The notes beneath the pieces are model-generated. The model made no database searches. It saw only the letters and a program-made list of their open reading frames with translations, and had not been told where the DNA came from. Below are positions 1 through 64,000 of a stretch of 64,000 nucleotides of DNA, piece after piece. Both the position numbers and the translations under genes were made by a program. Origin of the DNA: Bradyrhizobium sp. CCBAU 53421 (GTDB taxonomy: Bacteria; Pseudomonadota; Alphaproteobacteria; Rhizobiales; Xanthobacteraceae); NCBI RefSeq assembly GCF_015291625.1, contig NZ_CP030047.1:7936001-8000000 (forward strand), written 5' to 3'. Within the stretch, counting starts at the first letter, position 1. The number at the start of each line of letters is the position of its first letter.

Positions 1-325
1 CCTTGTTGGCGCGCACCACCATGGCCAAAGCGTTCCAGCGTATGATTGCCGTAATGCGCGTTTCGATGTCGATGTCACCCGGATAGGGAGGTTGCGACTC
101 CAGCGGGATGGAATTGCGATATGGCGAAAAGGGAGGCGCCTCCGAGATCACGCCGAGCTCCTTTGCGCGTGCGTCCAACGCCGACAGGACAAAGCGAGCT
201 CGTTCGGCTCCGCCATTGCCGTAAAGCGTCGCCAGAGATGTCAGCCAGTCTGCCGTTTCCAACGGATCTGCGTCGTCAGTCGCGGAGGCCCGGACGTGGC
301 GAATCTTCTCGACATCGTGAATCAT
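1..325 (-). CDS. aceE: Pyruvate dehydrogenase E1 component, homodimeric type (N-terminal part)
   Basis: Only the first 108 codons lie in the window; the gene runs off the left edge. The translation from the ATG at 325 starts MIHDVEKIRHV, followed by an ETADWL motif near residue 26, then IPLESQPPYPGDI and RITAIIRWNALAMVVRANK. This matches the N-terminus of the AceE family (E. coli AceE has the same ETRDWL, PVEEQPEYPG and AIRWNA blocks). AceE is the thiamine-diphosphate E1 subunit that decarboxylates pyruvate in the pyruvate dehydrogenase complex. No stop interrupts the frame. It is divergent from the Lrp-type regulator at 457, with 131 bases between them that must hold both promoters, so regulation by that neighbour is plausible. 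The rest of the enzyme cannot be checked here. Confidence 0.9.
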   Translation of the reverse strand, partial: MIHDVEKIRHVRASATDDADPLETADWLTSLATLYGNGGAERARFVLSALDARAKELGVISEAPPFSPYRNSIPLESQPPYPGDIDIETRITAIIRWNALAMVVRANK

Positions 326-456
326 GGAGCTCTGCCAATCTCGTGAATGCGAACGTTCTCCTAGCACCCCATGCACGAGCAGGTCATACCGAATACCTTG
401 CGAAAAGGCCTCCAAACAGCTAACCTTGCCGTTTCTGTAGCCCATTTCAGCACGTC

Positions 457-975
457 ATGCCGATGCAAGATTTCGATGCAATCGACCTTAAGATACTCAA
501 GCATTTGCAGCGTGATGCGAGCCTGTCGAATGTTGAGCTCGCGGCGCGCGTCGGCCTTTCGCCGTCTCCCTGCCTGACGCGTGTCAAGCAACTCGAGGCG
601 ACGGGCGTCATCTCACGTCGTGTTGCGCTGCTGGATCCAGTCCATCTCGGCTCCGCCCTCAGCGTTTTCATCCATGTGGCCCTCGAGAAGCAAACAGAGC
701 CAAGGCTTCAGGCCTTTGAGAAATCCATGGCGAACCTTCCGGAGGTGATGGAATGCTATTTGATGTCCGGTGACTCGGATTATTTGCTGCGCGTCGTGGT
801 GCGGGACGTGGTTGCCTTGCAGCAATTCATCGTCGACAAGCTAGCCAAGACCTCAGGCGTTGCGAATATCAGATCCAGCTTCGCGCTTAAGCAGGTCAAA
901 TATAACACCGAACTCCCGATCGAGACCCTAGTGAATCTAAAGCTTGGCAAATCAAGGCCGCGAAACCCGCGATGA
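457..975 (+). CDS. Lrp/AsnC family transcriptional regulator
   Basis: A 172-residue protein, slightly longer than the usual 150-165 for the family. Residues about 5-65 form the winged helix-turn-helix (DAIDLKILKHLQRDASLSNVE, then VGLSPSPCLTRVKQLEATGVI), and the rest is the RAM/AsnC effector domain with the typical FVDKLAKTSGV and RSSFALKQVKY blocks. Such proteins are DNA-binding octamers that sense amino acids or small acids. A second in-frame ATG two codons downstream (463) is an equally possible start. It is divergent from aceE, so control of pyruvate dehydrogenase or autoregulation is likely, but this is inferred from position only. The bases after the stop, 976-1388, hold only short unconvincing ORFs. 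Confidence 0.9.
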   Translation: MPMQDFDAIDLKILKHLQRDASLSNVELAARVGLSPSPCLTRVKQLEATGVISRRVALLDPVHLGSALSVFIHVALEKQTEPRLQAFEKSMANLPEVMECYLMSGDSDYLLRVVVRDVVALQQFIVDKLAKTSGVANIRSSFALKQVKYNTELPIETLVNLKLGKSRPRNPR

Positions 976-1388
976 ATCGCAGCCTTGGGCTTCCATCCCG
1001 CGCAACAGGAGCAGAATATAGCGTTTCTGGGCTCCATTCTGCATCCGGATCACCTGTCGTCGTTCTTATCCAACGCTTCGCACTGAGCCGGCCGACTGGC
1101 CAGCGCATGGATGTTCGGTCTGACGTCCCGACTTCGATGGTAAGCTCGTTCGCGAAAAAAGCTGTTCACGGCCTCGGGTGAACTCCGTGCCTGACCGCAG
1201 GCGAAGCGTCCCACCCCATGGGTGACCAACGCGCTGGAAATGAATTCATATCAAGCCGCGCGGAAGTCTAACTTCACGAATACGCGGCAGCACGTGCGAC
1301 ACGCGATTGCACCGGCACGGTAGCTTGGTTGATGAGCCTGATGACTACAGTGGAAAAGTGCCCGCAGCACGTACGATGAAAGTGTCTA
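976..1388. other. Intergenic stretch before the IS630 element
   Basis: No convincing gene. The short open frames on both strands lack family features and overlap each other. The right end carries the TA (1387-1388) at which the IS630 element inserted. Confidence 0.5.
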
Positions 1389-2431
1389 AAGCGTGATGGC
1401 ATTAGGTTCGATAGCCTGAGTTTTTCAGGTAGTTGGCGCATTCCACGGATGTGAAGGCCTCGAGTGCGTGACCGATTGCGGCGCAGACCGCGTCGACGGT
1501 TCGCGCGGCAGCTTTGCGGACGAGTTGCTTGAGCTTGGCAAAGACCTGTTCGATCGGATTCAGATCGGGCGAGTATTTTGGCAGGAAGAAGAGTTTGGCG
1601 CCGACCGAACGGATGAGTTGGCGAACCGCCTTGCTCCTGTGGCTGCCGAGGTTGTCCAAGATGACGATATCGCCGGGTCGAAGGACAGGCAGAAGAACCT
1701 TCTCGACATAGGTGCGAAAGCTCACGCCGTCGATTGGCCCCTCGATGAACCATGGCGCATCGATCCGGTCATGGCGCAGGGCCGCCAGGAAGGTCATGGT
1801 CTTCCAGCGGCCGTGGGGGACCTTGGCGTGAAGTCTGCGCCCGCGCGGCGCCCATCCCCGCAAGGGCGCCATATCGGTCCGGGTCCAGGTCTCGTCGATG
1901 AAGACCAGCCGCTCAGCTTCGACGCGATCTTGATACTTTGCCCACTGGGCTCGCCGCCGCGCGACCTCGGGTCGATCGCGTTCCCCAGCCGCCACGCTTT
2001 TTTTTGAAGCTGAGCTTCTCGGCATGCACGAAGTCCCACACCGAGTGGTAGTCGACCTTCAGACCACGTCCGGCAAGCTCGGCGACGAGACCACGTATGG
2101 TGAAATCGCCGTCCTTGATCCGTTGTGACAGCCAGACCGCATGCTCGCCCGAAATTGCCTTCGGCTTGTAGCCGCCGATCTGGCCAGGCTCAACGCTGCC
2201 GGTCTCATCGACCCGCTTCATCCAACCGATGGCCGTGCTGATCGCCACCCCAAACTGCTTGGCGGCCTGATTGCGGGACATTCCGCCCTCAATCGCGGCT
2301 ACCACACGCTTGCGAAGATCCAGAGAATACGGCTTGCCCATCCATGCTGGCCTCCGTCCAGCCAGCATGATGAATCAGAAACCAGCTGATTTGGGAATCC
2401 CAAATCGATTCAGACTAAACTCATCCCGCTT
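1389..2431 (-). mobile_element. IS630-family insertion sequence, both ends present
   Basis: The element of about 1043 bp is bounded by imperfect terminal inverted repeats: AAGCGTGATG at 1389 on the plus strand and AAGCGGGATG read inward from 2431 on the minus strand. Both ends are flanked by TA (1387-1388 and 2432-2433), the target dinucleotide duplicated by IS630/Tc1-like elements. It carries one two-phase transposase gene on the minus strand. It sits 34 bases beyond the ilvD stop codon, so it does not break that gene. Confidence 0.85.
1402..2341 (-). CDS. IS630 family transposase, made by frameshift at an A8 run
   Basis: Two overlapping frames form one transposase of about 310 residues. 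The first frame begins at the ATG at 2341 (MGKPYSLDLRKRVVAAIEGG) and holds the N-terminal helix-turn-helix region. The second frame holds the DDE core: FIDETW (first Asp), VILDNLGSHRS (second Asp) and KYSPDLNPIEQVFAKLK (final Glu). The frames meet at a run of eight A on the coding strand (plus-strand T run 1998-2005), a classic slippery site, so programmed frameshifting rather than decay is the simpler reading. All catalytic residues are intact and the element has both ends, so it could be active. Confidence 0.85.
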
Positions 2432-2465
2432 TAGGGCGACTGGCACACTGGATGGTGGCGTAACA

Positions 2466-4310
2466 CTAATCCTTGACCACCCGGACAGCACCGCGCGCAG
2501 CGCTGGAGGTCAGAGCCGCATAGGCCTTCAGCGCGGTCGAGACCGCGCGCTTGCGCGGCGCTGCCGGCTTCCACGCCGCATTGTCCTTGGCCTCCATCGC
2601 CGCGCGGCGGCGCTTCAGCTCAGCATCGTCGACCTTTAGGTTGACCTTGCGGTTCGGAATGTCGAACTCGATGATATCGCCTTCCTCGACGAGGCCGATC
2701 AGGCCGCCTTCTGCGGCTTCCGGCGAGACGTGGCCGATCGAAAGGCCGGACGAGCCACCCGAGAAGCGGCCGTCGGTGATCAGCGCACAGGCCTTTCCGA
2801 GGCCCTTCGACTTCAGATAGCTGGTCGGATAGAGCATCTCCTGCATGCCCGGGCCGCCGCGCGGACCTTCATAGCGGATCAGCACGACATCGCCGGCCTT
2901 GACCTTGTTGGCCAGGATGGCGTCGACCGACGCGTCCTGGCTCTCGAAGATGCGGGCGGGGCCTGAGAACGTCAAAATGCTCTGGTCGACGCCGGCGGTC
3001 TTCACGATGCAACCGTCTTCGGCAAGGTTGCCGAACAGCACGGCGAGGCCGCCGTCCCTGGAATAGGCGTGCGCGGCGTCGCGGATGACGCCCGTTTCGC
3101 GGTCGAGATCGACCTCGTCGAAGCGGCGGTCCTGGCTGAACGCTTCCTGGGTCGGCACGCCGCCGGGCGCGGCCCGGTAGAAATTGCGCACCTTGTCGCT
3201 TGAGGTCCGCACCACGTCCCAGCGGTTCAGCGCGTCGTCCAGCGTTGCGGCATGCACGGTCGGGCCGTCGGTGGTCAGCAGTTTGGCGCGATCGAGTTCG
3301 CCGAGGATCGCCATGATGCCGCCGGCGTGATGCACGTCTTCCATGTGGACGTCCTGCACCGAGGGCGCGACCTTGCAGAGCACCGGCACTTTTCGTGACA
3401 GCCGGTCGATGTCGGCCATCGTGAACGGCACCTCGCCCTCGCGGGCGGCGGCGAGCAGATGCAACACGGTGTTGGTCGAGCCGCCCATCGCGATGTCGAG
3501 CGTCATCGCGTTCTCGAACGACTTGAAGTTCGCGATGTTGCGCGGCAGCACCTTGGCGTCGTCCTGCTCGTAATAGCGGCGGGCGAGATCGACGATCAGA
3601 TGGCCGGCCTCGACGAACAGGCTCTTGCGGTCGGCATGGGTTGCCAGCACCGAGCCGTTGCCGGGCAGCGCGAGGCCGAGCGCCTCGGTCAGGCAGTTCA
3701 TCGAGTTCGCAGTGAACATGCCGGAGCAGGAGCCGCAGGTCGGGCAGGCCGAGCGCTCGATCACCTCGACCTCCTCGTCCGAGACGTTGGAGTCGGCGGC
3801 CGCGACCATCGCGTCGATCAGGTCGACTGCGCGCTTCTTGCCCTTGAGCAGGATCTTGCCGGACTCCATTGGGCCGCCCGAGACGAACACGGTCGGGATG
3901 TTGAGCCGCAAGGTCGCCATCAGCATGCCGGGCGTGATCTTGTCGCAGTTCGAGATGCAGACCATCGCGTCGGCGCAATGTGCGTTGACCATGTATTCGA
4001 CGCTGTCGGCGATCAGCTCGCGCGAGGGCAGGCTGTAGAGCATGCCGTCATGGCCCATCGCGATGCCGTCATCGACCGCGATGGTGTTGAACTCCTTGGC
4101 GACGCCGCCGGCCTTCTCGATCTCGCGCGCGACGAGCTGGCCGAGATTCTGCAAATGGACGTGGCCGGGCACGAACTGGGTGAAGGAATTGACCACCGCA
4201 ATGATCGGCTTGCCGAAATCCTCGTTCTTCATGCCGGTGGCGCGCCAGAGGCCGCGAGCACCCGCCATGTTGCGGCCGTGGGTGGTAGTGCGGGAGCGAT
4301 AGGCGGGCAT
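2466..4310 (-). CDS. ilvD: Dihydroxy-acid dehydratase
   Basis: A 614-residue enzyme of valine, isoleucine and pantothenate synthesis that dehydrates 2,3-dihydroxy-isovalerate and 2,3-dihydroxy-3-methylvalerate. Family blocks are clear: [20 protein letters not shown] near the N-terminus, [14 protein letters not shown] and [16 protein letters not shown] with the iron-sulfur cysteines, [24 protein letters not shown], and [21 protein letters not shown] near the C-terminus. The start at 4310 ([17 protein letters not shown]) gives the usual length; the upstream in-frame ATG at 4361 would add 17 unconserved residues. Downstream, the IS630 element begins just past the stop and has probably replaced the native terminator. 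Confidence 0.95.
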
Positions 4311-4701
4311 GGTGTTTCTCCGGTTATGTAAGTTTCTCCATTCCGGTACGATGCGGAGCACCGAACGCGAAAAGGCCGAGATTTCCAGATCTGCTCTTTG
4401 AGTGCCCCCGGAATAATCTGGTTCATACGAATGGTTCTAGGCCGCCGCCATCGCTTCATCGAGATTCGTCGACAGTGGTTTCGGCACTATCTGCGGACAA
4501 CTGAAAAGGCCGACTTGCTACGAGGACTTCCGCTACTTGGTATCTGCTGTGGGAACACTAGGCGAATCGAGGATGCTTCAAAACGATCAGGCGGCGAAGC
4601 TCAAGTCACCACAGAAAAAGCCCGGCACCTTGAAGATGCCGGACCAAGATTGCGCCAAAGTAAAGTCCGAGGCGCTTCCGGGAGGGACCGGAACTCGATT
4701 G
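4311..4701. other. Gap between ilvD and the glutamine synthetase gene
   Basis: No gene seen. It must contain the ilvD promoter (minus strand, near 4310-4400) and it holds a terminator hairpin for the glutamine synthetase operon at 4613-4644. Confidence 0.5.
4613..4644 (-). terminator. Rho-independent terminator after the glutamine synthetase gene
   Basis: Read on the minus strand, CCGGCA and TGCCGG form a six-pair stem around a nine-base loop, followed by GC and then TTTTT. It lies about 60 bases past the stop codon at 4702, where the long minus-strand operon should end. Confidence 0.75.
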
Positions 4702-6039
4702 TCAGATATCCAATGTGTGATCGCGCTCCCACTTGGTGAGGTGGCGCGTGAAGCTGCCCCATTCCTCGTGCTTCAGCTTCAAGAACGCGTTCACGAAGGG
4801 ATCGCCGAGCCGATCGCGCAGGACTTGCGATTCCTCGAGCGCGCGCAACGCGTCGAGAAGATTGAGCGGAAGGCGCTTCGCGTCCTTTACGCTCGCGCCC
4901 TCGGTATACATGTTGATGTCGAGACGCTTGCCGGGAGTGCGCTTGTTTTCGATGCCGTCCAGTCCGGCCGCCATCACGCAGGCGGGAAGAAGATATGGAT
5001 TTGCCGCACCGTCTGCGAGACGAAACTCGAACCGCCCGGCACCGGGCACGCGGATCATGTGAGTACGGTTGTTTCCTGAATACGTGATGGTGTTCGGCGC
5101 CCAGGTCGCGCCGGAGACGGTCCGAGGGGCATTGATCCTCTTGTACGAATTGACCGTCGGATTGGTAATGGCGCACAAGGCGTCGGCATTGTGGATGACC
5201 CCACCGATGAATGCGTAGCCCAAACTCGACAGGCCAAGCTCGTCGCCGCGATCAGCGAACACATTGTCGTCTCCCTTCCACAGAGAGACATGCATGTGAC
5301 AGCCGGATCCCGTGAGATCGATAAAGGGCTTCGGCATGAAGGTCGCGCGCAGGCCGTGCTTTTCAGCGAGCGTGCGAACCATGTACTTGAAGAACACATG
5401 GCGGTCGGCCGTTACCAGAGCGTCGTCATAATGCCAGTTCATTTCGAACTGACCGTTGGCGTCCTCGTGGTCGTTCTGGTATGCGCCCCACCCCAGGGTC
5501 AGCATCGCGTCGCATATTTCGCGGATCACGGGGAACTGCCGCATCAACGCCGACTGATCGTAGCAAGGCTTTGACGCGTTATCCGCAAGATCGCTGATGG
5601 TGTCCCCGGACGGCGTAATCAGAAAATATTCGCATTCGACCCCGGTCTTGACCTGGAAATCCTGCTTCGCCGCTGCGCGAATCACGGATTTCAGAATGTT
5701 GCGGGGGCCCTGAGCCACCGGCTCGCCGCCCATATAGAGGTCCGACGCCAGCCATCCAACCTCTCGATTCCAAGGGAGCTGAACCAAGCTGTGGGGGTCC
5801 GGAATCGCGAACATGTCGGCGTCGGCGGGCGACATGTCGAGCCAGGTTGCAAACCCGGCAAAACCGGCGCCGGCGACCAGCATGTCGGAAATCGCGGATG
5901 CAGGAACCAGCTTGGCGCGCAGGCTCCCGAACAGATCGACATAAGACACGAGGAAATACTTTATTCCCCTCTCCTTGGCGACTTCCGACAGATCGGCCAC
6001 TCGCGATGATTCAGAAGCTGACGATGTCATCTTGTTCAT
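4702..6039 (-). CDS. Type III glutamine synthetase / gamma-glutamylmethylamide synthetase-like
   Basis: A 445-residue member of the GlnT/GmaS group of the glutamine synthetase superfamily; it joins glutamate to ammonia or, in GmaS, to methylamine using ATP. Seen: the Glu pair of the metal site in TGVECEYFL, NDHEDANGQFEMN, GSGCHMHVSLW for substrate glutamate, and NNRTHMIRVPGAGRFEFRLADG near the end. The start at 6039 (MNKMTSSASE) follows AGGGGG; the longer frame upstream has no family similarity. It is the last gene of a minus-strand operon after three glutamate-synthase-like subunits, the same combination as the rhizobial glxBCD-glnT set and the N-methylglutamate pathway. Whether the amine is ammonia or methylamine cannot be decided from sequence alone. 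Confidence 0.85.
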   Translation of the reverse strand: MNKMTSSASESSRVADLSEVAKERGIKYFLVSYVDLFGSLRAKLVPASAISDMLVAGAGFAGFATWLDMSPADADMFAIPDPHSLVQLPWNREVGWLASDLYMGGEPVAQGPRNILKSVIRAAAKQDFQVKTGVECEYFLITPSGDTISDLADNASKPCYDQSALMRQFPVIREICDAMLTLGWGAYQNDHEDANGQFEMNWHYDDALVTADRHVFFKYMVRTLAEKHGLRATFMPKPFIDLTGSGCHMHVSLWKGDDNVFADRGDELGLSSLGYAFIGGVIHNADALCAITNPTVNSYKRINAPRTVSGATWAPNTITYSGNNRTHMIRVPGAGRFEFRLADGAANPYLLPACVMAAGLDGIENKRTPGKRLDINMYTEGASVKDAKRLPLNLLDALRALEESQVLRDRLGDPFVNAFLKLKHEEWGSFTRHLTKWERDHTLDI

Positions 6040-6064
6040 GTGTTTCCCCCTCGACTCCGTTGCG

Positions 6065-7393
6065 TTACAGGCCGGGTATCCAGTTCGTCCCTGCAAGGGG
6101 CACGCGCGCCATCGCAGCGGCCTCAACGGTCAGCGCGACGAGATCCTCCGGCTCGAGGTTGTGCAAATGGCTCTTGCCACAGGCCCGCGCGATCGTCTGC
6201 GCCTCGAGCGTCAGCACGGAGAGATAGTTCGCCAGTCGGCGTCCCGCCTTCACGGGGTCGAGGCGGGCAGTCAACACAGGATCTTGAGTCGTGATCCCGG
6301 CGGGATCCTTGCCTTCATGCCAATCGTCATATGCGCCGGCGGTGCTGCCGAGCGCCTGATATTCGCTCTCGAGCGATGGATCGTTGTCGCCCAAAGCGAC
6401 CAGTGCCGCGGTGCCGATTGCGACGGCATCGGCGCCAAGTGCAAGAGCCTTGGCAACATCCGCTCCGGTGCGGATGCCACCCGAAACGATGAGTTGAACC
6501 TTGCGATGGAAGCCGAGATCCTGCAACGCCTGCACGGCCGGCCGAATGGCGCCCAGGATCGGAAGCCCGACATTCTCGATGAATACGTCCTGGGTGGCGG
6601 CCGTGCCGCCCTGCATGCCATCGAGGACCACCACGTCCGCACCGGCTTTCACGGCAAGCGACGTGTCATAATAGGGACGGGATGCCCCGACTTTCACATA
6701 GATCGGCTTTTCCCAGTCGGTGATCTCGCGCAGTTCTTCGATCTTGATCTCCAGATCGTCGGGCCCGGTCCAATCCGGGTGACGGCACGCCGAGCGCTGA
6801 TCGATGCCCTTCGGAAGGGTTCTCATCGCAGCGACGCGATCGGAAATCTTTTGTCCAAGCAGCATGCCTCCGCCGCCTGGCTTGGCACCCTGCCCGATGA
6901 CAACTTCGATCGCGTCCGCCTTGCGAAGATCGTCGGGATTCATCCCGTAACGAGAAGGAAGATACTGATACACAAGCAGCGACGAATGTTCGCGCTCCTC
7001 GGCCGTCATTCCTCCGTCACCGGTCGTGGTGGACGTTCCGATCGCGGATGCGCCTCGACCCAACGCCTCCTTGGCGGGCCCCGACAGGGCGCCGAAGCTC
7101 ATCCCGGCAATCGTCACCGGCGTCTTCAGGGTGATCGGCTTCTTGGCGAAGCGCGAACCCAACGTCACGTCGGTCCCGCACTTCTCGCGGTAGCCTTCGA
7201 GGGGATAGCGCGAAATCGATGCGCCGAGAAAAAGCAGATCGTCAAAATGCGGCAGCGCTCGCTTGGTGCCTCCGCCCCGAATGTCGTAGATGCCGGTCGC
7301 GGCCGCTCGCCTGATCTCGGCGAGCACGTGAGGCGAGAAAGTGCTCGAGAATCTGGGGAGCGTTTGCGGAACCGGCTTGGTATGCATGGTCAT
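6065..7393 (-). CDS. FMN-binding glutamate synthase-like subunit (GlxD / N-methylglutamate synthase type)
   Basis: A 442-residue protein equivalent to the central FMN/synthase domain of glutamate synthase, as found in GlxD and N-methylglutamate synthase subunit C. Visible blocks are TIAGMSFGALSGPAKEALG, GTSTTTGDGGM, the Gly-rich GQGAKPGGGGMLLG, IYVKVGASRPYYDTSLAVKAG, VLDGMQGGTAA and IVSGGIRTGADVAKALALGAD, which together form the flavin barrel. It sits 12 bases after the GXGXG-domain gene and 25 bases before the glutamine synthetase gene, so the four genes are probably co-transcribed. The complex would transfer amide or methylamine nitrogen to 2-oxoglutarate or glutamate; this is inferred from the family. 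Confidence 0.88.
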   Translation of the reverse strand: MTMHTKPVPQTLPRFSSTFSPHVLAEIRRAAATGIYDIRGGGTKRALPHFDDLLFLGASISRYPLEGYREKCGTDVTLGSRFAKKPITLKTPVTIAGMSFGALSGPAKEALGRGASAIGTSTTTGDGGMTAEEREHSSLLVYQYLPSRYGMNPDDLRKADAIEVVIGQGAKPGGGGMLLGQKISDRVAAMRTLPKGIDQRSACRHPDWTGPDDLEIKIEELREITDWEKPIYVKVGASRPYYDTSLAVKAGADVVVLDGMQGGTAATQDVFIENVGLPILGAIRPAVQALQDLGFHRKVQLIVSGGIRTGADVAKALALGADAVAIGTAALVALGDNDPSLESEYQALGSTAGAYDDWHEGKDPAGITTQDPVLTARLDPVKAGRRLANYLSVLTLEAQTIARACGKSHLHNLEPEDLVALTVEAAAMARVPLAGTNWIPGL

Positions 7394-7405
7394 CTCAGTG
7401 AGCCC

Positions 7406-8104
7406 TCAATACGCGCCGGCATTGTCGACATGGAAGTTGTACAGCCGACGCGCCGAGCCGTAGCGCTTGAAGCTCGAAACATCGACCTCGCCGGCAACAC
7501 CTAATTGCTTCAGCTTCTCGTGCAGCGCCGATTTGTGCTCGTCCTTCATCGGCTTCTCGATGCAATCTGATCCTAGGCTGGCGACCGAGCCGCGGACGAA
7601 CAGGCGCGCCTCATACAGAGAATCCCCGAGATATTCTCCCGCATTACCGAGGACGATCAGGTCTCCCGCCTGCCCCATGAAGGCGCTCATGTGGCCGATG
7701 CTGCCCTTGACGAGGATATCGATGCCCTTCATGGAAATGCCGCATCGGGCCGCGGCATTGCCATCAATGATGAGCTGACCGCCACGACCCGTGGCACCAG
7801 CGGCTTGGCTTGCATCGCCATGGACATGGACCGCTCCGGACATCATGTTCTCGGCCACACCGACGCCAGCGTTGCCGTTGACGATCACGGTCGCTCGCTG
7901 ATTCATGCCGGCACAATAATATCCGACATGGCCGTCGATCTGGACCGTTAGAGGAACGCGGATGCCGGCCGCCACCGCGTGCGCTCCATTCGGATTCTTG
8001 ACGACCCAGCGCCTGGTAACATCTGCTTCAGACGCTCCATGCAAAGCCGAATTGAGATCGCGGAGCTTGATGCGCCCCAAATCGAAAACGTTGTCGCTGA
8101 CCAT
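7406..8104 (-). CDS. Glutamate synthase GXGXG-domain subunit (GlxC-like)
   Basis: A 232-residue protein made of the right-handed beta-helix found at the C-terminus of glutamate synthase large subunits. Repeated Gly-rich turns such as HVGYYCAGMN, VNGNAGVGVAENM, VHGDASQAAGATGRGG and GNAGEYLGDSLYEARLFVRG mark the helix. The start at 8104 (MVSDNVFDLGRIKLRDLN) fits the family; the frame is open further upstream only by overlap with the amidotransferase gene. It lies between the amidotransferase (5 bases upstream) and the FMN subunit (12 bases downstream), the order of glxB-glxC-glxD or mgsA-mgsB-mgsC. Role: structural partner linking the glutaminase and synthase subunits. Confidence 0.85.
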   Translation of the reverse strand: MVSDNVFDLGRIKLRDLNSALHGASEADVTRRWVVKNPNGAHAVAAGIRVPLTVQIDGHVGYYCAGMNQRATVIVNGNAGVGVAENMMSGAVHVHGDASQAAGATGRGGQLIIDGNAAARCGISMKGIDILVKGSIGHMSAFMGQAGDLIVLGNAGEYLGDSLYEARLFVRGSVASLGSDCIEKPMKDEHKSALHEKLKQLGVAGEVDVSSFKRYGSARRLYNFHVDNAGAY

Positions 8105-8109
8105 CAGAT

Positions 8110-9009
8110 TCACGCCGCATGCTCCCAGAAGTAAACTGTTGCGGGCTCCGGCTCCCATAGTTTCGCGTTTGCAACGCCCGGCAACGCCGCCAAGGCGCGA
8201 TACTCCGATCCGAACGCCACGTACTGATCGGTTTCGGCTAGGATCGCCGGCTTGCAAGCAATTGGATCGCGGATGACACCGAAGCCGGATTCGGTTCCGA
8301 CAACGAATGTGTAGAAGCCGTCGAGATTTGACAGGCCCGCCTTCAATGCTTCCCCTAAGGTTTCTCCCTTGCTCATCCGCCAGGTTAGGTAGCCTGCGGC
8401 GACCTCGGAATCATTATCCGTCTCAAATTTCAGCCCCTCATGCTCGAGCTTGCGACGAAGGCCCGCGTGGTTCGAGAGCGAGCCGTTGTGCACAAGACAT
8501 TCGTCGACCCCGGTCGAGAACGGGTGGGCCCCTCGCGTGGTGACCGCGGACTCGGTCGCCATGCGGGTGTGACCGATACCGTGGGAGCCGCTCATGCGAG
8601 GAAGGCCGAATGAGTTCGCAACGTCCGAAGGACAGCCGACATCCTTGAACACTTCCATTCTGCGGCCGACGCTGACGACACTCAGGCCGGCCGAGTTCCG
8701 CAGCGTGGAGCGCGCGAAGCCCTCGTCTGATTTCCGTACGGTGATGGTTGTGTGATTGAAGCGGCGGACCGGCCGCAGATCGTATTCAAGATGCGCCTCG
8801 ATGTCCTTGATGGCGGATTGAGCGCTCTGCGGATCGAGGTGGCTAAAGGTGATCTTGATACCGGCCTGCGGGCTGCCGTTGGAGTAGACGGCAAATCCGG
8901 CGCTGTCGGGGCCGCGAACGCACATGGTCCCGAGCATTTCGGACAGTAACGCACCGAGATCTGGCTCGAGCTTCTTATCCTTTATGAACAAGCCGACGAT
9001 GCCGCACAT
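8110..9009 (-). CDS. Class II glutamine amidotransferase subunit (GlxB-like)
   Basis: A 299-residue Ntn-type amidotransferase. Starting at 9009 gives MCGIVGLF, placing the nucleophilic Cys at position 2 after Met removal, as this family requires; the frame extends seven codons further to 9030 but that start would bury the Cys. HTRMATESAVTTRGAHPFST and VHNGSLSNH are the conserved substrate-site blocks. The protein should hydrolyse glutamine and pass ammonia to the synthase subunit. It is the first gene of a four-gene operon, with a good promoter at 9040-9068 directly upstream and the XRE-cupin regulator gene just beyond. Confidence 0.88.
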   Translation of the reverse strand: MCGIVGLFIKDKKLEPDLGALLSEMLGTMCVRGPDSAGFAVYSNGSPQAGIKITFSHLDPQSAQSAIKDIEAHLEYDLRPVRRFNHTTITVRKSDEGFARSTLRNSAGLSVVSVGRRMEVFKDVGCPSDVANSFGLPRMSGSHGIGHTRMATESAVTTRGAHPFSTGVDECLVHNGSLSNHAGLRRKLEHEGLKFETDNDSEVAAGYLTWRMSKGETLGEALKAGLSNLDGFYTFVVGTESGFGVIRDPIACKPAILAETDQYVAFGSEYRALAALPGVANAKLWEPEPATVYFWEHAA

Positions 9010-9039
9010 AATCACCACCTCGCTGGTCAATCCAACGAA

Positions 9040-9068
9040 GTGATATTACCCGGTCACTTTTCTGTCAA
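9040..9068 (-). promoter_or_regulatory. Sigma-70-type promoter with overlapping dyad, upstream of the GlxB-like gene
   Basis: On the minus strand TTGACA (9068-9063) is followed 17 bases later by TATCAC (9045-9040), a perfect -35 box with a fair -10 box. The spacer and -10 box are overlapped by the dyad GTGA-N10-TCAC (9057-9040), placed where a repressor would block polymerase. The XRE-cupin protein encoded immediately upstream is the obvious candidate to bind it. Confidence 0.65.
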
Positions 9069-9092
9069 GAAAAAAAATTTCGCAATAGGAAA

Positions 9093-9716
9093 CTAGCTGG
9101 ATTCCCGCGAATACACGATGATCGACAGATAAGTCATAGGAACTTCAATGAGTTGGTCCGGACCGTGAGCCGCCCGGGAATCGAACATCAGCGAGTCGCC
9201 GGGGCCAAGCTCGTAGACCTGATCTCCGTGCCGGTAGCCGACCCTTCCGCTCAGCATGTAGATGAACTCAATACCGGCGTGCTGGAACCCGGTGAACGAC
9301 TGGGCGCCTTCGCGCAACGTGATGAAGTACGGCTCCATGACGATGTCACCACGCAAGGCATGTCCGAGCAGTTCGTAGACATGCCCCGATTTGCTGCCGC
9401 GCCTTTCGATGATGAGGCCTTTTCTCGCGGCCACGTATGAACAATCACCCCTCTCTTCGGACGCGGCGAACAACGAACTGATCGGTACGTTGACTGCCCC
9501 GGCGAGCGCGGCAATCGTTGTCAGGGATGGCGAGATTTGACCGTTTTCGATTTTCGAGAGCATGCCAACCGAGATGCCGGCCGTCTTCGCAAGGTCAGCA
9601 ACTGACAGATCCTGAGAGCGGCGGATCCGCTTGATCTGGCGACCCAGCGCGCGCTCCAGTCTTCGTTCCAAAGCAGCCGGCGCGCCAGACCCGGTTGGAA
9701 AATCTTCTTCAGACAA
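9093..9716 (-). CDS. XRE-family regulator with C-terminal cupin domain
   Basis: A 207-residue protein with an N-terminal Cro/XRE helix-turn-helix at about residues 25-85 (IKRIRRSQDLSVADLAKTAG then ISVGMLSKIENGQISPSLTT) and a cupin barrel at about 125-205 (FTGFQHAGIEFIYMLSGRVGYRHG, then YELGPGDSLMFDSRAAHGPD). This two-domain design is used by regulators of polyamine, amino acid and amine catabolism whose ligand binds the cupin. It lies directly upstream of the glutamate-synthase-like operon, separated by a promoter with a dyad, so it probably controls that operon. About 670 bases without a gene separate it from glyA. Confidence 0.88.
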   Translation of the reverse strand: MSEEDFPTGSGAPAALERRLERALGRQIKRIRRSQDLSVADLAKTAGISVGMLSKIENGQISPSLTTIAALAGAVNVPISSLFAASEERGDCSYVAARKGLIIERRGSKSGHVYELLGHALRGDIVMEPYFITLREGAQSFTGFQHAGIEFIYMLSGRVGYRHGDQVYELGPGDSLMFDSRAAHGPDQLIEVPMTYLSIIVYSRESS

Positions 9717-10382
9717 ATTGCACCCAACGATTGCTCATGCCTAGATAGGCATGCGCTGTCGCCATGTCCATGATTCAATTGTCTGAATTGCCCGTCCGAC
9801 GCTCAAGCTCGCGGTCGCCGCGACGATGGTTCTGCGCGTTCGAACTCTTCCCGACCACTAAACAGAACGCCTAGACGAATTCGGCTCTCCATCTCCATCA
9901 TCATGCGGCTGCGTTCAGGACGTTTCTGCAATCAAATTAAAGGGTTGGAAGGTGCCTCGCAATTGACCGTCGCTCCAAGTCGAGTTCGCGAGCAAAAAAT
10001 GCAGCACACGCCGTTTGTCCTCGGCAGTCCACACGCCCAGGCGTCTTCAAGTGCCGTCCTTGTCAGAAGCCCTTCTCCGTTCTTCTCCGTGACCGTACGT
10101 GTTCGAGCGCAGCAAGATCAAGCTGAACGTTTCGGTGCATGCCGTCAATCTCCACATCGTGTCCAAGAAACGCTTCTCCACTCACCAGCTCATGGTCGAT
10201 CAACTCGACAACGTGTGGAAGAGCGGTCATCGCCTGCAGACGACGTCACGATTTTCTTTCACCGGATCTGCAAATATGTGGCGGGACACCCTCCCCGAAC
10301 TGAGCGGAGCGACAGTGGCGACGCCGGCGATACCGACGCCCTTCTTCGCCCGCTCAATCGTGATTGAAGACCGAATTATCAG
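9717..10382. other. Gap between the XRE-cupin regulator and glyA
   Basis: No supported gene. A plus-strand frame at 10099-10386 (95 codons) runs into the glyA end and shows no recognisable domain. The region splits the minus-strand cluster into two likely transcription units and must hold the regulator's promoter near 9720-9800. Confidence 0.45.
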
Positions 10383-11684
10383 CTAGACGTGTCCATTGTC
10401 GTAAATGGGAAAAGCGGCGGTCAGCGAGCGCACCCGCTGCTTGACGCTGGATTGAGCCTTCTCAAGCGCGAGATCGTCGCCTTTCATGAGGGCCTCCAGA
10501 AGATCCGCGATCATTTCCCCGATCACCTCGAATTCGAATCGTCCGAAGCCGCGGGTTGTCGCTGCCTGGGACCCTAATCGGATTCCGGACGTAATGAACG
10601 GCTTTTCGGTGTCAAAGGGGACGCCGTTCTTGTTGCAGATGATGTTCGCGCCAACGAGAGCCGCTTCAGCCGCTTTGCCGGTTAACCGCTTGCTGCGGAG
10701 ATCGACGAGCAAAAGATGATTGTCAGTTCGGCCGGAGACGATCGCAAATCCTCTCGACGCGAGCGTTTCAGCCAGCCTCTTCGCATTGCTGACCACCGAC
10801 TGGGAATATTCCCTAAATTCCGGTCGAAGAGCCTCCCCGAACGCCACCGCTTTTGCGGCGATGACATGCATCAGGGGTCCACCCTGGATCCCGGGGAAAA
10901 TCGACGAGTTGATCTGCTTGGCAAGCTCGTCGTCGTTGGTCAGGATCATGCCTCCGCGCGGACCGCGAAGTGTCTTGTGCGTGGTCGTGGTCACCACATG
11001 GGCGTGTGGAAATGGCGAGGGATGAACGCCGCCGGCAACCAAGCCGGCAAAATGCGCCATATCCACCATCAGGTAGGCTCCTACGGCTTCGGCGATGGCG
11101 CGAAACCGCTCGAAATTCCAGAACCTGGAATAGGCTGATCCACCGGCAACGATAATCTTCGGACGATGCTGGTGGGCCAAAGCCTCGACCTCGTCCATAT
11201 CGATCGTTTGATCTTCTCTTGTCACGGAATACGGTACGACATTGAACCATTTTCCCGACAGATTAACCGGAGAGCCGTGCGTCAGATGGCCCCCGGCGGC
11301 CAAGTTCAGACCCATGAATGTCTCACCCGGCTTCATGAGTGCGAAGAAAACGCCCTGATTGGCCTGCGAACCCGAGTTCGGCTGCACGTTGGCGTGAGCG
11401 CAGTCGAAAAGCTGCTTTGCCCGGTCGATCGCCAGTTGCTCTGCTTCATCGACCCGCGCGCAACCGGCGTAGTAGCGCTTGCCGGGATATCCTTCGGCGT
11501 ATTTGTTGGTCAGCACTGACCCTTGGGCATCGAGCACAGCGCGAGAGACGATGTTCTCGGAGGCGATCAGCTCGACTTCGTGCTGTTGCCGGGCAAGTTC
11601 GCCGCTCACGATCGAGGCAATTTCAGGATCGGTATCGCTGAGACGGCTTGAAAAGAATTTCCGGTTCAAGATCGCGTTCATCAA
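10383..11684 (-). CDS. glyA: Serine hydroxymethyltransferase
   Basis: A 433-residue PLP enzyme that interconverts glycine plus methylene-tetrahydrofolate and serine. Clear blocks: [71 protein letters not shown] and the PLP lysine in [16 protein letters not shown]. It lies 10 bases downstream of the serine dehydratase gene on the same strand. The pair glyA-sdaA is typical of glycine-betaine, sarcosine or glycine catabolic clusters, where glycine is turned into serine and then pyruvate. A housekeeping glyA is likely elsewhere, so this is probably a pathway-dedicated copy (inference). Confidence 0.94.
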
Positions 11685-11694
11685 TGGCTTTCCT

Positions 11695-13074
<1,380 letters not shown>

Positions 13075-13150
13075 CGGATATCCTCATGCACGAACAGTTC
13101 GAATTCCATATGGAACATGGTCCTTGCGCCGGAGGGCGCCTTCGCGCCCG

Positions 13151-14272
13151 TCAGCCGCACAATCGGCGGATCAGTGACGAGTAGATCTCGAACGCATCCT
13201 CGATTTTGCTGACATGGCAGAACTCGTCGGTCCGATGGCATTGCGCAGCTTCGCCAGGCCCGATCACAACCGTCGCGACATCGTTGAAGCCGGGCACGAG
13301 CGCCGAGGCATCGGTGAAATAGGGGGCACCGGCTGGCTTGGGCGCCGTCCGCGAGCGTGACTCCAGTATCTGGATCAGCGGCAGAATGCTCGGATCGTCC
13401 GGCTCGGTTGCAAATCCCTTGAAGTCCGTGATGACTTCGATCCTTGCCTCGTCTCCGCACAGCCGCTGAATGTCGGCGAGCAGCTCGGGGTGCCCGTAGG
13501 CCGGAATGGTACGAAAATCCACCGTGAAGCAGGCGGCGTCAGGAACGGAATTGATGCTTTGACCGCCGGACACGGTGGTCACAGAACTCGTGACATGGCC
13601 GAGCAGTGGATGCGGCTCGATTGGGAACTTGTGGGCTTCGATGCGGCGTATCCATTCAGCGATGGTGTATATCGCGTTGTCACCTAGTTCCGGCATTGAG
13701 GAATGAACGGTCTTGCCCTTGGCGGTGATACGCACGCGCAGCGAACCCTTGTGGGCGATGATCGGCAAATTTGAGGTCGGTTCGGCGACGATCAGCAGCT
13801 CGGCCGATCCAAGCACGCCCCTTTTAGCAAGGTGGAATGCGCCCTCGCATCCGGTTTCCTCTGCCGCCGTAATCACCAGGGTGATGCCACGCTTGAGCGG
13901 CACCTTGCCTTTACTCTCGGCGATCGTCGCGGCCACGAACGCCGCGACGCCCCCCTTCATGTCGCTGGCTCCGCGTCCAAAGAGCTTGCCGTCGCGAATT
14001 TCCGCTGCGAACGGCGGTACCGTCCAAGGCTTGTCTCCGAGCGCAACGACATCGACATGTCCCGAAAACACCAAGGGCGCTAGGTCGCTGTCGCCGCGCA
14101 ATCGCGCGACGATCGACGGCCGTCCCGGGACGAAGTCATGGGTTTCGACTTCAAGGCCTGCGCGCGATAGCAACTCCGCCAAGAACTCGATGCAGGCTCT
14201 TTCGTCACCTGGCGGGTTCAGCGAGGGAAACTGGATCAACTTCCTCGCGAGCTCGACGCTACACAGTGTCAT
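13151..14272 (-). CDS. M20-family amidohydrolase, ArgE/acetylornithine deacetylase-like
   Basis: A 373-residue zinc hydrolase of the ArgE/DapE group. The metal and catalytic residues are visible: GHVDVV (first His and catalytic Asp), GRGASDMKGG (bridging Asp), ITAAEETGCEGA (general-base Glu and ligand Glu), and a C-terminal Gly-rich EAAQCHRTDEFCHVSK segment with the last His. The dimerisation domain includes KGSLRVRITAKGKTVHSS. The start at 14272 (MTLCSVELARKL) is preferred over the longer frame from 14329. It stands between the ABC ATPase gene and sdaA, not in an arginine cluster, so it may remove an acyl or carbamoyl group from the imported compound; the exact substrate is unknown. Confidence 0.85.
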   Translation of the reverse strand: MTLCSVELARKLIQFPSLNPPGDERACIEFLAELLSRAGLEVETHDFVPGRPSIVARLRGDSDLAPLVFSGHVDVVALGDKPWTVPPFAAEIRDGKLFGRGASDMKGGVAAFVAATIAESKGKVPLKRGITLVITAAEETGCEGAFHLAKRGVLGSAELLIVAEPTSNLPIIAHKGSLRVRITAKGKTVHSSMPELGDNAIYTIAEWIRRIEAHKFPIEPHPLLGHVTSSVTTVSGGQSINSVPDAACFTVDFRTIPAYGHPELLADIQRLCGDEARIEVITDFKGFATEPDDPSILPLIQILESRSRTAPKPAGAPYFTDASALVPGFNDVATVVIGPGEAAQCHRTDEFCHVSKIEDAFEIYSSLIRRLCG

Positions 14273-14365
14273 GCTTCCACTCCTCGCCCAATCGGGCGCA
14301 ATCATTTGGCGCGCGGGAACGCCACGCACGCGCCGCGATCAGCGTAATCCCAAGCGAACCGCCGT

Positions 14366-15247
14366 TCAGTGGTCCAGCACAGAATGCAGGAATGCGCGCG
14401 TGCGGTCCGACTCGGGGTTGCTGAAGATCTTGTTGGGCGGTCCCTGCTCTATGATACGACCGCGATCGAAGACGATAATGCGATCAGATACCTCCCGGGC
14501 AAAGCGCATCTCATGCGTGACGATGAGGATCGACACGTTCGATTCCTGCGCGACACCGCGCACGACATCGAGAACTTCGCCGGCCAATTCCGGGTCCAGC
14601 GCCGAGGTAATTTCATCCAGCAACAGTATCTCGGGCTTGAGGATGAGCGCCCGAGCAATCGCAATGCGTTGCTGCTGACCTCCGGAAAGTTGGGCGGGAT
14701 ATGATCGCACCTTGTCTGCCAGCCCCACCTTCTGCAGATATTCTAGCGCGCTCTGCTCTGCCTGTTCTTTGGAATGGCCGAGGACTGTCGTTGGGGCCAG
14801 AATGAGATTCTGCAGTACGGTCAGATGTGGGAACAAGTTGAATTGCTGGAACACCATCCCGCAACGGCGACGGATACGCGCTTCCTGGGCACTAGAGAGT
14901 GGCTTGCCGTGCGCATCAAACAGAATGCTCTCTCCAAGAATCCTGATGTCCCCGCTGGTCGGCTTTCCGAGCGTCATGGCGAGGCGAAGAACAGTGGTTT
15001 TGCCTGATCCACTCGGACCAATCAGCGTAACCTTCTCGCCGGGCCGCACTTTCAGATCGAGGTCCACGAGCACTCGATGGGATCCAAACGATTTGCAGAC
15101 CTTGTCGAACTCGATGGCCCACGGGAACTGCTCCGCGTTGCTCATGGATGACTGAGCCTTGGATTGAGCCGGTGTCTTGCTCGGGGCTGCGGCAGAGTCC
15201 TGGCTTGCGAGCGGTCCCGATGGATTGAATTGGGTGATGTTATGCAT
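14366..15247 (-). CDS. Polar amino acid ABC transporter, ATP-binding protein
   Basis: A 293-residue ATPase of the GlnQ/HisP/EhuA class. Walker A is GPSGSGKTT, the Q-loop is VFQQFNLFPHLTV, the signature is LSGGQQQR, Walker B is ILLLDEIT and the switch His is in VTHEMRFA. An unusual low-complexity extension of about 45 residues (Ser, Ala and Gln rich) precedes the domain; internal ATGs could shorten it. The first ATG overlaps the end of the permease gene by eight bases, implying translational coupling. It energises uptake by the two permeases and binding protein encoded upstream. Confidence 0.92.
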   Translation of the reverse strand: MHNITQFNPSGPLASQDSAAAPSKTPAQSKAQSSMSNAEQFPWAIEFDKVCKSFGSHRVLVDLDLKVRPGEKVTLIGPSGSGKTTVLRLAMTLGKPTSGDIRILGESILFDAHGKPLSSAQEARIRRRCGMVFQQFNLFPHLTVLQNLILAPTTVLGHSKEQAEQSALEYLQKVGLADKVRSYPAQLSGGQQQRIAIARALILKPEILLLDEITSALDPELAGEVLDVVRGVAQESNVSILIVTHEMRFAREVSDRIIVFDRGRIIEQGPPNKIFSNPESDRTRAFLHSVLDH

Positions 15248-15887
15248 GGCGGACCTTGAATCTGTAGAGGACGTAGAGGAACGGCAAATTCATGGCCACA
15301 TAGATCAATCCTGTCAGGGTGTAGGGCTCAAGGTAGCGGTAGCTTTGTTCTGCCACGACATCAGCTTGAAACATGAGGACAGGAACACCTATTGCGAACA
15401 GCCAAGCGGTGAGCCGAAACAGGCTGAGAACGTAATTGAGCAGGGCGGGGATCGACCGCGTCACCATTAACGGGATCAAGACGCGCTGCCACATAGCAAA
15501 GCGGCTCAAATTCAGCGCCACACACGCATCGCGCAATTCGCCGGGAATCGTGATCAAGCTACCGCGATACACCTCCGAGCAGAACGCGGCGTAGACGATC
15601 CCCAACACGCCGATGCCGATCGGCAGCGCCGGCATCGTGACCCCGATTTCCGGCAAGACATAAAAGCTGAAGTAAAGCAGAACCAGGACTGGCACGCCGC
15701 GGAAGAATTCCAGCCAAAACCGCACAAATGTCCTGCCGAGCGTGGTACTCACACTCTCGAGAATTGCGAGCAACAGACCGCCGACCAGGGCAATGGCCGA
15801 ACTCGCAATTGTCACAAGAATGGTATACCAGATGCCGATCATCAGGCTCGGCATGATCTGCTGTACGTACTGCCAATCCCAAGTCAC
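15240..15887 (-). CDS. Polar amino acid ABC transporter permease (second)
   Basis: A 215-residue membrane protein with about five hydrophobic helices and the ABC permease EAA-type loop around RGSLITIPGELRDACVALNLSRF. It belongs to the HisM/GlnP group that pairs with a second permease. Its start overlaps the stop of the upstream permease (ATGA at 15884-15887) and its end overlaps the ATPase start, so translation of the transporter genes is coupled. It forms half of the inner-membrane channel. Confidence 0.9.
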   Translation of the reverse strand: MTWDWQYVQQIMPSLMIGIWYTILVTIASSAIALVGGLLLAILESVSTTLGRTFVRFWLEFFRGVPVLVLLYFSFYVLPEIGVTMPALPIGIGVLGIVYAAFCSEVYRGSLITIPGELRDACVALNLSRFAMWQRVLIPLMVTRSIPALLNYVLSLFRLTAWLFAIGVPVLMFQADVVAEQSYRYLEPYTLTGLIYVAMNLPFLYVLYRFKVRHA

Positions 15888-16603
15888 GAGGCAGCTCCTT
15901 CAAGGGCGTCCAGGCCGGGCACGACTCGCGTCGGGGCTTGCGCCGCCCGCAACGCACGGTTCAGTGGCAGTGCCCGCTCAAGCAGACGAAAGGCGGTGGC
16001 GCATATGAGGCACAGGATCCAATAGGTTGCGGCAAGCAGAGCAAACACGATTGCCGTCTTGAAGGTCTGGCCTCGAACGTAGTTTGCAACATAGAGAATA
16101 TCCTGCACACCGACAAAGCTGACGATTGCGGTCCATTTGACCATGTCCCTCGCCAGACTGCCGAACGCCGGCACAATCTGCGAGAGGGCCTGAGGAAGCA
16201 CGACCCTTGTGAAACTGTTGAATTTACTCAAGCCGAGCGCGTGGCATGCGTCAAACTGGCCGCGATGCACGGTCTCGATGCCGGCACGCACGATCTCAGC
16301 ACCGTACACGGCCCCATCGAGCGTCAACACCAGGATCGCAGCTGCCTGGGGTCCAAAGCGCGGCATCCCCGGAATGAGAGGAAGCGCGTAGAACACCCAA
16401 AACAGCAGCACGATAGCCGAAGGGCCGCGGATAAGCTCCGTAAAGAGCATCGCGGCTGCCCGGATCGCGGCCGTTTTGGACAGCCTCAACGCACCGAGCA
16501 GAACGGCGCCGACTGCGCCGCCTAGGATCGTGGTCGCCGCGATCCACGCGGTGACCCATAATCCCTGCAGGAAGGCAGGCCAGTACTCCAAGACCTCGCT
16601 CAT
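15884..16603 (-). CDS. Polar amino acid ABC transporter permease (first)
   Basis: A 239-residue inner-membrane protein with N-terminal helices (LQGLWVTAWIAATTILGGAV) and the conserved permease loop AGIETVHRGQFDACHALGLS, followed by FTRVVLPQALSQIVPAFG. It resembles HisQ/EhuC-type permeases. It lies 12 bases after the binding-protein gene and overlaps the next permease by four bases, so the transporter genes form one unit in the order binding protein, permease, permease, ATPase. Confidence 0.9.
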   Translation of the reverse strand: MSEVLEYWPAFLQGLWVTAWIAATTILGGAVGAVLLGALRLSKTAAIRAAAMLFTELIRGPSAIVLLFWVFYALPLIPGMPRFGPQAAAILVLTLDGAVYGAEIVRAGIETVHRGQFDACHALGLSKFNSFTRVVLPQALSQIVPAFGSLARDMVKWTAIVSFVGVQDILYVANYVRGQTFKTAIVFALLAATYWILCLICATAFRLLERALPLNRALRAAQAPTRVVPGLDALEGAAS

Positions 16604-16615
16604 GGCGGTCGCAGC

Positions 16616-17470
16616 CTACTGGCAGCTTGGAACGAGATCGCGGGCTTTGCTCACCTTGGCGAGCATCTGAGCTTGGGCATCGCCGCCTGATAGTCCGTAT
16701 TTGTCGTAAAGCTTTTGAACCACCCCGCTCTTGACCAGTGCCATCCTCTTCTCGTCGAAAGCATCGCGGAAGCTTACGTCTTCCTTGCGAAATGCTGCTG
16801 AGGCACCTGATACAGGAGCCTGCTCGTCCACGACGAGCTCGAGCCCCATCTTCTCGGGATGATTGACCGCCGTCGTGCTTTCTACGTATGTATCCGCTCG
16901 TCCGTTGAGCACCGTTGCAACGCCGGCCTGAACGTCAGGGACACGCACGACCTGCTCCTGCTTCACTCCGTTTTTGAGCGCATAGGCTCCTTGAGCCGAC
17001 CCATCGATCATCGCAACCTTGATGTCCGGATTTTGCGCAAGATGGGCGATACCGGTCAGGCGCTTCGGGTTGCCCGATCGCACATACAGCGCGACTCGGT
17101 AGACGTAGATGGGCGCGGTGAATAGGACTGCTTTGCAGCGTTCTTCGGTCGGCGCAAGATCGGCAACGAAGTCCACCTGCCGGCCCTGAAGCGCGGGGAT
17201 CATGGCACTCCATGCGGTGAGCTGGGGCTTGATCATCGGCAAGCCCAACTCCTTGAGAATCATGTTCTCGATTTCTAGAACGGTGCCCTGCGCCTCGCCG
17301 CTCGGTGAAATCAGCATATAAGGGGGCTGCGAGGCCATCGCGACCTTGACGTCGCCCGCCTTGTGGATCGAGGCCAGCAGCGCGTTATCGATTTCGGCGA
17401 AGGCAGGGCTCGCAGCAAAAGTTGACGCGAGCACGGCGGCAAGCAGCAAGCGGTTCTGTATCCCAGACAT
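16616..17470 (-). CDS. Periplasmic solute-binding protein, family 3
   Basis: A 284-residue binding protein with a signal peptide (MSGIQNRLLLAAVLASTFAA, cleavage expected after SPAFA). The mature part has the family 3 pattern: IHKAGDVKVAMASQPPYML, GTVLEIENMILKELGLP, a central DFVADLAPTEERCKAVLFTAP block and LVKSGVVQKLYDKYGL near the end. The start at 17470 follows GGGGAATGTC; the longer frame to 17569 has no signal-peptide logic. It supplies ligand to the adjoining permeases. Family relatives bind polar or charged amino acids, ectoine or opines; the ligand here is not known. Confidence 0.9.
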   Translation of the reverse strand: MSGIQNRLLLAAVLASTFAASPAFAEIDNALLASIHKAGDVKVAMASQPPYMLISPSGEAQGTVLEIENMILKELGLPMIKPQLTAWSAMIPALQGRQVDFVADLAPTEERCKAVLFTAPIYVYRVALYVRSGNPKRLTGIAHLAQNPDIKVAMIDGSAQGAYALKNGVKQEQVVRVPDVQAGVATVLNGRADTYVESTTAVNHPEKMGLELVVDEQAPVSGASAAFRKEDVSFRDAFDEKRMALVKSGVVQKLYDKYGLSGGDAQAQMLAKVSKARDLVPSCQ

Positions 17471-17523
17471 GACATTCCCCTTCCTCGTTAATGTTTTCTC
17501 AAAAAGTTCCTTGCAGCGTGTCC

Positions 17524-18483
17524 CTACAGTCCGAGCTTTAGCCGTGCCGTGATCGCCCGAGAGCAGCACGTAACGATTTTCGTTGATTGCTCGGTTTCGA
17601 ACAGGACCGAGTCGCGGTGATCGGCGACTCCCTCCAGCAGATCAACGACACAGGTGCCACATACGCCCTGCGTACACAGAAACGGCGGATCCAGACCATG
17701 CCGGCGCAACGCTGCGAGTATCGTCTCATTCGCCGCCACGGCAATGACCGCGCCGCTGCTGGCGATCTCGACCTCAAAGGGCTTGTCGTCGCCAGTCGTT
17801 ACAGCGGCAGTGAAGCTCTCAAAATGGACACACTCCTTGGGCCAATCCTGAAACGCACCCTCCACTCTCTTCATGAGCCCGGAGGGGCCACAGCAATAGA
17901 CATGCGCGCCATCGCCCTTCTCGGCCTCTGCAATGCGTTCGACCTGCATTCCGCGGCTTGGATCACCTCCATCGATGTGGAGCGTCGTACGCGCTGCAAA
18001 GGGCTGCTTGGCGAGCAGCCCCAGGAACGCCCCGCTCGTTGTGTCCTTGATGCAGTAATGCAGATGCCAGAGCGCGCCTTGTTCAGTCAGCGCACGAACC
18101 ATCGAGAGTATCGGAGTGATTCCGATACCACCGGCAATCAGCACGTGCCGTTTCGCCGACGTCGCGAGCGGAAAATTATTGCGCGGTTGCGAGATCTCAA
18201 GCACCGATCCGCATTCGATACGGTCGTGAAATTCGATCGATCCGCCGCGTCCATTGAGCTCGCGCAACACCGCGATATGGTATGAGTTGGGAGCTTCGAT
18301 TCCTCCGATCAGGGAATACTGCCTGATCAGACCAGAAGGCAGATGAACATCGATATGGGCGCCCGGCGAGAATCCCGGCAAACCATCTTTCGTGCCTTTC
18401 AGGACATAGGACCGAACTCTCTCTGCCTCGGCACGGACGTCCGCAACTTGAACCTGCAAAAGTTCATTGGGTTCAGCCGTCAT
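17524..18483 (-). CDS. Phthalate-dioxygenase-reductase-type oxidoreductase (FMN/NADH plus 2Fe-2S)
   Basis: A 319-residue reductase with three domains: a flavin barrel (IRQYSLIGG, near residue 55), a nucleotide domain (HVLIAGGIGITPILSMVRAL) and a C-terminal plant-type 2Fe-2S ferredoxin with the cluster cysteines in LCTQGVCGTCVVDLLEG and a fourth Cys further on in VTCCSRA. This is the PDR/VanB arrangement that feeds electrons to Rieske oxygenases. The only Rieske oxygenase in the window (21418-22539) is in the same minus-strand cluster, so the two probably form one oxygenase system even though three genes lie between them. Confidence 0.92.
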   Translation of the reverse strand: MTAEPNELLQVQVADVRAEAERVRSYVLKGTKDGLPGFSPGAHIDVHLPSGLIRQYSLIGGIEAPNSYHIAVLRELNGRGGSIEFHDRIECGSVLEISQPRNNFPLATSAKRHVLIAGGIGITPILSMVRALTEQGALWHLHYCIKDTTSGAFLGLLAKQPFAARTTLHIDGGDPSRGMQVERIAEAEKGDGAHVYCCGPSGLMKRVEGAFQDWPKECVHFESFTAAVTTGDDKPFEVEIASSGAVIAVAANETILAALRRHGLDPPFLCTQGVCGTCVVDLLEGVADHRDSVLFETEQSTKIVTCCSRAITARLKLGL

Positions 18484-18847
18484 GACTTCTCACCTTCAAT
18501 CCCGCCCAGTGCCTAACGGGGTCGAAACGATCCAAATCGTTCACCAACTCCGTACCACCCGCCGTCCTCTTGACTATTTGACCTTCCGATCGATCCTGAC
18601 GCGCTGTGGCTCGACCGCACGGCGTGGCTTCGGCTTCCGCTTGGCACTCGCCGGCGCGCGCACGCGCTGCGACGCCGTCGCGTCGGGCCAGCCAGTCGCC
18701 AGAGAATATCGATGCTATTTCGACCTTTAGCTCGCCGGCGGCGAGATCGTCTCTTCGGACGAAAACCAAAGCATCTTCCGCTTCGCTGCGGGCTTTGCGT
18801 TGCGTTACTCTTACCTTGAGCTCCACCGACGAAATCCTTTCCTCCAC
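18473..18847 (-). CDS. Doubtful small protein between the reductase and ATC-hydrolase-like genes
   Basis: A 124-codon frame with a GTG start, filling almost exactly the space between two operon genes and overlapping the reductase start by 11 bases. The fit suggests a real coupled gene. However, the C-terminal half is rich in Arg and Ala and reads like an out-of-frame translation, and no domain is recognised. It could be a decayed gene whose N-terminal part (ELKVRVTQRKARSEAEDALV) is genuine. Confidence 0.3.
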   Translation of the reverse strand: MEERISSVELKVRVTQRKARSEAEDALVFVRRDDLAAGELKVEIASIFSGDWLARRDGVAARARAGECQAEAEATPCGRATARQDRSEGQIVKRTAGGTELVNDLDRFDPVRHWAGLKVRSHDG

Positions 18848-18862
18848 GCGGTCGCAAACGAC

Positions 18863-19957
18863 CTAGTCGCCTACCGCACGTTTCTTCATACTGAATTGCG
18901 GGTCTTCAGGGCCGACGAGTTCGGGAATCGAGAAGCGAAATCTGCACACATGATCGCCTCTCGTCTTGAGGGATTCCCAGCGGACCAGGGCTTGGGGGTG
19001 GTAAGTTTGGTACAAGGTCGTGTGCAGCTCAACGTCGTACAGATATCCCAAGTCCATGCCCTCGTTTCCAAATTGAGTCCACACGTCAGCATACGGACAA
19101 TAGATGCAGTCCTGGTGCCAGGTCCCCTCTGACAAAAAGCCCTCATCCTTGAAGACCCACGTGGAGACAAGCGGGCCGTCCCAATCAAGCATCAGCGTCT
19201 TCATGTTGAGTTCGCGGCCTTCTCGAAGGTGCTTTTCGCGCAGCGCCAACCCGCGTTCGCGCCCGAAGCCGCGGACACCTTCGCGAACGAGCTGTTCACC
19301 GGCCGCGTCGTAGTTACGGATGACTTCGCGGGCAACGAACATGTAGAGTGCGCCGGCGTTGCGCGAGCTGCGCCGGATCAAGGGCAGCGCACGTTCCGGA
19401 TCCGACAGAATTTCTGTGTCGATCCCCTCGCTCCGCACGCGTCCTTTTGCATGTGACGCCAGGAACTCGACCGTGATCGTCCAGGGACCGAAGATATCGG
19501 GAGCATCGCTTCTGATCGTGCAGCCATCGCTAAAACCTGCCGCGATTCCGGACATCGTTTCAGCCCAGTAGTGGCGCAGCAGGTGTTCGTTGCCAGCACC
19601 CAAAAACTGCTCTGAGCCGAGCATGGCCGGCATCGTGATGCTCGCCTGCAGTAAGCCGCCTGATATCTCGTTCGATCCATCAAGTGTCCCCAGGACAAGG
19701 TCGCCGCTGTCCCAGTTCTGCAGAATTGCCCGGGCATTCTGATTTCCTGCGATCGCCGACGGCGCTATGCGCAGATTCTCGCCCCGCCACTCACCGAACT
19801 GGCGAAATCCGCGGTCGATGACGTCAAGCCCAGCTTGGCCAAGAGCAGCTTCTACTGGCTTCACCAGATTGCGCACCAGCATGAACTGCTTTTCACTCAC
19901 GTCCCGAAGAGAGGCGAGAAGCCCATCACGGCTGGTTACATCTTCTTCGAGTCCCAT
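18863..19957 (-). CDS. ATC-hydrolase-family-like protein with internal duplication
   Basis: A 364-residue soluble protein without signal peptide. Its C-terminal part (CIYCPYADVWTQFG, LGYLYDVELHTTLYQTYHP, then a DHVCRFRF tail) resembles the L-2-amino-thiazoline-4-carboxylate hydrolase family, which opens a thiazoline ring. The protein also shows an internal repeat: FMLVRNLVKPVEAALGQAGL...RGFRQFGEWRG near residue 25 and YMFVAREVIRNYDAAGEQLV...RGFGRERG near residue 205 share the same helical pattern, so it may be two fused copies of one domain. It sits within the Rieske/reductase cluster. The family call is tentative, and the substrate may be a cyclic amidine, a thiazoline or something unrelated. 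Confidence 0.55.
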   Translation of the reverse strand: MGLEEDVTSRDGLLASLRDVSEKQFMLVRNLVKPVEAALGQAGLDVIDRGFRQFGEWRGENLRIAPSAIAGNQNARAILQNWDSGDLVLGTLDGSNEISGGLLQASITMPAMLGSEQFLGAGNEHLLRHYWAETMSGIAAGFSDGCTIRSDAPDIFGPWTITVEFLASHAKGRVRSEGIDTEILSDPERALPLIRRSSRNAGALYMFVAREVIRNYDAAGEQLVREGVRGFGRERGLALREKHLREGRELNMKTLMLDWDGPLVSTWVFKDEGFLSEGTWHQDCIYCPYADVWTQFGNEGMDLGYLYDVELHTTLYQTYHPQALVRWESLKTRGDHVCRFRFSIPELVGPEDPQFSMKKRAVGD

Positions 19958-20311
19958 CGCGCTCGATCCTTGAAGCTAAGTGCCTATGGCCACAGCAGGA
20001 CCGTGGCGCCGTAACGTTTCCCGTCTTCAGATCGCAGATATACGAACCGCCTACCTTGCGCTCTCGCACACGGCTTTGCTGGTCGTGCCCTGGCATTCCT
20101 CTGGAGGGCTCGGCCGGCGGCTCGTCAAGACCGCGCCGGCACGCGGCCTTCCTTCCCAAACCGCGCTAACGCTGACGACCCGCGAGACGCCTAAAGAGTC
20201 GTCTGCTGGCAATCACGTGCTCGCGCAGCATTCACCCGGTGCATAGAGATCAGCACTCGCACCGAGCTATCCGGTTAACGATCGTCGAGCGCTAACCGGG
20301 GCACGCCATTC
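19958..20311. other. Gap between two catabolic genes
   Basis: No gene seen on either strand. The length (354 bases) suggests an independent promoter for the minus-strand genes below 19957, but no convincing boxes were identified. Confidence 0.4.
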
Positions 20312-21325
20312 CTAGTATCCACGCTCCGGCTGCACCTGGTGAAGCAGGGGCTGTCCAGCAACATAACGCTTGATATTGTTGCAGAGAATATCAAGGCACC
20401 GGACGATGTAATTGTTATCGTCCTGCGTACCGATATGCGGCGTCAACAGCAGGTTGGGCGTATCCCAGAGCGGGGACTCCGACGGGACCGGCTCCGCTTC
20501 ATATCCGTTGACGATCGCACCGCTCAAATGGCTGTCCGATAGCTTGGCACGAAGCGCATCCCAGTCGAGCACCTGGCCGCGCGAGATGGAGGAAAATCCG
20601 GCGCCAGGCTTCATGCTGTCGAACTCCTTCCGTCCGATCAGCTTTCGCGTCGCGTCGGTCAGGGCTGCGCTAAGGAACACGAAGTCGGCGCGAGCTAGCA
20701 CCTTGTGGAGCGCCTCCGGTCCGAACATCTCGTCCACATTCTGGTGCGGCTCGCCGGAGCGGCGAACTCCAAGGACCTTGAAGCCGAGCTTCTTCGCCAA
20801 CCCCGCAACAGCACCCCCAATGGCTCCCACGCCGATGACTGCAACGGTTTTGCCCTGAACAGTTGAAATGAATTTCCGTTCCCAACTATGGTTACGCTGA
20901 TTTGTGACATACCAGGGCATCTTGTTGTTGAGCATAAGCAGCGTCGTGAGCCCATATTCGGCGGCGACCGGCATATGGGCGCCCAGACTCTTGGTCATCA
21001 CCGCCCCCGCCGGCATCCAGTCGAGCGGCAGCAAGTGGTCGATGCCAGAACCGATGTAATGGACATATTTGAGCTTCGAGGCGGCCGAGAGGCGCTTGAG
21101 CGGAAACGTCAACCCCATCAGTGACGTAAATAAAATGTCGGTATTCTCCACGATGTCATTTATATCGTCATAGTCGGTGCCGACGCGAAATTCCGCTAGA
21201 TCGGTCAGCCCCTCGTGCTTTTTCAGAGCGGCACTCAAGCGGTCCGGAGTAACCCAATAGATTTGCGGCACAGCCGTGATGTTGGCGATATTCACGACTA
21301 GACGACGCGATGCGTTGCTGTTCAT
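20312..21325 (-). CDS. D-isomer 2-hydroxyacid dehydrogenase
   Basis: A 337-residue NAD(P)-dependent dehydrogenase. The Rossmann motif is VIGVGAIGGAVAGLAKKLG near residue 165, with catalytic residues in the order expected: Arg in SSISRGQVLDWDAL, Glu in NGYEAEPVPSESPLW and His in LLTPHIGTQDDNN. The N-terminal substrate domain includes KYVHYIGSGIDHLLPLDW. The family reduces 2-oxo acids or oxidises D-2-hydroxy acids. It lies 92 bases downstream of the Rieske oxygenase gene on the same strand, so it probably acts on a side-chain product of the same pathway; the acid is not known. Confidence 0.88.
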   Translation of the reverse strand: MNSNASRRLVVNIANITAVPQIYWVTPDRLSAALKKHEGLTDLAEFRVGTDYDDINDIVENTDILFTSLMGLTFPLKRLSAASKLKYVHYIGSGIDHLLPLDWMPAGAVMTKSLGAHMPVAAEYGLTTLLMLNNKMPWYVTNQRNHSWERKFISTVQGKTVAVIGVGAIGGAVAGLAKKLGFKVLGVRRSGEPHQNVDEMFGPEALHKVLARADFVFLSAALTDATRKLIGRKEFDSMKPGAGFSSISRGQVLDWDALRAKLSDSHLSGAIVNGYEAEPVPSESPLWDTPNLLLTPHIGTQDDNNYIVRCLDILCNNIKRYVAGQPLLHQVQPERGY

Positions 21326-21417
21326 TAAAGATTACTCCCAGAGATGCTACTTATCGGCCGCTTGTACCGTGATCTGCTCGTGCATCTAAATTGACGCCGA
21401 CCGGCACGGCTCTGTCG

Positions 21418-22539
21418 CTACTTTGCGTTCACCTTGTCGATCACGTAGTTCGCGAAGCGATGGATGAGGATTTCCTCGTCCGCATAACGACCCGGCGTGC
21501 AAAAACGCGATCGCTGCCCCTGCTGCACAAGTGGCGCCACATCCATGTCTTCCTGCAGCACAGCCTCATACCGCTCGTAATAGCTCGCCGCCACCTCGGC
21601 AAAACCTGGTCGCTTGGTCGTGTTTTCCGGGAAACACCAATTGTGGACGAGCGCAAGTTTGTTGGGTCCTTGTGGCAGATACTGGCGGTAGTAGAGATAG
21701 CTCGAGGTCAGGATCAATTGCAGATTAGGCTGAACTAGCAAATGATAGGTGCCGCTTGCCTCGCGCTCCGATAAGGTCTCGATCACCGGCAAGTCCGAGA
21801 AGGCGGTGATGCCCGCAGGGACAAAGAGGGGAAAATAAGGCCCGGTTGTTTTTGGAAATTCCGCTACCGTCGCCTTGCCGACAAGGTGTTTCGTGTGCAC
21901 TGTGGCAACATGATAATTCTCCATCGAGTTTTCAAAATAGATTTTCCAATTGCACTCGATGGTCTTCACGTGGCTGTGGGTTAGCCGCATGTTCGCCAGC
22001 CCGTAGTTCCTGACCAATTCCGGCAGATCGCCCAGCCATTCGAGCAACGGCTTGGCGTCACGATCGAAGTTGACGAAGATGAAGCCCCCCCAGAGCTCCG
22101 TGCGATGCGAGATCAACCCATAGTTCTTCGGATCAAAACCGGCCGCGTGATCCATCGGGTCAGGCGAGCCGGGAACCGAAACCAACTCGCCGGATAGAGC
22201 GTAGGTCCAGCTATGATACGGGCAGATGAAAGTACGGCACTTGCCTTTGCCGCGCCCGAGGACGGCCCCACGATGCCGGCATACCGCGCTATGGACACGG
22301 ACGATGCCCTTACCGTCCCGCACGACAACGAGCGGCTCGCCGACAATGTCGAAGCGGAAATAATCGCCGGGATTGGGGACCTGCTCCTCGCGCCCAACGC
22401 AGATCCACTCCTTGGTGAAGATGCTCTCAACCTCCCGCTCGTACCACTCGGCAGACGTGTAACAGAACCCCGGCATCGTCGAGGCGCGCTCGAAATCGGC
22501 TCGCGTGTTGGCCAGCAAGCTTGCCTGCGCGCTGTTCAT
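21418..22539 (-). CDS. Rieske non-haem iron oxygenase (quaternary-amine demethylase-like)
   Basis: A 373-residue oxygenase alpha subunit. The Rieske cluster ligands are Cys87-x-His89 (CRHRG) and Cys106-x2-His109 (CPYHSW). The mononuclear iron ligands are His210 and His215 (ENYHVATVH). The residue three before His210, normally a bridging Asp, is Glu207; a bridging Glu is reported for carnitine oxygenase CntA, so a betaine-like substrate is plausible. The start ATG at 22539 overlaps the gntR stop codon by four bases, so the two are translationally coupled. Electrons would come from the reductase at 17524-18483. Glycine betaine, stachydrine, carnitine and related compounds are candidate substrates by family. 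Confidence 0.92.
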   Translation of the reverse strand: MNSAQASLLANTRADFERASTMPGFCYTSAEWYEREVESIFTKEWICVGREEQVPNPGDYFRFDIVGEPLVVVRDGKGIVRVHSAVCRHRGAVLGRGKGKCRTFICPYHSWTYALSGELVSVPGSPDPMDHAAGFDPKNYGLISHRTELWGGFIFVNFDRDAKPLLEWLGDLPELVRNYGLANMRLTHSHVKTIECNWKIYFENSMENYHVATVHTKHLVGKATVAEFPKTTGPYFPLFVPAGITAFSDLPVIETLSEREASGTYHLLVQPNLQLILTSSYLYYRQYLPQGPNKLALVHNWCFPENTTKRPGFAEVAASYYERYEAVLQEDMDVAPLVQQGQRSRFCTPGRYADEEILIHRFANYVIDKVNAK

Positions 22540-23282
22540 ACCCCTTCCCTTTCTATCTGGAGATCCGATTCACTCGGCGAGTACCGGGACGCATAGGAGA
22601 ACTTCACGCGATCGATGCGATAGTGCATCGCTGTGAAGGCATATGACTCACCGTTCTGCATGTAGTCGGTACCGGAGCTGACCACGATCATGGTGCCCGG
22701 AGTCACGCCCAGGATCTTCGCGTCATCCAGCGAAGCCGGTGCAAACTCCAATTCCATCTTGTGTTCAGTGATAGGCAGTCTTGCGTGGCCGCCGAACAAC
22801 CTTCCGGCAGGGACAGTACCAATCCTGCTCAGGTCGACTTCATCGACGATTGAATCCGGGACGTACCGACGATCAAAAGAGATCACTCTGTCCTCGACGC
22901 TGCGAAGCAGGGTGACGACCGAGATCTTATCCAAACGCGCGCGCGGCAGCCTTTCCAGCACGTGATCGGGAGCTTGGGCAGCACGCTCTACCGACAATAT
23001 CTCGGAGCGCATCTTGATCCCTTGTCGCTCGAAATCCTGTTCAATCGGCAACAAGGGCATCAGCGAGCGCACCACCCTGGGCGGGTTGACGATCGTCCCC
23101 CGGCCACGCTGCCGGTCGACCAATCCACTCCCCTCCAGCACGGCAAGTGCACGCCGGATGGTGACCCTGCTGACATTGAAACGGCGAGCAAGCTGATCCT
23201 CGCTGGGCAACAGCGAATTGAAGCCCAGCCCCTCGATCTGAGCCCTCAACTCGTCGGCCACTGCGACGTAGCGAGCCATCAT
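22536..23282 (-). CDS. GntR-family regulator with UTRA effector domain (HutC subfamily)
   Basis: A 248-residue regulator. Residues 5-72 are the winged helix (ELRAQIEGLGFNSLLPSEDQ, then RFNVSRVTIRRALAVLEGSG and QRGRGTIV), and residues about 90-235 form the UTRA ligand domain (YVPDSIVDEVDLSRIG, then SSGTDYMQNGESYAFTAMHY). It is the first gene of the catabolic run and its stop overlaps the Rieske oxygenase start. Five 14-bp tandem repeats lie 41-111 bases upstream and are the natural candidate operator. HutC-type regulators usually repress their own catabolic operon until the substrate binds; that is the likely role here. Confidence 0.92.
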   Translation of the reverse strand: MMARYVAVADELRAQIEGLGFNSLLPSEDQLARRFNVSRVTIRRALAVLEGSGLVDRQRGRGTIVNPPRVVRSLMPLLPIEQDFERQGIKMRSEILSVERAAQAPDHVLERLPRARLDKISVVTLLRSVEDRVISFDRRYVPDSIVDEVDLSRIGTVPAGRLFGGHARLPITEHKMELEFAPASLDDAKILGVTPGTMIVVSSGTDYMQNGESYAFTAMHYRIDRVKFSYASRYSPSESDLQIEREGV

Positions 23283-23323
23283 CCTCGGTTCCCACCTCTT
23301 CGCGTCGCATCAGCGACGGGCTC

Positions 23324-23393
23324 TTGTAGATACTTAGATGTAGGTGCTAATATGTAGATACTAATATGTCAATACAAATATGTAGACACGATG
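23324..23393. repeat. Five tandem 14-bp repeats upstream of the gntR gene
   Basis: Copies begin at 23324, 23338, 23352, 23366 and 23380 with an exact 14-base period. The consensus is ATGTAGATACTAAT; individual copies are TTGTAGATACTTAG, ATGTAGGTGCTAAT, ATGTAGATACTAAT, ATGTCAATACAAAT and ATGTAGACACGATG. On the minus strand the fourth copy contains TTGACA, which could be the -35 box of the gntR promoter. The array most likely binds the regulator cooperatively. Confidence 0.75.
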
Positions 23394-23602
23394 CATGCTT
23401 ATCCTCGAAACTGCAATTTCGGATGAGACCGTTCGGGGCGAGGACGCACACCGGAGAATGCCTCGATCCAGTCAGGCGGCCGAAATGGGTCTCGTTGGAG
23501 GCCGGCGATGAGCACCAAACTCGTTTTCGCAATGCCGATCGAAGTGCTGCCTAGCGCGCGCCTCGCATCGGAACAGCTCAAGCTTCTAGCGAGCTGAGTT
23601 CC

Positions 23603-24382
23603 ATGGCTCGCAAAACGATTGCGTTAACACGGAAGAGCGATCAGGAACGACACGTGCGCCCGCAGACATTTATCAAGAACACCATTTTGGCGCGGCTCTC
23701 TCTTCCGGATCTCGCTGCGATAGGGCCGTTTCTCGAGCCGGTCCTGCTTAGAGAACGTCAGGTTCTACAAGAGTCGAAGAAGCCCCTCGAGTACATTCAC
23801 TTCATTGAATCGGGCCTTGTCTCGCTGAGAATTGTCGCTGAGGGAAGCTTGCTTGAAACAGCGCTGATCGGCTTTCGCGGTGCGGTTGGCGCTTCATTCC
23901 TGCTCGGCGGACATTGCTCGACACATCAAGCCGTCGTGCTGTTTCCCGGGAGCGCGCACAGAATTCGTGTCGAGGATCTACGCAAGCTCATGGATGAGCG
24001 TCCTGACATCCGCGAGCAGCTCTCAGGCTACGTGCAGGCGCTAAGCTTGCATTGTGCCCAGATGGCCTTGTGCGGCGTTCGGCATGATCGCCGCAAACGG
24101 ATTGCATCCTGGCTCTGTTTGGCGAGTGATGCGAGCGGCTCTCATGTCCTGCCAACCACTCATGATTACCTTTCCTCGGTCCTGGGACTGCGACGCGCCG
24201 GGGTCACGGAGACGCTCAACAACTTCGAGAGCAAAGCTTTGATTCGCAAGGCACGCCGCATCCTGCAAATCGATGACCGCAAGCACCTCGAGCAGCGGGC
24301 GTGTTGCTGTTACATGCTCATTTCCAATGGTTATGCGGCGATGGATCGAGCAATTCCGACGGCGGCGCCAGCAGTCCAGTGA
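23603..24382 (+). CDS. Crp/Fnr-family transcriptional regulator
   Basis: A 259-residue protein with an N-terminal cyclic-nucleotide-type beta barrel (LLRERQVLQESKKPLEYIHF, then ESGLVSLRIV) and a C-terminal helix-turn-helix at about residues 165-225 (RHDRRKRIASWLCLASD, LSSVLGLRRAGVTETLNNFE). The four-Cys Fnr iron-sulfur signature is absent from the N-terminus, so it is not an oxygen-sensing Fnr. Similar proteins are numerous in Bradyrhizobium and often have no known effector. It is transcribed away from the catabolic cluster, with a 320-base region containing the 14-bp repeats between it and gntR. Confidence 0.88.
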   Translation: MARKTIALTRKSDQERHVRPQTFIKNTILARLSLPDLAAIGPFLEPVLLRERQVLQESKKPLEYIHFIESGLVSLRIVAEGSLLETALIGFRGAVGASFLLGGHCSTHQAVVLFPGSAHRIRVEDLRKLMDERPDIREQLSGYVQALSLHCAQMALCGVRHDRRKRIASWLCLASDASGSHVLPTTHDYLSSVLGLRRAGVTETLNNFESKALIRKARRILQIDDRKHLEQRACCCYMLISNGYAAMDRAIPTAAPAVQ

Positions 24383-24587
24383 CACCCTCAACCGTCCTGG
24401 TTGTCACGTGCAGCGATTGCGCGGCGGTCAGTCGGGCCATCCCAAGGGACATGCGTAGGATCGCAGCGCGATAACCTTAGCTTGGTCGGCGATTTCGCTG
24501 ACGTCGTCCAAGAACCCCTACTGGCCTCCGCCTGCGCCTGAGGCGATCGTCACCACATCAGCCGCGGCACGGTCCGGCGTATCGTCT

Positions 24588-26192
24588 TCACGGCACCGAG
24601 CCAAACGGCCGCTCGAGCATGCGGCGGACGCGCACTGGATCAGAACCGATATGGAAAGCGATCGCCTGCTTCTCCATCGCACGCTCCGACTGGGTGGAGC
24701 GGTTGCGCTGGCGCAAATAGTCGAGCCAGGTCGGGCAGTGATATCGCTCGATCCATATCTCGGGATCGGCAATGTCGCGCGCGATCGACCAGCCGTAAGC
24801 GCCGTTGCGCTTCCGGAACAGCTGCACGTCCTGCATGATGTTATGAAAAGCCCGTGCCTGCTCCTGCGCCACGCGATATTCGACTTCCACCACCAGGGGT
24901 CCGCTGCGTCCGGTCAGATGCAGCCGTACTTTGGGATCATCCAGGATTTCGGGCTCCTCACCTCGCGCTCCGACGGGCGGCATCCGCAGCCAGAATCCAA
25001 TAAGCGGCGAGACGAACATTAAGGCAGCCGCGACCACCAGCGCCATTTCGACACCGGCGACATCGGTCAGATGGCCCCAGCCCCAACTGCCGATAGCGAT
25101 TCCACCCGAGCTCGCAGCCTGATAGGCCGCGATCGAGCGGCCGGCAACCCAGCGGGGCGCCGAGAGCTGCACTCCGACATTGAACAGCGTCCAGGCCATC
25201 GTCCACATAGCGCCCGCGAGCATGAGCGCGGCGGCGGTCAATACCGGCTGACGACTCAGCGCGAGGCCGGCAATCGCCCCACCCATCGCAAGGCTGCAAG
25301 CACGGATTGCCGCCTCGCCGCTCATGCGCTTGCGAATCTGTGCGAAGCTGAGCGCGCCGAGAATCGCTCCGATTCCAAAAACGCCAAGAAGCATGCCGTA
25401 GGTCTGCGCTCCCGCTTGCAAAAGATCGCGTACGACCAGCGGCATCAGCGCGATGACCGCGCTCGTGATAATTCCGGTGACCGCGGCACGCGCCAGCACG
25501 ATCTTGATCGGCGGTGAATTGGCAATATACCGCACGCCGGAAACGATGGCGCGGCCCAGCCGTTCAGGCGGCAGGCGCGATGGTTGGGCGATGCGTTTCC
25601 ACAGGAATAGCGCGACCATCAGCGGCAAACAGAGCAGGGCATTCAGCGCGAATGCTGCCGCGGCGCCGGCGGACGCGACCACAATACCGCCGATGGCGGG
25701 CCCAACGCTGCGCGCGATGTTGTAGCTGATGCCATTGAGCGCGATTGCCGCCGGCAGCGCTTCCGATGGCGCCTGCTCCGCGACCGATGACTGCCACGCA
25801 GGTCCCAGCAGCGCCGTACCACTGCCGACGACAAAGCATAACGCCAGCAACAGCGTTGGCGTGGTGAGCCCCGCCCAGGCGAGTGTCGTCAATGTCGTGG
25901 CCCCGGCGAGCGCTATGGCAAGCGCGCTCAGCGCGACCACGCGGCGGTCGTACATGTCGGCGATCGCCCCGGCCGGCATCGAAATCAGCATGACCGGGAG
26001 CATCAGGGCCGTCTGCACCAGCGCGACCTTGTCGGCTGACGGTGTCATTTGCGTCATCGCCCATGCAGCCCCGATGCCCTGAATCAGAGTGCCGAGGTTC
26101 GACAACAGGCTTGCCAGCCAGATCCGACGGAACACCGGGAAACGTAACGGCGCGGTAACCCCGTCTACGCTAGAGGCCCGCGGCTTGGTCAT
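24588..26192 (-). CDS. MFS transporter with C-terminal soluble extension (EntS-like, MFS_3)
   Basis: A 534-residue protein. About residues 15-420 hold twelve hydrophobic helices with the MFS loop DMYDRRVVALSALAIALAG and a start typical of EntS-type exporters (FPVFRRIWLASLLSNLGTLI). The last 110 residues form a soluble domain (VEVEYRVAQEQARAFHNIMQ, then RNGAYGWSIARDI and ERYHCPTWLDYLRQ), common in this MFS subfamily in rhizobia and resembling a ferredoxin-like dimeric barrel. Likely an inner-membrane exporter of a small molecule; the substrate is unknown. Neighbours give no direct clue. Confidence 0.88.
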   Translation of the reverse strand: MTKPRASSVDGVTAPLRFPVFRRIWLASLLSNLGTLIQGIGAAWAMTQMTPSADKVALVQTALMLPVMLISMPAGAIADMYDRRVVALSALAIALAGATTLTTLAWAGLTTPTLLLALCFVVGSGTALLGPAWQSSVAEQAPSEALPAAIALNGISYNIARSVGPAIGGIVVASAGAAAAFALNALLCLPLMVALFLWKRIAQPSRLPPERLGRAIVSGVRYIANSPPIKIVLARAAVTGIITSAVIALMPLVVRDLLQAGAQTYGMLLGVFGIGAILGALSFAQIRKRMSGEAAIRACSLAMGGAIAGLALSRQPVLTAAALMLAGAMWTMAWTLFNVGVQLSAPRWVAGRSIAAYQAASSGGIAIGSWGWGHLTDVAGVEMALVVAAALMFVSPLIGFWLRMPPVGARGEEPEILDDPKVRLHLTGRSGPLVVEVEYRVAQEQARAFHNIMQDVQLFRKRNGAYGWSIARDIADPEIWIERYHCPTWLDYLRQRNRSTQSERAMEKQAIAFHIGSDPVRVRRMLERPFGSVP

Positions 26193-26350
26193 GTCGGCTC
26201 CTGCCTCGCAGTCTTGCTGCTGCTTAATACTTCGACAGAGTCGATGCCACTCAAACTGGCGTGTTGCCGCGAATGTTTAGTTGTGCGTCTTGAGATACCT
26301 TGACGCGCGCGCCACCGACGCCGCAAGGCGAGCCGTCGTCGCAGTCTTAA

Positions 26351-27109
26351 CTAGCCTCGTCCGACGAACGGCATCTTGGTTGCCATCACCGTCATGAACA
26401 GCACGTTAGCCTCCAGCGGCAGCGTCGCCATATAGACCACGGCGTCTCCAACCAGCTTCGTATCCATGCGCGGCTCGGGGACCTTGCGGCCGTCGGGCTG
26501 CAAGACGCCATCGAGCATGGGCTCGGTCATCGTGGTTGCGGCATTGCCGATGTCGATCTGCCCGACCGCGATATCATACATGCGGCCGTCCAGGTTGGAA
26601 GCTTTGGTGAGGCCGGTGATGGCGTGCTTGGTCGCAGTGTAGGCCGAGGAAAACGGCCGCGGCGCGTGCGCGGAGATCGAGCCGTTATTGATGATACGGC
26701 CCCCGCGCGGCGTCTGGTCCTTCATGATGCGGAAGGCGTGCTGGGTACAAAGGAAGGGACCGGTGAGGTTGGTATTCACCGCGGCCTGCCACTGCGAAAG
26801 CGGCAGATCCTCGAAATTCACCGGCGGGGCACTCACGCCGGCATTGTTGAAGAGCACGTCAAGCCGGCCATAGGTCGCTTTCACTCGCTCGAACAGCGCG
26901 GCGATCGAGTCCGGGCTTGCCATGTCCGCGGTCACGACCAGACTTTGGCCGAGATGCTGGCCGAGCTTTTGCGTTTCCTCCAACATCTCCGGGCGACGGC
27001 CGACGAGAACGACTGTAAAGCCGGCTCCCATCAGAGCCAACGACGTCGCACGTCCAACGCCGGTGCCTGCGCCGGTCACCATTGCGATCTTCTTGGTTGC
27101 TTCAGTCAT
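26351..27109 (-). CDS. Short-chain dehydrogenase/reductase
   Basis: A 252-residue classical SDR. The nucleotide motif is [11 protein letters not shown] near residue 13, NNAG appears in [12 protein letters not shown], and the catalytic Ser and Tyr-x3-Lys are in [20 protein letters not shown] with the Lys just after. The start at 27109 ([15 protein letters not shown]) has GAGAGAGG just upstream; the longer frame to 27196 lacks similarity. It reduces or oxidises a carbonyl or alcohol with NAD(P); no pathway is suggested by neighbours. Confidence 0.9.
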
Positions 27110-27511
27110 GGCCTCTCTCTGCTTTCGGCGTTTGTCTTTGCTTTGAAGGAGATCGCTACAGCATGCATCCTGCCCCGGCGCGCTGCGGACCAGCACGAGC
27201 GCACCGAGGGAATCATGTCCACCAGGTTGGATCCGCTGATTTGATCCGATCGCCTTGATCGGATTGGCGATAATGCTTCAAGCGCGACGAATCGTCTGTG
27301 GCCGATCCAGGCAAGCGCGACCGATTCACCTACGCTAATACGAAGCATCTCTTGCATTTCGAATTGGCGGAGCCGCTGCTTTCCGCTCGCCGAATCCCGT
27401 GTTCCGATCAGGTACTCGCCACCCTCATGTCTTGCTCGTGGCGCAGATCCGCGACAAGGCATCAGTCTTCTATGCTGCCCATCACCGCAAGGGGGAGTTT
27501 GACAGCTCGCA

Positions 27512-27537
27512 GGCCTCCGGCGGGCATGCCGGAGGCC
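27512..27537. terminator. Strong hairpin downstream of the porin gene
   Basis: GGCCTCCGGC and GCCGGAGGCC form a perfect ten-pair stem around a six-base loop, 50 bases past the porin stop codon. No T-run follows on the minus strand, so it may act as an RNA-stabilising 3' hairpin or a weak terminator rather than a standard one. The rest of 27110-27587 holds no supported gene. Confidence 0.5.
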
Positions 27538-27587
27538 TACAGGAGGTCAACTCAGGAGATATCCATGATTGCCGGCTTGACTCAGTC

Positions 27588-29120
27588 TCAAAAGTTGCGC
27601 TGAGCCCAGAGCTGGAGTGCGAAGCTGCCCTGGTCCTTCAGCTCGTAGAGGCCAGCTGGCTTGCCGATCCCCGATTGCAGCGGCAGGACCACGGTGCTTC
27701 CGCCCGCGTACTTCTGGTCCAGCAAGCCGTAGGAAAGCTCCGCTCCGAAGGTCAGATTCTTGACCGGCGTCCAGGTGGTTTTTGTGCCGACAATCGCATA
27801 GTTGAAGTCGGGATTGCAGCCGTTAAGACCACTCGACAGTGCAAGAGTCGCTACGAACGCACCGCAGATGTAGCCCTTGGCAGTGCCATTATAACGCACC
27901 GCGCCAATGCCGCCGAACACACTGGTGGCCCAATAAGCATCCCAGTTGTGGTTATAGGCACCGTTGGCGCCGAACGTCGTGGTTAACTCCTGCCCCGAGC
28001 CCGCGATGAACACAGAGTCGGAAATTCCGCCAATTCCGAGGCTCTGATACGCGCCCGGCAGGTTGGTCCCGCTGTACCTAGCATAGGTAGTGAACATATA
28101 GGGGTTGAAGACATAACGGCTTGCACCGTTGGCGTAGACTGCGGTCAAGTTGATCGAGTCACCCGGACCGGTCGGGATGTTCTTGATGGACAATCCAAGC
28201 TGGGCAGCCCAACCCCATTTGTCGTCCGGATGGCCGGTCAACTCAGTCCCCCCGTAATAGGCTGCATGATTGTCATGCGCCGCGAACGATGCTTGGAACA
28301 GACCCCAGGACTGGTCGACGCGAAGCGCTGCGACGAAGTCAGGAGAGACGGTACCGGCGATGTCGTTGCCACCGTAAGTGCCGGTTGCGAGGCCGGCAGC
28401 GCTCGCCGCACTCACGTTCCAGACGTTGGTTGTGCTGTGCTGGACCTGATCTTCAGCCGATACGGAGAAGGTGATGCCCTGACCGAAGTCAGCAGTGTAG
28501 GCCACCTGGTTGACCTGGTCAAAGCCGGTACTTCCCGGCAATTCGCTGAAGTTGCCCGGATATTCCATCCAGGGCGTGGCGAACTGCGAGGCCACCTTAC
28601 CGAAGGTGAAGCCGGCAAACTGAATAAAGGCGTTCCAGACGCCGACCGTACCGCCAGCAATGGCGCCCGGGTTGGCGTTGTTTGGCGCCGACACGCCACC
28701 GATCGACTGATAGACGGTCGAGCCGTTACCGAGCCCGCTATAGGTCCCCGTCGTCCATTGAAATACGCCCGTAAAGAAGGTGCGGACCGTGCCGTACTCC
28801 GATGCAGTGCGCGTATCGATGTTGACGAGCTCACGGGCGCGGTACGTATAATAATTGGTGAAGCGGTTCGCGGCTCCGCCCGCACCAGAATCGGGATTGA
28901 CCCCGACGGCATTGGTGTTGAACGCCGCCCAGGCACGCGTATAACCACCCAGCTTGATACACGTGTCGGTACCTGGGATGTAATAGAAGCCCGGTCCATA
29001 CAGCGAACAGACCTTAACGTACTCGATCGCCTTTGCTTTCACCGGCATATCCGCGGCCTGCGCCGCGAAGGGGATCAGGCCTACGGCCGAACTGAGCAAA
29101 AGGCTCTTCGTAACCTTCAT
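27588..29120 (-). CDS. Outer-membrane porin, rhizobial Porin_2 type
   Basis: A 510-residue beta-barrel porin. It starts with a signal peptide (MKVTKSLLLSSAVGLIPFAA, cleavage after AQA) and the conserved mature start MPVKAKAIEYVKVCSLYGPG followed by TDTCIKLGGYTRA, which is the hallmark of the alphaproteobacterial Porin_2 family. The C-terminus ends in ALQLWAQRNF with the terminal Phe used for barrel assembly. Repeated aromatic strand patterns occur throughout. It allows diffusion of small hydrophilic solutes across the outer membrane. It is monocistronic, with about 1.4 kb of gene-free sequence upstream. Confidence 0.94.
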   Translation of the reverse strand: MKVTKSLLLSSAVGLIPFAAQAADMPVKAKAIEYVKVCSLYGPGFYYIPGTDTCIKLGGYTRAWAAFNTNAVGVNPDSGAGGAANRFTNYYTYRARELVNIDTRTASEYGTVRTFFTGVFQWTTGTYSGLGNGSTVYQSIGGVSAPNNANPGAIAGGTVGVWNAFIQFAGFTFGKVASQFATPWMEYPGNFSELPGSTGFDQVNQVAYTADFGQGITFSVSAEDQVQHSTTNVWNVSAASAAGLATGTYGGNDIAGTVSPDFVAALRVDQSWGLFQASFAAHDNHAAYYGGTELTGHPDDKWGWAAQLGLSIKNIPTGPGDSINLTAVYANGASRYVFNPYMFTTYARYSGTNLPGAYQSLGIGGISDSVFIAGSGQELTTTFGANGAYNHNWDAYWATSVFGGIGAVRYNGTAKGYICGAFVATLALSSGLNGCNPDFNYAIVGTKTTWTPVKNLTFGAELSYGLLDQKYAGGSTVVLPLQSGIGKPAGLYELKDQGSFALQLWAQRNF

Positions 29121-30504
29121 GATAGTCCTCCAAAATGTTCACCCCCGAAGCGCCTGATCGCTCCCCAGAGAGACCAGGCACCTCCGCCCCCAAGCATTCT
29201 CGACTTGCAGGGCACCGCAGACAGATCACCCGACAAGATCCAGCGACGTGGCAGCGCGGACGACTCCGCCGCTTGCTTTAATCAGGTTGCCAGATTGCCT
29301 TGCGAAAGGTGGAACAAAGTCGGTGCGAAACGGACCGCCACGCGAAGGCGCCCGACCAAAGTGTTACATTAGCGTCACAATGGTACGTTTCGTACCAAAC
29401 AGCGCCTAACTCCGCCGAAGCAACGGACTACGTCCCACAATTAGATACCCACCAGTCTCGAGCGGATCGGCATAGTGGTTCATCCTAGCCGGGAAGCGAA
29501 ACGTGACGCACCGCATACGTCATCTCAATTGCGCTCATGAACATTTTGCGTTCTGAGAAAGGCAATCCCCTCGTTACAATATCCCGTCACCAGGAACCCG
29601 ATCAAGGCAGCGGACGAATTGCGGCCAGACTGAGCGCTAGACATTGATCTACCAAGTCCCTGCTCGTGACTTGCAGGCTGTATCGACCGCGCTCTCAAGG
29701 GGGCTGGCAGGTAAGCTGCGAATGACGGTAAAGGCCGCGGGTCGACAAAGTGGATCGATGTCATGTCAAGTCAAGTCTAAAACGAGCAGGCTCGGGCAAG
29801 CAACGCAAATCCGACCGCGGTCGGTCCGAGCAAGTTGCAGGAGACAAGGTCATGATTGCCCATCAATGGCCTCCGTTGCGGCCAGTACCCGTTCGACGGT
29901 GGCCGCTACGTTTCGCGTTAGCGATCAGCAGATATTTGCAGAATCGGGCGCAGAATTCCTGCCACTTCGAAAAGAAGTTGCACTTCTCCAGCACGGTGAA
30001 AGGATACATCGCTGTATTCCAGCCTGAGTTATCGCGTAGGTGTGTGACATCTACAACCGCAATGCGACGAATCCGATCTAGTCCCAAGCGCCCGTCCCGT
30101 GCGGCGAGCGCACCGAATGGCAAGCACCACACGCTGTCCCCGCAACTTCCGGAAGCGCCTTGTGAAATGCAACGATAGCTAATCCTTCGATGCTTTATTG
30201 CAGTTATTATCTTGATGGCGCCCCACAGCGATCACGTTGCGCTGGGAAACAACGCGCTCTGACCGACGACTTCGCCTTAGCGGCAGCTTATGGTGTGACA
30301 TGGTTATCATCTGGAGCATTTATCTCGTAGGCAGGACCATGAGAGCCCTTCGTTGGCTGTTGGCCCGATCATCGCAGTCATCGGATTGAACTGGTCATTT
30401 TGTGGAATCGGATGTGTGGGGATCGGATATTCGCGTGAGCTCCGGTAGATCATCGCTCGCTGCGAAATAGCCGAGCAACAACTTCACCTCTGTCCCTAGC
30501 CAAA
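29121..30504. other. Gene-poor region upstream of the porin
   Basis: No supported gene in about 1.4 kb. Open frames on both strands (for example minus 29863-30132 and plus 29644-30178) overlap each other and show no domain. The porin promoter should be within the first 150 bases. The region ends at a decayed ABC permease. Confidence 0.45.
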
Positions 30505-30873
30505 GCGTACCGACACTCGAATATTGGAAGTCTGCAGGCGGTCCCGATCGGCCAGGAGCAGGCCGCAGCCTCGCTCGGACTGAGTTTCTGGCGCTCGATG
30601 CAGCACGTGATCCTGCCCCATGCGTTGCGGATGGTGATCCCAGGGCTAGTCAACCCGGCGATCGACTTCCTGCTCGCCACCTCGCTTTTTGCCTTGATCC
30701 GTATCATCGACATTCTCAATGCCGCCAACGCGGCAGCGAGCGATCCCAACCGGCTTGGATTCTACAAGAAAGCGTTTTCGACGCTCGCCCCGATCTCTTT
30801 TGCAATCGGCTATGGCCACTCCCGCTACAGCCTTTGGCTCGAAAACCGGCTTAGTCGCGCCGGCCAGCATTGA
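30505..30873 (+). pseudogene. C-terminal remnant of a polar amino acid ABC permease
   Basis: The frame reads AYRHSNIGSLQAVPIGQEQA, then AASLGLSFWRSMQHVILPHA and VIPGLVNPAIDFLLATSLFA, ending WLENRLSRAGQH. This is the EAA loop and last helices of a GlnP/HisM-type permease. The first half of the protein is missing and no start codon fits, so it is a remnant. A family 3 binding protein survives at 32677-33564 on the opposite strand, so an ABC importer once present here may have been broken up by rearrangement. Confidence 0.75.
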
Positions 30874-31052
30874 GTCCAGCGCGCAGCAGTCTCCTACCCT
30901 GTCGCGGCGCTTCCACTCCGGACTTGCTTGCTTGGGCTTCGCGTGTCGCGAGCTTCGGCCAGTTCCACCGGCCGTTCGGCATGGCGCGGAGATTGTCCGG
31001 TCTCGCGGCCTGTTCGCAGCGAAGCGAGCAGCAAACTTCCCTGATCGCAGCC

Positions 31053-32273
31053 TCAAAACAGAGTGTGCAGGGGACCAAAATAACGATGATAAAAATCCAG
31101 GAACCGCGGCGCTTCCTTGGATGGATCGAGTCGCAGATCGGGGCAACGTGTGATCAGAGCCTTGAGGCTCTCGCGGACTTCAAGCCGCGCCAGATGCATA
31201 CCCACGCAGACCCGCGGGCCGACGTTGAAGGCCAGATGATCGGTCAGACGCGGCCGTCCCAAATCGACCATATGCGGGCATCCATAGTGATCGGAATCCC
31301 GATTTGCCGCCGCGTGAACGAGGCAAATCGTATCATCCTTCTTGATTGTCGCGTCACCGAGCGACACGTCGCGATTGGCAACCCTGTAGCGAAATTGAAC
31401 CGACCCTAGGAGCCGGAACGTCTCTTCGACAAATGCATTGAGGGCGCCGTCCTGATCGCTTGTGACCGCCTCGCGCACGGCAGAGTTCGCCAAGAGGAGG
31501 TAGATGGCGTTAGCCGTGGCATTGGCGGTGTTCTCGCCGGCGCCGAGGGCCAGCTCTCTTACAACGCCCAGCACATCCTCCACTTCGACCTCGCCGCAAT
31601 CCTTCTCGGCTTGAGACCACACCAGGCTGACGAAATCGCTCCCGCGATTGTGCCTTCGCTCAAGGATGTGGGGCAGCAGGATGGCGTTCAATTCCTTGCA
31701 TGCGAGCTTTGCCTTCCTGGTCAACTCCTCGCCGAAATACTTCATGCCGATCCAGGCAACAATGTCCCGATGCCAGCCAGCCATGTCATTGAGAAGCGCG
31801 TCGTCCTGCCATGGAAGTCCGAACAGGCTTGCCATGACCTTACCGGTTATCGGCTCGCAAAACTGCGACACGAGCTCGACACTTCCTTCGTCGGCGAACC
31901 GGTCGATTGTCTCGTTGATGATTGGCAGGATGTGCTGGTCGCGATATCTTGGCATGGCCGACGGCGCGAGAAGCTTGAGGTAGACCCGCCGCATACGCGC
32001 GTGCCTCTCCCCAACAAGCGCCGACAGACCTTCACCTCCCCTGATCTCGAATACAAGCGGAGGCGCGTCAGCGTAAGTAATTCGATAGGTACCCTCGTCC
32101 GACTCGACCTGCTTGCAAAGATCGTAAGTCAGCACGAGCCAACAATTCATGCCTTGATCCCAGACGACCCGTCCCTTCTTGCGCAGTAAATCATAGGCTG
32201 GAAAGGGATCCTGACCTGCGAGTGCCAGCATGGACCACTCTGCGGAAGTCTGAGGAACGGAGGCAACGCTCAT
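31053..32273 (-). CDS. Cytochrome P450
   Basis: A haem monooxygenase of 406 residues. The haem-ligand loop is FNVGPRVCVGMHLARLE with the Cys thiolate, the I-helix oxygen-binding stretch is LALGAGENTANA, and the K-helix EETFR is present. No membrane anchor is seen, so it is a soluble bacterial type needing separate ferredoxin and reductase, and no redox partner gene is next to it. The frame is open up to 32342 but the start at 32273 (MSVASVPQTSAEW) is preferred because it leaves the 15-bp motif at 32315-32330 in the promoter region. Substrate unknown. Confidence 0.9.
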   Translation of the reverse strand: MSVASVPQTSAEWSMLALAGQDPFPAYDLLRKKGRVVWDQGMNCWLVLTYDLCKQVESDEGTYRITYADAPPLVFEIRGGEGLSALVGERHARMRRVYLKLLAPSAMPRYRDQHILPIINETIDRFADEGSVELVSQFCEPITGKVMASLFGLPWQDDALLNDMAGWHRDIVAWIGMKYFGEELTRKAKLACKELNAILLPHILERRHNRGSDFVSLVWSQAEKDCGEVEVEDVLGVVRELALGAGENTANATANAIYLLLANSAVREAVTSDQDGALNAFVEETFRLLGSVQFRYRVANRDVSLGDATIKKDDTICLVHAAANRDSDHYGCPHMVDLGRPRLTDHLAFNVGPRVCVGMHLARLEVRESLKALITRCPDLRLDPSKEAPRFLDFYHRYFGPLHTLF

Positions 32274-32314
32274 GTCAATGTCGATCCTCTCAACGTTCGG
32301 GAGCTCATAAAAAA

Positions 32315-32330
32315 ATATACCCGGCATACC
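32315..32330. promoter_or_regulatory. Dyad motif ATATACCCGGCATACC upstream of the P450
   Basis: A near-palindromic 15-base motif 42 bases before the chosen P450 start. The same motif, differing by one base, occurs at 33844-33859. On the minus strand it includes TATATT, which could be a -10 box. It is a candidate operator. Confidence 0.45.
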
Positions 32331-32676
32331 ATCACCGGTCAACGCCAGGTTGCCATCGTTCTCGCCCGAAGATTCTCAAGATTTAGGACGCCACCGCTTC
32401 GGACAGTCACCGCCGGGCAAATGCGATTCGCTCTGCCTGCGATCACCGCGCCCTTTCTTGCCTCGGGTCGACCGCATCGCACCAGGCATGGCAGTGGCCT
32501 GCTGCGCGAAATTGACCGAGCCAAGACGATAGAACTTGCAGTGCCGGCATCTCTACCGGCACCTCGTTTCGCTCGTGGGGCGAACGCGCCGCTCATTGGG
32601 CCGTCTACGCGGGCGCGCCAACGACCACGGTGCGCACTATCGGACCTTTACGGCGGCCTGGGAAAGCTGGATGGGC

Positions 32677-33564
32677 TCAATGGTAATTTGTGCCACAGAG
32701 CTCTTTTGCAGTTATGGACTGCGCTGTGATGTCCTCACCGCCTAGACTATATTTCGTCAAGATCGTCTTTACGGTTCCGTCGGCCTGCCGCTGGGCCAGT
32801 TTCTGATTGAACAGATCTCGAAACTCGTTGTCCTCGGGGCGAAATTCAAACGCGCCATAGTCCTTCTTTTCCCGACCATTGATGACCAGCCCCGTGAACG
32901 GCGTTGCCCGTTCGATCCCGGTGACATTGGGGTCTCTGAGAATGCCTACGGTAGATCCAGTCGCAAAAAGGGCAGCATCAATGCGGTCGGCCAGCAGCGC
33001 CCCGAGAACGGCATCGTTGTCGGGAAACAGCTGAATTTGCTCCTTGGCTACCCCGGCGGCTATGGCGTTCGGGGCAGTTGAGGCGCCACGCAGTTCCCCG
33101 ACGCGGGTACTTGGCCGCTTTGCGATGTCCTCGTAACTGTGAAGGTTGAGCGGATTTCCCTTCTTCACGAGGATCGAATCCCCGCCGGTATGAAATGGGT
33201 TGGAAAAGCTGACCTGTGCACAGCGAGCAGGGGTGATCACCATTCCGGAGGCAACGACATCGATTCTTCGCGACAGAAGACTAGGGATGAGTGCGCCAAA
33301 ATCCATCACAACAAAATCGACCTTCTTGACACCAAGCGATTCTGCCGTGGCTTTGAGCACGTCCGGATAAAGACCGGAGACGTCGCCATCATCCGTCTTG
33401 ATCCCCCAGGGAAACTTGTTGTGTACGCCAATCGTCAGCTTGCCTTCACTCGCAACTTTTTCCTTCAGAGTTTCCGCGCCGGCTTTTAACGCCGTACCCC
33501 CAAAAATGACGAGTGCGATGGCACCAACAAATGCAGCGCCGGACAAAATCCCTTGTACTCTCAT
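32677..33564 (-). CDS. Family 3 solute-binding protein, apparently orphaned
   Basis: A 295-residue periplasmic binding protein with signal peptide (MRVQGILSGAAFVGAIALVI, cleavage expected near LKAGA). Family blocks are LTIGVHNKFPWGIKTDDGDV, GLYPDVLKATAESLGVKK, SRRIDVVASGMVITPARC and an AQRQADGTVKTILTKYSLGG tail. The ATG at 33564 gives a proper leader; the longer frame does not. No intact permease or ATPase is adjacent, and only a permease remnant at 30505-30873 is nearby, so it may work with a distant transporter or be a relic. It is co-directional with the P450. Confidence 0.88.
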   Translation of the reverse strand: MRVQGILSGAAFVGAIALVIFGGTALKAGAETLKEKVASEGKLTIGVHNKFPWGIKTDDGDVSGLYPDVLKATAESLGVKKVDFVVMDFGALIPSLLSRRIDVVASGMVITPARCAQVSFSNPFHTGGDSILVKKGNPLNLHSYEDIAKRPSTRVGELRGASTAPNAIAAGVAKEQIQLFPDNDAVLGALLADRIDAALFATGSTVGILRDPNVTGIERATPFTGLVINGREKKDYGAFEFRPEDNEFRDLFNQKLAQRQADGTVKTILTKYSLGGEDITAQSITAKELCGTNYH

Positions 33565-34301
33565 CGGCCCCTCGGTTTGGTAGTTTGACAACGACCCTAT
33601 CTGCGCGACCTCTACTCCAAGCAATGTTTCGAGATGAGGTCGCGGCGATTAATCAGACATGCACGGGTAACTAGGTCACTCAGGCCATTTTGGCCGCTCC
33701 GTCGCGCTTTCAGTTCCGCCGGGCCCCCGAACGGCGGGTTGGAAACCAGCTTCGCGGCGTAACAAGTCCATACGCCTCGCAAACCTCGCGACCGCCGGCA
33801 CGTGAAGCACGCCCGTCAAGTGAGCCTCTAACGTTTAGTTAATGATATACCCGGTATACAAAGCTGGTCAAGACCGTCCCCCAATGATGTCCGGCGGTGA
33901 GGGGAGGCCGAACGGCGGAGGCCTGCTCTGGAGGCTGCTGGCTCAAGGAAGCCCGAACAAACCAGGTGAAGCCTGGCCGCAGACCGCAGTTCGGCAACTC
34001 GATCCGTGCCCGGTATAGTTGAACCCGCTCTAGGCCACGGTCTCTAATTCTCCGAAGATCAGGTGCGCGCGCGTTCACCAGTCTGGGCGGTACCGACTTG
34101 TAAGCGCGGCTATGCCTCCAACGCCGAGCTGCGGCCGTCATGAAATCGAAATACGAAGTACTTTTCCTCCTTCGACTCTTCCGATTTAAAGGAAGTTCAA
34201 TCCGGTATCCGTTGCGCGAGGTCAGCTGCTTACGAAGATGCGCGGCAACTCTTCGCGCGATTGCATCAAGTCCGACAGCACCCTCTGTGCCAGCGTGTAA
34301 A
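33565..34301. other. Gene-poor region upstream of the binding protein
   Basis: About 740 bases without a supported gene. It contains the second copy of the ATATACCCGG motif and ends at the candidate structured RNA. Confidence 0.4.
33844..33859. promoter_or_regulatory. Second copy of the dyad motif, GATATACCCGGTATAC
   Basis: The core TATACCCGGTATA is almost a perfect palindrome. It matches the motif at 32315-32330 in 14 of 15 core positions and in the same orientation. It lies 280 bases upstream of the binding-protein gene. Confidence 0.4.
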
Positions 34302-34411
34302 GAAGCCGCCGGTCTGAAGACCGGGCGGCTAAGTCAAGGGAGGAAACGCCCGTAGGGGCAAGGGTAGCAAGGCTACTGCTTCGCACCGCAGACCACTTCG
34401 GCGGATCTGGG
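34302..34411 (+). ncRNA. Candidate structured RNA, copy A (cut by the IS3 element)
   Basis: About 110 bases that closely match a minus-strand segment at 61191-61302. Both start GAAGCCGCCG, share AGGGAGGAAACGCCCGT, and end in GGCGGATCT. The first hairpin in copy A is GCCGCC-GGTC-TGAA-GACC-GGGCGGC; a second is GCCC-GTAG-GGGC and a third GTAGC-AAG-GCTAC. The sequences of paired arms differ between the copies while the hairpins are kept. The IS3 left end (TGAACCTCC) begins at 34412, exactly where similarity stops. The family is not identified. Confidence 0.55.
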
Positions 34412-35366
34412 TGAACCTCCTCCGAATTGATGGACACCTGTAGTAGGCTCGAAGAGCCAGGAGGTGTCAGATGGAAGGACGTCAACGTCGGTCGTTTACG
34501 GACGACTACAAGCGGCAAGCGGTTGACCTCGTAGCGTCGAGCGGGCGCTCGATCGGATCTGTGGCCAAGGAGCTTGGCCTGCGCGATTCCGTGCTGCGGC
34601 GGTGGGTGGAGCAGCGAGGGGCCCGGCCGGAGCCGACGGCGGCGGCGCGGCGCCCCCCAACGCAGGCGACGCTGCCGTCGGCGGACCACGCGGCAGAGAT
34701 CGCGCGTTTGCAGCGAGAGAACGAGCGGCTGCGCATGGAGCGCGATATTTTAAAAAAGTCGATCGCGATCTTTGCTGGAACACGGACATGAGATTCCGCT
34801 TCATCGAAGATCGCCGCGCCGATTATCCGGTGACGCTCCTGTGCGACGTGCTCGGCGTCTCGCCGGCCGGCTATTATGCCTGGCGCTCGCGCCCGGAGAG
34901 CCGACGATCTGCCGCCAATCGTGACCTCGTCGACGACATCAGGCGGGTCCACCGCGACACCCGCGGGCGTTATGGAAGCCCGCGTATCCATGTCGAGTTG
35001 AAGGCGCAGGGCCGCGGGGCGAGCCGTGGTCGTATCGAGCGGTTGATGCGGCGTCACGGCATCAGGGCCATCATGGCGCGGCCACGTCGGGTGCGGACCA
35101 CCGACAGCCGCCACGACCTGCCGATCGCCCCGAATCTGCTCGACCGCAACTTCATCGCCACTGCTCCGAACCAGATCTGGCTCGCCGATATCACCTACAT
35201 CGAGACCAATCAGGGCTGGCTCTATCTGGCCGCCGTCATGGATCTGTATAGCCGCAGGATTGTCGGCTGGGCGATGGCGGATCATTTGCGCGCCGAACTG
35301 CCCTTGGCGGCCTTGCGGATGGCGATCTCGGCGCAGCGGCCAAGTGCCGGCCTGATCCACCATTCG
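34412..35366 (+). mobile_element. IS3-family element, truncated at the 3' end
   Basis: The left end TGAACCTCCTCC resembles the TGAACC termini of IS3-family elements. It carries orfA and the first three quarters of orfB. Similarity to orfB stops in the codon after HHS (35366), in the middle of the catalytic core, so the right end has been lost by rearrangement and the element cannot move by itself. Confidence 0.7.
34471..34791 (+). CDS. IS3 family OrfA
   Basis: A 106-residue protein with the IS3 OrfA helix-turn-helix (DDYKRQAVDLVASSGRSIGS, VAKELGLRDSVLRRWVEQRG) and the C-terminal leucine-zipper-like ARLQRENERLRMERDILKKS. The slippery run AAAAAAG near 34752 is the usual -1 frameshift site for making OrfAB. 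It is intact, but its partner OrfB is truncated. Confidence 0.85.
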   Translation: MEGRQRRSFTDDYKRQAVDLVASSGRSIGSVAKELGLRDSVLRRWVEQRGARPEPTAAARRPPTQATLPSADHAAEIARLQRENERLRMERDILKKSIAIFAGTRT

Positions 35367-35381
35367 CCGAGGCCGGAGTAA
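34788..35381 (+). pseudogene. IS3 family OrfB, C-terminally truncated
   Basis: The frame starts MRFRFIEDRRADYPVTLLCD and contains the HTH_21 region (YGSPRIHVELKAQGRGASRG) and the integrase core start (APNQIWLADITYIETNQGWL with the first catalytic Asp). It breaks off after GLIHHS, where intact members continue DRGSQY with the second Asp; the last four codons and stop are foreign. The second Asp and the final Glu are missing, so the protein is inactive. Confidence 0.85.
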
Positions 35382-35748
35382 GGACCGCTCCTTCGCTGGG
35401 GAAACGATATGAACGCTCGTGGCGCAGCTTGGGAAATCTGCGAGACGCTACCGCGTTCACGACAAAGGTCCCTGACCTGCGGAACAATCAACGATCGCCA
35501 CGGCGTGCCTGCCGCCATCATCCGGCGCGGACAGCCGTGGCATCGAGGTATAAGCCAGGCCCCCCATCTGGATGGCTTATGAATTGTTTGGACGCCTCAC
35601 AGCCGACCTCGGCCGTGACTTCCACATGGACCTTGCGGACGTACTTCGCAACAAACAGAAAAGCCGTGCGTTACCTCGCGCGGCCGAAGCGTAGAAAAAG
35701 CGCCGATGGGGACAGCAATCCGGCCCGGCGACGTCTATATTGACCGGC
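35382..35748. other. Junction region after the truncated IS3
   Basis: No gene supported. Open frames on both strands are short and overlapping. The sequence may contain remnants of another element that replaced the IS3 right end. Confidence 0.4.
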
Positions 35749-37131
35749 ATGAAGCCCATTTCATCCCTCCGCTGGGACGCCCTGGCCGGGTACGCTCGCG
35801 ACCCGAAGACGCTGTTTATGGCCGAAGAAGTCGGCTGGTACGAGCACGCACAGGAGCGCGTCGTCGGGCTGCTGATCCGGGATTACGAAGACAATGATTA
35901 TGCCGGCGTTGTCTTCGGACGCGACAAGAAGCTGCGCTTTCGTTGCGTCTGGATCACCGGCTTCGATTCCCGGCGCCGCCACACCGAGGTGGCGCTCCGG
36001 CGTGAGATGGAACGCGCAGCGGCTGAAGACGACGCCGACTATCACCAAGGCGATGAGACCGGCAAGCCGGTTGATTTCTTCACCGCTGTCGTGCCTGAGG
36101 CGCGGCTAAATCCGAGCTTCGTCAAGCTGCGCGACGAGGAAGCGTTCTCCGCCGCGCGCGGCATCATCGAGCCGATGATGCGCTGGTATGAAGACGCTGA
36201 CGGCAATTTCGTCGAGCAGTTTCAGACCACCGGCTTCGATGCAAGAATCTGGGAACTGTATCTATTCGCCGCTTTTCGAGAGATGAATTTTGGCATCGAT
36301 CGCAGCCACGCCATACCGGATTTCGAATGTGAGAACCCGTTGGCGCGGTTTGCGGTCGAAGCAACAACCGTCAATCCGTCGCAAAGCGCAACGGGCGCGC
36401 CCCTGGCCGAACCGCCGCTCGATACGGCCGATCAGGTGCGGGCCTATCTCGATGGCTACATGCCGATCAAGTTCGGTAGCGCTCTTAAATCAAAGCTCGA
36501 TAAGAAATATTGGCAGAAGCCTCATCTGGCCGACGTGTCGCTAATGTTCGCCATTCAGGATTTTTCGGCTCCGCCCTCCATGATCTATACGCGGTCCGCC
36601 TTCGAGCATTACATCGCCGGCTACAAATACGATTGGGATCGCGACGAGAACGGACAGGTGAGAATTCATCCGCGGAAGATCGGGACGCATCGATGGGGCA
36701 CAAAGGAGATTCCTTCAGGTTTTTTTGAACTGCCTGGAACGGAGAATATTGCGGCGATTGCATTTTCAAACAGCGGCACGATCTCGAAATTTAACAGAAT
36801 GGGGTTGCTCGCCGGGTTCGGATCGAAACGCCTCAGGCTTGTCCGCCAAGGCACGGCCGTAGATCACGATCCGAATGCCACGGAGCCGTTAGCATTCAAG
36901 CGTCTCGTGAACGACCCAGGCTATTCCGAGACATGGGTGGAAGGTCTCGATTTCTGGCACAATTCGAAGGCCTTGCATCCAATCGACCCGGTCGTTTTGC
37001 CCGGTGCCGCCCATCATCTGATTGGCGCGAATGGTCAGGTCCAGCATCGCGTTCCTGACTGGCATCCGCTGGGATCGGTGACACTGCACTGGCTAGACCA
37101 TTCGGACGAACAGGCCGAACCAAAAGCATGA
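35749..37131 (+). CDS. Conserved protein of unknown function, possible nuclease-like fold
   Basis: A 460-residue protein without signal peptide or membrane segment. Residues about 165-215 read ARIWELYLFAAFREMNFGID, then HAIPDFECENPLARFAVEAT; the pattern Glu, then PDF, then a hydrophobic strand ending in Glu resembles a PD-(D/E)xK nuclease core, though the usual Lys after the last acid is replaced (VEAT). Similar proteins in rhizobia carry the uninformative name glycosaminoglycan attachment protein. The start at 35749 (MKPISSLRWDALAGYARD) is chosen over the TTG three codons upstream. It lies alone between IS remnants, as defence or mobile-element genes often do. Confidence 0.6.
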   Translation: MKPISSLRWDALAGYARDPKTLFMAEEVGWYEHAQERVVGLLIRDYEDNDYAGVVFGRDKKLRFRCVWITGFDSRRRHTEVALRREMERAAAEDDADYHQGDETGKPVDFFTAVVPEARLNPSFVKLRDEEAFSAARGIIEPMMRWYEDADGNFVEQFQTTGFDARIWELYLFAAFREMNFGIDRSHAIPDFECENPLARFAVEATTVNPSQSATGAPLAEPPLDTADQVRAYLDGYMPIKFGSALKSKLDKKYWQKPHLADVSLMFAIQDFSAPPSMIYTRSAFEHYIAGYKYDWDRDENGQVRIHPRKIGTHRWGTKEIPSGFFELPGTENIAAIAFSNSGTISKFNRMGLLAGFGSKRLRLVRQGTAVDHDPNATEPLAFKRLVNDPGYSETWVEGLDFWHNSKALHPIDPVVLPGAAHHLIGANGQVQHRVPDWHPLGSVTLHWLDHSDEQAEPKA

Positions 37132-37260
37132 TTCCCCATGCGGCGCTTTATTTGCTGCGCTCGCCAGATTTCATCGAGACAGAGGGCCGGATCGTCGGTC
37201 CTGTTCATCGGCAAAAGGCCCCTCCATGATCCGACGCAGATCGCCAGATCTCGCAGCTCG

Positions 37261-37542
37261 TTAATCCAGACCGCAAGTTTGGTTGGTTCGTCGAGCCTGC
37301 CTAGCTACATCGTCGGAGAGGTCGTACGTGTGCTTGAGGATGGCAGGTCCTGCCACCAGCCGCGTCGGCAGCGGCGGCCGGCCCGGCTTGTTCTCGTAGA
37401 CCGCGCCGAACCGCTCTTCGAGAAACGACCAATCGATCGTCCGCGAAAGCTTCACCAGGGTATGGTCCATGTCGATCATCGCATCCGGCCGCGGGCGTAG
37501 AAGGTCGGCCAGTCTGCTGTCCCGTTGCTCGTTGGGCCGCAT
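37261..37542 (-). pseudogene. N-terminal remnant of an IS5-family transposase
   Basis: The frame starts MRPNEQRDSRLADLLRPRPD and continues TIDWSFLEERFGAVYENKPG and LPTRLVAGPAILKHTYDLSD, the N-terminal region of IS5/IS1182-like transposases. It stops about 90 residues in, before any catalytic residue, so it is a relic. Confidence 0.8.
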
Positions 37543-37992
37543 CGTTCCTTTCCTATGCAACCACGGGATGAAGACGCGCGATTTGAAAGGAATCGCAAAA
37601 ATGAAATTGCAAGCTTTTGCGCCTTCGGAGCCAAAACGCTTGCAATCTGAAACATCGCTCCGCTCCAAAAAGCGACTCCCGCTCGATCGCTTGGGCATCA
37701 TTTCCGATACGCTCGTCGCTGACGTTGCCCAACCAATCTACGTTGGTTCTGGCGGCGGATGGCTAGTGGAGCTATTTTGCACACCTGCCAAAAGATGCGC
37801 CGTCTCTAGAACCCAGCCATGAGGATGGTCAAATTTCCTTGGTCGGAAATCAGACCTCCGCGTTGAGGGGCCAGAGAGGTTTCAAGTCGCAAGGATTTGC
37901 CAACCATAGATGCTTTCCGATCCGTCCGCTAACCAATCGAAAATTGATCCGCCTCATGTTCGCGTCTCAAAGTCGAATGGGAAGAATCAAAC
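37543..37992. other. Gap between IS5 remnant and small ORF
   Basis: No supported gene; the short frames seen are unremarkable. Confidence 0.4.
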
Positions 37993-38280
37993 ATGACGGG
38001 ATCGGCAATTCTGGAAAACGTGCGTCGCTACCGCGCAATAGCTTCGCTATGCCGTCAAGCAGCAGCATTCCGCCCGATCCAACGAATCTCATTACTGACA
38101 CAGGCCGACGAATGGGAGCAGCGAGCGGTTAATGAGATCGAAGAATACTTCGACGCCCAAGGCTGTCCGACAACACCTCAGCTCTCCAGCAGTCAATTGA
38201 CCCAGAGCTCGGCGCGAAAGCCGGATAGACTTGGCGCGTCAGGGGGACAATGTCGCCTAGTTGGCGCTTCCCGAACATGA
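37993..38280 (+). CDS. Small hypothetical protein
   Basis: A 95-codon frame whose first 50 residues (ENVRRYRAIASLCRQAAAFR, LLTQADEWEQRAVNEIEEYF) look like a genuine helical small protein; related small proteins seem common in Bradyrhizobium. GGGAAGAA upstream could serve as a ribosome site. The last 40 residues are Ser/Arg rich and less protein-like, so the original stop may have been lost. Function unknown. Confidence 0.5.
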   Translation: MTGSAILENVRRYRAIASLCRQAAAFRPIQRISLLTQADEWEQRAVNEIEEYFDAQGCPTTPQLSSSQLTQSSARKPDRLGASGGQCRLVGASRT

Positions 38281-39577
38281 AACAGATCCAGAAGCCGGCT
38301 AATGCCGCTGCAGTCGGCAAAAGCGCCCTCCGCGAGGCACGCCATCGGAACCGCCGACTAGCCCGACACCTGCTGGGTTTCGCTCCTACGGGACGAATGC
38401 GCCGACGCCGCTCACGCCCAAAGGCCGATCCAGTTACGCAAACTGTCCGAGTTCGGCCCCACTTTGGCGGATCTGCTGCAGCCGCCGCAGGCGGATCGTA
38501 GAAATTCAGAAGGCGGATGGCACGCGCTTCTACGTAGCAGACACTATCTGGCGGCCGGTCAGTCAGCGCCTGCTGGACAACACCTGAACGGAGCGCACAG
38601 GTCGCCGCGAGAAAGATGCTTGCTGGCCGTCGTTCGAATAGTCGCGCCGGCGCGCCAATCGATGTCTCTTGCGTTGGTCGAGCAAGCCGTCGACGGCGGG
38701 CTACCCTGGCTGAGATCGAAAGCGCGCTGCAACATCGAAGTCGGCGCCATCGACCCAAGGCGATGCCCGTCATCCTGACGACGCCCGACGAAGTGGAGAC
38801 TTGGCTGACCGCGGCGGCCGACGAAGCTCTTGAAGCTACAGCGGCCGCTGACCGACGGCGAGCTCCGGATCGTCGACCGGCGTGGCTCTGGCCAATGTGA
38901 TCCGGATCGCGCCTCACAAGGTCCAGCGCCGTTGATCTTGCCGGCGCGCCTTGCGCGGCAAGCGTCGTCATCTTCGATCACGTAGGACTGGCGCACCGGG
39001 CTCTCCCCAAGCCCGTCGGAGGCGCGCAATCATGCGTCGCTGCATTAAGGCTGTCTGTGCCTGGCCAAGCGCGGCCCTCAAAATTACAACGTACCGCGAA
39101 GCCGTAGCCATCCTGGGCTGTCGCCGGCCCGACGCTATTAGTGACGATCGTACTTCTCAAGGTCACACACGAAGATGGATTTGCACGACTCATTGTCGGA
39201 GCGTCGACAATGTAGGAGATCAGACAACGTGCCATGAGGGCGATCGCGTTGCTTCGACACCGCTTTCGCATTTTGGCATAGCACCTGCAAGACCATCCGC
39301 AAAAGGCGTTGCGTCATCGATGAACTCATCTCTTGGCCGGCCATGACGAACCTTCCGGGTGTAACAGACAAGGACTGCGCCTCGGCCGGCCGGGCCGTGT
39401 GCGCGCAAAACTGAGCTGCGCCAATGCAGTCGCGCCGTGGGAAACGAACTACTTGCCGTGGAACGATATTGGATCGCAATAGCGCAAGGCACGGTAATCG
39501 TCGACGTCCGTGCCGCGACGCATCAATCCGTCAAGGTTCGCCAACAATGCTTGGCCACCTAAATCGGAGAAGAGCCC
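38281..39577. other. Gene-poor region with decayed pieces
   Basis: About 1.3 kb holding only an SRAP relic (38640-38885) and unsupported overlapping frames, including a long minus frame 38129-38971 rich in Arg and Ala that is most likely an artefact of high GC. Confidence 0.45.
38640..38885 (+). pseudogene. Remnant of an SOS-response-associated peptidase (SRAP/YedK-like)
   Basis: The frame at 38616-38900 contains PKAMPVILTTPDEVETWLTA, the C-terminal block of SRAP proteins, which crosslink abasic DNA sites. After a frameshift the sequence continues LLKLQRPLTDGELRIV in another frame, and the preceding block (IEVGAI) is in a third frame. The N-terminal catalytic Cys region is not found. It is a decayed fragment. 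Confidence 0.7.
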
Positions 39578-40324
39578 ATGCTAATCAATCAAGGAGATGT
39601 CCCCAGTCTCACGGCAAAGTTCCGGTGGGGACACGCAGCGATCTCGCATGTCTTGTCCAAGTTCGGCAATGAACCGGAGGTTTGTCCACAATTTCCCTGC
39701 TTTTTCGGCCGGCGAGCTGTCAAGCGCGGCAATCTGCGCTTTCTCCTCATTCCATATGATCTCGAACGACTAGGGTACGAGCTTGATCTTCTGGTTTGCG
39801 GCTTACGCGCATACATCGAGGATATTGACATCGATGCTCTCGACATCAAGCGCCACCGTCCATTACTCGTTCTTTTTGAGCCGATCGATACCCTTACGAC
39901 CGCGGGTCAGTTTAAGCAGGTCTTCATCGAAGCGATGCAGCTTCTCATCGAAGAAGATCGGCATCCCTGGCCTACGCACGTGCCCAAGGATCCGGCGCAT
40001 CCGAAGTGGACGATGTGCTTTCACGGCTGCGAACTCTTCGTAAATGTCAGTCATCCATCCCACGCTCTTCGCAGAAGCCGAAACATGGGAGCCGGCTTGG
40101 CTTTCGTTGTCAATCCACGCAAGATCTTCGACATCGCAGCTCCAGCCGATCGACGAGGCAGAGCTGTTACGGCAAAGATCCGACAAAACATCGACGCCTA
40201 CGATCACGTCGCCCATAGTCCGCTGCTGGGATCATACCTTCTAGGGGAAGCGCAGTGGCCTCAATACATGATCCCTGACAACAATGAGGATGCACCCCTT
40301 GAGTGCCCTCTGCACTTCAAGTGA
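39578..40324 (+). CDS. YqcI/YcgG-family protein (possible haem-dependent N-oxygenase)
   Basis: A 248-residue soluble protein. The segments CPQFPCFFGRRAVKRGNLRF, HPWPTHVPKDPAHPKWTMCF and CELFVNVSHPSHALRRSRNM followed by GAGLAFVVNPRKIFD are the conserved YqcI/YcgG pattern. A member of this family, GntA of guanitoxin biosynthesis, is described as an amine N-hydroxylase; that relation makes an oxygenase role plausible but unproven. GGAGAAGAG lies just before the ATG. It is followed in the same direction by an amino acid permease and a 2,3-aminomutase, so it probably modifies an amino acid. Confidence 0.75.
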   Translation: MLINQGDVPSLTAKFRWGHAAISHVLSKFGNEPEVCPQFPCFFGRRAVKRGNLRFLLIPYDLERLGYELDLLVCGLRAYIEDIDIDALDIKRHRPLLVLFEPIDTLTTAGQFKQVFIEAMQLLIEEDRHPWPTHVPKDPAHPKWTMCFHGCELFVNVSHPSHALRRSRNMGAGLAFVVNPRKIFDIAAPADRRGRAVTAKIRQNIDAYDHVAHSPLLGSYLLGEAQWPQYMIPDNNEDAPLECPLHFK

Positions 40325-40511
40325 CCGGCGAGGCCGCAACGGCTCGCTCGCCCTGGATTGCGCCGTCATCCAGTCATCCGGCGAGTCATGCTTCGCTCTT
40401 CTATCCGGATGGCAGCCAGGGCAGGCTCCAACGGCTTGTCGTCGGGAACCCTACCGATGGTGCCTCTTACTCCCAGACAGACGATCAGTGGATTTTTCCG
40501 CCGAGGCCAGG

Positions 40512-41765
40512 ATGAAAGATGAGAGCCAGAGCGGAATTAAGGGACACCTGGAGCTTAGCTCAGGGATTTTGCTCGTCGTTTCGGTCATTCTTGGATCCGG
40601 CATACTCGTGCTGCCCGGAATGGTGTTCGAAAGAATTGGCAGTGATGGCATATACGCCTGGCTCGCGTGCTCCCTGCTCACGACGCCGATTTTGGCGACG
40701 ATGGTGATGTTAGGCAGGGCCTATCCAAGCGCAGGCGGCGTTGCATACTATGCCAAGCTCGCTTTTGGTCAGTACTTCGAGTTGCTGGTGGCGTTGCTGT
40801 TTCTCGGAGCTGCAATGCTGGGCTTACCATCGATCGCAATCGTGGGGGCGGCTTACCTACAGAAGCTGATTGGCACCAGCGTCGACATTCATCTGCTCGC
40901 CGTACTGTTTATCCTGCTTTGCGGCTTCCTTGCCCTGTCCGGTGGCAAGTCGCTCTCGAGGGTCGTGAGGCTGGTGGGCGGTTCGTCGTTATTCCTTCTA
41001 ATAGGCGTACTCTTTGTCTTAATCGTGCTGGCAGTCCGCGCCAATGGCGCCGGATTCAGTCGACCCGCAAGTTTCTCGTCGATCGTGGGTCAGATTCCGC
41101 TGATCTTTTTCTCCTTCACTGGCTGGGAAATCGTCTCGCATTTGGCTGCGGACTTTCGGACTCCTGGAAAGACTTTAGGACGCGCAATGGTCTGCTCGTT
41201 CTTTGTTGTCTTTTGCGTATACATCGGCAGCGCTGCGCTCGTGCATGTTGCCGATATCAAGTCGAACTTCAACACGCCAATATTGCAAGCCGCAGTGCAG
41301 ATTGCGCCAGCGGCGCCGGGCTGGCTGGTTGCCCTGCTTGGAGTATTGTTGATCGCTGCCAATCTGTTCGGATCAGTTGTGGCTGTCTCGCGGCTCATTC
41401 TTTACCTTTCCGGTCGCCGCGTCCTTTCCGCCGGTCTCAGTTACGTGCGCAATGGAGCACCTCGCAACAGTGTCTATTTTGTCGCTGTGTCGCTCACCCT
41501 AATCGTTGCTTGCGACTGGATCGAGCTGCTCGATATCGAGATAATGTTTCGCTTGGCTGCCATGAATTTTCTCGCCATCTACGTGATCTCGGCGATTGCC
41601 TTGGTCAGACTCCGGCAGCGCCTGTTTTCACGACTGCTTGCTGCCGCGGTTGTATGTCCATCAGCCCTGATCATGCTCAGCTCCGCGTATTCCCTTTCCT
41701 ATGTCGCGTTGATAGCGCTTATGACCTACTTCCTTACACGCAACAATCGAACGAGATCGACATGA
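40512..41765 (+). CDS. APC-superfamily amino acid permease
   Basis: A 417-residue membrane protein with about twelve hydrophobic helices. The first helix region SSGILLVVSVILGSGILVLP carries the GSGI motif of amino acid/polyamine/organocation carriers, and helix 2 ends GRAYPSAGGVAYYAKLAFGQ. Helix 6 contains IPLIFFSFTGWEIVSHLAAD. It is closest in design to YjeH-type amino acid exporters. The ATG at 40512 follows GAGGCCAGG; the frame is open upstream to 40284 but that part overlaps the YqcI gene end and is not conserved. Its stop overlaps the aminomutase start (ATGA). It may export the product or import the precursor of the cassette. Confidence 0.88.
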   Translation: MKDESQSGIKGHLELSSGILLVVSVILGSGILVLPGMVFERIGSDGIYAWLACSLLTTPILATMVMLGRAYPSAGGVAYYAKLAFGQYFELLVALLFLGAAMLGLPSIAIVGAAYLQKLIGTSVDIHLLAVLFILLCGFLALSGGKSLSRVVRLVGGSSLFLLIGVLFVLIVLAVRANGAGFSRPASFSSIVGQIPLIFFSFTGWEIVSHLAADFRTPGKTLGRAMVCSFFVVFCVYIGSAALVHVADIKSNFNTPILQAAVQIAPAAPGWLVALLGVLLIAANLFGSVVAVSRLILYLSGRRVLSAGLSYVRNGAPRNSVYFVAVSLTLIVACDWIELLDIEIMFRLAAMNFLAIYVISAIALVRLRQRLFSRLLAAAVVCPSALIMLSSAYSLSYVALIALMTYFLTRNNRTRST

Positions 41766-42859
41766 ACCAGCTCTATATCGATGGGGTTTTCAGGACCATC
41801 TCGATCAAGGAGGGGTTGCTACCCGTGAAGGTCACACCATTCTATGAAAGGAAGATCAAGGAAGAAGTTGAGGCGTTGGGCAATCATCAGGGGCCGCTTC
41901 ACCGAGTGTCCTTCCCGACGCAGGACAGAATCTCATTAAGGGCCCCCAACGAGGTGAAGGACTTTGTCGATGATCGGTCCAATGCCTGTGGCCGTTCTAA
42001 CAGGACGTCAGCGGTCCGCAAGTATGCCAGCCGCGTGCTATTCCTAACCACATCGAAGTGCTTTGGTAACTGCCAGTATTGCTTCCGCTCGGCCGCACTT
42101 AACGAAAGCGTCGACGTCGACACGCGAACTGAGCAGGATGCAGATTTGCGGCATCTGATCGAATATCTCCATAGCCAGCCCGATGTAACTGAAGTGATCC
42201 TGTCAGGAGGAGATCCGTTAATCCTGCCGGCGTCCCAGCTATCGGCCATTATCGAGGGGATTCGGTCGGTTTCATCCGTAAAGTCAATCCGAATTCATAC
42301 AAGGGCGATCGTGTATGAGCCGAGGGCTTTTACAGCGGAGAAGATTGATCTCCTTACACAGCATAAGCTTCGCCTTACCTTCCATATCGTGCACCCGTAC
42401 GAAATCTGTGAGGAAGTGTCGGATAAGATTGCAGAGCTTCGACAGCACAAGCTGAGGCTCTACAATCAATTTCCTCTGTTGCGTAATACAAATGACCACC
42501 ATGCGGTGCTTTATCGGCTCCTGGAAAAGCTCGACGAGATGGGCGTACGCAATCTCTCAATCTTCATTCCGGATCCCATTTACTATTCCGCAGCATTCCG
42601 TGTGCGTTTGAGCCGCATCTGGCGCATTTCTGATCGTCTCAATTTCATTTCACCATCATGGATCAATTCGACACGCTTTGTGTTCGACTCCCCTCGAGGT
42701 AAGGTAAGGCGAGAACATTATAGCAGAACGAATGACGACACTGATGTCGCCATCTTCATGCGAGACGGCGACCAAATTTCTTTTCCCGATTTTCCTGTGG
42801 CTCTTGATGTCCCCGGCAGGATCGAATTCATGCTGTGGAAGGAAAGCCGACCGTCCTAA
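41762..42859 (+). CDS. Lysine 2,3-aminomutase-like radical SAM enzyme (KamA family)
   Basis: A 365-residue enzyme. The radical SAM cluster cysteines are Cys100, Cys104 and Cys107 (SKCFGNCQYCFRS), followed by the GGDPL motif near residue 150 that binds SAM. PRGKV at 311-315 aligns with the PLP lysine of lysine 2,3-aminomutase (Lys314), and acids at 281 (FIPDP) and 309 (FVFDS) fall where that enzyme holds the substrate side-chain amine. The C-terminal zinc cysteines of clostridial enzymes are absent, as in the short EpmB-like forms. The family migrates an amino group from C2 to C3. The ATG at 41762 overlaps the permease stop; the open frame extending back to 40667 is only overlap with the permease. 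Confidence 0.88.
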   Translation: MNQLYIDGVFRTISIKEGLLPVKVTPFYERKIKEEVEALGNHQGPLHRVSFPTQDRISLRAPNEVKDFVDDRSNACGRSNRTSAVRKYASRVLFLTTSKCFGNCQYCFRSAALNESVDVDTRTEQDADLRHLIEYLHSQPDVTEVILSGGDPLILPASQLSAIIEGIRSVSSVKSIRIHTRAIVYEPRAFTAEKIDLLTQHKLRLTFHIVHPYEICEEVSDKIAELRQHKLRLYNQFPLLRNTNDHHAVLYRLLEKLDEMGVRNLSIFIPDPIYYSAAFRVRLSRIWRISDRLNFISPSWINSTRFVFDSPRGKVRREHYSRTNDDTDVAIFMRDGDQISFPDFPVALDVPGRIEFMLWKESRPS

Positions 42860-43229
42860 AAGACGCGTGAGATGTTGATCTCTCCGCTCTAGTGGATTCG
42901 AGCACCGCATCATCAGGACCTTGAGGTGGAACGGAAGCCGGGTCTGCCGCCTTGGAGGTCGTCTGCGATTTTCGCGATTTATTTTCGGCTCTCGGGAGGC
43001 ATGCCCCCCTGACCTAACGCCGCAACTCCTTCATCCGCAGCATCAACGTTCGCCCATTTCGGACCGTTCTGATCTGCGGGGCTGCTGCTCCCGGGTAGTT
43101 CAGAAGGGCAAACGTCGGCGGCCTCCCTCAACGCTTCCGTCCCGTTCGTCGTCAATGAATCCTTGGAGAACGGTGAGACTTGTAGAGGTGCCGACAACGC
43201 ATTCTTTTTCGATGATGCAAAGGTTGCCG
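42860..43229. other. Gap between the aminomutase gene and the fic relic
   Basis: No supported gene. A minus frame at 42979-43233 begins just past the fic stop but shows no domain. No clear terminator hairpin was found after the aminomutase. Confidence 0.4.
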
Positions 43230-43583
43230 TCACTTGGGACCTGCAGACACTTCGTCCGGATCGACCTCCTCGGGAAGAAGTGGCTCCTCGCCGAACGGGC
43301 GATTGATGATGCTCAGCGCTTCGGTGGCCGCATAGACGCGGTTGCGCGAATAGCCAGTACGCTCGGCCAGAATGCCAACCTCTTCCAATTGAACGATCGC
43401 TGATGGACTTGCGGAGAACTGATCTCGAGGAGTTCGCCGAGCCGCTTGGCCGTCACGACTGGATAATTGTGAAGTTCGTCTAGGGCGCGCGCGGCCGCCG
43501 ATCCCCTTCTGAATTTGCGGCGCTCCCTCCAAATGTTGGACAGTTCGGACAGCGCCTCACGGGTTCGGATGAGTTCGTCTACC
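43230..43583 (-). pseudogene. fic gene, C-terminal piece
   Basis: The minus strand from 43583 reads ELIRTREALSELSNIWRERR and LDELHNYPVVTAKRLGELLE, then after a frameshift near 43410 continues VQLEEVGILAERTGYSRNRV and ends INRPFGEEPLLPE. This is the winged-helix C-terminus of long Fic proteins. Joining it to the middle piece at 46694-47258 across IS66 copy 1 gives a continuous TGTVDELIRTREAL. The last eight bases (43576-43583) are one copy of the IS target duplication. Confidence 0.85.
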
Positions 43584-43671
43584 GTAAGCGTAGCGCCGAG
43601 GCCCCTTGGATTGCTTGTGCGGAGTCTTGAGAGCACCGCTAGAAGAGTCATCTTCTGCAAGGGTGCTCATA

Positions 43672-44094
43672 ATGGACGACCATTCTGACGACATAAGACG
43701 ACGGTTTTCACCACGTATCGAAGTGTATGCTGGTGCAGGTTGCAAGCGCTGGCCGGACGATTTGAAGGCGCAGATTGCCGCCGAAAGCCTCGAGCCGGGT
43801 GCGGTTGTCACGGATGTCGCCCGTCGTCATGGCTGCCGGCCCCAGCAGGTGCATGACTGGCGGCGCCGTGCGCGGTTGGGCCAGTTGGTGCTGCCGGCGT
43901 CGGCGGACACGCTGTCGTTCGTGCCGGTGGTATCGGAATCGGCGTTGCCGGCGACCGCGGAACCCTCCGAGTCGCCGGAAGCCGCCGTTGTGACGATCGA
44001 GTTCCAAGGGGCGCGCGTAGAGGTGCGCGGGACGCCTGGCCTTGCTGTGCTGAGTGATGTGTTCCTAGCGCTCCGACGGACACGTTCATGCTGA
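43672..44094 (+). CDS. IS66 TnpA
   Basis: A 140-residue protein. The N-terminal helix-turn-helix reads WPDDLKAQIAAESLEPGAVV, then DVARRHGCRPQQVHDWRRRA. The C-terminal strand region VVTIEFQGARVEVRGTPGLA is typical of IS66 OrfA. The ATG at 43672 is the first in-frame start inside the element; the longer frame begins close to the inverted repeat. Its stop overlaps the tnpB start region at 44088. Confidence 0.85.
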   Translation: MDDHSDDIRRRFSPRIEVYAGAGCKRWPDDLKAQIAAESLEPGAVVTDVARRHGCRPQQVHDWRRRARLGQLVLPASADTLSFVPVVSESALPATAEPSESPEAAVVTIEFQGARVEVRGTPGLAVLSDVFLALRRTRSC

Positions 44095-44436
44095 CAATGC
44101 CCGCGAGCCTCACGATTTACGTGGCGACGCAACCCGTGGACTTCAGGAAGGGAGGGCTTGGCCCTGCTGGCGAAAGAGACGCTGGGCCATGACCCGATGA
44201 AGGGCGTAGCGGTGGTCTTCCGTGCGAAGCGCCCCGCTCGAGTGAAGATTGTCGTCTGGGATGGCACCGGCCTTGCGATGTACTGGAAGCGGCTCGATGG
44301 CAGCGGCTTCAAATGGCCACCCATCGTGGCCGGCGTGATGCGGATGAATGCCGCCCAGTTGTCAGCGCTTCTGGCCGGCATGGATTGGACACGCATGCAC
44401 GCGCCTCGAATCCCGCAGCCGAAAGCGCTTGCGTAA
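44088..44436 (+). pseudogene. IS66 TnpB, frameshifted
   Basis: The reading starts MLTMPASLTIYVATQPVDFR at 44088 and loses frame after FRKG. The rest of TnpB (LALLAKETLGHDPMKGVAVV, then WDGTGLAMYWKRLDGSGFKW) continues in another frame from 44158. Compared with the family, about five bases are missing around 44150, where FRKGMEGLALL would be expected. TnpB is needed for IS66 transposition, so this copy is probably immobile unless helped. Confidence 0.8.
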
Positions 44437-44487
44437 AAATACAAATCTTCGCTGCATCACGGCGCGAAGCATGGCAAGCTCGGGCCA

Positions 44488-46053
44488 ATGAGTGATTTGC
44501 CCGATGAGCTGCCGAGCGATCCAGCCGAGTTGCGTGTCTTTGCCGCGGCTCTGCTGGATCGCTGCGCCAGGCTCGAGCGGTTACTCAAGCTTGCGAAAGA
44601 TGCGCAGTTCGGTCGATCCTCGGAAAAGCTCGATGCTGATCAGCTACAGCTTGTTCTGGAGGACATCGAAGGAGCCGTCGCAGCTCTCGAAGCCACCGAA
44701 GATCGCGCCAATCCCAGAGTTTGCGAGAAGAGGACGGCCGAGCGCAGAGCCAACCGTGGTCAGCTGCCGGAGCATTTACCGCGCATCGTGGAAACCTTGA
44801 TGCCGGCCGAGACCTGTTGCCCGTCTTGTGCGGGCGACCTCTTTGAGATTGGTCGGGATGAGAGCCAGAGGCTTGACGCCGTTCCGGCGCAGTATCGCGT
44901 CATCGTCACCCGCCGGCCCAAGCTCGCCTGCCGCGCCTGTCATGGCGTCGTCCTGCAGCATGCTGCTCCCGAGCGACTGATCAGGGGAGGATTGCCCACC
45001 GAGCGGCTGGTCGCGCATGTGATCGACGCGAAGTATCATTGGCATTTGCCGCTTTACCGCCAGGCGCAGATGCTGGCGACGCACAGAATAGCGCTGGACC
45101 GTTCCACGCTGGCCTTCTGGGTCGGCTATGCCGCCCAGGAACTGAAGCCGTTGTGGCATCGGCTGCGCCAGCTTCTGCTCGCCTCCTCGAAGCTCTGCGT
45201 CGATGAGACCCCGGCGCCGGTATTGGATCCGGGGCGCGGCAGGACCAAAACCGGCTACTTCTGGGCGCTGTCGCGCGATGACAGGCCCTGGGCCGGACCT
45301 GATCCGCCTGGAGTGGTTTATGCCTATGCACCGGGCCGCGGCGCCGTTCATGGCTTGCGGTTGCTTGAGGGCTATCGCGGCATCATCCACTGCGACGGCT
45401 ATCAGGCTTACAAGACCGTGACCCGAGAGACGCGTGCGGACGCCCTGTCCGGGACGCTCGCCTTCTGCTGGTCGCATCTGCGGCGCCAGTTTGTGAAGAT
45501 CGAGCGCGAGGCGGCACCAGCGCCAGCTCCGGTTGCCCGCGAGGCCCTCGAGCGCATCGCTCAGCTATATGCGGTCGAGAAGGTTCTCCGCGGCCGATCT
45601 GCGGACGAGCGCCGCGCCGGCAGGCACGCGCATGCCCGGCCTCTGGCTGCAGCCTTGAAGCCGTGGTTCGAGGCCAAGCTTGATCACCTTGCGCAGAAGA
45701 GCGACACGGCGAAGGCTTTGCGCTATGCGCTGCGGCATTGGGACGGCCTGACACTGTACCTTGATGACGGGCGCATCGAGATGGACACCAATGCTGTCGA
45801 GCGAGCGATGCGGCCGATCAAGCTCAACGCCAAGAACGCCCTTTTTGCCGGCTGCGACGAGGGCGCTGAGAATTGGGCATTGCTCGCTTCGCTCATTGAG
45901 ACCTGCAAGCTCAATGGCGTCAGCGCCGAGCACTGGCTTGCTGACGTTCTCGCCAAGCTCGTCAATGGCTGGGCTGCGGCACGACTGGACGAACTGCTTC
46001 CCTGGGCGTCGACCTATACGATGCATACACACGATCCGAGGCTGGCGGCATGA
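44488..46053 (+). CDS. IS66 TnpC transposase
   Basis: A 521-residue DDE transposase with intact domains: an N-terminal coiled coil and QFGRSSEKLD motif, a zinc-finger segment (CCPSCAGDLFEIG), the catalytic core (SSKLCVDETPAPVLDPGRGR, GIIHCDGYQAYK, FCWSHLRRQF) and the C-terminal DGRIEMDTNAVERAMRPIKL block. The stop overlaps the passenger gene start (ATGA at 46050-46053). This is the only TnpC in the window's first two IS66 copies that is undamaged. Confidence 0.92.
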   Translation: MSDLPDELPSDPAELRVFAAALLDRCARLERLLKLAKDAQFGRSSEKLDADQLQLVLEDIEGAVAALEATEDRANPRVCEKRTAERRANRGQLPEHLPRIVETLMPAETCCPSCAGDLFEIGRDESQRLDAVPAQYRVIVTRRPKLACRACHGVVLQHAAPERLIRGGLPTERLVAHVIDAKYHWHLPLYRQAQMLATHRIALDRSTLAFWVGYAAQELKPLWHRLRQLLLASSKLCVDETPAPVLDPGRGRTKTGYFWALSRDDRPWAGPDPPGVVYAYAPGRGAVHGLRLLEGYRGIIHCDGYQAYKTVTRETRADALSGTLAFCWSHLRRQFVKIEREAAPAPAPVAREALERIAQLYAVEKVLRGRSADERRAGRHAHARPLAAALKPWFEAKLDHLAQKSDTAKALRYALRHWDGLTLYLDDGRIEMDTNAVERAMRPIKLNAKNALFAGCDEGAENWALLASLIETCKLNGVSAEHWLADVLAKLVNGWAAARLDELLPWASTYTMHTHDPRLAA

Positions 46054-46652
46054 GCCTGAACACGACCGCGGTCCGGATCAAGGTGACCCTCAAGGACGTG
46101 AAACCGGAGGTGATGCGATGCCTTGTCGTGCCGCTCACGCTGCGCCTTGATCGGCTGCATCTGACGCTTCAGGCGGCGTTTGGCTGGACGAATAGCCATC
46201 TCTTCGAGTTCCTGGCTGGCGAAGGACGTTGGGGCATCCCTGATCCCGATGGTGATTTTGGCCCCCAGCCCGTCGATGCCCGCAAGACGCGGCTCTCCAA
46301 TATCGTTCAAGAGACCGGTGCGAAGACGATCCATTATCTCTATGACTTCGGCGACAGCTGGGACCATGTGATCAAGCTCGAAAAATGGTTCGAGAACACC
46401 ACAACGGAGGGCCTGCCCTTCTTGCTCGAGGCCGCCGGTCGTTGTCCTCCGGAAGACGTCGGCGGTGCGCCAGGCTATGCCGAATATCTTGAGGCCATCA
46501 GCGACCCCACCCACCCGGAGCACGAACATATGCGCCTCTGGGGCCCGGAACGATTCGATCCCAACGTCGTCGACCGGAAGGCGCTTGAGGCGGCGGTCAA
46601 CGCATTGTCCGACATATGGAAGCCGCGACGACGCGCTACGCGGACAAAGTAG
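46050..46652 (+). CDS. pRiA4b ORF-3-family protein, IS66 passenger
   Basis: A 200-residue protein of the plasmid pRiA4b ORF-3-like family. Conserved blocks are VTLKDVKPEVMRCLVVPLTL, LHLTLQAAFGWTNSHLFEF, HYLYDFGDSWDHVIKLEKW and a late PEDVGGAPGYAEYLEAISDP. It lies inside the IS66 terminal repeats and its ATG overlaps the tnpC stop, so it travels and is translated with the element. The family's function is unknown; it is often found next to IS66 transposases. Confidence 0.9.
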   Translation: MSLNTTAVRIKVTLKDVKPEVMRCLVVPLTLRLDRLHLTLQAAFGWTNSHLFEFLAGEGRWGIPDPDGDFGPQPVDARKTRLSNIVQETGAKTIHYLYDFGDSWDHVIKLEKWFENTTTEGLPFLLEAAGRCPPEDVGGAPGYAEYLEAISDPTHPEHEHMRLWGPERFDPNVVDRKALEAAVNALSDIWKPRRRATRTK

Positions 46653-46693
46653 GCGTCAAGCGTCAATCAAAAGGGCCGCAGAGCTACGCTTAC

Positions 46694-47258
46694 CGTCTAC
46701 CGTTCCGGTGACGGCCTCGGCCATGAAGGCGATAATCGGCTGCCAGTCCAGCCGCTGTTGAGCATCCTTGAGCGAGGCGTAGTGTACGCTTCCTTTTTGC
46801 TTTCGATATACGGCGACAGGTACAAGGGGACGTGCTTCTCCGCCGCCATCATAAGCGGAAGAAGGAGGCGGCCGACGCGGCCGTTGCCATCGCGGAAGGG
46901 ATGTACCGCTTCGAAATGAGCGTGCGCGATCGCCATGCGCGTAATGAACCCTTGAGTCATCTCCTGCATGCCCTCGTTCCGCAGGAAGTCGATGGTCTGA
47001 GCGAGGCAGTCGGGAACATCGGCTGGGGCGGAGGATTCAAGCTCGAATACGCGATATCGCCTTTTCCGCCGATCCATACTACGCGGTTGCGGAGATCACC
47101 GGGGACGTCCTGGTAGTCTGGATCGTCCTTCATCACGGCGCTATGGAGATTTTGGATCAACTCCATCGTGAAGACGCCGTATCCATCCTTCGCCGCCAGC
47201 GGAATGAATCCATCCAGTGCCACGGCGTAGTTTCTTATCTGACGTGCTTCATCCCTGG
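46694..47258 (-). pseudogene. fic gene, middle piece with the catalytic motif
   Basis: Reading from 47258 on the minus strand gives EARQIRNYAVALDGFIPLAA, then MELIQNLHSAVMKDDPDYQD. The Fic motif HPFRDGNGRVGR is intact, inside AHAHFEAVHPFRDGNGRVGR. At least two frameshifts occur, one after SSLNPPP near 47020 and one at KEAY near 46790, so the piece could not be translated through even without the insertions. IS66 copies flank both sides. Fic proteins transfer AMP to target hydroxyls. Confidence 0.88.
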
Positions 47259-47377
47259 GTAAGCGGCAAAGAGACCCCGTCTGGTGCGGGGGTGAGCGAT
47301 CGGCTATCGGCTGCTGAGTTTGTAAGCCGATGTGAGCTTCTATGTCTGCGCCTAGTTCTGGAACTAGAACCTTCCAT

Positions 47378-47725
47378 ATGATCGAAGCGGTCGCCGACCG
47401 TCTTGAGGGAGCGCCGCGGCAGCTTCGTCGACACTGGTCGGACGAGTTTAAGGCTCAAGTCGTGACAGAGGCGCAGGAGCCTGGCGCGAGCGTCTCGGCG
47501 ATCGCCCGCAGGATCGGCATTCACCCGTCCCAGCTATTCGCCTGGCGCCGTGATGCTCGGGCCGACCGACATTGCCTGGCGCGGCACTCGAGCTGCGAGG
47601 GGGTGGTGGCGTCTGCGGCAGGCGGGGTGATCGAGATTGCCATTGGCGAGGTGATCGTGCGCGCCGGCGTGGACGTCGACGAGGCGCAGCTGCAGCGGGT
47701 GATCCGGGCAGTCCGTTCGGCATGA
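47378..47725 (+). CDS. IS66 TnpA, copy 2
   Basis: A 115-residue protein starting MIEAVADRLEGAPRQLRRHW. It has the helix-turn-helix VVTEAQEPGASVSAIARRIG, IHPSQLFAWRRDARAD, and the C-terminal IEIAIGEVIVRAGVDVDEAQ. The frame is open to 47342, but this ATG fits the family start. The stop overlaps the tnpB ATG (ATGA at 47722-47725). Confidence 0.82.
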   Translation: MIEAVADRLEGAPRQLRRHWSDEFKAQVVTEAQEPGASVSAIARRIGIHPSQLFAWRRDARADRHCLARHSSCEGVVASAAGGVIEIAIGEVIVRAGVDVDEAQLQRVIRAVRSA

Positions 47726-48066
47726 TCCCCTCCGGCGTGAAGGTGTTCCTGGCCAGTCACCCAGTCGACTTCCGCAAGGGGATCGATGGGCTTGTTGCGC
47801 TGGTGCGCGATGCGGGCTCAGATCCGTTCGACGGTGCGCTTTACGTGTTCCGGGCGAAAAGGGCTGACCGAATAAAGATCGTATGGTGGGATGGCTCCGG
47901 CGTGTGCCTCTATTTAAAACGGCTCGAGAAGGCGAGGTTCTGCTGGCCGCGGATCGGACATCATCGGGTGCAGCTGAATGCTGCGCAGTTGATGGCGTTG
48001 GTCGATGGGATGGACTGGAAGCGGGTCCGAACCGCGGCGGTCAAGCCGCCGGAGATTGTTGGGTAA
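47722..48066 (+). CDS. IS66 TnpB, copy 2
   Basis: A 114-residue intact TnpB: MIPSGVKVFLASHPVDFRKG, IDGLVALVRDAGSDPFDGAL, VFRAKRADRIKIVWWDGSGV and WPRIGHHRVQLNAAQLMALV are all standard. It helps IS66 transposition in an undefined way and is translationally coupled to tnpA. Confidence 0.88.
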   Translation: MIPSGVKVFLASHPVDFRKGIDGLVALVRDAGSDPFDGALYVFRAKRADRIKIVWWDGSGVCLYLKRLEKARFCWPRIGHHRVQLNAAQLMALVDGMDWKRVRTAAVKPPEIVG

Positions 48067-49130
48067 AAGCACTGCGGCGAAGTGAATCAGTGAGCTGAAA
48101 GGGCAAGAGAACCGGGGCAAAATGTGCTCTGGTCGGGTCAATGACATCGCCCGATCTTAGCCTCCCGAATGACGTAGAGACGCTGAAGGCCATGGTTCTT
48201 GCCATGGCCGAGAAAGCGGCCCGCGCCGATGCTCTGGAGAGTGAAGTCGGCGATCTCAAGGCCCGCAACGCCGACGCCGATGCACGCATCGAGCGGCTGA
48301 CGCAGATCCTGAAGGCCTTCGACCGCGCCCGGTTCGGCCGACGATCGGAAAAGCTCGGCTCGGCGAACGGCGACGATGAACAGCAGGCCTTCGTCTTCGA
48401 GGACGATCGAGACCGGCATCGCTGCAATCAAGGCCCAGGTCAGCAAGGGCCGTGCGCAGGCGGATGACAAGCGTGCACCGCGTCGGCGCAAGGGCTTTGC
48501 GCCCCATCTGGAACGGATCGAAACTGTTATTGAGCCGCAAGAGCTGGCTGAGCATGCCGGCAAGCAGAAAGTGCTGATCGGCGAGGACGTCTCGGAGCGC
48601 CTGGATGTGGTACCGGCTAAGTCCGTGTGATCGTCACGCGCCGTCCCAAGTATGCCTTCAAGAACGCGGACGGCGTCATCCAGGCTCCGGCCCCGGCCCA
48701 CATCATCGAAGGAGGCATTCCGACGGAAGCGCTTCTGGCCCAGATCGCCATCGCCAAATATGCCGATGGCCTGCCGCTCTACCGGCAGGAGGCGATCTAC
48801 GCCCGCGATCATGTCGAGCTGGACCGCCAGCTGATGGCACAATGGATGGGTAAGCTCGGCTTCGAGCTCGAGATCATGGCCGACTACATCTTCAGCGAGG
48901 TCAAGAAGGCCGAACGGGTCTTTGCCGACGAAACCACTTTGCCGACGTTAGCTCCGGGCTCCGGATCGACAAAGACGGCCTACTTATGGGCCTATGCCCG
49001 AGATGACCGAACCTTTGGCCGCAGCGGTCCGCCGATGGTGGCTTATCGCTTCGAAGATAGCCGCGCCGGCGAATGCGCGGTGCGGCACCTCTATGGTTAT
49101 CGCGGCATTCTGCAGGTGGATGTGTGTGGA

Positions 49131-49386
49131 CGCCCCAGTAAATGCAAGCAAAATCTAACTTCGGAACAGGCATGTGGTCGGGTGCTGACGTGTGTCCGGC
49201 CTCGTGATGCGACCTCGACACGTCGCGGGCCCTTATGGAATGCGTGGATTGGATCCAATTCGGCTACGCGTGCTCGCTGGCACTCATCCACCTGTTGATT
49301 CTTCCAATCCCAGTCCCTGACCGATTGCCCATAACCCTCCGTTAGACCTTACCACATCCCGACGTCTCCCGGCGTCTGGCCTTGCG
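49131..49386 (-). ncRNA. Probable guide (seek/bridge) RNA region of the IS1111-group element
   Basis: About 256 bases lie between the transposase stop and the left inverted repeat with no open frame. IS1111-group elements are reported to encode their target-recognising RNA downstream of the transposase, in exactly this position, while the other side here is only about 70 bases. The boundaries of the RNA and its loops were not resolved by eye. Confidence 0.5.
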
Positions 49387-50412
49387 TTACGCAGCGCCAG
49401 ACGCTGGAGCTTGGTAAGCGCCACCGCGGACCATCAAGGCCCAGGCGATACGCGCCATTTTGTTTGCTAGAGCGACCGCGATCAGCTTTGGTGGCTTCTT
49501 CGAGAGCATTCTCGCGAGCCAGGATCCTGCTGGCGATCCATGTCGTCTTGCCCATCGCACGACGGCGGTCGCACCAAGCACAAGGAGGCGCCGGAGGTCT
49601 CGCCGGCCCATCCTGGAGATTTTGCCCAACCGATCCTTGCCTCCGGAAGAATTCTGTTTGGGCGTGAGACCAATCCAGGCCGCAAAATCGCGCCCCTTGG
49701 AAAAGGTCTCCGCCGACGGCGACAAGGCCTCTATCGCTGTGGCGCAGATTGCACCGATCCCCGGAATGGTCATTAAGCGAGAGGCCACCTCGTCCTGTCG
49801 CGCGCGCACTCGCAGTTCCTTCTCCAGCTCTGCAATCCGCTCGGACAGGGATTCCACGTGCTTCAAGAGATTCTGGCAAAGGCCACGAGCGAGGTCGGGT
49901 AGGTCCGGATATGTTGCCAGGAGCTCATGCAATCGGGGGATATGCCTCACGCCCTGAGCCACGATCAAACCGTATTCCGCAAGATGTCCGCGCAAAGCAT
50001 TGATCGTCTGTGTGCGCTGTCGAACTAAGAGATCACGAACCTTGAACGCGATGGAAGAGGCTTGCTTCTCAGCGCTCTTGACGCCGACAAAGCGCATCGT
50101 TGGTCGAGACGCGGCTTCGGCGATTGCTTCTGCATCTGCTGCGTCGTTCTTCTGGCGCTTAACGAAGGGTTTCACGTAAGAGGGATGGATCAGCCGGACA
50201 TCGTGGCCAATCTTGCCGATCTCCCGCCCCTAATAATGAGCGCTGGCGCAGGCCTCCATCGCGACCACACACCTTGGCAACTTGGCGAAAAACTCGAGCA
50301 ATCTGCCACGGTTGAGTTTTTTGCGCAGGACCATCCTTCCATCCTGCCCCGCGCCGTGAACCTGAAACACGTTCTTGGCCAAATCCAAACCAACGATGCT
50401 AACCTCGTCCAC
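49387..50412 (-). pseudogene. IS1111-group transposase with in-frame amber stop
   Basis: The frame starts MDEVSIVGLDLAKNVFQVHG, the DEDD-type N-terminus, and continues through ACASAHY, a TAG at 50230-50232, then GREIGKIGHDVRLIHPSYVK and KQKNDAADAEAIAEAA to the C-terminal serine-region IPGIGAICATAIEAL and GRDFAAWIGLTPKQNSSGGK. Intact relatives read AHYWG, so a TGG Trp became TAG. The frame is the same before and after, and total length (about 341 residues) is normal. Unless the stop is read through, the protein is inactive. Confidence 0.88.
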
Positions 50413-51018
50413 GGACGTCCTCCTTACCGGGTTTCAACACCCACATCTTGGCACAATCGATGCCGTCGGGGGGCGTCCACTCCATCGGATACGCCGCCTA
50501 TAACAAGCTCGCGCGATCCGATCGCGGCAATGATGGCATCTCGTTGGCTGGCTGCTGGTCACACTGCAGACGCAAGTTCTACGAGCTGCATGTTGCAGGG
50601 AGCTCGAACGTGGCAACGACGACGGTCGAGCGGATGGCAAAGCTCTGGCAGGTCGAGAAGACCGTACGCGGTCAAAGCCCCGACGCACGCGTTGCTGCGC
50701 GTCAGCAAGCCTCCGCGTCGATCGTCGAGGATCTCTTCGACCTCTGGCAGCAGACCTTGCGGCGGATCTCCGGCAAATCAAAACTGGCCGAGGCAATCGC
50801 TATGCGTCTCGCGCCGTGCCATCTTCGAACGCTTCCTGACCGATGGTCGCATCGAGCTCGGCTCCAACATCGTCGAACGCGCCATCCGGCCACAAACAAT
50901 CACGAGAAAGAATAGCCTCTTCGCGGGCAGCGACGGCGGCGGACGAACCTGGGCGACCATCGCAACACTGCTGCAGACAGCAAAGATGAACAACGTCGAT
51001 CCGTTCGCTTGGCTTGCC

Positions 51019-51333
51019 CTAACAGGCTGTTGAAGAAGTCTTTGATCGACGCGCGATGAATGGGATGTTGTCGCCGTTGGCGAGGCAGATCTCACCTTCG
51101 AGTGAGTCGTCATCCTGCAATTCGGCCCAGCCGTCACCATTGGCTGGCTCCATTTCGTCGTTTCCCTGCCAGCCGAACTCGACGGCATCGCCGTGGCAGG
51201 CTCCATGAATGGAGCCAGTGAGGCAATCGACGGCGAACTCGCCGCCGTCCGCATCGAACAGGATATAGGCGCCCGCCAGGGCCATATCGTAGCCTGGCGT
51301 CTCGACAACCCGCCACCTGCCCCGGATGCTCAT
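51019..51333 (-). CDS. Small passenger protein of the IS5-group element
   Basis: A 104-residue acidic protein starting MSIRGRWRVVETPGYDMALA and continuing YILFDADGGEFAVDCLTGSI, EFGWQGNDEMEPANGDGWAE and GEICLANGDNIPFIARRSK. Its ATG overlaps the transposase stop (51330-51332), so it is coupled. It looks like a small beta-rich protein of unknown function. The reading passes through the terminal repeat: the final Cys codon and the TAG stop are completed by the duplicated target bases CTAA. Confidence 0.75.
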   Translation of the reverse strand: MSIRGRWRVVETPGYDMALAGAYILFDADGGEFAVDCLTGSIHGACHGDAVEFGWQGNDEMEPANGDGWAELQDDDSLEGEICLANGDNIPFIARRSKTSSTAC

Positions 51334-52509
51334 GCCGGCGCCGCCAGAAGCTTGGGAAGCCGGATTAGATTGTATGCTGCAAGCGCCAGGACGAAGACGG
51401 CATCGACCCGGTCGCGGCCTCGCAGTTTTACCTTGGCCAAACCAGCGGAACTCTTGATCCAGCCGAACACCTCTTCGATCCGTTTGCGGCAACGCTGGCT
51501 GATGTCATAGCCGCTGTGGCGTGTGGTCCGCGCGTCGATCGCCGTCTTGCGCCGCTTGCCGGTCTTGCTCAGATGTCCGTCGATCGCGATATGCGGAGTG
51601 ACCGACCTCTCTCTGAGATCGTGCACGAACTGCGTGACGTCATAGGCCTTATCGGCCCCCAGAGTGATCCGCTTCGTGCACCTGCGCCTGTCGATCATGG
51701 CAAGCGCAATCTCCCGTTCGGCGGTGCCCGTTGCTTGGCTCACTCCACCCAAAACCGCCAAGCCATTGCGGTTCTCCATCAGAGCATGGCCCATATAGCT
51801 CAGCTTGGCTGGCTGGCCGTCACCCTTCTTGTAGAGCCGCGCCTCAGGATCGGTCGTGCTCTCATGGATCTGGTTGGATCGCTTCTCCTTATGGAAGCTG
51901 CGCTCGGCGTTGCGTCCCGGACCATCCTGGTCTTTGTCGCTGCCATCCTTCTTCCGGAAGCTCTTGATCGAAGCCCAGGCTTCAATCAGCGTCCCATCCA
52001 CCGAGAAATGATCGCTCGATAGCAGACGCTTGAGCTTTGGCTGCGCCAAGAGCGCGTTCAGGAATTTGGCCGCAATCTCGCCCTCGAGCAGCCAGTCGCG
52101 GTTCTTCGAGAAGGTCGAATGGTCCCAAACCACATCGTCCACGCCAAGCCCGACGAACCAGCGGAACAGCAGATCGAACTCTATCCGTTCCATTAGATGC
52201 CGTTCCGAACGAACACCATAGAACGCTTGTAGAAGCATCGCCCGAAGCAACTTCTCCGGTGCGATCGAGGGGCGACCGAAGTCCGTATAGAGCTTGCCGA
52301 ACTCCCCAGAAAGGTCGCCCAGCGCCGCGTTCGCCAGGTCCCGGATCACCCGTAGCGGATGGTCGGCGCGAACCCGAGCCTCCAGGTCCACATAACTGAA
52401 AAGCGAGCCAGACCGTTCGTCACTCCCCCGCATCGCATCCCCCAGGCAAATCCTGGTTCTAGAGAATCACGATACAAAACGCTTCGCTACCGACTTCTTC
52501 AACAGCCTG
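51023..52509 (-). mobile_element. IS5-group element inside tnpC (1487 bp)
   Basis: Perfect terminal repeats CAGGCTGTTGAAGAAGTC face each other at 51023 and 52509. The flanks are a 4-bp duplication, CTAA, at 51019-51022 and 52510-52513, matching the YTAR target of the IS5 group. It carries a transposase gene and a coupled small passenger gene, both intact. Confidence 0.95.
51330..52433 (-). CDS. IS5-group transposase
   Basis: A 367-residue DDE transposase. N-terminal blocks are FSYVDLEARVRADHPLRVIR and FGRPSIAPEKLLRAMLLQAF; the catalytic Asp is in DHFSVDGTLIEAWAS, the second in LGADKAYD, and the Glu in the tail CRKRIEEVFGWIKSSAGLAK. The gene is undamaged and both element ends are present with a fresh target duplication, so this is probably the youngest and potentially active element of the nest. 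Confidence 0.92.
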   Translation of the reverse strand: MRGSDERSGSLFSYVDLEARVRADHPLRVIRDLANAALGDLSGEFGKLYTDFGRPSIAPEKLLRAMLLQAFYGVRSERHLMERIEFDLLFRWFVGLGVDDVVWDHSTFSKNRDWLLEGEIAAKFLNALLAQPKLKRLLSSDHFSVDGTLIEAWASIKSFRKKDGSDKDQDGPGRNAERSFHKEKRSNQIHESTTDPEARLYKKGDGQPAKLSYMGHALMENRNGLAVLGGVSQATGTAEREIALAMIDRRRCTKRITLGADKAYDVTQFVHDLRERSVTPHIAIDGHLSKTGKRRKTAIDARTTRHSGYDISQRCRKRIEEVFGWIKSSAGLAKVKLRGRDRVDAVFVLALAAYNLIRLPKLLAAPA

Positions 52510-52608
52510 CTAACTCTTCAGCGTATCGCCAACGGTTGGCCGAGCAGCGAAATCGATGCGCTGATGCCATGGAACCACGCCGCCTGACGGCCTCAGCTTG
52601 CCGCTTAC

Positions 52609-52929
52609 ATCCCTGGCACCATCGTCCCCCGTCTCTTCCACGGACAGCAGTTCGTCGAGGGTGCTCTGGGTACCTTCGATCGACGACGAACTGACCGCCT
52701 CGCGTCTGGTCAGCACGCGGCTGACGATGTAGGGGTCCTTCATCTGCGCCGCGATGGCGTCGACCTTGCCGAAAGCCGCTTGGGCAGCATCCAGAGCTTT
52801 CGCCGCCCCAGCTACCGAAACGCCCTCCTCGGGCGGCGCCGGCGGAACGACTCCGTAATGTGAATCGTACGGCGGCGGCAACCGCTTGAGGGTCTCCCGG
52901 ATGGTGTGGCTGAGATCGCTCCGCTTCAT
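52609..52929 (-). pseudogene. fic gene, N-terminal piece
   Basis: From the ATG at 52929 the minus strand reads MKRSDLSHTIRETLKRLPPP and, at residues 71-100, RVLTRREAVSSSSIEGTQST then LDELLSVEET, ending GDDGARD at the IS66 boundary (107 codons). Ser81-x3-Glu85-Gly86 fits the class II autoinhibitory motif (S/T)xxxE(G/N). The next residues, EARQIRNYAV, are found 5.3 kb away at 47250, on the far side of IS66 copy 2. The 8 bases 52609-52616 are one copy of the target duplication. Confidence 0.9.
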
Positions 52930-53105
52930 GAAAAGCCAAATCTGGGCGTTGGGTTTCCTATTATAATTAGGGTTCCTGTAAAAAGCCATAGCAGACTGCG
53001 ATCTCAGAACCCCAAAACAGGGTGTACGCATACGACGAAGACCGCCAGATTGGCTCATGCGCGTGAGAGCGGCAGCCTCTATGATGGCCGGGCGTTGTGT
53101 GAAGG

Positions 53106-54758
53106 TCAGGCGACCTGCTGATCGGCGGGCTTGTCGGCTTGGCGCAGGAGCTTCCATTCCCAGGGCAGCAGTTCGTGCAGACGCGATGCGGGAAGATCGG
53201 CGATACGGTCGAGGACGTCGGCGAGCCAGGCTTTCGGATCGACCTCGTTGAGGCGACAAGTCGTGATCATGGTCAGCATGATGGCGGCGCGGTCGGCGCC
53301 ACGCTGGCTGCCGGCGAAGGTCCAGTTGCGCCTCCCCAACGCGATGCCGCGCAACGCTCTTTCAGCGGCGTTATTGCTGAGGCAGATCCTGCCGTCGTCG
53401 AGGAAGCGGGCGAAGTCGTCCCAGCGCCTGAGCATGTAGTTCATGGGCTTCAGGACCTCGGAGGAACGCGATAGGGTTTCTCGCTCGCGGAGCAGCCAGT
53501 CGTGCATGTCGTCGAGCAGCGGCTTGCTCTGCTCCTGGCGCACGGCACGCCGCTCGTCGGCGCTGCGGCCGTTGATGGCGCGCTCGATCTCGAACAACGC
53601 ATCGAGGCGTCTGACAGCCTCCAGCGCGATCGGGGAGATCGGTTTGCCTCTCTGGCCTTCCCGGGCATTCTTCTCGATGTCGGCCAGTTCGAAGAAGCCT
53701 CGCCGTGCATGGGCGAAGCAAAATGCCGGCGTGACCGGCAGCACCTTCTTCTGCGGGTCGAACAGCGGCTCGAAGCCGTTGTAGCAATCGGCTTGCAAGA
53801 TACCGGCGAAGGCGGCCAGATGCTTCTGGGGATGCTTGCCTCTTCGGTCGCTCGAGGCGTAATAGACCGCCGCCGGCGGCGCAGGCCCGGCGAAGGGGCG
53901 GTCATCCCGCACGTAAGTCCAGATCCGTCCGGTCGTGCACTTGCCCTTCGCCAGGATACGGATGGTGGTGTCATCGCCATGTAAACGCTCGGCAGTGAGC
54001 ACACGGCGTTCGATCAAGTGGAACAGCGGCATGACCGCGAAGGTCCCGTGGCCGACCTGGTCAGCCAGCGTCGACAGCGGCAAATCGATCCTCTCGGCCT
54101 TAAAGCGCGCACTCTGGCGGTTGAGCGGGATATGCATGCCGAACTTGTCGAACAGGATCGTCGCCAGCAATTTTGGGCCGATGAAGCCGCGCGGCGTGGC
54201 ATGGAACGGCGCCGGCGGCTGGCTGATCTTCTCGCAATCGCGGCAGCTGAACTTCTCGCGCACTGTCTCGATGACCTTGAAGCGACGCGGGATCTCCTCC
54301 AGCGTCTTGGTCACATCCTCGCCGACCTTCGCCAGCCGCGATCCGCCGCAGCAGGCGCAGCTCGTCGGAGCGTCAATGACGACACGCTCGTGTTCGATAT
54401 CGTCCGGCCAGGGCTTGCGCACCGGCCGCTTGCGCGTGAAGGGGCGGACGTTCTGCGTCTTCGCCGCTGCGGCCTGCGCGGCAAGCTCATCCTCGCTCGC
54501 CGCGGCGACGAGGTCTTCGAGCTCCAGTTCCAACTGCTCGAGCAGCCGCGCCGTGCGCTCGGAGCGCTGCCCATACAGTTCGCGCTTGAGCTTCTCGATC
54601 CGCAGCTCAAGATGTGCGATCAGCGCCTCGTTGTCCGACAGCTCCGCCCGCGCACTGGCAGCTACCGCCTCGGCTTGTAGCCGCGCCTCACGTTCGGCCT
54701 GCAGCGCCGCCAGGGCACTCGCAAGATCCGATGGAAGGTCGTCCGGCTTCGATATCAT
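53106..54758 (-). CDS. IS66 TnpC transposase, copy 3 (different subtype)
   Basis: A 550-residue protein with the coiled coil and LKRELYGQRSERTARLLEQL near residue 60, the zinc segment CACCGGSRLAKVGEDVTKTL, FSCRDCEKISQPPAPFHATP, the catalytic core (HGDDTTIRILAKGKCTTGRI, GILQADCYNGFEPL, FCFAHARRGFFELA) and DGRICLSNNAAERALRGIAL. It diverges strongly from copies 1 and 2, so it represents a separate IS66 subtype. No damage is seen. Confidence 0.92.
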   Translation of the reverse strand: MISKPDDLPSDLASALAALQAEREARLQAEAVAASARAELSDNEALIAHLELRIEKLKRELYGQRSERTARLLEQLELELEDLVAAASEDELAAQAAAAKTQNVRPFTRKRPVRKPWPDDIEHERVVIDAPTSCACCGGSRLAKVGEDVTKTLEEIPRRFKVIETVREKFSCRDCEKISQPPAPFHATPRGFIGPKLLATILFDKFGMHIPLNRQSARFKAERIDLPLSTLADQVGHGTFAVMPLFHLIERRVLTAERLHGDDTTIRILAKGKCTTGRIWTYVRDDRPFAGPAPPAAVYYASSDRRGKHPQKHLAAFAGILQADCYNGFEPLFDPQKKVLPVTPAFCFAHARRGFFELADIEKNAREGQRGKPISPIALEAVRRLDALFEIERAINGRSADERRAVRQEQSKPLLDDMHDWLLRERETLSRSSEVLKPMNYMLRRWDDFARFLDDGRICLSNNAAERALRGIALGRRNWTFAGSQRGADRAAIMLTMITTCRLNEVDPKAWLADVLDRIADLPASRLHELLPWEWKLLRQADKPADQQVA

Positions 54759-54803
54759 GAAGCCATTGAATCAGATCAAGCAGCAGATTCAAACCCAAAA
54801 CGA

Positions 54804-55151
54804 CTATCCGACCCGTGTCGGACGCTGGGTTTCTTGTGGGTTGCGCCAATCGATTCCGGACAACAGGTAGCTCATCTGCGCCGGTGAGATCGTCACTGCT
54901 TCGCCCGCAACCGATGGCCAGATGAACCTTCCTCTTTCGAGTCTTTTGGTGAACAGGCATGCTCCTTGGCCATCGTGCCAGATCACCTTCACAAGATCGC
55001 TGCGGCGACCGCGGAAGACGAACAGATGACCGCTGAGCGGGTCTTTGCGCAGCACCTCCTGTACTTGGAGTGCCAACGACGGAAAGCCTCGGCGCATGTC
55101 CGTGTAGCCTGTCGCGAGCCACACTCGCGCGCCTGTCGGAACCGGAATCAT
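54804..55151 (-). CDS. IS66 TnpB, copy 3
   Basis: A 115-residue intact protein: [60 protein letters not shown] and [20 protein letters not shown]. Its start overlaps the tnpA stop (55148-55151), and it is 45 bases from tnpC. With copy 3 tnpA and tnpC it forms a complete gene set; the element's terminal repeats could not be fixed by eye. Confidence 0.9.
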
Positions 55152-55549
55152 CGGCGCACCAGGGCATCGACAACGCGACGTAGCGCGTCTCCATCAACGT
55201 CGCCATCGACCCGGATGCGGTGTCCGCTACCAAGGTCGATCTCGATGATGCCCTGGCTCCTCCGTCGACGCGCCGGCGCCGTCGTCAATGGCGCTTCGGC
55301 CACATCCCGCGGCGGCACAGACGGTCCAATCTCGACCGGCACGAACGGAGCTATACTCGTCTCACCGTGCTTGCAAAGCTCTTTGCGCCACCTGAACAGC
55401 TGGCTCACATGAAGGCCGGCCATGCGAGCTACCTCGGAAACAGTAGCTCCGGGCTCGAGCGATGCTGCAACTAGCCGTTCCTTCTCGTCTCGCGACCACC
55501 GACGCCGCCGCTCGACCGATGTGATCACCTCTGTCCGCGAAATCGTCAT
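55148..55549 (-). CDS. IS66 TnpA, copy 3
   Basis: A 133-residue protein from the ATG at 55549 ([20 protein letters not shown]), which has AGGAG seven bases upstream; the frame is open to 55600 without a ribosome site. The helix-turn-helix is [37 protein letters not shown]. The C-terminal part [20 protein letters not shown] is usual. It is the first gene of the IS66 copy 3 operon. Confidence 0.88.
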
Positions 55550-56171
55550 AGCGCTTCTCCTAGGATTACCCCTAGGACCTGCAGCGCTCGCCTCCGTCAA
55601 ACAAGGCGGCCGTCGACGGATGGATACAACAGGGTTCCATAGCTCGCCAGCAGGAACTCGCTGTTACGTTCTTTATATGTTCCTATGCCCATGACGGTAC
55701 TATCCAAGATAGGACACTCGCTACGGGGAATGAGGAGGACATTCACGTCGACGTCACCGCGGGCTTTTTACGATGGCTATTTCGGCGAGCACGTCCTGTC
55801 TGTGAAGTTGACCGGGAAGCGCAAGCTTGGCTGACATCAACAATGAGAGCGTAGGGCAAAATTCGTATTCGCGCCGATTGCCCAACGAGTTCTGGCCATC
55901 AGGCATCGGCCGCCGCTCTGATCTCTCCACCAAGTGCTGAGTGGTAAGACCTCGAAATCCTTGTGAGGTGGGGCTAATGGATCGCGTGCGTCCTTCTAGC
56001 CCTTGGCATTCATCAACCTAGTCGCAGCGGCGAGCCTGAGTGCGTTTGTGGCGATTTATCTAGAGATAGGACCCAGTTAGCGAAGCCCCTCCAATTGAGC
56101 GACCCCAGCAACTTTGGGCCCTGTGTAGAGGCTGGAGCCATCAACCGGACCCAGGTTGGATCGGGTGCGGA
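55550..56171. other. Gap after IS66 copy 3
   Basis: No gene firmly supported. A 47-codon plus frame at 55691-55834 (MTVLSKIGHSLRGMRR, ending VKLTGKRKLG) and a hydrophobic plus stretch before 56081 (INLVAAASLSAFVAIYLEIG) without a good start are the only notable items. Confidence 0.4.
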
Positions 56172-56261
56172 CTACTGCACGAACATCGCGACGCCGATGA
56201 TGACGAGCGGAGTTAACCCCAGCATTACGATGAACGCGCTTTCAAGTATGCCACTGCCCAT
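56172..56261 (-). CDS. 29-residue single-span membrane peptide
   Basis: The minus strand from 56261 reads MGSGILESAFIVMLGLTPLV then IIGVAMFVQ and a stop. AGGAG lies seven bases before the ATG, an ideal ribosome site. Nearly all residues form one membrane helix. It is too short for usual gene finders. It resembles in style the tiny accessory subunits of respiratory complexes, but no family is recognised. Confidence 0.5.
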   Translation of the reverse strand: MGSGILESAFIVMLGLTPLVIIGVAMFVQ

Positions 56262-56641
56262 GACACAACTCCTGCGAGATGTTGCAAATCCACGCCAAAT
56301 GGACTTTGGCTGAAAGTGCAGATTGTGCCGGCAATCTACTGAAACCAAGTGGCGCCCCTCTTCGGCTCTTGGGTCAGATGAAGAACGGATCGCGACCCAT
56401 CGAAATTGATGGGGCCAGAACATCCGATAGCGGACTCAGTAGTCCTACTGATAACGGCCAAGGCACGGTTTCTGCTCGCTTAATCGGAATCAGCAAACTC
56501 CGAAATCCGACTTGGGACACGGGCTTAAATCCGTCTTATGGCGACCCCGACCGGCGAGTTAGCGAATACCGCCCGAGCATGGATGGAAGGCCAAGCTCGC
56601 GCCCTCCCCAACGACGGCGTGCACCTTATCTGCCGCGCCCC
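56262..56641. other. Gap between two small membrane-protein genes
   Basis: No gene supported; presumed promoter region for the 29-residue peptide. Confidence 0.35.
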
Positions 56642-56890
56642 TCATTCCAGCGGCACGGAAAGCAAAGGCGCTTTCTTACCGTGCTCGCAAGCTGTTGGTC
56701 CGTTGAGCGGCATGACCGGAGATGAGGCAACCGACGCGACCTCGGTGCGGCTGATGAATTCGGTCAGATTGGTGTTTGAAGACCACTCCAGATAACTGAC
56801 CAGGACAAAGACAAGCGCGAGGACAACGAGAATGCCGAGCACCGACGTTGTGGCTGTTCCTGACCAGCTTTCGCTGCTGAATAATGACAT
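56642..56890 (-). CDS. 82-residue single-span membrane protein
   Basis: From the ATG at 56890 the protein starts MSLFSSESWSGTATTSVLGI, followed by a strong membrane helix (LGILVVLALVFVLVSYLEW, residues about 18-36) and a polar tail of about 45 residues. GGAGG five bases before the ATG supports this start over the in-frame ATG at 56938. It lies on the same strand as the 29-residue peptide gene. Function unknown. Confidence 0.55.
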   Translation of the reverse strand: MSLFSSESWSGTATTSVLGILVVLALVFVLVSYLEWSSNTNLTEFISRTEVASVASSPVMPLNGPTACEHGKKAPLLSVPLE

Positions 56891-57399
56891 CAGGACCTCC
56901 GAGACCGAAGCTGTTACCCCATGTAAATCATCTCGCAATCATCATGTGTGAAGGGCCCCACATCTCACGCGTACTTGATCCGAAGTCATAAACCAAGGCT
57001 CGTCGGTACGAAGGGCCAAGACGTTTCGGACTCCTGCCGGCCTAAATTGACGATGGCAGCGAAATCTTCTGCCTTAGCTGATCGTGCAAGCCCTTCCCGG
57101 CGATCCGGGCGGCACCTGGCAACTTCTGTCGACCGACAGGACACAGCGACGCCGACCGGGTCCATGAACCCGGCTGGACCCGGGCAAGGCGATCAATTTC
57201 ACGAGGCATTTGCATACCATGGACGCGATATTCGACAGGGTCTCGGTCAGCGGCATGAACCGTGCAGTAGTTTTGTTGGCAGGCATTTTCAGTGTCCCGA
57301 TTCAGGGATAAAGCGCCGGGCGTGTTCTCTTGACAACGAGGTCGTCTTTGTTCGGGACACTGGGCGCGATCTCGTACCTAGATCGATCAGGGAGGGACA
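56891..57399. other. Gap upstream of the small plus-strand gene
   Basis: No supported gene; overlapping frames on both strands lack domains. Confidence 0.4.
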
Positions 57400-57594
57400 A
57401 TGAGCCACGACCTACCTCCGCAACAATCCAGATTCGTCGTTCGAATGGGCACCACAGGCTGGATGGTTTATGATCGTGAACGCAAGGGGCCGGCGCTGTT
57501 AAAGGATCACAGCTTGGCCGAGAAGCTATCCAAGGAACAGGCAGAGCGAATAAGACAGGTACTCCTTGATGGTTCGATCAAGCGTCGACCATGA
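57400..57594 (+). CDS. Small conserved-looking hypothetical protein
   Basis: A 64-residue soluble protein: SRFVVRMGTTGWMVYDRERK, then GPALLKDHSLAEKLSKEQAE and RIRQVLLDG. GGGAGGGA lies directly before the ATG, a strong ribosome site, and the composition is protein-like, so it is probably real. Similar small proteins seem common in rhizobial islands. Function unknown. Confidence 0.65.
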   Translation: MSHDLPPQQSRFVVRMGTTGWMVYDRERKGPALLKDHSLAEKLSKEQAERIRQVLLDGSIKRRP

Positions 57595-58568
57595 TCCCCG
57601 AAGTCAACCTTCAATTCAAGGAAACGAAGGTCTACCTGCATTCAGCCTCGCTCCTAGAACCTCGCGTGTAGAGAACAGCCTCGCTGACGCGCCGTTGTAC
57701 AACCGGGCCTGGTGAGTTTGAACAGTTCCTTGGCACCTGCCGGTCATCAATGCCGATGACTTTGAGACAATCGGCCGGCGAACGGCAGCGGCGTCGGACA
57801 ACACGCGGAAGCATGTCCTGCTGGCAGCATTTGCCGTTTTGCTCAGCCCGTTGCCGGTCGGCGATCAACCGCAGTCACGTATCGCCAATATCGACTACCA
57901 AGGTTCAGCAGCTCCGGTCGCTGTTACCAACAGTCGAGCAAACGATGTCGTCAGCGACGCTCGTCAGCTGATCGACAGGTAGGCTTGCTAGGGGCAGAAC
58001 GCTTGCACGTTGACTGTCCTCTTGGACTTATTCGGTCGATGAAATCGCAGCAAGCTTCGCAGCAGTATCGATCCATTTGCCGCTGGGGGATTGGTGGGAA
58101 CCTGCCCGACTCGAGGCTAAGAGCCGCCGTGCACGTGCAACGCGAGTGATCATTGCGCCGGGCAATCACCGCCTTGGCGGCCTTGAGAAGCGACGGGTAT
58201 ATCAGCGGCTTCACCCGAGCCGTGGCGGATTGGGTCGAAGTATCGACAGGATATCGGACTCCCGGCTCTACGCGCGAGCGGATTCTGGAAAATTGGGTTG
58301 CCGAAGAGGGGCAGGGCGAAGCCGAGAATCGCTTTTTAGACGCTCAGAGCGCGGCCACGTCGATCACGCCTTCTCTTCCTGTTTCGTACGTCGCGTACAA
58401 ACCGTCGGAGACTGGACCTGCTCAAATAAACTACGCGAATTTTCGGTTTGCAAAGCTATGACATCGCATGGCGTCAAACCCCGCTGCGGAGATCTGTCCA
58501 TCATTGCCTTACGCTGGATCGTAATATACGAATGCGAGCTAAGTCGCGGGCACCACGTCTACGGTCAT
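57595..58568. other. Gene-poor stretch with one copy of an imperfect repeat
   Basis: About 970 bases. A plus frame at 58153-58461 (RAVADWVEVSTGYRTPGSTR) is partly protein-like but has no family or start. The segment around 57650-57755 resembles the leader of pabB (58940-59020). Confidence 0.4.
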
Positions 58569-58928
58569 ATGATCCGTCACATCGTTTTCTTCACAGCCAA
58601 GGAAAAATCCGATATCGACCAAATCATCGAAGGTCTATCGGTTCTCACCTCGATTCCATGCGCACGCAGGCTCGAGATTGCCGCTAACCGCAAGAGCGAT
58701 CAGCTAGGTAACGACGTTGATGTCGTGGTGTACGGTGAATTCGACAGCGAGACAGATCTCGCTGCCTACAAAATGCACGATTTGTATCGAGAAGCGATCC
58801 GCCGCGTACGGCCACTCCGCGAGCTGCGGTTTGCAGCTGACTATGAGCTATCAACAAATGTGCATTTCGCTGGAATGGCAGGAGTGAGCCAGGCTCCTCC
58901 GCTGAGCCGACTATCTGGCCGCGGCTAG
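58569..58928 (+). CDS. Dabb (dimeric alpha-beta barrel) family protein
   Basis: A 119-residue protein beginning MIRHIVFFTAKEKSDIDQII with LEIAANRKSDQLGNDVDVVV, YGEFDSETDLAAYKMHD and RRVRPLRELRFAADYEL, the classic stress-responsive A/B barrel pattern (RHIVFF at the start, EFDS and AY-x-MH in the middle). The ATG at 58569 is preferred; the frame is open upstream to 58077 but without similarity. It lies 104 bases before pabB. Such proteins are small dimeric enzymes or stress proteins; the role here is unknown. Confidence 0.8.
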   Translation: MIRHIVFFTAKEKSDIDQIIEGLSVLTSIPCARRLEIAANRKSDQLGNDVDVVVYGEFDSETDLAAYKMHDLYREAIRRVRPLRELRFAADYELSTNVHFAGMAGVSQAPPLSRLSGRG

Positions 58929-59032
58929 CTTGATCATCATGCTCAGGATTCTTGCGCGTAGAACAACGAGCACTCGTTTGAAACGGCGTTCCGCGGCTCG
59001 GGCATCTGCCGGTCGTCGATAAGAGATAACCT

Positions 59033-60427
59033 ATGCACATCCGCGAGCTGCAGTGGATTGAGCCTGTCACGGCCCTGCGATGCCTTGCGCGGCGGCCGGA
59101 GCTTACTTTTCTTGATAGTGCGGCAAGCCATGAGCTGCTTGGGCGATACTCATATCTGGCCTGCGAGCCGTTCGGCACCTATCTGGTAACCGACGGACAA
59201 GCAAGTTGGAATGGAACGGCCCTCGCAGGCGATCCGTGGCAGTCGCTTCGCGACCTTCTAGCCAGATACAAAGAAGCGCATTGTCCCGATCTCCCCCCCT
59301 TTCAGGGCGGTGCAAGCGGCTTCCTTGCTTATGATCTGAACCGAACACTCGAGCGGGTGCCATCGCCATCCAATTTTGGTCTGCGATTGCCTCAATCAAT
59401 GCTGCATTTTTACGACGTGGTGGTCAGCTTCGATCACCGGGAAGGCAGGTGCTGGATCGTCTCGACCGGATGGCCGGAGCAGGATCCTACTCGACGAACC
59501 GAGCGCGCACGACGTCGCGCCGACGAGTTTGCCGCGCTACTTGCCAAACCAAAGTCGCCGCGAATCATAATCCCTAGCACCGCCGGCGCATGGCATTGCA
59601 ACTTCAGCCGTCAGCGCTTCATGGCAGCGGTCCAACGCGTCATCGACTTGATCATGGCCGGAGATATCTTCCAGGCAAACATCGCGCAACGCTTCAGTGC
59701 CAGGGTTTCGCCCCTGTTCGACCCGCTCACCTTCTATTGCCAGCTCCGATCATTGAATCCGGCACCGTTTGCGGCTCTCTTGCGCTATGGTAAGCTTACG
59801 ATCGCATCGAGCTCCCCCGAGCGATTTCTAAGACTTGATGGACGGCAGGTCGAAACACGTCCGATCAAGGGAACAATCGCACGCGCCGCTGATTCCGCAG
59901 AAGATGCGCGCCGGGCCAAACTCCTTCTTGCCTCCGAAAAGGATCGCGCGGAGAACATTATGATTGTCGACCTGCTGCGCAACGATCTATCACGGGTTTG
60001 TACAGACAATTCGGTCGAGGTTGCCGCACTGTGCGACCTGGAATCCTATGCGTCGGTGCATCATCTCGTCTCGACCGTCCGAGGCGCACTTTCTGCAGGC
60101 CAGGACGCTGTCAGCCTGCTTCGCGCCTGCTTTCCCGGCGGCTCCGTCACGGGCGCTCCAAAAGTGCGAGCAATGGCGATCATTGCAGACATCGAGAAAG
60201 TGGCGCGGGAGGTCTATTGCGGGGCGATCGGCTTCATTGGATTCAACGGGCACATGGACACCAACATTGCGATCCGAACGATTGTGATCGACGATGACCT
60301 TGCTGTGTTTCAGGCAGGTGGAGGGATAACGGCGATGTCAGATCCTGAAGCTGAGTATGAGGAGACGATTGCCAAGGCACAGCGGCTGTTCGATGCCTTC
60401 GGTTCCGATAGATGTGATGCATTTTGA
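59033..60427 (+). CDS. pabB: Aminodeoxychorismate synthase component I
   Basis: A 464-residue chorismate-using enzyme that aminates chorismate to 4-amino-4-deoxychorismate for p-aminobenzoate and folate. The motif RPIKGT near residue 281 carries the Lys that marks PabB; anthranilate synthase TrpE has PIAGT there. Other blocks: FQANIAQRF, SSSPERFLRLDGRQVETRP, MIVDLLRNDLSRVC, FPGGSVTGAPKVRAMAII and YCGAIGFIGFNGHMDTNIAI. The stop overlaps the start of the amidotransferase gene. No pabC lyase gene is adjacent. Confidence 0.93.
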   Translation: MHIRELQWIEPVTALRCLARRPELTFLDSAASHELLGRYSYLACEPFGTYLVTDGQASWNGTALAGDPWQSLRDLLARYKEAHCPDLPPFQGGASGFLAYDLNRTLERVPSPSNFGLRLPQSMLHFYDVVVSFDHREGRCWIVSTGWPEQDPTRRTERARRRADEFAALLAKPKSPRIIIPSTAGAWHCNFSRQRFMAAVQRVIDLIMAGDIFQANIAQRFSARVSPLFDPLTFYCQLRSLNPAPFAALLRYGKLTIASSSPERFLRLDGRQVETRPIKGTIARAADSAEDARRAKLLLASEKDRAENIMIVDLLRNDLSRVCTDNSVEVAALCDLESYASVHHLVSTVRGALSAGQDAVSLLRACFPGGSVTGAPKVRAMAIIADIEKVAREVYCGAIGFIGFNGHMDTNIAIRTIVIDDDLAVFQAGGGITAMSDPEAEYEETIAKAQRLFDAFGSDRCDAF

Positions 60428-61008
60428 TCGTCATCGTCGACAACTACGATTCCTTTGTCTTCAACATTGCTCGCTATTTTCGTAAGCTTGGCGCAGAGAC
60501 GGAAGTTGTCCGAAACGACGCGGTCAGCCCTGCCGACCTCATTGCTGTTAAGCCGCGTGCAATCGTAATTTCTCCCGGCCCCTGCACACCGAAGCAGGCC
60601 GGCGTATCTACTGACGTCGTTCGCGAACTTTCGGGTCGCGTGCCACTCTTAGGAATCTGTCTTGGGCACCAATGTATTGGAAGCGTTTTCGGCGGTCGCG
60701 TAGCGCGCGCACATTGTCCCATGCACGGCCAAGCCTCCCCCATTAACCATGACGGCCGAGGCCTGTTCAAAGCTCTCCCATCGCCACTTTCTGTCGGACG
60801 GTATCATTCTCTGGCGGTCGAACTCGATGAGTCAGACGCGCATCATCTCGTCGTGACCGCCCGTTCAAACGAAGGTGAGGTAATGGCTTTGGAGCACCAT
60901 CGCCACCCAACCTATGGCGTACAATTCCACCCGGAGTCAGTACTTACGCAACAAGGTCAGAGGTTGCTCGAAAATTTCTTGCAACTGGCAGACAGTTTCG
61001 AAGTTTGA
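60424..61008 (+). CDS. pabA: Aminodeoxychorismate synthase component II (glutamine amidotransferase)
   Basis: A 194-residue class I amidotransferase: IVIVDNYDSFVFNIARYFRK, ISPGPCTPKQAGVSTDVV, the nucleophile in LLGICLGHQCIG, and the His-Glu pair in VQFHPESVLTQQGQRLLENF. The start is a TTG whose last two bases are part of the pabB stop (TTGA at 60424-60427), so translation is coupled. It supplies ammonia to PabB; a shared role with TrpE is possible in other bacteria but the pairing here is clear. Confidence 0.93.
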   Translation: MIVIVDNYDSFVFNIARYFRKLGAETEVVRNDAVSPADLIAVKPRAIVISPGPCTPKQAGVSTDVVRELSGRVPLLGICLGHQCIGSVFGGRVARAHCPMHGQASPINHDGRGLFKALPSPLSVGRYHSLAVELDESDAHHLVVTARSNEGEVMALEHHRHPTYGVQFHPESVLTQQGQRLLENFLQLADSFEV

Positions 61009-61393
61009 GCCCGGTCCCCAAGAGCGGTGTAACGGAAAGCGCGAAAGAACTCGGTTCGTACGCTACGTACGCAACTTTTTCTTTTAGTGCGGGCTCGATT
61101 GAATTACTTGAGGCGGCAAAGCGTAGCTCTTCGCATCACCTCCATTCGATGAGCAGGGATCATCCTCTGGCATAGTGGCAAAGTGCTTGTTCCGAGATCC
61201 GCCAAGCGATTGGCGGTGCCTTGCGGTACTCTCGCTACCGCTGCCCTCACGGGCGTTTCCTCCCTAGACTTGGCCGCCGGTCCTAAAGGATCGGCGGCTT
61301 CCTTCGATATCGGCCCGCTTCTCAGATCAATCCGCACTTGAGAAAAGCGGGGTCTGACGGCGGCCGAGGGCGTAATGGCAACTAGAGGAATTT
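61009..61393. other. Gap after pabA containing the second candidate RNA
   Basis: No protein gene is supported. The minus frame 61104-61337 overlaps the structured RNA candidate and is probably spurious. Confidence 0.45.
61191..61302 (-). ncRNA. Candidate structured RNA, copy B
   Basis: The minus-strand counterpart of the segment at 34302-34411, with the same order and length. Hairpins: GCCGCC-GATCC-TTTA-GGACC-GGCGGC, then GCCC-GTGA-GGGC, then GCGGTA-GCGAGAG-TACCGC, then CCGCCAA-TCGC-TTGGCGG. The connecting sequence AGGGAGGAAACGCCCGT is unchanged between copies, while several paired bases differ. It is not coding in any consistent frame. Confidence 0.6.
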
Positions 61394-61579
61394 ATGCAAC
61401 ACAGGGGCGTGCAATTCAGCATTCAAGAAGCATTGCCGGGCGAATGGCGCTACAGTTTTAACGTCGATGGCAAGAAGATCAGTGGCAAGACTCACACGAG
61501 ATTGGAGCTTCTTGCAGTCCGTCGGGTTAAGGATCGGATTAATCGTGCACTGAATCACAGCGTGGAAAGTCAGAGTTGA
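61394..61579 (+). CDS. Small hypothetical protein
   Basis: A 61-residue protein: MQHRGVQFSIQEALPGEWRY, SFNVDGKKISGKTHTRLELL, AVRRVKDRINRALNH. GAGGA precedes the ATG. It reads as a compact alpha/beta protein of the small DUF type common in Bradyrhizobium. Function unknown. Confidence 0.6.
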   Translation: MQHRGVQFSIQEALPGEWRYSFNVDGKKISGKTHTRLELLAVRRVKDRINRALNHSVESQS

Positions 61580-61955
61580 TATAGCAGTGGTCTCGCCGGC
61601 GTCGTGTCCGCCGCTCCGGTGATCCGCATCCGAACTCGCCGCTGGCCGGCGCGACCGGACCAGGCGCCGCCACCGATTCCGGGTCACCCTCGCTGGTACG
61701 AAGCCATCTGCTCGGTGGCATCCTTCGCTCGGGGCGAAACGACGGTCGAAAGCAGATTGTGCTAAGCACCACATGCTGGTTTTCGAATCGGCGTCGTCAT
61801 GTCCACGATACGGGCAGGCACCTACTCTCGCTCGGGTGACTTGATTGAGCGCCATGACATCTGCCGCCGAGATGGTTTGAAGGGCGCTTCGCTGGAGCGA
61901 CATCCAGCACTCTTGGCCGTAGACTTGCAGACTCGACCACCTGCGCACGCGTAAG
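61580..61955. other. Stretch downstream of the IS5-family transposase
   Basis: No gene supported. It should contain the 3' end of the IS element, but inverted repeats could not be matched by eye. A minus frame here (VYGQECWMSLQRSALQTISA) is partly protein-like and may be a relic. Confidence 0.35.
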
Positions 61956-62720
61956 CTAGGGCGCGGACTCATAACGCGCGGCCAGCCATAGGCGGATGGA
62001 TGCGAGTTGGACGAAGGCAAGGTAGTTTCCCGCAAGCCTATCGTAGCGCGTCGCCACCCGACGACATTGCTTGATCCTGTTGAAGAACCGTTCGACGCGG
62101 TTGCGAGCGCGATAGAGGTAAGGGCTAAAGCAGATCGGATCGCTGCGGTTGCTTTTCGGCGGGATATTGGCCCACGCGCCTTTATTCATGGCAAGCTCTC
62201 TGATCCAGTCGGCGTCATAGCCACGGTCGGCAAGCAGCATTGATCCGGATTTGAGACGAGACAGCAGTTTTCCGGCAAGTCGAACGTCGTGCGCCTCGCC
62301 AGAGCTCAACGCAAGCCGTACCGGCAGACCATTGCCATCGACTACCGCATGGATCTTGCTCGTCAAGCCACCGCGTGATCTTCCCATCGACTGGCGCTGG
62401 TTCCTTCTAATGCAGGCCGCCTGCTGATGCACACGGACGATCGAGGTGTCGATCATCTGGACAGCGGCATCATGGGCAGTCGCAAGCGCATCTATGATAC
62501 CGCCCCAGACGCCAGCCCGCCGCCAACGGACGAAGCGGTTGTAACACGTAGTGTACGGACCGAAGTTCTCTGGCAGGTCGCGCCATGGCGCCCCGGATCG
62601 CAAGACCCAGAAGATGCCATTGAGGACACGACGGTCATTCACTCGTGGCACACCGCGCGACTTATTCGGCAGCATCGGCTTAATGGCAAACCACTCATTG
62701 TCCGTCAGTTCGTAGCGCAT
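61956..62720 (-). CDS. IS5-family transposase (IS427-like), single frame
   Basis: A 254-residue transposase starting MRYELTDNEWFAIKPMLPNK, with the N-terminal LNGIFWVLRSGAPWRDLPEN and GPYTTCYNRFVRWRRAGVWG. The catalytic residues are Asp in MIDTSIVRVHQQA, Asp in LLADRGYDADWIRE, and Glu in YRARNRVERFFNRIKQCRRV. Many relatives need a frameshift, but here the gene is one continuous frame. The element ends were not resolved. It is distinct from the IS5-group element at 51 kb. Confidence 0.9.
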   Translation of the reverse strand: MRYELTDNEWFAIKPMLPNKSRGVPRVNDRRVLNGIFWVLRSGAPWRDLPENFGPYTTCYNRFVRWRRAGVWGGIIDALATAHDAAVQMIDTSIVRVHQQAACIRRNQRQSMGRSRGGLTSKIHAVVDGNGLPVRLALSSGEAHDVRLAGKLLSRLKSGSMLLADRGYDADWIRELAMNKGAWANIPPKSNRSDPICFSPYLYRARNRVERFFNRIKQCRRVATRYDRLAGNYLAFVQLASIRLWLAARYESAP

Positions 62721-62866
62721 GATTCGACCCCTTCCGTCGGATGGCTTGAATCATGGTTCGGCCGTCAGGCTCAACTGGTCGCTATGCACCCGAAAGCGGA
62801 CCTATTATGCTCACCTTGAGTTTTGTCGTTCATGGCCCACAGGCTACATTTCCGTCTCCAGCGCGG

Positions 62867-63358
62867 TCAGTGTTCGCGTTCCCAGGTCAGAGTGCCGACG
62901 ACTTTTTTACCCTGATAGATGCCAACGGAGCTGACTTGTTCAGCCGTCCGAAGGCTCAACTGATCACCCTCCAACTTGAAAAACCTCACTTGATCCAGCC
63001 CGGTGAGGAGTTCGTTGCCCGATATGTCGACCTTGGTCGTGAACTTATCTCCGTCGATGGTGAATTTGCCGGTGTAGACAAGCAATGACTTGAGCAGCGC
63101 CACTGCCTCTTCGTTGTTTGTTGCAGGCTTGCGGTTCGCTCCGACAATAATGAAGGCCGCATACCCGTCTGGCGTGAAAGCTGCCCTACCTTTCGGGTTG
63201 GGACCGAATGGCTCGGTTGCATCGCCACCGACAATGTGAATGGTCCATGAAGTCAGCTTCCAACTTCCGACCAGCAGCTTCGATGCGTCGTCCGCAAACG
63301 CGGGTCCAGACGGAAAATAGCAATAGAGAGCAACGAATAAGGCAACGAGACGCGCCAT
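62867..63358 (-). CDS. Secreted lipocalin-like domain protein
   Basis: A 163-residue protein with signal peptide MARLVALFVALYCYFPSGPA (cleavage expected after AFA). The mature part starts DDASKLLVGSWKLTSWTIHI and shows GPNPKGRAAFTPDGYAAFII, ALLKSLLVYTGKFTIDGDKF and LRTAEQVSSVGIYQGKKVVG then TLTWERE, the pattern of the Lipocalin_5 family. The start at 63358 gives a proper leader; the longer frame from 63415 does not. It is probably periplasmic with an unknown ligand. It lies 57 bases downstream of the hydrolase gene on the same strand. Confidence 0.82.
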   Translation of the reverse strand: MARLVALFVALYCYFPSGPAFADDASKLLVGSWKLTSWTIHIVGGDATEPFGPNPKGRAAFTPDGYAAFIIVGANRKPATNNEEAVALLKSLLVYTGKFTIDGDKFTTKVDISGNELLTGLDQVRFFKLEGDQLSLRTAEQVSSVGIYQGKKVVGTLTWEREH

Positions 63359-63415
63359 GCTGTTCTCCCTGAATGGCAAGTCGGGCTCCAACAAAAATGA
63401 GGATAGCCCGGACAA

Positions 63416-64000
63416 TCAAATGTTACGAGCCTCGGACTGCGACTTGAGACGTCGAAGAATATCGCAAGCACGCCTCATTGAAAAATCATATGCCGGCCGA
63501 TCGAAGGACGGGCTTGTCCGCATCATGTAGCCGTGGCGCACGCCAGGAAAGATGTGCAAATCGACGTTGTCCATGCGCACCGCCACGTCACGATACGCCT
63601 GCAGCACCTCGGCCGGAGCGCGATCGTCCTCGTCACCCCACATCAAGCAGACTTGCTCGCCGACCCCGGCAAGCTCGTGAAGATAGTCCAGCATTTGGGA
63701 CCCGTGGCAGCAGATACCTGCGGCATAGCCAAGTCGCTTCGGTCCGAGAATCGCATAGGGGCCGCCGTAGCAAAACCCCATCACCGCCGCGCGGCCGTTG
63801 AATTGCGGGATGGTGCCGAGGTGTCTCAAGGTGCCGATCATATCGTCTTCGCCAGCCTTGATTTGCTCGAGGCGCGGCTGCGCGCGCTCGGCCGCACGCG
63901 GGTCGTTCCGAGGCAGCGGTCCGGCGACCGAACGCCAGAACAGATCCGGCACCGCCGCGATGAACCCGTGTGTCGCCAGTTCGTCGGCGATCGCGATCAT
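63416..64000 (-). CDS. Dienelactone hydrolase family protein (5' part outside the window)
   Basis: At least 194 residues of an alpha/beta hydrolase; the start is beyond 64000. The nucleophile is Cys in AAVMGFCYGGPYAILG, the Asp is in CLMWGDEDDRAPAEVL, and the His is in FPGVRHGYMMR, the triad of carboxymethylenebutenolidase-like enzymes. The preceding part (ELATHGFIAAVPDLFWRSVA) matches the family near residue 50, so about 40-50 residues are missing. It hydrolyses a lactone or ester; the specific substrate is not indicated. Confidence 0.85.
   Translation of the reverse strand: MIAIADELATHGFIAAVPDLFWRSVAGPLPRNDPRAAERAQPRLEQIKAGEDDMIGTLRHLGTIPQFNGRAAVMGFCYGGPYAILGPKRLGYAAGICCHGSQMLDYLHELAGVGEQVCLMWGDEDDRAPAEVLQAYRDVAVRMDNVDLHIFPGVRHGYMMRTSPSFDRPAYDFSMRRACDILRRLKSQSEARNI

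Follow-up and report, generated by a model that had tools for sequence, protein, structure and literature searches.

We found a cassette of three genes, encoding a YqcI/YcgG-family heme N-hydroxylase-like protein, an APC-superfamily amino acid carrier and a 2,3-aminomutase-like radical SAM enzyme, which keeps its order at 14 loci in three genera and, judging from a candidate -24/-12 element and TGT-N10-ACA sites upstream, would fit a NifA-RpoN regulon. We regard it as an evenly balanced question whether this cassette is a self-contained symbiotic unit under NifA/sigma-54 control, by which a modified basic amino acid is produced and exported in the nitrogen-fixing nodule. The enzyme families are each known; what is new is their combination, the divergent clade of the aminomutase and the nif-type promoter. 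The preliminary description of this DNA knew of no pathway with these three genes, and we likewise found no description of the YqcI-carrier-aminomutase set in the open-licence literature searched. That earlier reading proposed a signal or toxin in general terms and took in neither the sigma-54/NifA-type promoter nor the surrounding symbiosis island; together these move the meaning towards a product of the nitrogen-fixing stage.

Gene order and conservation

The window, that is the whole stretch of 64,000 nucleotides analysed (G000:C1:7936001-8000000), belongs to a 9.26-Mb single-contig genome. The genes for the YqcI protein (39578..40324, 248 aa, PF08892), the carrier (40512..41765, 417 aa, PF13520) and the aminomutase (41762..42859, 365 aa, PF04055) all lie on the + strand in open frames, and the ATGA at 41762-41765 holds both the stop of the carrier and the start of the aminomutase. 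The frames thus bear out the earlier account of three genes in one direction at this place, the last two overlapping by four bases, and so do the family assignments, as all three Pfam scores exceed their cut-offs. The carrier frame is open upstream to 40284; its homologs align from the start at 40512.

A search of 265 Bradyrhizobium genomes, the window's own included, with loci inspected as stretches of up to 20 kb, gave an aminomutase match in 12. Nine of these keep the YqcI-carrier-aminomutase order (G000, G511, G369, G374, G489, G298, G325, G329 and G326; G374 is B. mercantei, G369 B. macuxiense and G298 B. aeschynomenes), cassette remnants are present in G368 (B. macuxiense) and G406, and G363 has a 38-39% identical aminomutase relative with the partner genes absent. 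The same order is found on plasmids of Mesorhizobium huakuii 583, Rhizobium etli (IE4771 and NXC12) and Rhizobium NXC14 and in a genome contig of Mesorhizobium LSJC280B00, so that the window is joined by 13 further loci. All three frames are free of internal stops in 12 of the 14; the YqcI gene has an in-frame stop in G369 and is reduced to a C-terminal fragment in G489. In the reverse search a YqcI match was obtained in 67 of the 265 genomes, but YqcI proteins of at least 60% identity were confined to the nine order-keeping genomes, while the other 58 genomes, and five of the nine as well, have a different YqcI that is 28-33% identical.

Transposase genes around the cassette might suggest that the three are chance neighbours on an island rich in mobile elements. 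We consider this explanation refuted and its probability negligible: the order is constant in 14 loci from three genera while the other neighbours vary, and across 13 loci compared (the window's own, nine Bradyrhizobium stretches of which one is a remnant, and three plasmids) no other gene of at least 90 aa is common to more than four. Comparisons of the window with its homologs gave dN/dS of 0.09-0.20 for YqcI (nine comparisons), 0.11-0.23 for the carrier (11 comparisons) and 0.09-0.21 for the aminomutase (10 of 11, the other having saturated synonymous sites), values that are rough since dS exceeds 1 in many comparisons. Close pairs mostly gave 0.10-0.27, with 0.52 for the YqcI genes of L051 and L053 on few changes. 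The cassette genes are thus under purifying selection, and the co-conservation on which the earlier proposal had staked itself is found.

Symbiotic setting

A nifH gene is present in all 11 genomes with the cassette or its remnant, as compared to 159 of 265 overall (hypergeometric P 0.003, with kinship of the genomes ignored). A strong NodA match was found in nine of the 11; there was none in G374 and a weak one in B. aeschynomenes (G298). In the window's own genome the order is nodA (7.530 Mb), cassette (7.976 Mb), nifH (8.111 Mb), and nodA lies about 8 kb from the cassette in R. etli IE4771 and about 6 kb from it in Rhizobium NXC14.

Promoter region

Upstream of the YqcI gene, on the + strand, we identified a candidate sigma-54 -24/-12 promoter at 39274..39289 (TGGCATAGCACCTGCA), which matches nine of the 12 letters scored in the consensus TGGCACG-N4-TTGCW. 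Two candidate NifA upstream activator sites, both perfect TGT-N10-ACA and on the same strand, precede the -24 element by 80 bp (39194..39209) and 63 bp (39211..39226). Transcription would start, as judged from the promoter position, so as to leave an untranslated leader at 39300..39577 (+ strand), in which no conserved small ORF was found.

The element matches 11-12 of 12 letters in 10 of 12 regions upstream of YqcI, which represent fewer lineages because L047/L048, L051/L052/L053 and L041/L042 are near relatives; the score is 12 in NXC12 and 10 in Mesorhizobium LSJC280B00. The window copy is weakened compared to these mostly 11-12-letter homologs, so this strain may express the cassette poorly. 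Among background stretches of 480 bp, a score of 11 was reached by 0% in the window, 1.8% in the Bradyrhizobium loci and 1.0% in the Rhizobium loci (the latter two percentages include true sites), while the window's own score of 9 was met by about 12%. In R. etli IE4771 a scan of 25 upstream regions of 27 annotated CDS revealed a perfect site only before YqcI, the next best scoring 9, and five regions of LysE-paired and other aminomutase relatives scored 6-8. In M. huakuii no -24/-12 promoter was found within 450 bp upstream of YqcI; an IS1380 transposase gene ends there about 360 bp upstream.

The 220 bp preceding the element contain perfect TGT-N10-ACA sites in five of 11 regions (two each in the window, L046 and L053, one in L048 and one before the second YqcI copy of L053) and also in Mesorhizobium LSJC280B00. 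Among 2531 other stretches of the window, one perfect site was present in 1.9% and two per 220 bp in none; among 3558 stretches of five Bradyrhizobium loci, a perfect site was present in 3.5% and two in 15 stretches. The other six of the 11 regions have no perfect site: five have one-mismatch sites only, which count little because such sites are met by chance in 32% (window) and 42% (Bradyrhizobium loci) of stretches, and in R. etli IE4771 the motif is absent even with one mismatch. Our odds for the readings of the cassette are unchanged by this, since the case is made by the -24/-12 element together with the perfect sites.

The second YqcI copy mentioned above (L053:983-1648, matching residues 1-227) lies about 6 kb upstream of the cassette in G326 and is preceded, at a distance of about 300 bp, by a sigma-54 consensus site of its own.

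The YqcI/YcgG-family protein

With a PF08892 score of 161.5 bits (gathering cut-off 27) and a predicted AglA sandwich fold, the YqcI protein shares family and fold with the AglA/YqcI heme guanidine N-hydroxylases (GntA, ChmN, DcsA, AmbT, Mhr24). It is not GntA itself: against the GntA equivalog NF041366 it reaches 31 bits, below the cut-off of 145. Residue by residue it was compared with AglA. Its Cys41 aligns with the axial heme ligand Cys44 of AglA and is invariant in all 23 rows of the alignment from which one row lacking the cysteine (P0150) was excluded. The Phe152/Phe182 gate, Arg166, Arg179, Arg200 and Gln228 of AglA are also kept, but the phosphonate-binding Lys196 and Lys225 are replaced by Thr and Gln, and Gln177 by Asn (residue roles as given in passages of PMC12866846). 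The preliminary description had suggested structure prediction to look for a heme pocket; the predicted fold is that of AglA, and the heme cysteine is in place. We predict that the protein is an N-hydroxylase-like enzyme that binds heme and hydroxylates a nitrogen, most likely that of a guanidine; the characterised YqcI enzymes treated in passages of PMC12866846 and PMC10849742 use arginine or arginine derivatives. Unlike AglA, which is found in the argolaphos setting, the window protein sits in a three-gene cassette.

The window's genome encodes a second, 30% identical YqcI protein (G000:C1:3381200-3381817, L001), of a type shared by 63 of the 67 Bradyrhizobium genomes in which YqcI was matched.

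The aminomutase

The third protein scores 38.9 bits against PF04055 (cut-off 29.5) and has the features of 2,3-aminomutases in general: the radical SAM motif CxxxCxxC (100-107), a PLP lysine (Lys314), an equivalent of the carboxylate-binding Arg134 and the predicted fold of lysine 2,3-aminomutase (LAM); among its residues are Arg109, Asp271 and Asp309. The preliminary description had placed the PLP lysine correctly and had named acids at 281 and 309 as retained; Asp309 stands, but residue 281 is a valine and the other acid is Asp271. These two aspartates align with Asp293 and Asp330 of LAM. The Clostridium subterminale enzyme (2a5h) thus shares with the cassette aminomutase the radical SAM motif, the predicted fold and equivalents of what we take to be the functional residues Arg134, Asp293, Asp330 and Lys337. 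The two are only about 27% identical, however, and in the cassette aminomutases and their near kin the PLP loop is shortened to DSxxGK (LAM has DAPGGGGK), the PLP lysine is followed by 48-54 residues, and the group forms a deep clade of its own.

None of the NCBIfam models given here claims the protein. It scores 141.7-141.9 bits against KamA (TIGR00238, cut-off 199.2), and is accordingly filed as KamA-like, in a separate clade; against AblA (lysine 2,3-aminomutase, TIGR03820) and BlsG (arginine 2,3-aminomutase, TIGR04468) it scores 116.4 bits each, below the cut-offs of 525.4 and 600. The top-scoring model is EpmB (TIGR03821, 150.3 bits), an enzyme of the same superfamily and comparable length encoded next to efp/epmA, and the cassette could on this ground be a protein-modifying set akin to EpmB acting on elongation factor P. 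We find this very improbable and largely refuted, as the score is far below the cut-off of 369.3, the clade is different, and the sole efp match in the genome lies 2.7 Mb from the cassette, with another EpmB-like gene 2.2 kb from efp. We therefore rejected EpmB identity, the outcome that would have undone the earlier proposal.

BlsG is likewise a 2,3-aminomutase with, by annotation, a basic amino acid substrate, but it forms a separate clade, its gene has NRPS or PKS, TauD-type and aminotransferase genes as neighbours, and two blsG-annotated enzymes compared have Thr in place of Asp309. The retention of both lysine-type aspartates, in an enzyme accompanied by a YqcI protein whose relatives are guanidine-directed, suggests that the two enzymes may not have a common substrate. 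They might even act in parallel under common regulation, the aminomutase producing a beta-amino acid (beta-lysine or a different one) to be exported and the YqcI protein separately hydroxylating arginine. Sister-clade aminomutases whose genes overlap a LysE-family transporter gene, with no YqcI nearby, may export likewise and would agree with such a division of labour. We nevertheless hold it to be rather unlikely, because YqcI and aminomutase are together in 14 of 14 order-keeping loci, which suggests one pathway.

The LysE-paired sister clade of Sinorhizobium and Rhizobium plasmids is a second pairing of an aminomutase with an amino acid transporter. Its members are 49% identical to the cassette enzyme and were found in stretches without YqcI on plasmids of Rhizobium sp. 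007 and Sinorhizobium medicae (L043:11965-13723, L044:11965-13723), with further records from S. medicae and S. meliloti. Aminomutases about 47% identical occur in another family of the order (L015, L018, L017, L021), near a WD40-like gene in all four and a CobW-type GTPase gene (by eye) in L015 and L018; Asp271 is replaced by Glu in the four aligned members of that group (L015, L018, L019, L022). More distant relatives on Rhizobium tropici-type plasmids (L088:5686-6828, L106:4683-5828) have neither of the two aspartates but Arg and Ser at these places, and the one in CIAT 899 has nearby genes whose annotations read biotin carboxylase family and glutamate 5-kinase. As far as its entry in an ortholog table of soybean-nodule differential expression goes (PMC8632152), bll8232 of B. 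diazoefficiens is labelled L-lysine 2,3-aminomutase, which may mean the EpmB type or the cassette type.

The carrier and the proposed pathway

The carrier scores 81.2 bits against PF13520 (cut-off 27). Among NCBIfam models it fits PRK11021 (L-methionine/branched-chain transporter) best but stays below that cut-off; for the YjeH-type transporter (NF008245, the top of eight models) it reaches 141.9 bits against a cut-off of 284. Legumes contain canavanine and mimosine, import is within the range of APC carriers, and the lysine 2,3-aminomutase of clostridia is catabolic, so the carrier might bring in a host-plant amino acid of this kind and the two enzymes degrade it, for detoxification or use; nodule isolates are among the cassette carriers and the distribution is patchy. 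This we judge unlikely, since a NifA/sigma-54-type promoter suits the nitrogen-fixing stage and not soil or infection, and the YqcI relatives described in passages of PMC12866846 and PMC10849742 function in biosynthesis.

In the symbiotic export unit that we prefer, the cassette would form a single transcription unit, switched on during nitrogen fixation in the nodule from a NifA-activated sigma-54 promoter. Acting on a basic amino acid, lysine or arginine, the aminomutase would shift the amino group from the alpha position to C3; the YqcI enzyme, with its thiolate heme, would hydroxylate a nitrogen, most likely of a guanidine; and the carrier would send the product out into the nodule. This product, a basic amino acid that is N-hydroxylated, of the beta type or both, would serve as a symbiosis-specific metabolite (a rhizopine-like nutrient or an N-hydroxyarginine-type signal). 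A more specific version is possible but doubtful: a NifA-switched mobile cassette in bacteroids that yields an exported N-hydroxylated beta-amino acid, for instance N-hydroxy-beta-arginine, as a rhizopine-like or nitric-oxide/arginase-directed nodule signal.

The proposed product would resemble rhizopine, reportedly described by Murphy in 1988 as a nodule-stage metabolite, in being an unusual, symbiotically regulated compound of that stage; mos is under NifA control. The mos/moc enzymes and their chemistry are, however, unrelated to the cassette. The cassette points to an undescribed small molecule from rhizobia at the nitrogen-fixing stage, and the gene set is minimal and defined: three genes and one promoter. 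If the proposal is true, a heme enzyme family characterised only recently and a divergent clade of aminomutases would find a place in legume symbiosis, the nif regulon would control specialised amino acid chemistry, and gene control at the nitrogenase stage would be tied to a rhizopine-like or nitric-oxide/arginase-directed signal.

Neighbouring genes

The cassette in the window is flanked by transposase-like genes at 34471-35381 and 43606-46053 (both by eye) and at 51330-54758, the last comprising a DDE transposase (51330-52433) and IS66 (53106-54758) by Pfam. A 463-aa open frame upstream (35740-37131) has no Pfam match at E 0.001. Elsewhere in the window are a glutamine-synthetase-like gene adjoining a glutamate-synthase-domain gene (4702-7393), a cytochrome P450 gene (31053-32342) and two matches to the suhB/mmgR small RNA (34289-34366 and 61236-61312, Rfam RF00519). 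In M. huakuii, the 13 kb or so upstream of the cassette contain, on the far side of the IS1380 element, genes for an NRPS, a 2OG dioxygenase and a relative of argininosuccinate synthase (L040:1-9615).
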